The translations under genes and the position numbers were made by a program. Of a DNA stretch of 64,000 bases, positions 1 through 64,000 are shown piece by piece. Under the pieces are notes generated by a model. The model was not told the DNA's origin. It saw nothing but the letters and a program-made list of their open reading frames with translations, and searched no databases. How positions within the stretch are numbered: the first letter of the stretch is position 1; every line of letters starts with the position of its first letter. Source of the DNA: Astropecten irregularis (taxonomy: Eukaryota > Echinodermata > Asteroidea > Paxillosida > Astropectinidae); assembly GCA_963971285.1 (NCBI GenBank), contig OZ020259.1, positions 5,890,001 through 5,954,000 on the forward strand, written 5' to 3'.

Positions 1-196
1 TAATTCCAACCCTGGTCCTGAGTAGGGTTGAACTTGCCCCAGAGAAAGGGCAATCTCGGGGGTCTCTCAATAGGGGTGGCTCAGGGGTGATGGAGGGCTG
101 AACATTTCAACTTGGGAAACTTGGCTTATTTTCACTTCCATATCACCCCGAGGCAAGGCCATCCTCGAGATTTGGCCAAGTAGGAAAGGCCTAGAG
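1..196. repeat. Truncated copy of a GC-rich foldback element
   Basis: Matches the element at 6487-6733 along its length (aaccctggtcc, ggcaatctcggggg, gaacatttcaa, caagtaggaaaggcc) and is cut by the window edge. Lies in the 3' part of the receptor-like gene. Confidence 0.7.
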
Positions 197-267
197 AAGA
201 CCTATTGTGTATCTGAACATTATCCGTTTTTTCAGTGGGATTCAAAGAAACAAAAATGTCCACTTAC

Positions 268-1288
268 CAACATTCCTCTTGGGTGGAATCTGGGGTGGGC
301 GCTGCTTCTTCTTATTGGAGACGGGCGGTCTGGGTAGAGGTTGGTCCTTCTTAGGAGGCTCGGGCAATGCTCGCAGAGGGAAGACGGCAGGTTGTTTTGG
401 CAACGAGGAGGAAACGGGAGGGCGCTGATGGGACTGAGGGGGGAGGTAATCGTCCTCCACCACCTCATCCTGATGGGTGTTCATTGGAAGAGGGCCTCTT
501 CCGGAGTAGGCCGGAGTCGGGAGGCTCGCCGACTTCTTGGAGGGTGTCGGCGGAGGCGGCCTCCGCGGTAGATCCTCGGTCTGAGGTGTGGGAGGGAGAG
601 GCAAGGTAGGAGGCAAGGTTGGCGGCAAGGGCGGTGGGAGGGTGGGAAGCTCTGTCGACTCTGACTTTGCGAACGGGGATCTGGGCGGCACGTCTTGCTT
701 TGGGAAGGCTGATGGACCGTCCAAGGACGGGGGCCTTGTGGGTAACTGCGGCGGCAGCGGAAGCGGCTTCCCCTGCTGCGTCAATTTTTGAGGCAGCGCT
801 GGTACCTTCAAGCCCGGCTCAAACGTCTTCTGGGGAAGCTTGACCCCTGACTCCATGTTAGTATACACGCCTCCAAAGTCACAGGCCTCCGCCTCCCCCT
901 CCTCTTTCGATGGAATCTCCGGGGGAAGTCTTGGACTGACAGGGGGAAGTCTGGGACTGATGAGGGGAAGCTTGATGCCCGACTCCATGTTAGTGTACTC
1001 GCCCCCAAAGTCACCAGACTCCGCCTGCCTTTCCACATTCGAAGGAATCTCCGGGATGGGCCTGGGACTGGTTGCTTGCGGCTTTGGTATGACCGTGTTC
1101 TCGTATATGTCCCCAAAGTCTGACTGCTGGGTCATTGGAGCCATGTCTGATGGCATCGGGGCTTGTCTTACGGGGAGCGTGGCGGTGGGGCTAATCATTC
1201 CGATAACATGGCCCTCTTCGGGCATGTCTATCCTCTTCATGTTGCCTTGGTTGTCCACGTTTCCATATACGTCGTCCATCACCACAAC
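268..1288 (-). CDS. Receptor-like gene, exon 4 (Pro-rich cytoplasmic tail)
   Basis: A 1,021-nt exon from acceptor caatccacag|GTTGTG to donor AATGTTG|gtaagt, phase 0 in and phase 1 out. It encodes residues 251-590, with tyrosine motifs concentrated in the first 150 residues and polyproline, basic-flanked PxxP motifs in the remainder (for example PRRPPPPTP and RPPQIPPKR). The final exon or exons lie off the window. Confidence 0.78.
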
Positions 1289-4200
1289 CTGTGGATTGAA
1301 AACTTGATATTACGCAAAGTCCTCCAATAGTTTCCCAAACATGATAAATATTCAAAGGCCTAACATTAGGGACAAGAATTTCAGGTAAAAAATCTTCTTG
1401 ACAACTATAAATATTTGGTGGGAAGCAAAACATTAAAAAATTAAAAATGAGACTTTTGCACAGTCAAAAACTCAAACAAAACAGAAATCATTGAAATAAA
1501 AGAAATTTAACATCTACACATAAAATAATTACTAGTAAGCAACACATTCAAGCAAAACAGCCTTCCCGTGAAAATTATGTACGTTTAATGTTATACATAG
1601 ATCTGTATGATTAAAACTGATCAAATCATTTGCAACTATATGCAGCAAGCCTGGGAACAGAAAGTGACTGGTATTATTTTTCTGTTCTTTGTGCATTTAT
1701 TTAAAATCAATTTGTCAATCTCGTTTTGTTTTCTATGCATTTTGTTTTAAATTTATTTATTCGTTTATAACTGTTATTGATACTTTAGTTAAAGGTACTA
1801 GGTAGCATCATACTTTGGTAAGAAACCAAAACAGAAATTTTTCACAAAAAGGCGAATTCCAGGGCGCACAAATTTGTGCATGTTTGTATGGATAGAGTTT
1901 TGGATCAAATCTGGAAAAAAAGTTTTCACGAAGGGGCCAATTTCTTTGAACGCTAGTTATTCCGCAATCATAAGCTCTTTCAACTATTAATTAGTACGTA
2001 GTGTAAGGGAAAGTCTTCAGCTTGAAACCAGTATGAAAATTTAATCAACGTGTCCTCTAAAAATGGGCGAAATATTCAATTTAAAAAGGAACAAACTTCA
2101 TAGCCGATTTTCTCAAAACTATGTTTTAACGCCCAGGTGGGCAAAGTGGCTCTCCGTGAAAACGTCGACGATTTGTTTGTTTGTCTATTGGAGTGCTTGT
2201 TTGGGTATTTGTTTGTTTGTGAATTTGTTTGCTTGTTGGGGTGTTTGTATATATGGGGGTGCCGGGTGTTTGCTTGTTTGTTCGTGTATTTCTTTGCTTG
2301 TTTGTTTGTGGGTGGGTTTGCTTACAAGTTTGTTTATTTGTTTGTTTGTGTATTTATTTATTTGTTTGTTTTCTTTACCTCATTTATAAATGTATTTTCA
2401 GCTATATCATCTGGTGAACTGTGGTAGAGTGGCAACTGAGCAGCCCAAATTCCATCCAGCAATGAAGTGTTGAATTACGCAGCACGGCGGGTTAGCACAA
2501 AGAGGAAAAAACAAATATCAGAAAATGCAGATCGTATACAGTAGTATGCATGTTAATTTTCTGGGGCCAATTTCATAGAGCTGCTTAAGCACCATTTTTT
2601 GTTTAAGCACCAAAAACTTAGGTAAATGAAATCAGTATACCAGCCCGAACTCCTTGTGCATTTACAAAACAATAGCCAAATATACCAGTCAAAAGCAGTA
2701 AACATCACATGGAAATTTGGTTGGTAATCCTGTTTGATCAAGGAAGACTTTTCATGCTTTTAAAAGCAAATGTTGTGCTTAAGCAGCTCTATGAAATTGG
2801 CCCCTTATCAGTAAAACATATATACAGTGGAATGTCACTATAACGAACACCGCTTTACCAAACATTTGGCTATAATAAACATCATCCTTGGCTCCCAATT
2901 TTTATGTACAATGTTAAGGCATGCTGAACATTGTTCACTATAACGAACGACCACAACTAACAATTTCTGTGCATCCAAACGTGTTTGAAGTAATAGTGGC
3001 ATTGCACTGCATAATGGGCAATTCAAACAAAAGAGCAAAATGGGCCAGAAAAGTTACAAATCTTTGTCAAATGTTTACGAAATGATACGATTTACATTAT
3101 GCAAATGGAGCAAAACAAAACAAAGTAAAAAAACAACATATTTTTGTCAGATACAGGTTTTTCTTTCCAAAAAAAGGAAGAAATACTGATAAGGAGGAAT
3201 AATTAGAAAATAACAGGATTAGTAAAGAAAAACAGACGATCAAGTTGAACAAAAATTACTCTGCAGTGATCATGTAAATACGGCGACTGATTTTCTTCCA
3301 TTAAAATGTACGACGTTTCTTTTTGTAAAAGTCCGGTAGGCCTATTCCGCTTCATCCGTAAGGTGGCAAATTTAATAATAATTGACCAAAAAAGGGACCA
3401 AAAAACAAGTAATTGAAAATTTCATTTGGTTACCTGTTGTCTGGGTTCTCCGCGATCGTAGTCTTCTTTCTAGGGAGAAAATGAATGCCAAGAATAAGGG
3501 AGAGAAATTTGTTTAATACTGGGTGGCGGGCCAGGCGCTGAAAAGCCGGGCCAGGCCTGGGCTTTGCCTGGGGCCTTGGGCTTCTATAATCCCTAGCCTT
3601 GAACTATCAACTTCAAACCCCTGCTTGTGTCCTGGATCATAGTTGGCACTATATAACTTGGTTGACAGATTGAGTCCACATTGATCATGGACAGTCCAGA
3701 AGTTAGCAGAATTTCCACATTAAAATGTGATCGCTTTAAAGTTTTAAGGTATTTATATCATACTTTGGTTTTTGTTAAAGAAATGCAGATTCATGGGCAA
3801 AACAATCAAGAAAGATACAGTAACATTCATCTGTGAAATTCCCAGTCCCATACAGTGCCCACTTTTTGGAATCAAGAAATCCACTGTTTAGTTTGGTTAT
3901 TAATTCATAGTAGAACCAATATTTCTGTCAAATATTGTTAAATATTGGCCTTTGGAATACTGGTAGTATCATACTTTGGTAAGCAACCAAAACAGAAATG
4001 TTCACAGATTAACGTATAACTTTCAGGGTATGAAGGTGGTGCTGGTAGAAACCTACCGTTAAAATGTTTCCGCCTGAAATGGTGTATTTATCCAGAAAAT
4101 AGTAAAACAACGACCGACATTTTTTTTTCTTCTTTTGAAAGATCAAAATTAAAAGAGAAACGACTTAAGGTATATTGTGGCCGTTTTTCACGATTTTCTA

Positions 4201-7200
4201 AAAACAAATGGGCACCGTATGGGACTGAAATTTTCACAGATGACTGTGACTGTATCTTCCTTGATATTTTTACCCATGAATCTGTACTTCTTTGACAAAA
4301 ACCAAAGTATGATACTACCTTTAATCAAAGAATGTGTTAAACTGTGTTAAACTTGACAAGATGCACTCAGCTTATTTAAACATTTAATGTGTAAGGAACA
4401 TGCACAAAGCATGCTCCATACCACCCCCCCCCCAACAAAAACAAAACAAAACCAAGAACAGACAAAAGGTTCTTTGATGAAATTTTCACATGTAATAGAC
4501 TAATTTTATGGTAATGTATGCATTTAAAAAAACTAGACGGAATCGCTCCTCCCCTAAAAAACTATAAACAACCATATGATATAAAATACCAATCTTTTTA
4601 AGAAAGAACAAATTCCCCCATGGGCCTTATCGGAGAAATGAAAAGGGGGAAATTTGAATGAATTCTAAATATCAGTTTTGTGAAAAGCTTGTGGAGACCT
4701 TATACACCTTTAGAATTTCCCTGTGGACTGTGGAGACATACATGTACGCATGTATTCAACCTATTGTGCTCAGTCTCCACCAGGCGCGGTTCTAGAGTCA
4801 ACATTTTTGGGGGGCTAGAAGAGCCATTATTTTTGGGGGGGGCTAGAAGACCCAATATTTTGGGTTCTTCTAACACTCGCTTCTGCTATGTCTTATTAGG
4901 GGTCGAAAAACATGCACATTATAGCCCACACAACGTGTTTTTTTATGTAATTGGCGCTTAATAACTGAAAAAATCCAGTATTTTCAAGAATTTTTTTTTC
5001 CACTTGCATTTTTTTTAGGGGGGCTAGACAAAATTTTTAGGGGGCTACAGCCCCCCCTCCCGTAGAACCGCGCCTGGTCTCCACAAGGCACCAGGGGCCA
5101 ATTTCACGGCGCTGCTTAGCACAGAAATTTGCTAAGCATAACATTTCTGTCTTAATAAAAACAGGGTTCACAACCAAATTTCCATGTGTTTTGTATCGCT
5201 TGTGATTGTTCTTTGGCTGTTGTTCGCTGACCATAAATATCAAATGGAATTTTAAATGGTGGTTTGTTTTATTGGGCAAGACATTTTTGTACTAAGCAAA
5301 TTTTTGTGCTTAGCAGCTCCATGAAATTGGCCCCTGATGTGTGTTCAATGTTCATCCCTATGAAAACTATAATGATTTGAAAACGAATTGAAAGAATACG
5401 GCTCTCTTCCCAGAAAACCACATGACCAACACTTTACACTCTACCTTTAAAAACAAATTTGAACATATGAGAGCAAAAATGCTCACAATGAATGTTTACT
5501 TTGCCGCAGCAGTTTCAGTTGAGGAGCATGTTTCACTTTTGCTCAGGGCAGGTCTAGATTTCCGGGGTCAAAGTTGATTTTAAAAATCGTACAACAATGG
5601 CACGTACGGTGCAACAGAGAATGTTCTTTGATGTTCATTTGAAATAGGAAATGTCCCTTCAACTTTGAACTTTGAACTGCAAAAATGGGGAACTTTGTGG
5701 CGAAGTAATATAAACCTGTGGTTAAAGGTAACTTCATACTTTGGTATTTGCCAAAGAAATGCAGATTCATGGGCAACAACATCAAGACAGATACAGTAAC
5801 AGTCATCTGTGAAATTTCCAGTCCCATACGGTGCCCACTTTTTGAGAAAACAGTGAAACACGCCTACAGTATTTCAGAACCTATTCACAGGAGTTTTGAT
5901 CTCCCTGAAATCAAACATGTTTTAATCTTTGGTTTTAATACTCTTTTCTGGAGAAATACAATGTACAGCATTTAAGGCACCCTCCTCAATCCTCCAAAAT
6001 CCTTCTGGTGTTTTGGAGGATTTCGGAGGATTCAGGATATAATGTCATTTTCAAGTGAGGACCACTTGAGGAGTTGCAAGGATTCAGGATAAATGCATTT
6101 TTTGAGGTATGGCCACCGAAGGATTTTGAAGGATTCAGGATTCAGGGTCCTCTCATTTTGAGTATAAGTGAGATCACTGGAGGACTGTGGAGGATTCAGG
6201 ATGAACGTAGTTTTTAAAGTGTGACCATTGGAGGATTGTGGAGGATTCAGGATGGTACTCAGTAAAATGCCCCTAGGGGGTTAGGGTGGTATGTTTCTAC
6301 CATCTTCATCTTTATACCCTGTAAGTTATACAGGTTTCAAATCTGTGAAGATTTCTGTTTTGGTATGCTACCAAAGAATGATAGTACTTTAAAGGATCAA
6401 GAAATGGGGACCATTTAAAAGGCTAATGGAACATTTCAGAGGTACATGTATAAATGATAGGCAAGGGGTTTTGGGTTTAATAGCTAGAGGCCTTTTCCCA
6501 CTAGAGCGCTCATCCCCGGGGCGAACTCACCCCGGAGCCACCCCGGGGTGAACATTTCAACCCTGGTCCCGAGCAGGGTTGAACTAACCCCGGAGAAAAG
6601 GCAATCTCGGGGGTGGCTCGGGGGTGGCTCGGGGGTGACGGAAGGGTGAACATTTCAAGTGGGAATCGTGGCTTATTTTCACCGCCACGTCACCCCGGGG
6701 CCACCTCGATATTGGTCAAGTGGGAAAAGGCTATGGCATGAATTTCAGGGAGGAAGCTACATGTATACTAGGGCAATGGCCTTGGTTTCCATTGAGGTCA
6801 ATGCCTCAGAATCTTTCCAAATATCCCAGTAAATATCTGTTCAAGTCAATCCAAATCATTCTTTTCCGGACATTGACTATTTAAGAAACTGGGTTTAAAG
6901 GTCTATCATACTTTTGTAGCATACCAAAACAGAAATCTTCACAAATTTACCTAGGCTATAACTTATAGGGTATAAAGATGGTGATGGTAGAAACATACTC
7001 TGTCTGAAATGCTGTATTTATCATGAAAAGAGTAAAACCAATGACCAAAAACAATGGTGAAAAGATTCCACAAATACTGTGGGTGTTTTTCATGGTTTTC
7101 TAAAAAAGTTGGCACCGTATAATGGGACAGAAAATTTCACAAATGACTTTTACTGTATCTTCCTTGATATTTTTGCCGACAAATCTGCATTTCTTTGACA

Positions 7201-9880
7201 AAAACCAAAGAATGGCCCTGCAGGCTGTGATTGTACTTGCATAAAAAACCGGATAGTTCAAAAAACTAAAAATCATACATTTCCTATACTTTTGTACAGG
7301 CAAGGTGAGGCCAAACAACCTGAAATCAGGATTTTTCCTGAAAAATCCCATCCTGTACATGTATTACCTTTAAGTCAGGTCCCGACAATTTCAATACCAA
7401 TTTAGGGAACTATCTTGGATTCTTTTTAAAAACTTACGACTGGCTTTGGCGGCCGAATCCTACGGCAACAGACGCAGTAGATGCAGATGACCAGTAGAAC
7501 AATGAGCACGATGCCCCCAATAGAGACACCGATAATGAGGGGCAGTTTGCTCTCCTCAAGACTACAACTGCCAAATGTTTGCAAATCGTCCGTCCGATTG
7601 CACGATCGACAGGAATCGGTGTCATCCATGCAATCACATACATCTTCGGCCTGGGAACACGAGGTGAAACACAGCTCGTTACAGGGTTTACAGATTTCTT
7701 TCTTGCCGATGTTGGTCAAGGCGTAGGCGTCCTTGCATTGCGTGCAGTTATTTGCGCCCGGTCCAAAGCAGGACTCGCATCCGTCTGCGCAGACCCCACA
7801 GGTCAGGCGCACTGGTTCCGATGTAGTCGGCGATTCTGTGCCATCATCATCGGTCACGGTGGGATTATTTGTGTCAGGAGTCATGGTGAATGAAGTTGTT
7901 TGGAGATATCTGTCGATTGTGGAGCCTATCATGAGAGATGCATTTTGAGTCTGTTCGGTCGATGACGGTACAAACGGACCAGGCTCAGAGGTTGAAGTTG
8001 TATTATACGGACATGGTGTCAGATAGGCTTTTTGTACACAATCATCCTGAATGGCAAGAAACAAACACAGACACAAACACAAATCAATTTTAAACATACC
8101 TGGGATTTATAATATGATTGTGTATGCATGGGACAGGCAAGCAAGGCTCAAAACTTACAATCACCAACTATTAATTACATGTCACCTGTAGATTGTGAAC
8201 GTTTGAGAAGATTAGTGAATTTTGCGGGATGTAATTGCATGGTTTTGAAAGTAGGTGAATGAAATATAATTTTTAAAAAGCTAATTTCAAACACAATGTC
8301 AGACGACAGTTTAATTTGGAATATTTGACCACAGATTGTGTCTTTTATAAACGTTTGAACATTAGCCTTAAAATGCATTAGTAATCTATACCCAAAATCA
8401 CATAGTTTTTTACTTTTGAGTATCGCTCACAACTGAAAACTTTATTCTCAACATCCTGAATGTCAGAGATAGCCCTGAGTGTAGATCATCACTTCAGGGA
8501 TACTGATCACAAAGTATCACGCACGGTCTCGCGGTAAAAATGGGAATCAAATTTCGTCATCGAAAACACATTGGAAACTCATGACCGGACGATACGGTTT
8601 CAGGTCAACTCAGTCCGTAACCAACTCGGTCCGAGTCAACTCGGTCCGTGACCAACTCGGTCCGTAACCAACTCGGACAATGACCAACTCGGTCCGTAAC
8701 CAACTCGGTCCGAGGCCAACTCGGTCCGTAACCAACTCGGTCCGTGACCAACTCGGTCCGTGACCAACTCGGTCCCTATGGGAAAATGCACGCAAAAACG
8801 TCTGGTAATTTTGTTGCAGGAAAACGAGTACGTAGTCTTGCAAATTGCGTGAATTTAACTATTTATTTAGGCCTATTTATTTATTTATTCATTTATTATC
8901 TAAAAAACATTAGAAGAATGAAAAATACATTGGCAGGTGCTGCCCATAGGGCCTGAAAAAAAAGTAAAAAAAAAACAAACAAAAAACTCTGTCATCAAAA
9001 GACGTGCCTTGCCAACCTGCCATTGATAAATCTTATATTAAATTATGTTATGTATATACACAGATTAATTAAAACAAAGCTAAAAAATCAAAAACAAAAA
9101 CACAAAACAATCATCATTATTATTCATTAATTGATTTATTAATTTAAACATAAAAAGCACGTTTTCACAAGGCAATTTGACTTCGTGTATAATTTAATTG
9201 ATATTTTTATTAAAATTGTATTGTGCCATTTTATCAAATAATTATGGTATCAACATAATAAGGCATAATTTATTTCCTCACGGTTTCAGCCACAAGCAAA
9301 ACATATTATGTTATGATGACATTAAAAAACATTAATGCAAGTAGCCTACATGTTGTACATGTACACGGCTGCTGCAAACTGCATGGATTCTTGTTTGTGT
9401 ACGTTTTCCCATAGGGACCGAGTTGGTCACGGACCGAGTTGGATACGGACCGAGTTGGTCACGGACCGAGTTGGCCTCGGACCGAGTTGGCCACGGACCG
9501 AGTTAGTCACGGACCGAGTTGGCTTCGGACCGAGTTGGTCACGGACCGAGTTGGATACGGACCGAGTTGACTCGGACCGAGTTGGTTACGGACCGAGTTG
9601 ACTGGCACCCGACGATACTACTAGGCCCCCTACTACTAGTAGTTTAGCACTTGGTAGTTGAACTTTTTAAAACAAAAACTGAAACTATAGGCTTCATTAT
9701 CATCTCATTTCAAGATATAATTATTATATTTAAACTGCATTTCCTAAATATCAAACCATGATCAAATATACTTACATGTTCTACAGCACACGTCCTGCTC
9801 TCAACTACCACAAATACCAAACAGAAGAATTTCAAGTTATAAAGCAATGTAGGCCTAGGCCTACTCGACATGAAAGCCAT
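268..9880 (-). CDS. Receptor-like type I membrane protein with furin-like Cys-rich ectodomain and Pro-rich tyrosine-motif tail (3' partial)
   Basis: Four exons join in frame: 9880-9776, 8046-7438, 3469-3434 and 1288-268 (590 codons plus one base); the donor at 267-262 shows that the gene continues off the left edge. Residues 1-32 form a signal peptide (hydrophobic core CLVFVVV). About 45-115 is rich in Ser/Thr with N-glycosylation sequons. Residues 118-196 hold 15 cysteines in C-x2-C-x3-C-x2-C spacing, including GPGANNCTQC, typical of furin-like repeats in growth-factor receptors. A transmembrane helix spans about 203-225, then CRRIR. No kinase domain is seen. The tail carries VYGNV (Y258), IYENT (Y312), two copies of DFGG-x-YTNMESG (Y348, Y392) and DYLPP (Y531), plus many PxxP stretches. 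Known binding rules make YxN motifs Grb2-type and YxxM motifs PI3K-p85-type SH2 ligands, and PxxP an SH3 ligand. Inferred role: a membrane signalling scaffold acting with a separate tyrosine kinase. I recognise no named orthologue. Confidence 0.75.
1789..1856. repeat. Fragment of the ATCATACTTTGGT foldback family
   Basis: Only one end is present (taaaggtactaggtagcatcatactttgg). Full copies of about 365 bp are at 3961-4324 and 30663-31034. Otherwise the 1,289-2,150 part of the intron shows nothing recognisable. Confidence 0.55.
2165..2375. repeat. (TTTG)n low-complexity tract
   Basis: Degenerate TTTG/TTGT repeats; overlapping long reading frames here are pure low complexity. Confidence 0.85.
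2563..2804. mobile_element. GGCCAATTTCAT foldback element, long-TTAAGCAC subfamily
   Basis: Ends are inverted (ggggccaatttcatagagct and its complement). The interior has catgctt/aagcac arms. Non-autonomous, in an intron of the receptor-like gene. Confidence 0.75.
2825..2995. mobile_element. Partial CAGTGGAA-ended element (pogo/Tc1-like MITE)
   Basis: The left end CAGTGGAATGTCACTATAAC follows TA. The right end has decayed. Complete relatives are at 24143-24510 and 55546-55733. Confidence 0.5.
3434..3469 (-). CDS. Receptor-like gene, exon 3 (36-nt juxtamembrane micro-exon)
   Basis: Twelve codons, KEDYDRGEPRQQ, between acceptor ctccctag and donor CAACAG|gtaacc. Both phases are 0, so it can be included or skipped without a frameshift. 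It lies just inside the membrane and contains one tyrosine in an acidic context (EDYD). Confidence 0.65.
3743..4324. mobile_element. Two ATCATACTTTGGT foldback elements in tandem (one partial, one full)
   Basis: A left half at 3743-3890 is followed by a full copy at 3961-4324, whose ends are TAGTATCATACTTTGGT and its complement. Interior words catctgtgaaat and cagtcccata are shared with other copies. Confidence 0.7.
4791..5076. mobile_element. hAT-like non-autonomous element with 8-bp target duplication
   Basis: Inverted ends CAGGCGCGGTTCTA and its complement, flanked by a perfect direct repeat GTCTCCAC at 4783-4790 and 5077-5084. An 8-bp duplication and a CAG-start fit the hAT superfamily. 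The interior is rich in gggggctaga. A partial relative lies at 30225-30392. Confidence 0.8.
5092..5336. mobile_element. CAGGGGCCAATTTCA foldback element
   Basis: About 245 bp with inverted ends and arms gctgcttagcac/gtgcttagcagc; the interior includes ttctttggctgttgttcgct. Starts 8 bp after the target duplication of the preceding hAT-like element. Confidence 0.8.
5723..6396. mobile_element. ATCATACTTTGGT foldback element split by a tandem array
   Basis: The left half (5723 to about 5975) and right half (about 6263-6396) of one element are separated by the ggaggattcaggat array. Confidence 0.6.
5975..6262. repeat. Degenerate tandem repeat of about 60 bp (ggaggattcaggat)
   Basis: Four to five units, each with the core ggaggattcaggat followed by a variable A/T-rich part. 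It lies inside the split foldback element. Confidence 0.75.
6487..6733. mobile_element. GC-rich foldback element (ggccttttcccact ends)
   Basis: Ends aggccttttcccact and caagtgggaaaaggct are inverted. The inside carries repeats of ctcgggggtggct. A second copy is at the left window edge. Confidence 0.7.
6896..7212. mobile_element. ATCATACTTTGGT foldback element, shortened
   Basis: The left end taaaggtctatcatactttt and the right end gacaaaaaccaaag flank about 300 bp resembling the family. Ends about 225 bp from the exon 2 donor of the receptor-like gene. Confidence 0.6.
7438..8046 (-). CDS. Receptor-like gene, exon 2 (ectodomain and transmembrane helix)
   Basis: A 609-nt exon encoding residues 36-238. 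The acceptor is ttgccattcag|GATGAT and the donor CCAGTC|gtaagt, both phase 0. It holds the Ser/Thr-rich segment, the Cys-rich furin-like region and the complete transmembrane segment with its basic stop-transfer residues. Confidence 0.8.
8596..9610. mobile_element. TU-like foldback element with inverted 16-bp minisatellite ends
   Basis: The left end is about 11 copies of a 16-bp unit (gaccaactcggtccgt, 8603-8774) and the right end about 12 copies of its complement (9414-9604). Inner flanks ggtccctatgggaaaa are also inverted. An 8-bp direct repeat GACGATAC (8588-8595, 9611-9618) flanks the whole. The A/T-rich core of about 640 bp has no coding potential. Lies in intron 1 of the receptor-like gene. 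Confidence 0.8.
9776..9880 (-). CDS. Receptor-like gene, exon 1 (signal peptide)
   Basis: Encodes residues 1-35. The ATG at 9880-9878 has a strong context (AAA before, G after), and no upstream in-frame ATG is seen before it. A second ATG three codons on (9871) would keep the same signal peptide. The exon ends GAA CAT|gtaagt in phase 0. It is joined to exon 2 because the phases agree and a signal peptide is exactly what the ectodomain exon lacks. Confidence 0.7.
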
Positions 9881-12009
9881 TTTCCACCTGACACAAAAAA
9901 TCCTCGGTAAAAAATCGTTAAACAACAGCAAAAGTCATGTCAAAGTGAGGACTTTTCTACAGTAAAACACGACAACCAGGAAGCAGTGTAATGTTCCATG
10001 ACCGTGATGCAATTTCAGTGTGAAAAATGTAAAGAGATCGTGAAAGAACACCACCAACCAAACACGGAAGTAAGTGGGAAATAATATCGTGGTAAAATAT
10101 CGTGGTCAGTTTTCGCACGCACGCACATGTACGTACACACCATGTACAACCACCACGCAGTGTGCAATCCATGCGTAGCCAGATGCGTACAAGGTCACGC
10201 ACGCACGGAGTTCACTACTTTGACAACTACTGACAACCAAATACCGACCTTTGATTGGTTCGGAGTTTAAAATTAGCATATGAACCAATTAATTTCACGC
10301 TGGTGTCAGACGCATCTTCCAATGTACTAGATAACATGGGTACCAGATAAGGGGGCGGGGTTTCGCAGCAGGTAAAAAAATGTTTCTCGGGCGCGCTTTG
10401 ACAGAATTTTACTCCTTTTTTTCAAATAGAACTTATAGTTTCAATAGTGATGATAACAATTTCACGATTGCAAGATAAAGTTGTGCTGGGAAGACGGAAA
10501 ACTGAAATATTTAAGACGTCTTAAACTTTGCCAGTAAGAGTTTTGGATATTGCAATTGGGCCCAAATTGGCAGATTGCTGCCAAACTATTGCTGCTGAAA
10601 ATAATATTATCCATACAATAAAGCCCTATACAGTGTTCTCTATTTATCAAATTAATTTATAATATTCAACACATTATTCCTTTGCATTCCGTCAAAAATG
10701 CAACCTTCTGTCGATTTATTTTTTTTTTAAATTAAAAGGGAAACTTTTAAAGGTATAATACATGTTTGGTAACGGTCAATGAACAGCACTCACACTTAGT
10801 CTGATCCAGCATGTACATGAAATAATTAAACTTGTGAAAAATTTTGCTCAATCGGACATCTGAGTCACGAAAAAATAGTGAAAACCCGACACAATTTTTC
10901 TTATAAAACATGAAGAATGGTTTAGATTTTTTACCCCGAGGTCACAGAACTATTTTCAGTCTCAGTCGTTTTTATAAATACAGCATTTCAGGCTGAAAAA
11001 AATTAACGGTATGTTTCTACCACCACCATCTTCATGCCATGAAAGTTATACGTAAATCTGTGAACATTTCTGTTTTGGCTTCTTACCAAAGTATGATACA
11101 GAATAATTACATTGGGTAATACTGAGCGATCAGTCATTATAATCTAAATGGCAATGACGAGATTGAGATAATGATTTATTGTTACTTCAGGATCTTTGGA
11201 CGAAGATTTAGATGCTTTTCACACTAATCAATATAAAGCCTATCAATATATACGTGTATAGTATCAAATCAACATGTACTCTGGAATGATAACACGGGAA
11301 GGGGAAACGAGTTCCAGGAAAAATCGTTTTAGTAGGATGACCAACGGTGAAAGTGCTTTCCCTGTTTTACAATGACGTAACCACGAAAGGGGGGGGGGGG
11401 TCACAAGTCCAATAGATGCTTGTGCTGTGCCCCCCCCCCCCCCCCCCCCCAACCCACCCTCAATTTGAAATTTCTAATTGCCTTCTGGATATTGGCTAAA
11501 AACGTATATTACATCCAATTTCGCCATTGATAAACTACGGTATTTCCACAAAGAAGTCAAGTCGACCCTTGTCATAATATGCCACTGCTATTTTTTTCGT
11601 CCCTATAATTTGATTTTCAATTTGGTTTTGAAAAAAAAAAACAATCGTTCTTGACTCTCACCCCCATGGGCCCCGGCCCCTACCCCTAATATTACCCCCG
11701 CCAAATAAATAAAAACATGTGAATACATATCCGGATTCGTACACAAAGCGGTATAATCTACTATAAGATATTATAAACGTCGCGAATAAATTGGCACATT
11801 TTTTCTTTTTTTCAAGCTCACGTTATTGTTTACTTCATTCTTTGTTTGCTTGCGCCCTTCTAGCTGCGCTATTGCATTGAAAAAAATTAAATACCCCGGG
11901 AAAACTAGTCTTTCGTTCAACCTCTTATTGTTTACTGTGCTGCCCTATGCTTGCGTGACCAACCGCGATCTGAAGTAAACGCCTTGTGAACGAGACTACG
12001 ACAATGGTT
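9881..12009. other. Divergent intergenic region between the receptor-like gene and MCM3
   Basis: Contains a foldback copy (10747-11101), a poly-G run ending at 11400 and a poly-C run at about 11430-11451, and A/T-rich sequence. The 5' UTR and promoter of the receptor-like gene must lie near 9.9-10.3 kb; no clear core element was recognised. No other gene is seen. Confidence 0.6.
10747..11101. mobile_element. ATCATACTTTGGT foldback element, diverged subfamily
   Basis: Begins taaaggtataatacatgtttgg and ends ccaaagtatgata. Shares accaccatcttcat and ctgtgaacatttctg with other copies. A similar subfamily member is at 19832-20012. Confidence 0.6.
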
Positions 12010-12015
12010 CACGTG
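12010..12015. promoter_or_regulatory. Canonical E-box upstream of MCM3
   Basis: CACGTG, about 130 bp before the MCM3 start codon and next to the E2F-type sites. Such sites bind Myc/Max or USF family bHLH proteins in animals; use here is inferred. Confidence 0.4.
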
Positions 12016-12021
12016 TTCCAA

Positions 12022-12032
12022 TTTCGCGCGAA
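12022..12032. promoter_or_regulatory. Palindromic E2F-type site in the MCM3 promoter
   Basis: TTTCGCGCGAA lies 121 bp upstream of the MCM3 ATG. It fits the E2F/DP consensus (TTTSGCGC) on both strands. MCM genes are classic E2F targets in animals, so G1/S regulation is expected here. Confidence 0.65.
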
Positions 12033-12037
12033 TTTGA

Positions 12038-12045
12038 TCGCGAAA
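12038..12045 (-). promoter_or_regulatory. Second E2F-like half site
   Basis: TCGCGAAA (TTTCGCGA on the other strand), 6 bp from the palindromic site. Paired E2F sites at this distance are common in replication-gene promoters. Confidence 0.5.
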
Positions 12046-12142
12046 CAGCCACTGTCCATTTTGCCGCGGAATCTCACACGGGCAACGATAGACAAGAAAT
12101 TGCCTCGATTTTGTCGAATTTTCTGCAAAGAAATTGGCCAAG

Positions 12143-29349
<17,207 letters not shown>

Positions 29350-29453
29350 GCCCACTCCCCCCCTCCAAGTCTTGGGAAGCCAAGAAAAAAAAAAACTCCA
29401 AAGAGTTTTATGAAAGTATGAAATTTAGGAAAACCATAATGGAAAAAGGCTTA

Positions 29454-29937
29454 CAGTGCAGCTCCGCTATAGACCTTTTTTTTTGCAGCGTCACAGACCG
29501 AGCTTTTGCCAACCAAGATGGCGGAAACTACGGCGAGCCGTCAAAGCCAAGCCTGAAAAATAACCACAATTTGTACACATCGTTTCATAAATGTTGAAAG
29601 ATATTGCTGAATGTTATGGAAACCACACAAGCAATGATGGTATGTGAATTTGTACAGCTATGGAAAGTTTGCAAATTATGTTGAATTTGGTCTTGCCGTT
29701 GATCAAGAAGACGAAATGATTTGCAACATTTGGCTGCCCATGCAAAGTATTGCCATCCAGTATGTCATAGTTTGTAAACAAACGAAAGGTCTATAACAAA
29801 CATAGTCTTTCGTTTTAGTGATTTATTTAAAGAACCATATTCAGTATGTATTGTACACAAAAATTGAGAGCCAATGATGATGTTTGGTGTAGCCATATGT
29901 TGGGTATAGCGGTGTTCGTTGTAGTGGCATTCCACTG
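29454..29937. mobile_element. CAGTG-ended pogo/Tc1-like element just after MCM3
   Basis: Left ttacagtgcagctccgctata and right gtggcattccactgta, with TA on both sides. It starts 105 bp after the MCM3 stop, so it may be transcribed within the 3' UTR. Confidence 0.6.
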
Positions 29938-30224
29938 TATATCCTCTAAGAGTTAACTTTATACTGGTTACAAGTTATGATTAACTTCAACCTCAGCTGT
30001 ATAACACTGGAGTTGCAAGTGAGTTTTACGGGGGGTTTTCCTACAATGGTACACTCCTAATGCAGCAGCAACCCCCCCCCCCCCCCCCTCCAAAAGAAAT
30101 ACAAATTTGTAACATGCAATTGCATGTAGCCTCCCCTCCTTAAAAAAATGCAATTAAAAAAAAAAAGTTTTTACTTGCCAATTACTTGGAAGACGCTCTG
30201 TGTAGGGTATATAGGTTGCTTTTC

Positions 30225-30392
30225 TACTCCCAATAAGACATAGCAGAAGTGAATGTTAGAAGATGACATCACATGGAAAGGGTCTAGCCCCCCCCCCCCC
30301 CCCTGAAAAAAAATGGCTCTTCAAGACCCCCTAACAAAATATTGGCTCTTCTAGCCCCCCAAAAATATTGCAAGGCTCTAGAACCGCGCCTG
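30225..30392. repeat. Partial relative of the 4791-5076 hAT-like element
   Basis: Reverse orientation; shares aagacatagcagaagtg, ggctcttctagcccccc and the end tctagaaccgcgcctgg. Includes a poly-C run of about 17. Confidence 0.65.
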
Positions 30393-30662
30393 GGTTTAAC
30401 CCCCCGAATTGTTCACTTTATTTCTTCTTGTACATTTTTTTTTATATAAAACTGTTATATAATAATAGGTGAAAAATGATGGTCAATAAATATTGACAGT
30501 TTGAGCCTACCACAAAGTTCCTTTTTTGTATTATAATGTAGCTTATTATGAATAACCTAAAATCCTTTTGCTAAAAAGATTTACATACAAAACAGTTCAC
30601 AGATTTCGATAAAATATTAAAGGTTTTTTTTTAACACAGAATTCTTGGTGTAAAAGGCCGAC

Positions 30663-31034
30663 CTTTAAAGGTAATATCATACATTGGATTTTATCAAAGA
30701 AATACAGATTGTTGGGCAAAAATATCAAGATAAATACAGTAACAGTCATCTGTGAAATTCCCAGTCCAATGCGGTGCCCACTTTTTGAGAAAAAAAAAAC
30801 AGTGAAAACGGCCACAGTATTTCTTAAGTGTTTTCTCTTTTATTTTTTATCTTTTGAAAGATCAAAAGGATTTTCGGTCCTTGTTTTACTAATTTCTGGA
30901 TAAATGCACCGTTTCAGGCGGACAGATTTTCACAGTATGTTTCTACCAGCACCATCTTTATACCCTGTAAGTTATATGTAAATCTGAACATCTCTGATTT
31001 AGTTTCTTACCAAAGTATGATACTACCTTTAAGC
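30663..31034. mobile_element. ATCATACTTTGGT foldback element, complete
   Basis: Runs from taaaggtaatatcatacat to accaaagtatgatactacct, about 370 bp; the most complete copy in the window. Confidence 0.75.
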
Positions 31035-31508
31035 AGGTTATTTAGATATGGTGTCCACTGTAACTTGAAAGAGGTTAGCCTCCTGAATTATTTGGAAATT
31101 TTGTGTAAAAAAAGAAATCTCTTTTCCTTGCTCATTAAAATTTTGAACCAAAACTGTGTAAAATTCTAAAAAATTTGTATGTGAAGTGGAGCATTTCTGT
31201 TTTTCTTTTTCTTCATTTCAGTATAGTATAATTTTTGAATTGTTGTTTTTGCTAGTAGGGAATGATGATGATAATAAATTGTATATTATTGGAACTTACT
31301 AATTCAAAGTGTGTTGAATTTTGTCATTTTGTAGCAGAACTTGTGTGAAAAAAAACCTGAATATGTAGAACCCCTGAATATGATAAACACCGAAAAGCAA
31401 ATGAAAACATTTGTTGAATGTAAAAGAAAGAAACAAACAGAACAAAGTACCACTAATACAAACTGCTGTAAACTTTTCGTCAGACAAAATAATGACCTGA
31501 AATAAACC

Positions 31509-32010
31509 CCTCAAAAAAAGTTCTGCCACTCATGTTTTGAGGGATGATATCTTTTTTGTTACTGATCTATGAACGGTGAAACTGGTATCATTGGAAAGCT
31601 TCATTATTCCTCTTTACAATGATGTGCAATTTGTTGTGATTATGTAATCACGGAATGTGCATTTCTCTTGAATAAACGGCAAAGTCAGAAGTGAAATGTG
31701 GCAAAATGCAAAGGAGAAAACAACATGTTTGGACTGTGCTTTCACGCATCAGCGCATCAACACCATTCATCAAACTCGGTCCATCCTCGAAACGATTGAG
31801 AATTAACTACTGAAAACATTGACTTTTGCAACATTTCATTTTGGACATTGTTGCATATTTATCATTCCCCGATTACATCAGCATAACAAATGACACAACA
31901 TTGTCAAGAGGAATAATGAAGCTTTCCAATGATACCAGTTTCACCGTTCATAGATCAGTAACAAAAAAGAAAATCATCCCTCAAATTTGAGTTGCAGAAC
32001 TTTTTTGAGG
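31509..32010. mobile_element. About 500-bp foldback element with roughly 110-bp arms
   Basis: Left arm from cctcaaaaaaagttctgcc through gaaactggtatcattggaaa; the right arm is the complement, ending gcagaacttttttgagg. The unique core is about 270 bp. No coding sequence. Confidence 0.8.
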
Positions 32011-32017
32011 TGTTTGG

Positions 32018-32085
32018 AATTTGGAGGGCCTGATGCAGCTTCGATCCTAGCAGGATCTTTCTCAAAGGCTTCTTTACAAGAACAT
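32018..32085. repeat. Fragment of the GGAGGGCCTGA / AGCAGGATC repeat
   Basis: tggagggcctgatgcagcttcg and agcaggatctttctcaaagg, matching the palindrome at 26318-26430. Confidence 0.55.
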
Positions 32086-32089
32086 GCAA

Positions 32090-32560
32090 GTAAAGGTGCT
32101 TGGTGATTTTGGCTGCAGCTCTATAAAATTGGCCCCAGATACCCAACCAAAACAACCATTCTATAGAGAAAAAAAATTAGGATTGACATAAAAAAAATTA
32201 AAATCTCTAGACCTGTATGTTCAAGATATATATTTTTTTAATTCGTCATCACCATCAGAGTAGATGGGCAGGACACATAATACTACATGAACAAGAATGA
32301 CAGACAATAGATGGAACACAAGAACTACGGAATGGTAAAACAAAACAGGAGAAAGAAGGGGCGGGGCCGACCCAAACAAAGATGGATGCTGCAATCCGAG
32401 CAGGATCTTTCTCAAAGGCTAAATGACAAGAACATACAAGTAAAGATACACCAAATGGAAGAGAGGATCGGAATAAAGAGGGAGGTCAGAGTGACCAGGG
32501 AGGACTGTGTAATCATTATCATTACGGGTTTAATTTCTAGCATGCAATTAAGGCTTGCCT
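32090..32560 (+). pseudogene. Foldback end plus non-LTR retrotransposon 3' remnant
   Basis: A MITE right end (gcagctctataaaattggcccc) is followed by a decayed reverse-transcriptase tail: agatgggcaggacacata reads RWAGHI, then acaatagatgg (DNRW) and ggccgacccaaacaaagatgg (GRPKQRW). These are hallmarks of the C terminus of many LINE ORF2 proteins. Stops and frameshifts are present. The same order of parts occurs at 35,376-35,850. Confidence 0.65.
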
Positions 32561-32969
32561 TTTTTACTTAATGTTATGCTTAATGATGTTTTCTATAACT
32601 TTATGTATTATTAATTGTTCTTTTTTTATATATTTTACTGTAATTTCATATAATTCTTTATTGTGTAATTATTATTATTATAATTTTATGTTTGAATTGT
32701 ACAGCGCTGCTGAATATTTATTATAGAAATGGCGCTTTAGAAAAGTAATAAATGTTAAATGTTAGGCAGTGGAAAGTGTGGTCAGGGACAGTGAGTGTGG
32801 AGTATAGGCTCTCACTGTCAAAGGTGGACAATAAATAATTGGTGAACTTGCTTGCACGCTGTAAGGAAGATACAGAGATGAAAATGGTAAATAAAGGGTA
32901 TAGGAAGAAGATTAAAGAAGATTGAGAAGTATGAAAACATGGACTATGATTATTTATTTATTTCTTATT

Positions 32970-33240
32970 ACGAAACCTAGGATTCCTCAAAAGCACCCAA
33001 GGCACTGTATCTCGAAAGCCTGATGAAACCTTTTTATGGAAAGATGATGAGAAGAAGATACAGTTTCAGAGGTGGGAGGAAAACCCCAGAGTAATAATTA
33101 TTCTAAGTAAAACCCACAAGATCAGGTAGGGACTGAAAACCCAATTCACTTGTGGACCAAGCCGGACTCGAACCCAGGCCTCCAGCTCCAGAGGTGAAAG
33201 GCGAGAAAAAAACCGCCACACCAGCCTGACTGCAGCCTAA
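32970..33240 (-). mobile_element. tRNA-derived SINE, second type
   Basis: On the minus strand: A-box-like GGCTGGTGTGGCGG, B box GGGTTCGAGTCC, then ctggggttttcctcccacc and a tail at the low-coordinate end. A sister copy is at 63460-63705. Confidence 0.75.
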
Positions 33241-33243
33241 CTT

Positions 33244-33463
33244 GGGGGCAATTTCACGGCCCTTCTTAGCACAAAAATTTGCTAAGTATGACATTTCTGT
33301 CTTAATAAAAACAGGGTTAACAGCCAAATTTCCATGCGTTGTGTATCGCTTGTGATTATTCTTTGACTATTGTTCGCTGACCATTGATATCAAAATAATG
33401 GAAAATTGTTTTATTGGGTAAGACATTTTTGTGCTAAGCAATTTTTGGTGCTTGGCAGTTTTT
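33244..33463. mobile_element. GGCCAATTTCA foldback element, right end decayed
   Basis: Left gggggcaatttcacggccct; the interior matches the family (ttgactattgttcgctgacc). The right end stops after tgcttggcag. Confidence 0.7.
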
Positions 33464-33981
33464 CAGGACACAGAAGGGGAAGGGTTTAGAAAAGTAGGGA
33501 TGATAAATTTGATGAAGTTACTTGCACAAATAAAATTTAAACAAAATGTATTCTGTTTGTATTTTAAAGTACACAAGTTGTACAATAAAGTTTGCAGTTG
33601 AAAAAATAAAACCATTATTTTTTTATTGGGCCCAAATTAGTAGCAGTGCGCCCTCTATAATTTCCTCCTCACGTTGCTAAATTCGCCAGGTACCAGCGAT
33701 TAGATAGACGTGGACAACATTCACGTGAGATTCCCAACGTGACGCATGTGATGTACACAAAACACAACACACATTTCATTTCCAATGTATACCGTGTGAG
33801 CGCGAAATGGTACAACATCCTTGAAATTATGAAGACGAAATTCCCCGAAATGTGCCCAAGCTACCCTCAGTTTCACCTCAGCTTTTAGTGGAAGACAGAC
33901 GAAACCACGAACCATCGATGGAGTAAGGGAAGGAATTATCGTTTGCGAAGGAAATATTACTAGGAAGGAACCAAACACAAA

Positions 33982-34048
33982 ATGGCTGGTCCATCGAATA
34001 TGTCGAAAGTGAAGGTGGCCGTACGGGTACGGCCCACCAATAGACGGG
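33982..34048 (+). CDS. KIF13: KIF13 coding exon 1
   Basis: Residues 1-22 plus one base; ends AGACGGG|gtaagt, phase 1. The preceding 300 bp are unique-looking and are presumably promoter and 5' UTR. Confidence 0.85.
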
Positions 34049-37000
34049 GTAAGTCTACCGTGCACGCGGTGAATTTTACGGTAGGGGTATCCTTTGTGGA
34101 CTCGGTGGCAAGCCGATCATGTTTTCAGGCACTAAATGCTGAATTTTGTCTGTAATTGCTTCCGGTTTTCTTATTATTAACAAGATATTTACACAAGGTT
34201 ATTGGAATTATGAAGTAATTTGATTGAAAAGGACCGGAAAGGGTTAAATTAGGGCATTTATTACCGAGGCTTCTGTTCTGAATTGGCAGTGTTTTGAAAT
34301 TTTACACGGTGTTTTGGCTGCATGATTTATCACACTGTTTTAGTTTGGGAAAGAATTTTGCAGATTTGCCTACTTTTTGGTTGTGTGCAACATGTGCAAT
34401 GTCTGTATAAAAAGTGTACATTAGATTTAGAACAATTATTTTTGTTACAAAAGCAGATTTAAAAGCAGGATTTAACCTCATTTCCCACTATCAATAAACT
34501 GTGTGCACAAACCTTTTGGTTTTTTTGTTGGAAAATGCCTTTTTTAATTTTCTCAGTCTATTTAATATTATAATATTAAGAAATTTATCATATTCATCAT
34601 AATTTCTCATTTATTGGATGATAAGTTATTCAAAGGAAATTAAGTAAAATATGACCAAATTCAAAATATTGTTCAGTTCTGCATTGATGAATTATAAAAT
34701 AGGCCTAAGCCCACATAAATATAATTTTTCAAAGTACCGGGTACGCTATCCTGATGCCAGATGGATTTGCTCAACATGATTATTATAATAAATTAAAAGC
34801 AAAGCCTAGTTTTAATTTGGCCCCCTTCTGAAAAAATGGTGGTGACCTTCTGAAGAATTCTTCCAATAGGCTTAAAAAAATAATCATTGACTTTGAGAAA
34901 CAGTTTCCATTTTGTCATAACGTAGGCCTAGGCCTACTTAGAATTTTTATTTTGTACTTGAATCTCCATAAATATGTTTCATTCGTGCACATTTCTGTTG
35001 GGTGCCCACATGTACATGCATAAACCTGTACAGTACATATATAGGCCTACATCATAAATGTAAATGTACATAGTCGTATGTATTGTAGGCCTACATGAAT
35101 CCATTTTCAAATTTAGTGTGTGTTTTGTGTGATTTCACTCTGAAAATATCCCATTTAATTACATTTTTTAAATGCCATACTGAAAAATGTTAATTTTGCG
35201 CTCGCCACTTGGAATGTCCAATTTTCTGCCCGCAATTTAGATTGATGTTATAATGCATGCATTTAATCATATGGCCCGCTTGCATCTCATGTGGATGTCA
35301 GATGTGGTTAGTCACCGAAGATTAACATAAAAGGTTGTTGAAAGTGCCAGAGGAAATATAAAGATTCTAATATGAGACCAATTTCATAGAGCTGGTTCCT
35401 TGGTCAAACTGGATTGCCAACCAAAATATTTCAATGTGATGTTTACTGTTTTTGACTTACATGTAAGTGTTCGGCCATTGTTTGCTGAGCATAACATTCA
35501 CAAGGAGTTTTGGCTGGCATAGGCCTACTGATTGTACTCAAGGTTTTTGTTGCTTGGTACTTTTGGTTGCAGCTCTATGAAATTGCCCCCAGATACCCAA
35601 CCAAAATAACCATTCTATAGAAAAACCAAATAAACAATTAAGAGACACTAAAAATAGATCACTAAGTACAAGATAAATTTTCTGTTTAATTTGTAAACAC
35701 TATGGAGTAAAAATGGGCAGGACACGTAATACTACATAAACAAGAATGACAGACAATAGATTGAACAAAAGAACCACGGAATGGCAAAACAAAACAGGAG
35801 AAAGAAGGGGGCGGGGAGGGGGCGGGGCTGACCCAAACAAAGATGGAAAAATGATAGTATTATATGTACATATACATGTACATGCTTACACAGTTACACT
35901 ATGGAATAGAAATGGGTGGGACACATACAGTGTGTACAGTGTGTATACTGTAGAAAGAGTGAGAGGCCACAAGAACCACAGAAAGGCAACCAAGAACAAG
36001 AGAAAAAGAAATCCAAGGGCAGACCTATTGTAACCACAAAAACAAAAATGAAGTAATGACAATGTACATGTACTGTACATACATGTACATGTAACATACA
36101 TGTTAGACCTTGATTTTTAAGGAGATTAAGGAGAGTGAGAGTGATCACTCTCCTCCGCTCTCCTATTAAGTAATGTTTTCCAAGGAGAGTGAAAAAAAGA
36201 GCTCCTTAACAATTTAAGGAGAGCTGCCTTTTTCCAAACATCACATACATTTTTCCAAAAGTTTATGGAAAAAATTTAATATTTTTCAACAGGACAAGCA
36301 AATTTGTGTGTGTCCTCTTTTTCTGACACTAGTGGGGCTGGGCACATGCGAATACTTGGTTTAGCAAGAGCAACATTCTGTGTTTATTCTTTAGTATGAG
36401 TAGGCCATGTGTTGCTTTAAAGAGATGGAATTGCAGCTCAAACTTGACTTTTGTTAGCGAGAGCAAATCACTCTCCTAAATTCTCTACGTTGATATAAGG
36501 TGAGCGATTTGCAGCTTTCCTCATTTTTATTAAAATGAAGGTCTGACATGCACGACCATGCCTGTACTGTACATTTGGAGCCACCAACACTGTCACAGTG
36601 TGCATAATTACAGTGTGTTTTTAGTTATTTTTTTTCTTTGGGGAGATTTATTACCCTTCACCGACCTAGATGATCATTACACTGGTTAGTCACATGGTTA
36701 ATCACATGGTTTGTTAACACTAACAGCATTAACTACAATGTTGGGGGGGGGGACGTGGACAATATTTGAAAAACTTAGAAAGGTCTGACACTGCAGCTAG
36801 GGTTACATCCCTGCAGTCGTGATGGATCATGACACCTTAGATGAGGGTGAGATGAAAGACAAGTCTCATCTGTAAGACTGGGGAATGGGAACAAGGAAGG
36901 TCACCCGCGTCATATCCTGGCATCTTCTCACTAATGAGTCTGTGTCTGAATTAACCTGGTTACGGCTTGAGGTTTCTACTGTAACAACCGCAGCGGCTTC

Positions 37001-38078
37001 TCATAGACTTGTGTGTGATTTGAAGCCGTAGCCAGAATTTGCGGCAGCTGCTTCTCATAGACTAGTGTGTGATTTGAAGCCGTAGCCAGAATTTGCGGCA
37101 GCGGCTTGTCATAGACTAGTGTGTGATTTCAAGCCGTAGCCAGAATTTGGCCTAGAATACTGCACTACAAGTCAATAGGCACTATACTCTGGTGACTGTA
37201 GCAGGATAATATTACACTTACAATGATTCCCTCTGCATGGATAGTGGTGAGGATCCAACACAATACAATCTGTCCACTGGCTAGACCTGTGTACATTGAT
37301 CGAACCTCAGCACAGGGCTAACATGCCTAGCGGGTATGCCATCTGCACTAGTAAGCAGTAGGTCGTGGGTTTGAATCCCACCTGAGCCAGCGCATGATTT
37401 TTTTCATGTTTGCTCAATATGCTCTTAGTGAAGTGTTTAAATCTATGTCGTTGAAGGGCAGTAAATTGTTTGCATTTAAAACAAAACGTGATAATAAAAT
37501 CAAGAAAAAAGTAAACAATTAAGATAGATGAAATTAAAAAAAAAGAATAAATGAAGTAAATGAAATTGAAAAACTGAGCAAAGAAAAAGTTTACTGGAGC
37601 AGGACTCGATCTAGCGACTCTCGGAATACCGTTCGGGGGTCGTTTAAAAAAAGTTGAATCCCGCTTTTTCTTTGTTTCAATGATTTAGAATAATTCCAGT
37701 CAGTTTCCCTTGTGGTTATTTGAAGAAATAAAGTGAACTTGTATGAAGTTTAGGCCTATAATAAAACTATTCAAAGTGAATGAAATGTACACGAAATAAA
37801 GAGATTAATTGTATTAATGAATCCAGAAAATATGGAAAAACGCGAAAGCAAACACATGTATTTAAAAGTTAAAAAGAAAACACAACTTAGCTAAGAAGAA
37901 AAAAAAACTGCTAACAATCACTGTTCAATGCCGTGCGTCATTGTTAACAGCCTCTCACTTTTTTGTTTATTGCTCCAACATTTTTTCTTACAGAGTTAGA
38001 GCTGGGAACAAAATGCTGTGTAGATATGGATGAACACCAGACAATCCTACTGCCAGTATCCTCCAAGGCATCGGACAG
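33982..38078 (+). CDS. KIF13: Kinesin-3 motor, KIF13 type (5' partial: two coding exons)
   Basis: Exons 33982-34048 and 37994-38078 join at a phase-1 intron to give SKVKVAVRVRPTNRRELELG, then TKCCVDMDEHQTILLPVSS. This is the first beta strand of a kinesin motor followed by the segment found in KIF13A/KIF13B (RELEL/TKCVV-type in human); the split within NRR-E also agrees. KIF13 proteins are plus-end microtubule motors carrying vesicle cargo. The ATG has a strong context (AAA before, G after). The second exon ends in phase 2. The following motor exons (P-loop, switches), FHA and tail are not found up to 64,000, so the intron exceeds 26 kb and the gene continues off the right edge. KIF1 or KIF16 types are less likely given the exon-2 sequence. 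Confidence 0.85.
35376..35591. mobile_element. GACCAATTTCAT foldback element, ttaagcac subfamily
   Basis: Left gaccaatttcatagagctgg and right cagctctatgaaattgcccc. The interior resembles 40230-40466 (tgatcaaac, cataacattcacaaggag). Confidence 0.7.
35700..36040 (+). pseudogene. Two decayed non-LTR retrotransposon tails in tandem
   Basis: 35,705-35,850 repeats the WAGH..DNR..TEW tail seen at 32.25 kb (atgggcaggacacgta, acagacaatagattg, ggaatggcaaaac). 35,905-36,035 is a more decayed third copy (atgggtgggacacata). Neither retains an open reverse transcriptase. Confidence 0.55.
36104..36547. mobile_element. Foldback element, TTAGACCTT ends
   Basis: ttagaccttgatttttaa at the left and attaaaatgaaggtctga at the right. 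The inside carries gagagtgatcactctcc, itself palindromic. Confidence 0.5.
36991..37150. repeat. 54-bp tandem repeat, three units
   Basis: The unit cttctcatagactagtgtg through gaagccgtagccagaatttg recurs at 36,997, 37,051 and 37,105. Short inverted words (cggctt/aagccg) lie in each unit. Confidence 0.85.
37318..37475 (+). mobile_element. tRNA-derived SINE, third type
   Basis: A-box-like tgcctagcgggtatgcc, B box GGTTTGAATCC, then ctgagccagcgcatgat and a ggcagtaaattgtttgca tail. The same SINE sits in both arms of the large foldback (44684-44855 minus, 47932-48142 plus). Confidence 0.75.
37583..37720 (-). repeat. Fragment of the tRNA-containing inverted-repeat element
   Basis: The complement of cctgctccagt with gtcgctagatcgagtcc and gaacggtattcc matches the tRNA-like body at 53,231-53,308. 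ccagtcagtttcccttgtgg also matches sequence beside that copy. Confidence 0.55.
37994..38078 (+). CDS. KIF13: KIF13 coding exon 2
   Basis: Acceptor ttttttcttacag and donor GACAG|gtatgt. Encodes ELELGTKCCVDMDE and on to KASD, phase 1-in, 2-out, matching the KIF13 family. Confidence 0.85.
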
Positions 38079-38127
38079 GTATGTTTAATTTGTTTGTATA
38101 CAAATAAATTCACTCCAATTCAATTTC

Positions 38128-38269
38128 AATGGGAGACTTTTGGAGAGTCGGTCTTGAGTCAACAGCGCATGCGCAAACCATGCTTGCGCAATTGTGAGCA
38201 TGCGCGCGTTGTACATGTATTGCGCATGCTCTGTTGACTTGAAGACCGGTAACTCCAAAGTCTCCCATT
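38128..38269. mobile_element. Palindrome CAATGGGAGACTTTTGGAGA
   Basis: Third copy, starting 50 bp after KIF13 exon 2. The centre is gcgcatgcgcaa-type. Confidence 0.8.
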
Positions 38270-38337
38270 CCATACTTTCAATGGTTAAGGCGACTCGTCA
38301 TGTTTTTCAATAATGAGTGTATTATGGAATTCATTTT

Positions 38338-38595
38338 AATACCTGGTTTGAAAGGCTGCTGGGGCAGGATTCGAACCAGTTTGATTCCATCCGCCCACTT
38401 CAGATCTGTGTCCTTGTGATGCTTATTTCCTTTTAAAACCTGGTTTGAAACGCTGCTCGGGCAGGATTCGAACCAGTCCGATTCCATCCACCCACCTCCT
38501 ACATGTAAGTCATGTTTATATGGAGTTCCCTGTAAAACCTGGTTTGAAAGACTGCTCCGGCAGGATTCGAACCAGTCTGATTCCTCAGACTTGCC
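38338..38595 (-). repeat. About 99-bp tandem repeat carrying tRNA B-box sequences
   Basis: aacctggtttgaaa, then gcaggattcgaacc, recurs three times at 98-100 bp spacing. On the minus strand each unit has the Pol III B box GGTTCGAATCC, but no A box was recognised. Confidence 0.75.
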
Positions 38596-39806
38596 TCAGT
38601 GAAAGTAGGGTACAACAGAAAGGGGATCTTTAACATAGATTTTATAATAAAGCATTGTAAGTTTAGGAAAATATTCAGTACCTTTAACGGAATTATTCAT
38701 GATAATGTATAGCCTGTACAGGTCTGTACTGTATGACTGTACATAGTATGCTGTGTGCAAAGTGTACAGTAATTCCATAGTGCACATGTCACAATTCGTC
38801 CATATGTTTTGTTGTTAAAATAAATTAACCTTTTGGATATATATGATCAACTCACAGGAATCTACCTTTCTAAAACAACAAACAAAAACAAACAAACAAA
38901 ACAAACAAAACAAAACAAGATGAATTCAAATACATTGTAAATTGAAAGACTAAAACAAATTAATTAAATTATTACCAAATTGTCTCATGTGTGCGAGTTT
39001 AAGTTGTGTGCATATTTCATGTACATGTATTTAAAGAACAATCGTTTAAAATCGTTTCTATAAAAAAAGAATGTTTTGTATTATTTAAGTTTTCTTAGTA
39101 TCTCAGTAATACTGTACTTATAGGCCTACACATAATGTACACTGTATATGAACAATACATGTATGGAAGAAATGTTCGTGATCAAAGTCCATAATTTATC
39201 AATTAAACAGATTAAAAGATATTTTCTCATTATCATAAAACAACACCCTTTGGATCTTTGTTTTCAACCTGTACTTGCCCTTCTAATACCCCGGCATTTG
39301 CATATTAATGATTAAAAAAAATTCCATTTTATTCCATTGTGATAGGCTCATATTCAATTGTATTTTAACAATCCATATTTTGTGACTCAGTACAAAATTC
39401 AATAAACTCACACATAGTGTACACGATGCGTTTACAGGCCGGGTTTCGTGTACGCATTCCAAGTTGGTTTTTCATTCCACTGAAAAAATGGATACAGATT
39501 TCAAATTGATTGTCTTTTGTTTTGTTTTTCTATCCTGTAATTTGTTCAGTTATCATTATTAATTAATATTTAACTACATAGTGCATGCTTAATAATTAAT
39601 GGTTTCCCTGTTGAATACAATTTATTGGAGTACTGTAAGTTTTTACCAGTACTGTTCAAACAGTTCTATGTGTGCATTGTGTGTGTATCTAGGTGATTTC
39701 TGCATGTTCTGATATTTCATATATTGACAGTGGATTAGAATTGGACATTTTGTTATTAATTAATTCATTCAATAGAATATTGAATTGAGATTGTTCTGTG
39801 TGTACA

Positions 39807-40201
39807 CAGGGCTCGAAATAATAAGACCATGGACAGAGTCTAGTGATTTCAGTGTCGGTCTTGTAAAGTGTGTACCGCACTAGTCCGGCTGTCTAGTGAT
39901 TTTGGTTTCCTTGCATAAATACTGCTCCGCGCTCATGACGTCACATTCAGAAGTTCGGACAAACAAGTCGCACGTGGCGCCATTATTACCTTACACGTAA
40001 ACGTTGTGATATTTGTCCGAACATCCGGGTAACTATAGCTGTCGATATAAAGGGCATATTTTATAAATAGCTCGATTGCAGAGCCCTATTAAAATGCTGC
40101 CTAAATTGATGATTTTTGACACAATATTGCATGCAATTTATACTGTTTGGCTATGTTCATGAATGCCATGCAGGTTTTTTTTTCACGAAATTGGAGCCCC
40201 G
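39807..40201. mobile_element. GGGCTCGAAAT-ended element with an inserted 174-bp block
   Basis: Host halves match 22768-23046. The block 39917-40090 (starting aaatactgctccgcgctcat) has no counterpart there and resembles the element at 12701-13039. Confidence 0.7.
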
Positions 40202-40229
40202 GTGCATGTACTGCACATGCTGTACAGTA

Positions 40230-40466
40230 CAGGGGCCAATTTCATAGAGCTGCTTAAGCAGAGAATTTGCTTACCGGTAAGCATGAAAAGTCTTCCTTGA
40301 TCAAACAGCATTACCAAACAAATCTTCATGCGACTTGTATTTGGCCATTGTTTGCTGAGCATAACATTCACAAGGAGCTTTGGCTGGCATACTGATTTTA
40401 TTCACCAAGGTTTATGGTGCTTAAGCACATTTTGGTGCTTAAGCAGCTCTATGAAATTGGCCCCTG
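40230..40466. mobile_element. CAGGGGCCAATTTCA foldback element, ttaagcag subfamily
   Basis: Ends caggggccaatttcatagag and the exact complement. The interior (cttgatcaaac, cataacattcacaaggag) differs from the 245-bp subfamily. Confidence 0.8.
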
Positions 40467-40998
40467 GTCTTTACCATATAATATGCTGCTATAATGAAAT
40501 CCTGCTATATTGAACATTTGGCAGTACCAAACATCATCCTTGGCTCCCAGATTTTGGGTACAAAACACACAGAATACCAAAGCGTCTGCGATGTAATAAA
40601 CAATATCTGTGGATTCGGTCGTGTTTGATATATAAAAAACAGCTGCTTTCCACTGTACACAAATGACATGCGTGTAACTGTAATGTGCGCATTATATGTT
40701 CAGTATGTGATATGTGTACACGTACAATAATGTACATTAGTATGTGTACATTGCATCATGCTGTGTATAATTCTGGCTCCTTTACATTTTAAATACTGTC
40801 AAACATGTTAAATACTGTCAAACATGTAGGCCTATGTATACATGTACATTATTTGATGATGATCGCTTCTCCTGTCTATCATCATGTTCTATCACTGTAC
40901 ATATTAATATGCCCACATGTGATGTACACATACTATGCACTGTACAATACAGTCAGATGAATTTTCTAATTCAACCACGGATTCTTTGGGGACACCAG

Positions 40999-41132
40999 GG
41001 GCCGAGTTCACTAACGCTTTGCGATCATCGCTACAGCCCAAACCTATCGCTAAACGGTATCGATACATTTTCCGTTTAGCGATGGATTTGGGCTTTAGCG
41101 ATGACCGCAAAGCGTTAGTGAAATCGGTCCCA
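40999..41132. mobile_element. 134-bp palindrome with CAGGGGCCGAGTTCA ends
   Basis: Arms actaacgctttgcgatcatc and gccc-x-aacc/atcgctaaac. Only the terminal motif is shared with the CAGGGGCCAATTTCA elements. Confidence 0.75.
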
Positions 41133-41417
41133 GGTACAATAGCTTTAATACTACATTTCTTGTTATCAAACATTTGGACTGGACTTTGCTACACTTTGGC
41201 CTTACACAGTGTGTTATCAAGCTGAATGTTTACAGTGCTTGGGACACTGCTTGCAATGTAGGACCTACATTTAAATTTATGTAATGTTCAGCATAAAACA
41301 TTTTCCATTACCTGGGACTTACAGATCTGAACGAAACAAACTAGACTCGCGCGTGAGGTGCGCGGAGGAAAAAATTTAAATTATTAGTAGCTAGGGAGCG
41401 GGTGGCTAGCGCGCATT

Positions 41418-41775
41418 AGCGCGCGGGCTTTATTTTCTTTATAAAAAGCGGCCGAAATACTTCACACACAGGGCAGTCCCACGCACCTAGCGCGCAGGCT
41501 TTATTTTCTTTATAAAAGCGGCCGCAATACTTAACACACAGGGCAGTCCCACGCACTCCACGCACCTAGCGCGCGGGCTTTATTTTCTTTATAAAAAGCG
41601 GCCGAAATACTTAACACACAGGGCAGTCCCACGCACTCCACGCACCTAGCGCGCGGGCTTTATTTTCTTTATAAAAAGCGGCCGCAATACTTCACACACA
41701 CAGAGCAGTCCCACGCACTCCACGCACCTAGCGCGCGGGCTTTATTTTCTTTATAAAAAGCGGCCGCAATACTTC
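41418..41775 (+). repeat. 80-bp tandem array, left arm (five units)
   Basis: Each unit contains gcgcgcgggctttatt, TTTATAAAAAG, GCGGCCG and cagtcccacgcac. The first unit lacks 9 bp. The inverse array of four units is in the right arm. Confidence 0.9.
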
Positions 41776-41975
41776 ACTTGTTGGATCGACGAACCAATCA
41801 ACACCAGCGGAATGGATTGAGCTTTCTGTCTTCTACATGTTGGTCGGCCAATAGGCGACCTGTATAATCAGGACAACGACGTGCTTGGAGCGGCATCACA
41901 AAGGATTTCTTGAAGCTGCTCGAAACATTGCGACAGTAGTCACGCCCATTCAGACCGTGTTTTTCTCCCAGGCTA

Positions 41976-42113
41976 GTTTTATTTCAACTTTTCTCCCCGA
42001 CTATAGTTTTATTTCAACTTTTCTCCCAGACTATAGTTTTATTTCAACTTTTCTCCCAGACTATAATTTTATATTAACTTTTCTCCCAGACTATAGTTTT
42101 ATTACAACTTTCA
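41976..42113 (+). repeat. Short 30-bp array, left arm
   Basis: About 4.5 units of agttttatttcaacttttct, then cccagactat. Confidence 0.9.
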
Positions 42114-42866
42114 GTCTGCCGGAGAGAAGCTCCAGGATCTGAGGAAGCATTTATTTCGATCGTTTATTTCAGATGAATGTAGTAGAATAACTAATTCTTA
42201 AAGTTTTCATATTCTCTATTTAAATTTTGGTTTGTAAAATTTGTTGACTATGCAATGTCCCGACTCCCGTCGTCATCAACCAAAAGGACAAACGATCATT
42301 ACTATATTATGAAATAATAAACTTCATGGACCTCGTGGTTATTAGATGCGGCACATATGCCTTTTCACACGACATTGAAAATCTCTCAACCATTGAGAAA
42401 TTCTCTCATGGGTCTTGACTCTGGACTTCGGTCAAAATCTCTCAAGAACTCACCGGGGTTCGGCGCAACGCTGGCACGCCTGTCTGGCATTCCAAACTCT
42501 TTATTTCAGATCGAGCCTCGGGCTTATTTCAGTTTTTTGTTACACGATTACTATAGCAACACTGTTTCTAAGATACTGGAGCGTACCATGCCAGTCAAGA
42601 GCGCCAAGGCCAACGAAAGATGAATATATCAATTTATGACTGGTCGTATCTGATCCGCCCTTGTTGGATTGACGAACCAATCAACACCAGCGGAATGGAT
42701 TGAGCTTTCAGTCATAATAATAGGCCTACATGTTGGTCGGCCAATAGGCGACCTGTATAATCACGACAACAACATGCTTGGAGCGGCATCACAGAGGATT
42801 TCTTGTAGCTGCACGAAACATTCCGGCAGTAATCACGCCCAGTCAACCGTGTTTTTCTCACAGGCT

Positions 42867-44344
42867 AGTTTTATTTTATCTTTTCTCCCCGACTTTAGTT
42901 TTATTTTAACTTTTCTCCCCGACTATAGTTTTATTTCAACTTTTCTCCCCGACTATAGTTTTATTTTAACTTTTCTCCCAGACTGTAGTTTTATTTAAAC
43001 TTTTCTCCCAGACTATAGTTTTATTTTAACTGTTCTCCCAGACTATAGTTTTATTTTAACTTTTCTCCCAGACTATAGTTTTATTTTAACTTTTCTCCCA
43101 GACTTGTTTTATTTTAACTTTTCTCCCAGACTATAGTTTTATTTCAACTTTTCTCCCAGACTATAGTTTTCTTTCAATCTTTCTCCCAGACTATAGTTTT
43201 ATTTCAACTTTTCTCCCCGACTATGTTTTATTTCAACATTTCTCCAAGACTATAGTTTAATTTCAACTTTTCTCCCAGACTACAGTTTTATTTTAACTTT
43301 TCTCCCAGACTATAGTTTTATTTCAACTTTTCTCCCCGACTATAGTTTTATTTTAACTTTTCTCCCAGACTGTAGTTTTATTTCATCTTTTCTCCCAGAC
43401 TTTATTTTTATTTCAACTTTTCTCCAAGACTATAGTTTAATTTCAACTTTTCTCCCAGACTACAGTTTTATTTTAACTTTTCTCCCAAACTATAGTTTTA
43501 TTTCAACTTTTCTCCCAGACTATAGTTTTATTTTAACTGTTCTCCCAGACTATAGTTTTATTTTAACTTTTCTCCCAGACTATAGTTTTATTTTAACTTT
43601 TCTCCCAGACTAGTTTTATTTAAACTTTTCTCCCAGACTACAGTTTTATTTCAACTTTTCTCCAAGACTACAGTTTTATTTGAACTTTTCTCCCAGACTA
43701 TAGTTTTATTTCAACTTTTCTCCCAGACTGTAGTTTTATTTAAACTTTTCTCCCAGACTACAGTTTTATTTCAACTTTTCTCCAAGACTATAGTTTTATT
43801 TCAACTTTTCTCCCAGACTAGTTTTATTTTAACGTTTCTCCCAGACTACAGTTTTATTTCAACTTTTCTCCAAGACTATAGTGTTATTTCAACTTTTCTC
43901 CCAGACTATAGTTTTATTTCAACTTTTCTCCAAGATTTTAGTTTTATTTGAACTTTTCTCCCAGACTACAGTTTTATTTGAACTTTTCTCCCAGACTATG
44001 GTTTTATTTCAACTTTTCTCCCAGACTGTAGTTTTATTTTAACTTTTCTCCCAGACTGTAGTTTTATTTTCACTTTTCTCCAAGACTATAGTTTTATATA
44101 AACTTTTCTCCAAGACTAGTTTTATATAAACTTTTCTCCCAGACTATGATTTTATTACAACTTTTCTCCCAGACTGTATTTTTATTTCAACTTTTCTCCC
44201 AGACTGTAGTTTTATTTTCACTTTTCTCCCAGACTAAAATTTTATTGCCACTTTTCTCTCAGACTATAGTTTTATTTCAACTTTTCTCCCAGACTATAAT
44301 TGTATTGCAACTTTTCTCCCAGATTATAGTTTTATTACAACTTT
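42867..44344 (+). repeat. Long 30-bp array, left arm (about 49 units)
   Basis: Same unit as the short array, with occasional 25-bp units. Open frames of a 10-residue repeat come from the 30-bp period and are not thought to be coding. Confidence 0.93.
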
Positions 44345-44683
44345 CAGTCTGTCGGAGAGAAGCTCCAGGAACTCAGGAAGCATGAATGTCGTAGAATAAC
44401 TAAGGTTTAATATTCTCTATTTAAATTTTGGTTTGTAAAATGTGTTGACTTTGCAATGTCCCGTCGTCATCAACCAAAAGGACAAGACGATCATTACTAT
44501 TATGAAATAGTAAACTTCACCTCGTGGTTATAAAGATGCGGCACATAGCACTTTTCACATGAAATGCACATCGGCTGTGTTATCTTTAGTTGGGAGAATT
44601 GAGATTTTGAGAATTGAGAATTAAGATTCCCATATACATGTAATAGATTTATCCGCGGAGGAGATATATAATAATAATGCAAA

Positions 44684-44855
44684 CAATTTATTACCCTTCA
44701 ACCACGCTGATAAGCACTTCACTAAGTGCCTTTGAGCACATTTTTATGAAAAAAGCATGCGCTAGCTCAGGTGGGATTCAAACTCACGACCTCCTGCTTA
44801 CTAGTACACATGTACAGTGCAGATGCCATACCTGCTAGGCACCAAGCTAGCTGGG
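44684..44855 (-). mobile_element. SINE, third type, in the left arm of the foldback
   Basis: Complement of the element at 47932-48142; B box on the minus strand (GAGTTTGAATCCCAC). Confidence 0.7.
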
Positions 44856-45452
44856 GGTCAGTAGAGTGAATCGCAGAGTGGTGCTTTGTTATATTTTACG
44901 TGTGCAAAGGCACTCAATGAACTTATTGAAGTGCTTATCATTATCAACGTGGTTTAAGAGCAATGTTGTATGCATTTATATTCCCATACATGTGCAACGT
45001 GTACTCAGTATGCAGTAGCATAGTCAAAGGCGCCTGAATAAAAAATAGGTCAGCGCGTATTCACGCACAACGCGCTTCTTGGCCAGGTTCAGACCGTACC
45101 CTACATACAATGTTCATGTTTTATATTGAAATTAGGGTTAGGTTAATTTGTAGTACACGGTTTAAGGCCTAATGGTGAAATACGCGCAGTATAGTAGTTC
45201 ACACACGACGCGCTAGCGCTGTATACACTAGCATCAGACAAGGTAGGCCAGGGCCGGCTGGCAGTAGGGGCCTAGCCTACGGCACACAAAATGTAGGCCT
45301 AAATATCATGACACAAAGTGCCTCGTGTACGTTTCATTTAATTAACTCAAATCCCGTTTTTATTCGGGAAATCAAATCAAATGTTTGCTAAAACTTGCTT
45401 TATTCTCTCTCTTGTCTCTTGAAGTCACGGTCCATTCATGGATTTACGTCCC

Positions 45453-47268
45453 AGATTTCGTAAATCCTTTTTAATTTTAGGGTAGCAGCGGCCTATGTAT
45501 GTATCAAATACTTTGGGTAACAAATAATACGCTGAATTTCAACAAGACTATATTAATCATTATGGATCTTTCAACTTGTATATAAACGACCGAGGAAAAC
45601 ATACCCATTAATTCTACGCCAAGATTCTCTCTAAATAAGAACAATTGCTTGTTAATCAATTATTTTTTGATACATGTAGTGATTGGATAAAGTAAAATTC
45701 GAACGATTATGTTGTGTTGTGTTCCCCCTTATTGTACTAATTACGATCACAGTTAAGGAGTACTTGAGTCAAGATGATTCACCCTGCCTGATACATGTTT
45801 AAAAAATAATGCTATCCAACACAAGTAAGCTTATTCTTGTATGAATTTTCTATGATTGTCAAGTCTGACACACATACCAGAAAACTGCTACAATGTAATA
45901 CATTTTAGGGCAGGAGAGCAGCTGGTTCTCCAAAAACAATATAATATAATGTCCACGCGGCTAGCGCGCGGGCGAGTTGTCAGGCCTACTTACTGGTGTA
46001 GCCTTCATTCAAGACGCGATAGTGAACAAAATGTCTCGCTTACACAAGAAGTGGGTTGTCATCGGCCCGTTGGCTGTTTTGCTTTTCACCACGCTGAAGA
46101 AAAGTGACAAACTCATGACCTTATTCCAATCCCCGATTAATAAGTAATATTAATTAATTCATGTGGGATAGACGTTTAAAACATGACGAGACAATTCTCA
46201 TACACAAAAAAAAAAAAAAGTGAGTCACCGTATAACATTGACAGTCATTATTTTGGAGAAACTATACCACCGGTTCTTCTCATAAACACACTCTCACAAA
46301 AGAGGTTACATGGCGTCTCCGCAAACCTTCCTTATTTTACTCCCAACTCTGCTTGGAGTTCTACTTCTTATATTGTTTCATTCAGATTTTAAACAATATT
46401 CAATATGCCTCAGACCGAACCAGAGGCGTACAATTGGAACCTCCTTCCCTTTTATAGGACTGTAGTAATTAACATTTGGATAGGTCTGTTTCGATCCGCT
46501 TCTATTTTTATTGGTGGCTGTAATTGCCAACAATTTTGTCCATGTGCTTATAAGTTTTGGGTCATCGGCAATCCTTTTTCACGGCAATCCTTATGCTTAG
46601 AGGGAGTTAGAGCTGCAGTTTTGTAGTGTGCGAGCACAATATTCTTCATGCACTACATACGTAAGTGTAGGGTAGCCTACCCGTAGGCGCGGCCTATGCG
46701 CAAGGCCTGTGAACACCGGCCCGGCCAGCTAGCATGCAATGTACTTTACAGTGTACATTTGTGTACATGTTTATGGCGTATGTCGACATACTGTATCCAT
46801 AGGACATGTACTGAACTTCCCTACAAAATAAATGTAATACTATGTTGTCGCGTCTGACCTCTGACCTGTGGCAAGCCGGTAATAAATGACACGGTGCGCT
46901 GACCTTTTTGTCAACTGCTGAGCTGAGCTAAATAAAGTATATGTACACGGTTTAATAAGTATCACTATCGGTTCATAATCATTAATACTTGTACACTGTA
47001 TATGTACATGTACATACATGTACATTACGGTACATTTACAAATGAAGGGTATCCTATGGGTCATTAAGTAATGACATTTTCCGATTCACGAATAGGTGTA
47101 TTTTCATTTGAGATCCAACAGAATAATTTGATATTGAAGTATTTACATGAAAAAGTGTGAACAAAAGACAAAAGAGAAATTGGAATTAAAATCGAATTGG
47201 GACAAAAACATGAATGTAACTAAATTTCGGTATGCATACTGAGCTTATCAATTCATTCATTTTGATAT
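45453..47268. other. Spacer of the giant foldback
   Basis: Unique 1.8 kb between the arms, A/T-rich, with a poly-A run at about 46,206. No conserved protein and no inverted arm sequence was recognised. Confidence 0.7.
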
Positions 47269-47931
47269 GGGACGTAAATCCATGAATGGACCGTGACTTC
47301 AAGAGAGAATAAAGCAAGTTTTAGCAAACATTTGATTTGATTTCCCGAATGGAAACGGGATTTGAGTTAAATAAATGAACCATACACGAGGCACTTTGTG
47401 TCATGATATTTAGGCCTACATTTTGTGTGCCGTAGGCTAGGCCCCTACTGCCAGCCGGCCCTGGCCTATCTTGTCTGATGCTATGTATACAGCGCTAGCG
47501 CGTCGTGTGTGTACTACTGCGCGTACTTCACCATTAGGCCTTAAACCGTGTACTACCGTAGAGCTATATTAAATTAACCTAACCCTAACCCTAATTTCAA
47601 TATAAAACATGAACATTGTATGTAGGGTACGGTCTGAACCTGGCCAAGAAGCGCGTTGTGCGTGAATACGCGCTGACCTATTTTTTATTCAGGCGCCTTT
47701 GACTATGCTACTGCATACTGAGTACACGTTGTAGATGTACATGTACACTGTACATGTACATGATATGTATGTGTATCATAATATAAATGCATACAATATA
47801 TTGCTCTTAAACCACGTTGATAATGATAAGCACTTCAATAAGTTCATTGCCTTTGAACACGTTAAAAAATCAAGCGCTATTTCAATTGAAATAACAAAGC
47901 ACCACTCTGCGATTCACTTTACTGATCCCCA

Positions 47932-48142
47932 GCTAGCTTGGTGCCTAGCAGGTATGGCATCTGCACTGTACTAGTAAGCAAGAGGTCGTGAGTTCGAATC
48001 CCACCTTATTTATTATTTCTTTCTTTCTTTCTTATTTTTTTATTTTTGGTTTACCTGAGCTAGCGCATGCTTTTTTCATATGTGCTCAAAGGCACTTAGT
48101 GAAGTGCTTATCAGCGTGGTTGAAGGGTAATAAATTGTTTGC
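47932..48142 (+). mobile_element. SINE, third type, in the right arm of the foldback
   Basis: A-box-like gcctagcaggtatggc, B box GAGTTCGAATCCC. It carries about 48 bp of T-rich sequence (about 48006-48053) that is absent from its left-arm partner. Confidence 0.7.
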
Positions 48143-48526
48143 ATTATTATATATCTCCTCCGCGGATAAATCTATCACATGTATATGGGAATCTTAATTC
48201 ACAATTCTCAAAATCTCAATTCTCCCAACTAAAAATAACAAAGCCTGCATTTCATGTGAAAAGTCCTATGTGCCGCATCTTAGTAACCACAAGGTGAAGT
48301 TTACTATTTCATAATAGTAATGATCGTCTTGTCCTTTTGGTTGATGACGACGGGAGTCGGGACATTGCATGGTCAACAAATTTTACAAACCAAAATTTAA
48401 ATAGAGATTATTAAAACTCAGTTATTCTACGACATTCATCTGTCCTAATAGGCGGGTGAAATAAACGATGTAAATAAATGCTTCCTGAGTTCCTGGAGCT
48501 TCTCTCCGGCAGACTGAAAGTGATAT

Positions 48527-48988
48527 AATACTATAAAGTCTGGGAGAAAAGTTGCAATAAAATTATAGTCTGGGAGAAAAGTTGAAATAAAACTATATTC
48601 TTGGAGAAAAGTTAAAATAAAACTATATTCTGGGAGAACAGTGAAAATAAGACTATATTCTGGGAGAAAAGTTGAAATAAAAATAAAGTCTGGGAGAAAA
48701 GTTGAAATAAAACTATAGTCTGGGAGAAAAGTTGAAATAAAACTATAGTCTGGGAGAAAAGTTGAAATAAAACAAGTCTGGGAGAAAAGTTGAAATAAAA
48801 CTATAGTCTGGGAGAAAAGTTGAAATAAAACAAGTCTGGGAGAAAAGTTAAAATAAAACTACAGTCTGGGAGAAAAGTTAAAATAAAACTATAGTCTGGG
48901 AGCAAGTTTAAATAAAACTAAAGTCTGGGAGAAAAGTTAAAATAAAACTATAGTCGGGGAGAAAAGTTAAAATAAAACTAGCCTGGGA
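48527..48988 (-). repeat. 30-bp array, right arm, inner
   Basis: About 15-16 units of tctgggagaaaagttgaaa with taaaactatag, the complement of the left-arm unit. The left counterpart has about 49 units. Confidence 0.92.
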
Positions 48989-49727
48989 GAAAAACACGGT
49001 CTGACTGGGCGTGACTACTGCCGCAATGTTTCGAGCAGCTACAAGAAATCCTTTGTGATTCCGCTCCAAGCATGTTGTTGTCGTGATTATACAGGTCGCC
49101 TATTGGCTGACCAACATGTAGGCCTATTATTATGACAGAAAGCTCAATCCATTCCGGTGGTGTTGATTGGTTCGTCAATCCAACAAGGGCGGAACAGACA
49201 CGGCCAGTCATAAATTGATACATGTATATTCATCTTTCGTTGGCCTTGGCGCTCTTGACTGGCATGGTACGCTCCAGTATCTTAGAAACAGTGTTGCTAT
49301 AGTAATAGTGTAACAAATAACTGAATGCCCGATGCTAGATCTAGCCCGATGCTAGATCTGAAATAAAGAGTTTGGAATGCCAGACAGGCGTGCCAGCGTC
49401 GCCCAGAACCCCGTGAATCCTTGACAGATTTTGACCGAAGTCCAGAGTCAAGACCCATGAGAGAATTTCTCAATGGTTGAGAGATTTTTAATGTCCTGTG
49501 AAAAGGCATTATGTGCCGCATCTTAATAACCACGAGTTGAAGTTTACTATTTCATCATAGTAATGATCGTTTTGTCCTTTAGGTTGATGACGACGGGACA
49601 TTAAACCTTAGTTATTATTAGAGAATATAAAACCTTAGTTATTCTTCGACATTCATCCGTATAGGCGGGTGAAATAAACGATGTAAATGCTTCCTGAGTT
49701 CCTGGAGCTTCTCTCCGGCAGACTGAA

Positions 49728-50353
49728 CGTTGCAATAAAATTATAGTCTGGGAGAAAAGTTGAAATAAAATTACAGTCTGGGAGAAAAGTTGAAATAAAA
49801 CTTTAGTCTGGGAGAAAAGTTTAAATAAAACAAGTCTGGAGAAAAGTTAAAATAAAACACTATAGTCTGGGAGAAAAGTTGAAATAAAACAGGTCTGGAG
49901 AAAAGTTGAAATAAAAATATAGTCTGGGAGAAAAGTTGAAATAAGACAAGTCTGGAGAAAAGTTGAAATAAAACTATAGTCTGGGAGAAAAGTTAAAATA
50001 AAACTATAGTCCGGAGAAAAGTTGAAATAAAACTATAGTCTGGGAGAAAAGTTGAAATAAAACAAGTCTGGAGAAAAGTTGAAATAAAACTATAGTCTGG
50101 GAGAAAAGTTGAAATAAAACAGGTCTTGAGAAAAGTTGAAATAAAAATATAGTCTGGGAGAAAAGTTGAAATAAAACAAGTCTGGGAGAAAAGTTGAAAT
50201 AAAACTATAGTCTGGGAGAAAAGTTGAAATAAAACAGGTCTGGAGAAAAGTTGAAATAAAACTATAGTCTGGGAGAAAAGTTGAAATAAAACAAGTCTGG
50301 GAGAAAAGTTGAAATAAAACTATATGGTCGGGGAGAAAATTTCAAATAAAACT
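49728..50353 (-). repeat. 30-bp array, right arm, outer
   Basis: About 22 units, many shortened (aacaagtctggagaaaag). The left counterpart has only about 4.5 units. Confidence 0.92.
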
Positions 50354-50630
50354 AGCCTGGGAGAAAAACACGGTCTGACTGGGCGTGACTACTGCCGCAA
50401 TGTTTCATGCAGCTACAAGAAATCCTTTGTGATGCCGCTCCAAGCATGTCGTTGTCCTGATTATACAGGTCGCCTATTGGCCGACCAACATGTAGAAGAC
50501 AGAAAGCTCAATCCATTCCGCTGGTGTTGATTGGTTCGTCGATCCAACAAGGGCGGATCATATACGACCAGTCATAATATATTCATCTTGCGTTGGCCTT
50601 GGCGCTCTTGACTGGCATGGTACACTCCAG

Positions 50631-51364
50631 TATAAATAGGGGCTCCAACTCCGGAATTTTTCGTCGAGGTTTACTCCTGAAGCCTTTTCCAAGAATAGAT
50701 GAATTGCCGCAAGACAGAAAGAAATCGACACCAATGAATCTGACACTGTTGTTTCATGCTTGCCCACGAAATTATGATTAAAGCGAATTTTTGGGTGACT
50801 TTAAGGGGCTGTCCCCTACAAACACACCACACGCGCAACTTAAGAAATCACTTTTTGCAGCCTTACACATCCTACACTTCAAACCTTTTGCACTCAAAAT
50901 TATGGTTAAATCCTGCTGGACTAGACTCTCGCACTAATACTAATTTAAATTCGGACAGGTTAGTCAAATTTTCAATCCTCTTCGTCCCCAGTTTAAGAAA
51001 ATCCAGCACGATATCTCAACTTCATTCATACCAGAATGTGGGTTTTATGGGGTTGGTTGGTGGAACCGGGAACCTTTTAAAAAAAGTGCCTATCGGCAAG
51101 CATCTAAGAAAATTCGGCAACCGATTAAAATAAAATTGAGAGGGCCGGTTTTACAAAGACTAGCCCATTCTTAAGAAGCAAAACCAACCGTATCGGTCTT
51201 CCTTTTCGTAATCAATTGGGTGGGGAAGTATCTGGGAAGATTGTGGATTGCCGGGAACAGCCGAGAATAAAATAGTTTTCTTTTGTACAGAAAATAATAC
51301 CCATAACAAGCGGGGAGAATCCGCAGCTGTTCTTAGCTGCTTCGTGGAACAGGCACGGCATAGG
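50631..51364 (+). other. Right-arm-only segment of the foldback, with a TATA-like start
   Basis: TATAAATAGG at 50631 marks where the right arm leaves the sequence of the equivalent module (compare 49268-49300). The next 730 bp have no counterpart in the left arm. A 125-codon frame (50756-51133) resembles nothing known. Confidence 0.5.
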
Positions 51365-51655
51365 CATTGCTGCCGGTTTTATAAAGAAAATAAAGCCCGC
51401 GCGCTAGGTGCGTGGAGTGCGTGGGGCTGCTCTGTGTGTGAAGTATTGCGGCCGCTTTTTATAAAGAGAATAAAGCCCGCGCGCTAGGTGCGTGGAGTGC
51501 GTGGGGCTGCTCTGTGTGATAAGTATTTCGGCCGCTTTTTATAAAGAAAATAAAGCCCGCGCGCTAGGTGCGTGGAGTGCGTGGGACTGCCCTGTGTGTT
51601 AAGTATTGCGGCCGCTTTTTATAAAGAAAATAAAGCCCGCGCGCTAATGCGCGCT
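51365..51655 (-). repeat. 80-bp tandem array, right arm (four units)
   Basis: Complement of the left-arm array: ttataaagaaaataaagccc, then gcgcgctaggtgcgtgg. Differences such as ctgctctgtgtg distinguish units. Confidence 0.9.
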
Positions 51656-51887
51656 AGCCACCCGCCCCCTAGCTACTAATAATTTAACTTTTTTCCTCCG
51701 CGCACCTCACGCGCGAGTCTAGTTTGTTTCGTTCAGATCTGTAGGAATGGCTGACTCCAAGCTCCTACATTATTAAACCATTATGAAGTAATACAACCAA
51801 GACCTTGCCTTGCATTCCCTACACTGTACACCATACCCTTGTAATGGCTTAGACCTCTTAATTACATTTAGAAAGAACAACTACAGA

Positions 51888-52316
51888 CAATGGGAGACTT
51901 TGGAGTTTTGCAGGGCCCAATTTCATGGAATCCGTTACCGTTAGCAAAAATTCTTTGCTTACTGTAGCAGATGTTTGTTGGTTACGGTAAGCGTATTTCA
52001 CGGAAGAAATTCCTTGTGCAGAATTTGTGCAGAATGCATACGACAGCGCGTTAGCTGAAAATGATCACGGTTACCCTAGAAATTCTTCGCTAACCGAAAG
52101 TTACTTACCGAAAGTTACTTTGCTTACGGATTCCATGAAATAGATTTCACGCGTAGCAATGCCCATAAGCACAAAAATAGACTGTGACGGATTCCATGAA
52201 ATTGAGCCCCGGTCTTCAAGTCAACAGCGCACGCATGCGCAAAACAACGCGCATGCTCACAATTTGGTGCGCGTGCGCTGTTGACTTGAAGACCGGTTCT
52301 CCAAAGTCTCCCATTG
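51888..52316. mobile_element. CAATGGGAGACTTTGGAG palindrome interrupted by another element
   Basis: The outer palindrome is split after aatgggagactttggag and resumes at ggtcttcaagtcaac. The insert at 51911-52210 has its own inverted ends. Confidence 0.8.
51911..52210. mobile_element. CAGGGCCCAATTTCATGGAA foldback element (nested)
   Basis: Inverted ends cccaatttcatggaatccgt and ggattccatgaaattgagccc; the interior has cttaccg/cggtaag words. A relative is at 60390-60742. Confidence 0.75.
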
Positions 52317-52323
52317 ATGAATG

Positions 52324-52604
52324 CCTGGAGCTAATTTCATAGAGTTACTTATTACAAAAAAAATGTTCTAACCGGTAAGCATGAAAAATCTTCCTTGATC
52401 AAATGGGATTGCCAACCAAATGTCCACCATATGATACTGCTTTCGACTTGTATAATTTGTCCAAATGTGTTTGCTAGGATAACAGTCACTTGTAAGGAGT
52501 TTTGGCTGGCATAGGCCTAGGCCTACTGATTGTATACGATGTATCAATGTTTTTGGTGCTTAAATAACTTTAGCTGCTAAGCAGCTCTATTGACTTGGCC
52601 CCTG
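52324..52604. mobile_element. GGAGCTAATTTCATAGAG foldback element, degenerate
   Basis: Interior ggtaagcatgaaaaatcttc and cttgatcaaatggg match the 40230 subfamily. The right end is gcagctctattgacttggcc. Confidence 0.65.
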
Positions 52605-53155
52605 GGCTGTCAGTAGGGATGTGGATGACTGATTGGACCATTAAGCACTTGACATCATGACACTGAGGGGGTTAAAGGTTGACAAGCTTCTGGTTTGTAC
52701 AATGTTTGGTTTCTGTCAAGTGCACAATCTCTCCTCAATGCTTAAGTTGGGGGCGTGACCCTTTGTGTAGTGTGCAGAGGATCACCTTACTGTGGTACAC
52801 ACTGTACATGTACAAGTGCAACCTCTGCCTCAAGTTGAAGTGTTAGGGGTGTATTTTCCCTGGGAATGGGGTTTGCCTGGAATTGGTAATTTCTGGTGGG
52901 AAGTTTGGGTTTATTAATTGCATAGTACATACATGTACATGTAGACATTCATTAGGCCTAAATATAATGAAGAGGTTTATTTATCTAGATGTATTTATTT
53001 ATTGTGTGTAAATATTACATAAATTGAGTGTACATAATATTTATTTATTTAGTTATTATTTTCTTTTCTTTAAATATCTGCCCTCTAATTGGCATTGTAT
53101 TGCTGTTGGATGAGATTAATAAATTAATAGAAAATGTACATGTACAATAACTTAT

Positions 53156-53336
53156 AAGTCATTGAAAAGTGCCAAATGAACAAAGCTACATGTAATTGAC
53201 TATTGGGGACACCACCAATGTACATGTAGGGCTGGCCGGGATAGCTCAGTTGTTAGAGCGCCTGTACGGTATTCAGGAGGTCGCTAGTTCAAATCCCACT
53301 CCAGTCAATTTTTCTTTGTTCACCTTTCAATGACTA
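53156..53336 (+). mobile_element. tRNA-like body inside inverted repeats
   Basis: agtcattgaaaagtg, gaacaaag and attgact on the left face agtcaat, ctttgttcac and ctttcaatgact on the right. The body (53231-53308) has TAGCTCAGTTGTTAGAGC, an anticodon-stem-like cctgtacggtattcagg, and AGTTCAAATCC. Confidence 0.7.
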
Positions 53337-53840
53337 GTTAAAATTCAGTCAGTTTCCCTTATGGTTATTGATGATTATACACATACATTGTACATGTACG
53401 TGTACATTATACAGTAATGAACAATACATGTAGGCCCTACTGATAGCCATTGGTTTTTATGGAAGAGTTACATGTATAGGCCTGTGGGCCCTACATGTAC
53501 GAATTTAGTAAACTTTTTGTATGGTCCTAAACCTTGCCCTGCATGTGAATGAACTTCCCAAACCTGTTAGAGTAATTATCCCGACTGGACCATTGTCATT
53601 TCTGCACTGGCCGTCATCGGTACTACCCCAAATTACAATGGATTTATAACTAGATCAGGAAGGAAACCGGCTACTGTACAGATTTCTGGACCCCGTGTGG
53701 TCCAATAAGTGCATTGTGTGTATGTACACAGTACCTGTATCTAGGCAGAAACCGGTACTTGGCAGAAACCGGTATCCTTGATTTGTCTGTCTGGGATAAT
53801 AATGCATGATCCCATCATAAATCCCATTCTTCCTATCTAG

Positions 53841-54075
53841 GGGCATTTACGAAACAGAGGTTAAGGCTCAGGCTTAGGCTCAGGCTCAAGCTCTGATATA
53901 ATGCTGAAAATATAGGTTGTGGATTTTCATTGAAACTGAAGCTCTGTTTTCCTTTTCAAACTAGAGAATGTACTTCAGTACCGCAGCCATAAGCCTCGAT
54001 TTTGATACCCGTTATTTTAGAATGAATTCACGACATGGAGCCGAAGCCTGAGACGGAGCCTGAGCCTTTGTTGCA
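53841..54075. mobile_element. Foldback element with GGCTCAGGCTC hexamer ends
   Basis: gggcatttacgaaacagagg at the left; gagacggagcctgagcc at the right. Interior aaactgaagctctgttttcc. Confidence 0.75.
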
Positions 54076-55545
54076 CTGCTTCAAATGTAGGATGGATGCA
54101 CCGTGAATAAGCTTAGCCTATTGGTACAGCTCTCCACAGTGATCAAATCTAGCCCCCTTAAATTTCTTTTATTGTCTGGAATTCTGTTTTGTTTCCATCA
54201 AAAGAGATCAGCCTCGTAGCTCTTTGATTGGTGGAATTATTTGGATGGAGACCACCAGACTAGACAATTTATTAAATCCACAGTAACAGCGTAGTCCAGC
54301 TCAATTTTTTAAAGAATTTAGTTCACTGATTTATCAGCTTTGAAAGGTTTATCAGGGAAGGTTCATGACAACGCCCCCCCCCTCCTTCCTCAACCCAGAG
54401 ATCTGCAAATTTTCAGATTTTAATCTGAAATCAGATTTTTGTTTCTATTTTTTTACCCAATTATTCCGGTTTTTTTTCTCCCTTCAAATGTTCTGAATGG
54501 TACAATTTTATTTTCAAGTCTCCTTTGATGATATTCACTTATCTTCTGTGGTACTGCCTTGGATCGTGCTGTGTGTCTACACGAAGGAACATACTGTACA
54601 TGTAAATGACTATTTAGCTATAACACAGTCATTTTCAGATATTTTTGTCTTTGGCCGTGTATTTGCATAGTCTATGTGATAGACGCATTTGCCGTACAGC
54701 GAGTGAGCATCTATCATGTGTGCAGATTTCCTGATTGATTATGCAAGCCAACCCAGCACTGACCACTCTAAGATTTGACCAATCAGGCGGCATTTACTGT
54801 CGTACCGTTTGGCGAGTGCGTCTATTTATACATAGATCCATGTACATATTGTAGCTGCTGCCGTGCAAATGCGCGAAATTGACCAATCAGCATCCTCCGT
54901 CACAATCATACATTGACGGAAATATTCTCAAAACAGATCTGATTAGCTGATATGTGCCGCGTTGTATAAAATTTGCATGTACGCATGTATCAGACGTTTC
55001 TATCAAGCCCTTTCAAGTGTGTCTGTAGCAAACATATTGCTTTAATTTTCTGAATAGGTTTTGTACATGTATATTCCAAGTTCTGGACAGAAATTTGTTT
55101 TATTTAATTTGGCCGATATGAATCATGAATGTATTGAATGACGCAATTGCATTGTGGTGCACGGTGAATGTGTTGTGCAGTGTGAACATCTGTGGATCAT
55201 TCATTCTTTCACATGGTACATTGAGCCTATATACACTGTACAATGTACAGTAACCATGAGACATTGAGTATTTCACAGAAAACTCCATGAACCAAGTGTT
55301 CACTACACACGTACCTAATGTACATGATACACAGCAAGTGTTATTGAAGTATTTTTCATCCAATCCATAGAGGACCAGCTGTTTGGTGTAAAATAAATAG
55401 TCATTTTTGTATACATACTGTTCAGTACATTGTGCATGACAAACCATTTTGTAATTTGCACATATGTACACGTTAGTGTACATGTACAGTATACGTGTAC
55501 ATGTATTGTAGGCCTCCTATATTTTTGGTAGACAGTATTTGACTA

Positions 55546-55733
55546 CAGTGGAACGCCGCTATAACAAATAGCGCTATATCAAACATTTGGCTATATGGAA
55601 CATCATCCTTGGCTCCCAATTTTTATGTACAATGTATATTAGGCCTGCTGAACATTGTTTACTGTAACGAATGACCACTATAACGAACAATTTCTTTGCA
55701 TCCCGGCGTGTTCGTTATTGTGGCGATCCACTG
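55546..55733. mobile_element. CAGTGGAACGCC pogo/Tc1-like MITE with TA duplication
   Basis: Ends CAGTGGAACGCCGCTATAAC and gtggcgatccactg, flanked on both sides by TA (55544-55545, 55734-55735), as for Tc1/mariner-pogo elements. Confidence 0.75.
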
Positions 55734-55994
55734 TACTTCTCTATGTACATGTACATGTACAGTATGTACTGTGTAGGTCTACATACAATGTGTACGATTA
55801 TGTCCTATGCAGGGTACACTAAAATTGGATCTGGATCCGCAGGATCCGTCATAAACAAACAGGCCCTTTGTAAATAATAATAATAATAATCACATTTATA
55901 AAGCGCCTTTTACAAAATGATACAAGTTTTTGTCTCTTCCATCAAATTTCCACACATCTGATACTAATAACAGATGCCTACCGTGCCCCCTATT

Positions 55995-56815
55995 GTTTGT
56001 TTGTTTGTTTGTTTGTTTTATTTCCATTCATACTTCCAACATACAATGAATAAAGATTAATGATTAAAACAAGTGTATCAAAATAGAAAAAGCAGAACAA
56101 TACAGCATGAATGGGGGTGGCATCCAGAGAAGGACTAGCCTTCTGTAGTGGAGCACCCGAGACTGCGGTCAAAGTAAACTACATGTATTTGGAATAATGC
56201 AAACAATAAGATCCCAGGTAGAGTTTATAAATGTAGTAAGTTCAAACATAAAGTGAGCACATACAAAAACATAAAAGTCGTATACATAAAGGAGAAAAAA
56301 ATAGGGAAAAAAGGAATTAACGTCTTGCTGAATGTAGGCACGAGTAGCAGTTAAGATTTGTACAAACAAAATCATTGTACTTATTTAAATAGAATTCCTT
56401 GAGGTGTTTAACAAAAAGCTTTTTGGATGAACTGACCAGAAGAAGTCTAAGTTGATCAGGAAGACCATTAACAATTCGAGGCAAAATATTACGGTAATTA
56501 GCTGATGTTATGTCCAGTCTAAATGTACTACTACAATGAATACAATTACTTTGTCTTGTAGAATAATGGTACAAGTCCTGGTTTAGTGGGAAAAAAGACT
56601 GATGGCTTAAATTCTCAGGAAGTAGTTTATGAAAGTAATCGTAATAATGAGTAACAATGTGTACATTAAATACATCACCAAACTTAAGAATTCTAAATTT
56701 ATTACAAAGTGGAGTGGTATGCGCATTGTATTTAGCATGACAGGCATTTCTTATACATTTCTTTTGTAGTGTTACAAGTCTGCATTGTGTGCATGCAGGA
56801 AGCACGTGTGTTAAC
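55995..56815 (-). pseudogene. CR1/Jockey-like non-LTR retrotransposon 3' end
   Basis: On the minus strand a 162-codon frame (56805-56317) reads as the C-terminal part of a reverse transcriptase: LQKKCIRNACHAKYNAHTTP, then YNYFHKLLP-like YDYFHKLLPEN, YSTRQSN and ILPRIVNGLPDQLRLL. It is cut off at its 5' side and ends in TGA/TAA-rich 3' sequence, finishing in a run of AAAC repeats (tttg x6 at about 55996-56019), typical of this superfamily. The catalytic FADD-type region is absent, so it is a dead copy. Confidence 0.75.
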
Positions 56816-58949
56816 AGAGGGATGTTGGTGTTTGGTTAAATGAAGCATTGATGATGAAATGTTTTAAATTCTTCATTTAAATTGGTAACTTTCGAGGCCT
56901 TTTTCACAGTTACCAAAAATCTGCAAGTTGCACACTGGTCCAACTCATAATGTGTAACTTGCTTGCCACACTACGGCCGCTGTGGACCCAGGCTCCTGAC
57001 TCTTGTTGAAACTAAACCTTCTCGTGAGATGGGTTCTGAACAGTTGACCCGTAACTTGACCATATATGGAAAATTTGGACGTGTGAGTGTGACTGTGTCG
57101 GAGAGTGATGGTTTGAACACCTTGAAGTGCAATCCATTTAGTGTTAAGTGGTGTGAATGCAGAGCATGATTGACCCCTGTTGAAATTTGAAGAGTTTGTA
57201 ACATGGGGTGGGGGTGGACATGTGTGAATCTTGACACTTGTAAAAAATACTGCAGTGTGAAAACGCATGACAAGTTGATACTTTACATACAGTACATGTA
57301 GGCCTACCTGTAGCCCATAGGCAGTAGAGCTGGGGATTTATCTCGAATAATTAATTGATTATTAATCATGTTGACATTTTTGTGATGATTACTCAATTAG
57401 TTCATTCTCAACTACTCGATTAATCGTAACGGCGCAATTAGTGCCTTTGAGTGGCGATCATTTCCATGAGCTAAGTTCTCAGTCACAAACCATGGTACAT
57501 GTAATGTATAATACACCTGCTCTGGTGTATGAGCTACTAAACCTAAATCTAAACCGGCTAGTAAAATCTGAAGTGAGCTGGCTCGATGGGCTAGCCAGGA
57601 AAAAAAGTTAGCACAAGGCCTGCTTGGTGCTACATGTACATGTATTGAATACGGTAGGGCCTACTCAAGATGCTGTACAACTTTCTAATTCCTCTCAATC
57701 CTACATTTACTCCTTCTGTTGTCGATGTTCTAGTTTTACCTGCAGGCTTTTTTATGCACTTAGTAAATCAATGTGTACATGTATACATGACATGTACATT
57801 TACATGTACATGTACATGTACACTGTAGGCCTACATAATGTACACAGTACATGTACAGTGTATAGGCAAACCCATTTGCGAGACCCTTGGTGAAAACCTT
57901 GACTTTGGCGATGAACCGCTTTCAAATGTCACCATGGACTGTGCGATTTTTCCATCAGAAGTGACCTTTATCAAGGGTGGGCTAAAAAAAAGAAGTTAAC
58001 ACCGCCTTGCTGTCTCGCCACATCTGAAATTCAAGGCCCGGAACCAGTCTGTACATGCGTGTAAAATCCACTTGGGTATGAGGCCGAGACCAATACCGAA
58101 ATTCCCACATAGCTTCGAAAACGGCAAACGGTGTTCTCCCCAATACAGTGCATAGAACATAACGTAGGCTTACAATCTCTCACGCAAGTGGAAAATCTCC
58201 ATTGGTTTTCTCAGCGGTGCCTAAATGGACATGCGACGTGCTAAGTTAAATGTTAAGTGCATACTTTTTCTGCTTCAGTAAGCAGCGAGCCGACGCCGCT
58301 AATAATGGTTTAACCTTAACCGTGAAATTGAGCAGGTATTTTTGTGTGCATCTTTCAGCTTTAAGAAATTAAAATAAGAAGCAGCTAAGGGATTTCTCCG
58401 GGCCGTGACAATTTACTTTGGTAACGGAATAAAAGAAAGGGAAAAAAAAAACCTTCCCAAATTGAGCCAAAAAAAGATGAAAAAGAAAGAAATAGGCAAA
58501 ACAGGAAATTTGAGTTCTGAAGCAAGCGAGCTTTAGTCAGCTGCCAGAGGGGTTGACTTAAATTCTCCCCTATTTTTGTGTCCAGTAACTTGGGTCTGGC
58601 AGGCCTCAGGCCAGCACGGGGCTAGGACAGAGAAAATGGATTGGTCCTCAGTATGATTGGACAAATGAGCAGCCAGAGCCTAGCACCTCTTGGTTTTTTT
58701 TCTCTCTCTCCTGGGCTTGCCCTGCCTCAATCTCACGCCCCATTGACTGCTTTATTGGTGCAAAGTGCCCCTCGCAGGCAAAATGGAAAGTGATCCATGG
58801 GTTGCTTGGGCCTGATGGGCAGCAGTCTGCAGTACGGGCGGCAGCGAAGTAAAAACGTGTTAACTTGCTCTCGCTCTTGATACAATTGTGATTGGAGATC
58901 TCAGATCGTTGTGTCACTTGATACACAGGTTCCATGTACATGTAAACCT

Positions 58950-59191
58950 GGGGCCAATTTAATGAAACTGTTAAGCACAACAATTTGCTTAGCACAAAAA
59001 TGTCTCGCCCAATAAAACAAACCACCAATTGAAAATTCCATTTGATATTCGTGGTCGGCGAACAACAGCCAAAGAACAATCGCAAGTGATACACAACACA
59101 TGGACATTTGTTTGTTAACCCTGTTTTTATTAAGACAGAAATGTCATGCTTAGCAAAATTTTGTGCTTAACAGTTTTATGAAATTGGCCCC
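58950..59191. mobile_element. GGCCAATTTAATGAAACTG foldback element
   Basis: Complete copy, inverted relative to 26565; arms taagcacaacaatttgctta and ttttgtgcttaacag. Confidence 0.78.
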
Positions 59192-59526
59192 AGCTGGAGA
59201 AGGATACAGTTGGATGTGGGTCAGAAAAGGCAGCTTTTCTACACAATGCTCTGCAACATCATCATGTACATGTACATGTATATTGCTGCAAATCTCAGAA
59301 ACATTATATATGGGGGATCACTCAAAGATGATGCGGCAAGTTAAGTACATGTAGTCTCTTTTTTTACGTAAGGAGCAATCGATTCCAAACGTATGTTCCA
59401 GAGCAGACAAAATCTACGAAGCTAGGTCTTGCTTGATACAAGGATCCCATGCTGTATTTGATGTTTCAAGTGTTGTACAGTATCAGTTGAAATCAGTTTT
59501 GCATACATGTAGCTCTAACTTACTTT

Positions 59527-59544
59527 GGCCCTTTTCCACACCTC

Positions 59545-59579
<35 letters not shown>

Positions 59580-59802
59580 CGGCTCTGGCTCCGGCTCCGG
59601 CGCTGTCATCCATATGCTGAAAATATAGGTTGTGGCTTTTCATTTAAGCCGAATCTCTGTTTTTTGTGTGTTAAGAATAGAATATCTACTTCCAAACCGT
59701 ATGCAAAAGCCTCTATTTTGATACCCCTTATTTTAGAATGGATTCACGAAATGGAGCCGGAGCCGGATCCTGAGCCGAAGCCGCGATTTGGAAAAAGCCC
59801 CT
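59527..59802. mobile_element. Foldback element with expanded GGCTCA hexamer end
   Basis: Left end ggcccttttccacacctcgg followed by about nine hexamers. The right end gccgcgatttggaaaaagcc has far fewer. Confidence 0.75.
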
Positions 59803-60182
59803 AAAGAGCCTTAATGTACATGTAGGTTTAAATGCATCCCTCCCCCTCAGAGAAAGATTGATCTATTTACAAATTACAGTAAACCTCATCGGCAGTTCCC
59901 AGAATTTTGTCCCATCACTTCAACTTTTCAGCTGCTAAGTGCTATTTTATTCAGGAGATGTACAAACAGACCTATAAAATGCAGCACGTCTTGCAATTGT
60001 TGGACACAATAATTCAACCAGTAGGGGTCTATATTATGTACAATGGGTGTGGCAGTGGTAATGAAAAGCTATGCCTTAAATGAACAGTTTGAAATGCAGT
60101 ACTTACGAATTTGGTTTTCAGGCAGTAAGGCCTACATTAATGTACATGTACCATAAACGCACTCGTGAGTATGTATACAACT

Positions 60183-60385
60183 GAATTTCACGGTTTTGCT
60201 AAGCATGACATTTCTGTTTTAATAAAAATAGGATGAACAACCAAATGTCCATATGTATTGCTTGTGATTGTTCTTTGGCTGTTGTTCACTAGCAATGAAC
60301 ATCAAATGAAATTTTTGACATTTTGGTGAGCACTAAGCAAATTTTTTTGCTTAGCAAGTTAGCAGCGCCATGAAATTGGCCCCTG
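60183..60385. mobile_element. CCAATTTCA foldback element, left end lost
   Basis: Begins at aatttcacggttttgctaag and ends gccatgaaattggcccctg. Confidence 0.7.
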
Positions 60386-60389
60386 ATCT

Positions 60390-60742
60390 GAGCCCAATTT
60401 TATGATTCTGCTTACCGTAGAATTTCAAGCTTACACATGTACATGTACAATATAATCCCCATTCTACGCTTACTGGGCTAGCACCGATTTTCTGTGTTAC
60501 ATGTACATGTATGTACTGTAAGCAGTACAGTAAATCCTAAGTTACGCAGACTACTACTACCTGTACATGTATACATTGTACACGTGTGCACGACTGAAAA
60601 TTCTTTGCAATTCATTGAAATAAGATCTCCTAAATTGTACAGAATGTTCTGCTTCTGTAAGCGCCGATTCTACGCGTAGTACGTAAGCGCCGATTCTACG
60701 CTTAGTACATTATTATAAGCAGAGCCATGAAATTGGGCCCTG
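60390..60742. mobile_element. GAGCCCAATTTTATGATTCTG foldback element with inner repeats
   Basis: Ends gagcccaattttatga and agccatgaaattgggccctg. The right part has two copies of cgccgattctacgc. Starts 4 bp after the preceding element. Confidence 0.65.
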
Positions 60743-61063
60743 TTGAATTGCCTCGAGAGAGAGAGGAAAAAAAAACGGTACTCAAATGTTTTTCATCTCG
60801 AAGTGATTTAGTCGTGATGCGACTGTACTTTGCTTCACCATGGTTTCACTATCTCAGTTCAACCTGTAGGTTGTATTTGATATATATGGGGCTTATAGTT
60901 ACATTCAGCAATTACTGTGAGGAGTGCACAAGCTTTACAGTTACACATTAGACTGCGCAGTGTAGGAGGCTCAACAGGAAATTGAGTAGATTTCGAGTCG
61001 GAAGTGGGGGTGGGGGATAGGGGGTGGGGGGAATTGGAGGAGAGTATGTGAAGTGCACATTGC

Positions 61064-61087
61064 GGGGGGGGGGGGGGGGGGGGGGGG
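61064..61087. repeat. Poly-G tract (24 G)
   Basis: An uninterrupted run of 24 G following several ggggtgggg words. The length is sensitive to sequencing error. Confidence 0.8.
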
Positions 61088-61340
61088 ACGTCATCAGTTC
61101 TCGTTAGACCGTCGCGCACTCCCGACAGAGAGAAGTGCAGTCGCACTCGGCCAAACTCCCGCCATCAGGAGCGAGTACGGCGGACGTCAGGCTTCCGTAT
61201 CAGATGAGTCGTTGCCACGGCAACCGACCCCATCTGAGCGGCGCAGACGGTCATCAGTTTATAAGTGTGTGTGGATTGCGCAGTGTGCGTACAGTCTGAC
61301 GTGGAGGGCTCGTTCATTTGGCTTTGAAGTGCAAAATTAG
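61088..61340. other. CpG-rich block next to the poly-G tract
   Basis: gacgtcatcag (half CRE-like) followed by about 230 bp rich in CpG (gaccgtcgcgcactcccgac, gagtacggcggacgtcagg), unlike the A/T-rich surroundings. It could be an alternative promoter or first exon; no splice or protein support. Confidence 0.35.
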
Positions 61341-61511
61341 TCTGGCGGTCCGAATTGGCAGGCATTGTTTGTTGTTTCTGTGTGTTATTGTACATTCAGT
61401 ATCATCGTATACTGCTACACCTGTTAACACTTCACACATGATGTGCGTATGCAGCAGCTTACATATTGTACAGGTACATGCACAGCCTATGGTAGGCCTG
61501 TGTTGCTGATT

Positions 61512-61649
61512 AATGGGAGACTTTTGAGAACCGGTCTTCAAGTCAACAGCGCACGCGCACGCAATTGTGAGCATGCGCGTTGTTTTGCGCCTGCGCTGTT
61601 GTGCGTGCGCTGTTGACTTGAAGACCGGTTCTCAAAAGTCTTTCCATTG
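61512..61649. mobile_element. Palindrome AATGGGAGACTTTTGAGAAC
   Basis: Fifth copy; the centre has a small duplication (gcgctgttgtgcgtgcgctg). Confidence 0.8.
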
Positions 61650-61960
61650 GGCAAAATAGAGACAAATCCCAAACCAAATCTGTATGTGTGTGCTTGTACA
61701 ATGTAGTGGAAACTTCACTTTACTGTACAGTGTATGTATACATGTGTGTATTAGTAGTTTTCTGTATCTAGGTTCATTGACCCCTTTTCATATAAAAGTT
61801 GGTTGACCCTCAGTTTGTCCCTGTTGCATCATAGAGATATGTCTATGGTTACATGTACATTATGTGAACACAATGCACATTTTCTAACCCATTTGCTTTG
61901 GTAAATTGTTTGTCTTTAAAGATATTACATGTAATATCTTGATGCCTCTGGCCCAGTCCT

Positions 61961-62204
61961 GGGGGCAATTTCATAAAACTGTTAAGCATTAAAATTTGCT
62001 TAGCACAAAAATGTCTCGCCCAATAAAAACAAACCACCATTGAAATTTCCATTTGATATTCATGGTCAGCGAACAACAGCCAAAGAACAATCACAAGTGA
62101 TACACAACACATGGAAATTTGGTTGTTAACCCTGTTTTTATTAAGACAGAAATGTCATGCTTAGCAAATTTTTGTGCTTAACAGTTTTATGAAATTGGCC
62201 CCTG
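61961..62204. mobile_element. GGGGCAATTTCATAAAACTG foldback element
   Basis: Complete copy, same orientation as 58950. Confidence 0.78.
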
Positions 62205-62207
62205 TTG

Positions 62208-62770
62208 GTCATTGCCTTAGTGCTCTTGGCCATTGCCTATAATACATACATGTACTGTACACCTGTACATGTAGAGTATGTACCCCTGTTCATTGTCTTG
62301 TGCCCCACTGCCCAGGGGTCAATTTCATAGAGCTGCTTAGCACAAAAATTCGCTAAGCATGACATTTCTGTCTTAATAATAAAAACAGGATTAAGAAACA
62401 AATGTCTATATGTTGTGTATCACTTGCAATTGGTATTTGGCTGTTGTTCGCTGACCACGAATATCAAAATCAAATTTTCAATGGTGGTTTGTGTTATTGG
62501 ACAAGCCATTTTTGTGCTAAGAATTTTTTTTGTGCTAAGCAGCTCTATGAAATTGGCCCCTGGCTATTGCCATGGTGCCCATTATCACTTACTATGTAGT
62601 GTGCTTCTGTTGCTATCTTATCTTGGCGCACGTGGTTATTGCTCTTGTCATTGCCTGTTGCTCCAGGTCATTGACCCGGGTGTCCTTGGTCAGAGTCTTG
62701 GCTGCTCTGACTGGTCAATTGCTTTGCTGTCCCAAGTCACTGCCTTGATGACCCCTACTCATTCATAACC
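62208..62770. repeat. Decayed ggtcattgccttggtg tandem tract
   Basis: Words such as gtcattgccttagtgctcttg, gccattgccta and gtcactgccttgatgacc recur at about 22-30 bp. The tract is interrupted by the foldback element at 62313-62562. Confidence 0.5.
62313..62562. mobile_element. CAGGGGTCAATTTCATAGAG foldback element, complete
   Basis: Inverted ends with arms ctgcttagcacaaaaatt and ttttttgtgctaagcag. Confidence 0.8.
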
Positions 62771-63459
62771 TTGATCCCCAGAGCTTGAAATTTAGGGGGA
62801 CAAATAAAGCCAAATAGAGCCAAACAGAGTCAAACAGAGGGGCAATTCCACGGTTAGTTTCGTTACACTTTTAGCAGCTTAGCACAGTTCTGAGGGCTCT
62901 AGTATGAAGATGAAAGCCTATCAAATCTCCATTTTTGTACCATTGATACATCTTGTCTGGACCTATTACAAAAAATATTAGCAAACATTTACACTCATTT
63001 TTTCACTTGTTAATCATTCATAACATGATGAAGTAACTTGTACTAGTATTAATGAAATGCTGCCTTGCCAATGTCAACCTTATAATAAAAACAGAGTTCA
63101 AGCCAATACACACAGTGTATTATCTATCTAAATTTACCTACAGTAAATTTATCTAAGGGAGACACTTAAGTGTCTAAAAGTGAAGAGACATCAAGTTGGG
63201 ACACACCTGCAAACTGTCTCCCTATTATACCAGCTACCTTTTAAAGACATATTTTTACTGTCCAGTATGTACATGTATTTTAATAGAAGACAGAGAATAT
63301 GTGCTTCATATGAACATAATTATGTCAATTTCAAGTTCATTGGTTTGGAGGATGTGTAGAAATAGGTACACAAGTAAAGTTTGTGTACAACCCTATGGGA
63401 AAGTCTCCCTAATTACCCATTCCTATTCTTATTATTTATTAGTTTTTATTATTTCTGGT

Positions 63460-63705
63460 AATAAAACCGAGGATTCCTCAAAAGCGCCTTAGGCATGATG
63501 AAACCTATTATGGAAAGATGATGAGAAGAAGATGTCAGTTTTAGAGGTGGGAGGAAAACCCCAGAGTAATATTCTGGATAAAACCCACAGAATCAGGTAG
63601 GGACTGAAAACCCAATCCACTTGTGGACCGAGACGGACTTGAACCCGGTCAGCCAGAGGTGAAAGGTGAGGAAAGAACCGCCACACCAACCTGACTCCCC
63701 AGTAG
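63460..63705 (-). mobile_element. tRNA-derived SINE, second type
   Basis: Sister of 32970-33240: B box GGGTTCAAGTCC on the minus strand, ctggggttttcctccc core, and cggttctttcctcacctttc head. Confidence 0.75.
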
Positions 63706-64000
63706 GCTATAGGCTACTGTATATCCAGTAAACATGCTCATATCCGGTGAAATGCAATATTTATAGCACTGTGAATTACCGTCATCCATATTTGATCAGG
63801 TCTATTGTGTTTTTTCCCACGGTGATGCACAGGAGCTTTACACTTTTGTCCGTGGGAGCGAAAGAAGGGCTGTCCCTTTGTTATTCAAATGAGGTTCAGT
63901 CAATATTTCTAACTGTCCGTCTAGTTGCATCAATTGTACATGTATATTTATGAATGAGTGGTGACGTACCTGTACCTGTACCTGTGTACATGTGTCATCG

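Follow-up and report, generated by a model that had tools for sequence, protein, structure and literature searches.

A 10,420-bp element at positions 41322-51741 of the window (the whole 64,000-nucleotide stretch of Astropecten irregularis DNA analysed here) is a transposon rather than a one-off inverted duplication. It runs from CAGATCTGAACG... to ...CGTTCAGATCTG, and we regard it with high confidence as a non-autonomous foldback DNA transposon: a dispersed element with exact shared ends, a TA target duplication, arms of mirrored repeat modules, and a shared spacer. The N-terminus of human KIF13B, used as a query, gave two weak collinear plus-strand matches in the window: residues 4-18 align at 34003-34047 (E 0.006), residues 19-45 at 37993-38073 (E 0.018). 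Beyond these there was no match below E 1; a location within a KIF13 intron is plausible.

A multi-kilobase palindrome built of mirrored modules

Self-comparison confirmed that the palindrome is real and bore out the proportions described in a first-pass annotation of this DNA, with arms of 4.1 kb (41322-45453) and 4.5 kb (47268-51741) around a 1.8-kb spacer (45454-47267). The annotated limits were 41331 to 51742; the start of the element lies about ten bases further out, at 41322. As in other foldbacks, inverted arms make up most of the element (8.6 of 10.4 kb), partly as tandem repeats. Ungapped pieces are up to 97% complementary, and gapped segments of up to 1.8 kb are so at 83-90%; in 50 approximately dinucleotide-preserving shuffles there was no inverted match of 60 bp, the longest being 20. 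Outside the element, inverted pairs of at least 150 bp number 15 in 1-41200 and one in 51801-64000, the longest among the seven matches listed being 369 bp. Short inverted repeats are therefore common in the window, and only the multi-kilobase mirrored order is distinctive.

Read inward on the plus strand, the left arm starts at a TA (41320-41321) that abuts the tip, followed by a terminus (T, CAGATCTGAACGAAACAAACTAGAC..., 41322-41420) with matches among the tips in the genome, and an 80-bp array (A80, 41417-41774), the unit of which holds an inverted copy of a subterminal motif. Next come an outer M block (41777-41960), an outer 30-bp array (A30, 41961-42111), a B block (42108-42572), an inner M block (42573-42852), an inner 30-bp array of about 50 units (42853-44344), a second, shorter B block (44345-44559), an S block (44560-44960), and the inner arm I (44990-45453). 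Beyond the spacer, the right arm repeats this order outward on the minus strand: inner arm I (47268-47731), S block (47804-48245), inner B block (48249-48520), inner 30-bp array (48517-48993, 16 units), inner M block (48994-49280), outer B block (49281-49727), outer 30-bp array (49729-50367, 22 units overlaid by a higher-order period of 57 bp), outer M block (50368-50633), U block (50640-51365), 80-bp array (51366-51646), terminus (51643-51741), and a TA (51742-51743) abutting the right tip. A repeat check recovered both the 30-bp and the 80-bp arrays that the annotation had noted. Its mirrored order holds for most blocks but not for the 726-bp U block, which the window copy carries in the right arm only and four other copies carry in both. 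The SINE it had placed in both arms is seen as a tRNA-derived, SINE-like stretch in the left S block (44763-44848, minus strand; Rfam tRNA, 33.7 bits, E=5e-4), but the right S copy has no tRNA match.

Compared in register with gaps excluded, the two arms of the window copy are 97.8% identical in the terminus, 97.1% in the inner arm, 96.7% in the outer M block and 96.1% in the inner M block. The B blocks are less alike between arms (93.0% outer, 94.8% inner), and outer and inner M copies inside one arm are 92.8 and 94.3% identical.

Dispersed copies and probable recent movement

Most paired modules being 96-98% alike, with arrays and SINE mirrored, is what would be expected of a single palindromic duplication of repeat-rich intronic DNA that never moved, the other option raised in the first-pass annotation. 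However, the same ends, modules and spacer recur at loci with different flanks, and two other loci have clean empty sites with a TA duplication. This refutes the one-off duplication, to which we give next to no credence, and supports the transposon by the test that the annotation itself had named, further copies elsewhere with matching ends and a duplicated target. Counting the window copy, six copies in the 476-Mb genome are complete at both ends; they measure 10.36-12.22 kb and lie on five contigs. The five others (10.4-12.2 kb) share the ends, modules and spacer of the window copy. A 26-nt tip gave 24 genome matches, against none for a reversed control, and long spacer matches were found at at least eight loci (40 of 906 candidates scored), among them seven besides the window copy.

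A seventh copy, C30, differs from the window copy by four substitutions and one 1-base gap over 5,911 bp, and its left flank is different. Given this near-identity over the comparable half, the element probably moved recently, and, judging from the divergence, did so as a unit. C30 is interrupted just before the end of the spacer by a 200-N gap at 2963070-2963269, which hides its right half; an arm that assembles poorly would fit such a break. Palindromes misassemble readily, and the gap in C30 could be taken in the same sense, with the second arm of the window copy a false inverted copy. Yet six separately placed copies are complete at both ends and carry arm-specific differences, and we consider an assembly artefact extremely improbable.

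Insertion at TA

A TA adjoins all 24 end sequences found. Each of the 24 tips has a T immediately before the A of ACAGATCTG; the A belongs to the search pattern, whereas the T lies outside it. Uninterrupted paralogues of two insertion sites were compared: all six examined for C20 and four of five for C10 show just one TA where the element would sit, the fifth C10 paralogue having AA instead. At these two sites, neither of them the window's own, one target TA became a 2-bp duplication on insertion. Among the flanks searched, those of the window copy, C8a and C11 gave no empty site in the matches listed. The mobility expected of a foldback transposon is thus seen in dispersed copies, a target duplication and, for two copies other than the window's, empty sites.

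Tc1/mariner-pogo elements duplicate a TA target, as seen here; the duplication is 8-10 bp in TU elements and Mutator-type foldbacks, and 7 bp in Galileo and the P superfamily. The annotation's comparison with the TU elements of sea urchins, which have modular inverted repeats with tandem repeats, stands for the arms but fails at the target site, where a 2-bp TA excludes the 8-bp duplication of TU elements. Membership in the TU or Mutator-type foldbacks, suggested by the modular repeat-bearing arms and by the apparent assignment of most foldbacks to Mutator in excerpts of PMC4079207, is very unlikely given 2 bp against 8-10.

The search for a transposase

No conserved gene was found in the spacer across the seven copies compared, and 42 of the 56 spacer indels between the window copy and the other six are not multiples of three. 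The spacer is partly deleted in C11 and cut by the gap in C30. Ten ORFs, three of them taken from other copies, were compared with Pfam, and no match passed a cut-off. An ORF of 131-141 aa with a similar start position is open in three of seven copies, namely C20, C10 and C8a; in the remaining four it is disrupted or missing. A lost gene may lie behind it. Elsewhere, the 16-nt tip with at most one mismatch had 34 matches, of which 19 were exact and all known ends; the 15 one-mismatch matches comprised five known ends and ten new matches, against 15 matches in the control. A transposase between the same ends was recognised neither inside the copies nor near other tips. The genome has at least 11 DDE_3 and at least 61 DDE_1 matches, all of them more than 14 kb from any tip, which leaves the TA duplication as the sole pointer to the superfamily; the Transposase_1 profile matched neither this genome nor the control genomes and is therefore uninformative.

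The old one-ended copy C1a was considered as a coding form because of a DDE_3 match 14.1 kb from its tip. We dropped it: a broken Tc1-like gene lies there, enclosed at 13590358-13592762 by weak inverted repeats that belong to it (47 bp, 83%), the two 16-nt tip matches have at best four mismatches, and no family module occurs in the range covered, 13589500-13596000.

With no conserved spacer gene and no matching ends near transposase matches, the element looks non-autonomous. A transposase of Tc1/mariner or pogo type probably mobilises it in trans, as the target site suggests, though we do not class the element itself as a member of that group. A transposase-bearing relative may exist with diverged ends. 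Alternatively, the family could be autonomous, its coding copy missing from the assembly or sitting in an unassembled palindrome, with the window copy a two-arm derivative like those of Galileo. Apparently recent movement requires a transposase source, half of C30 is lost in a gap, the spacer ORF is open in three of seven copies, and a 9,021-bp Galileo copy without transposase comes from a coding family (PMC4168063, in part). Against this, one and the same spacer, in which no gene is recognisable, occurs in all seven copies compared, rather than assorted deletions, and no additional paired tips were found; we think an autonomous family unlikely, if still worth serious consideration.

Array motifs and the growth of the arms

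How might a non-autonomous element acquire such arms? The subterminal motif of the element recurs in inverted orientation within the 80-bp unit; none of 1000 shuffles did as well in this comparison, which was one of four. The motif is a candidate transposase binding site, and the 80-bp arrays supply several units per arm. Module trees, in which many forks are open, place both arms of one lineage together for inner M (100/99), and both arms of C8b together for U (100/100) and I (98/94). On the other hand, inner M of the window copy and C20 differs by 1.8 and 2.1% left to left and right to right, less than the 4.6% between left and right inside the window copy, and in the U tree the window copy and C20 form a well-supported pair through their right arms only. 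Arm-to-arm copying would be occasional, and is not seen everywhere.

We tentatively propose that the ends are bound by a TA-specific cut-and-paste transposase from the Tc1/mariner-pogo group, which acts in trans and moves gene-less hairpins of 10-12 kb. The 80-bp arrays would be extra binding sites copied from the element's end, multiplied selfishly to recruit scarce transposase; tandem amplification would lengthen the arms, and gene conversion or hairpin-templated repair would occasionally copy one arm onto the other and keep them alike. If so, the Tc1/mariner-pogo group would have a foldback form of a size unmatched in the literature excerpts examined. The likeness of the array unit to the end of the element offers a concrete test of a transposase-collecting role for long repetitive arms.

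Relation to known foldback systems

Foldback elements include FB of Drosophila, the TU elements and, in the Tc1/mariner-pogo superfamily, Tc6 of C. elegans. Compared by description only, TU elements are like the present element in their modular tandem-repeat arms and differ in their 8-bp duplication and shorter arms. The excerpts of PMC4079207 also mention a sea-urchin foldback. Tetris and Tm1, assigned to Mutator, share tandem arrays in long inverted repeats and have non-autonomous copies and MITE-like relatives, but their target duplications are 8-10 bp and the arms of Tetris reach only 1,735 bp (PMC4079207, PMC3169594, in part). Mcmar has longer, repeat-built inverted ends of 355 bp (PMC3169594, in part); the arms here are more than ten times longer and, unlike the Tc1/mariner-pogo group, come without a transposase.

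Among the closest known systems is also Galileo, of the P superfamily in Drosophila. Copy 112 of D. willistoni is a two-arm element that measures 9,021 bp, its arms 4,246 and 4,680 bp; each arm contains tandem repeats and captured fragments of transposons, and, like our element, the copy lacks a transposase (PMC4168063, in part). Galileo tandem repeats contain binding sites, found in vitro, for the THAP domain of its transposase (PMC3688188, in part). In contrast to the 7-bp duplications of Galileo (PMC3573991, in part), only the two bases TA are duplicated here, and every one of the six complete copies is long-armed with one shared spacer. No TA-duplicating giant foldback was apparent in the open-access titles and abstract beginnings listed, or in the excerpts of PMC4079207, PMC3573991, PMC3688188, PMC3169594, PMC3259105 and PMC4168063. 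Large foldbacks with repeat-filled arms are already known from the 9.0-kb Galileo copy; new here are the TA duplication, the persistence of the giant form throughout a family, and mobility that is apparently recent. Foldbacks are thought to have arisen independently in several superfamilies, mostly Mutator in the literature examined, with Galileo in P. A large, apparently recently mobile TA-duplicating family adds a route from a TA-type transposon to a foldback, and several complete copies in one genome make it possible to trace how arm modules grow, are lost and are exchanged.

Structure of the foldback element

Comparison of window 40800-52300 with itself revealed two inverted arms in which 80-bp arrays, 30-bp arrays and unique blocks follow one another in mirrored order, and no inverted match of 60 bp arose in 50 shuffles. 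Thus, the mirrored modular palindrome described in the first-pass annotation is borne out. The element spans 41322-51741, with CAGATCTGAACG...CGTTCAGATCTG as its ends. Elsewhere in the window we found 16 inverted pairs of at least 150 bp (none longer than 369 bp among the seven of 16 listed); what sets the element apart is therefore only its mirroring at the multi-kilobase scale. One smaller hairpin, at 8604-8796 and 9394-9602, has arms that are 85% alike over a 209-column alignment and mostly overlap 16-bp tandem arrays. With gaps excluded, modules in register are 96-98% identical between the arms of the large element, and the B blocks are less alike (93.0 and 94.8%). Copies of the M block inside one arm are 92.8 and 94.3% identical, and a 726-bp block, U, is present in the right arm and missing from the left.

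A KIF13B N-terminal query gave two weak, collinear matches at 34.0 and 38.0 kb on the + strand and no further match below E 1 in the 64-kb window. These weak matches support a KIF13-like gene that would begin upstream and carry the element in its next intron. Farther away, an 81-bp tandem array (13521-15098; about 19 copies, 97% alike) is followed shortly downstream by exons that, by eye, resemble MCM3.

Relatives and target sites

Searching the assembly from which the window comes (475.7 Mb in 168 contigs) with the outer 201 bp yielded 66 matches, among which six loci have paired, inverted ends: the window copy (C23, 10,420 bp), C8a (11,625 bp), C20 (12,218 bp), C11 (11,363 bp), C10 (11,543 bp) and C8b (10,357 bp). 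A seventh copy, C30, consists of a left arm and spacer followed by a 200-N gap; over 5,911 bp compared it differs from the window copy by 4 substitutions and one 1-base gap, and its left flank is different. The remaining relatives include an old copy with one end kept (C1a), a 207-bp short form with both tips (C1b), degraded short relatives (C22, C10b, C27) and single ends whose interiors are decayed or not recognisable over 14-15 kb (C11b, C14, C18, C19, C25). With at most 3 mismatches allowed, the 26-nt tip has 24 matches in the genome versus 0 for a reversed control.

The base before the A of ACAGATCTG is T in each of the 24 tips. Given palindromic ends, a duplication can be demonstrated only at empty sites. 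The C20 copy is inserted in a ~1-kb repeat, many copies of which are uninterrupted, and all six of the relatives fetched have one TA at the junction. The C10 copy lies in a different repeat, with one TA in four of five uninterrupted relatives and AA in the fifth. The target duplication at these two insertions is thus 2-bp TA, and the other copies with the same ends and a target duplication that the first-pass annotation proposed to seek do exist. For the flanks of the window copy, C8a and C11, no empty site was found among the matches listed (37 of 4,329 candidates scored, with C20 in the same query). The repeat that holds the C20 copy in one of its units occurs in short tandem runs (C20 near 8397300-8400900) and is spread over many contigs.

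Evolution of the arms and spacer

From either end, the copies share the order terminus (T), 80-bp array, U and cassettes (each made up of M, a 30-bp array and B), followed by S (which contains a tRNA-derived stretch), the inner arm (I) and the spacer. They vary in array length and in cassette number, from one to three per arm. U occupies both arms in C8a, C10, C11 and C8b, is confined to the right arm in the window and C20 copies, and is absent from the one assembled arm of C30. The simplest reading is that these copies share one loss of U from the left arm, which later transposition carried along.

In the inner M tree, C10, C8a and C11 arms form one group apart from all others (100/99), and the six U copies of these three elements cluster at 88/88; the two C8b arms pair with each other in the U (100/100) and I (98/94) trees. 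These groupings point to arm-to-arm copying that would have preceded the latest moves, a moderate claim since many tree forks are open. The pairing of window and C20 copies in the U tree (100/100) involves right arms only and is uninformative on this point. However, the inner M blocks of these two copies differ by 1.8% left to left and 2.1% right to right, versus 4.6% between left and right inside the window copy. Within this lineage the arms were inherited separately, which counts against copying.

Long matches to the spacer (window 45454-47267) occur at at least eight loci, with 40 of 906 candidates scored. Distances to the window spacer are 0.06% for C30, 1.28% for C20, 2.6-3.2% for C10, C8a and C11, and 5.5% for C8b, whose spacer is inverted relative to the + strand; the element being a palindrome, this means only that it lies in the opposite orientation. 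Relative to the window copy, 42 of 56 spacer indels are not multiples of 3, and an ATG-initiated frame (131-141 aa) is open in three copies (C20, C10, C8a) and not in the other four. Pfam searches of ten frames (the C20 version of this frame, two from U and seven from the window) gave two weak matches and none above the cut-off. We take the spacer to be noncoding. About 76 bp of it (window 46264-46341; spacer query ~804-881) match a repeat on many contigs at 81-90% identity.

Possible mobilisation and relation to known foldbacks

No transposase was recognised inside the family copies. Across the genome, profiles matched at least 11 times for DDE_3 (Tc1-type) and at least 61 times for DDE_1 (pogo/CENP-B type), some with long open frames, so such enzymes exist in this genome; both types target TA. 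None of the matches listed lies less than 14 kb from a tip. A DDE_3 match 14.1 kb from the C1a tip was rejected as donor because it is enclosed by its own weak inverted repeats, and the donor may instead be a transposase element with diverged ends. Two DDE_3 matches (C8:4445610 and C28:10112032) share the same score and an open frame of the same length, 399 aa, and may represent a recently moved Tc1-like element; many DDE_1 matches are clustered on C11:19.5-21.5 Mb.

The 80-bp unit contains the subterminal stretch in inverted orientation (score 28, with no more than 25 reached in 1000 shuffles). This was one of four comparisons; the remaining three, covering direct orientation and the 30-bp unit, gave no likeness. 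By its sequence, the array thus resembles end sequence that has been multiplied. In C1b, the final 42 bases are identical to the right end and are fused to left-arm sequence, and the join, as read, falls within the motif common to the 80-bp unit and the subterminal stretch. Short forms may thus originate through loss of the DNA that separates an 80-bp unit of the left arm from the right end. By analogy with Galileo, whose THAP domain bound sites in tandem repeats in vitro (PMC3688188), a TA-specific transposase would bind both the terminus and the 80-bp array.

Tc6 of C. elegans is a small TA-type foldback. The nearest structural match to the family is a 9,021-bp Galileo copy with repeat-filled arms of 4.2 and 4.7 kb (PMC4168063), so the family is not novel in size or modularity alone. 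The present family differs from that copy in its TA duplication and in a giant form that is constant across the family.
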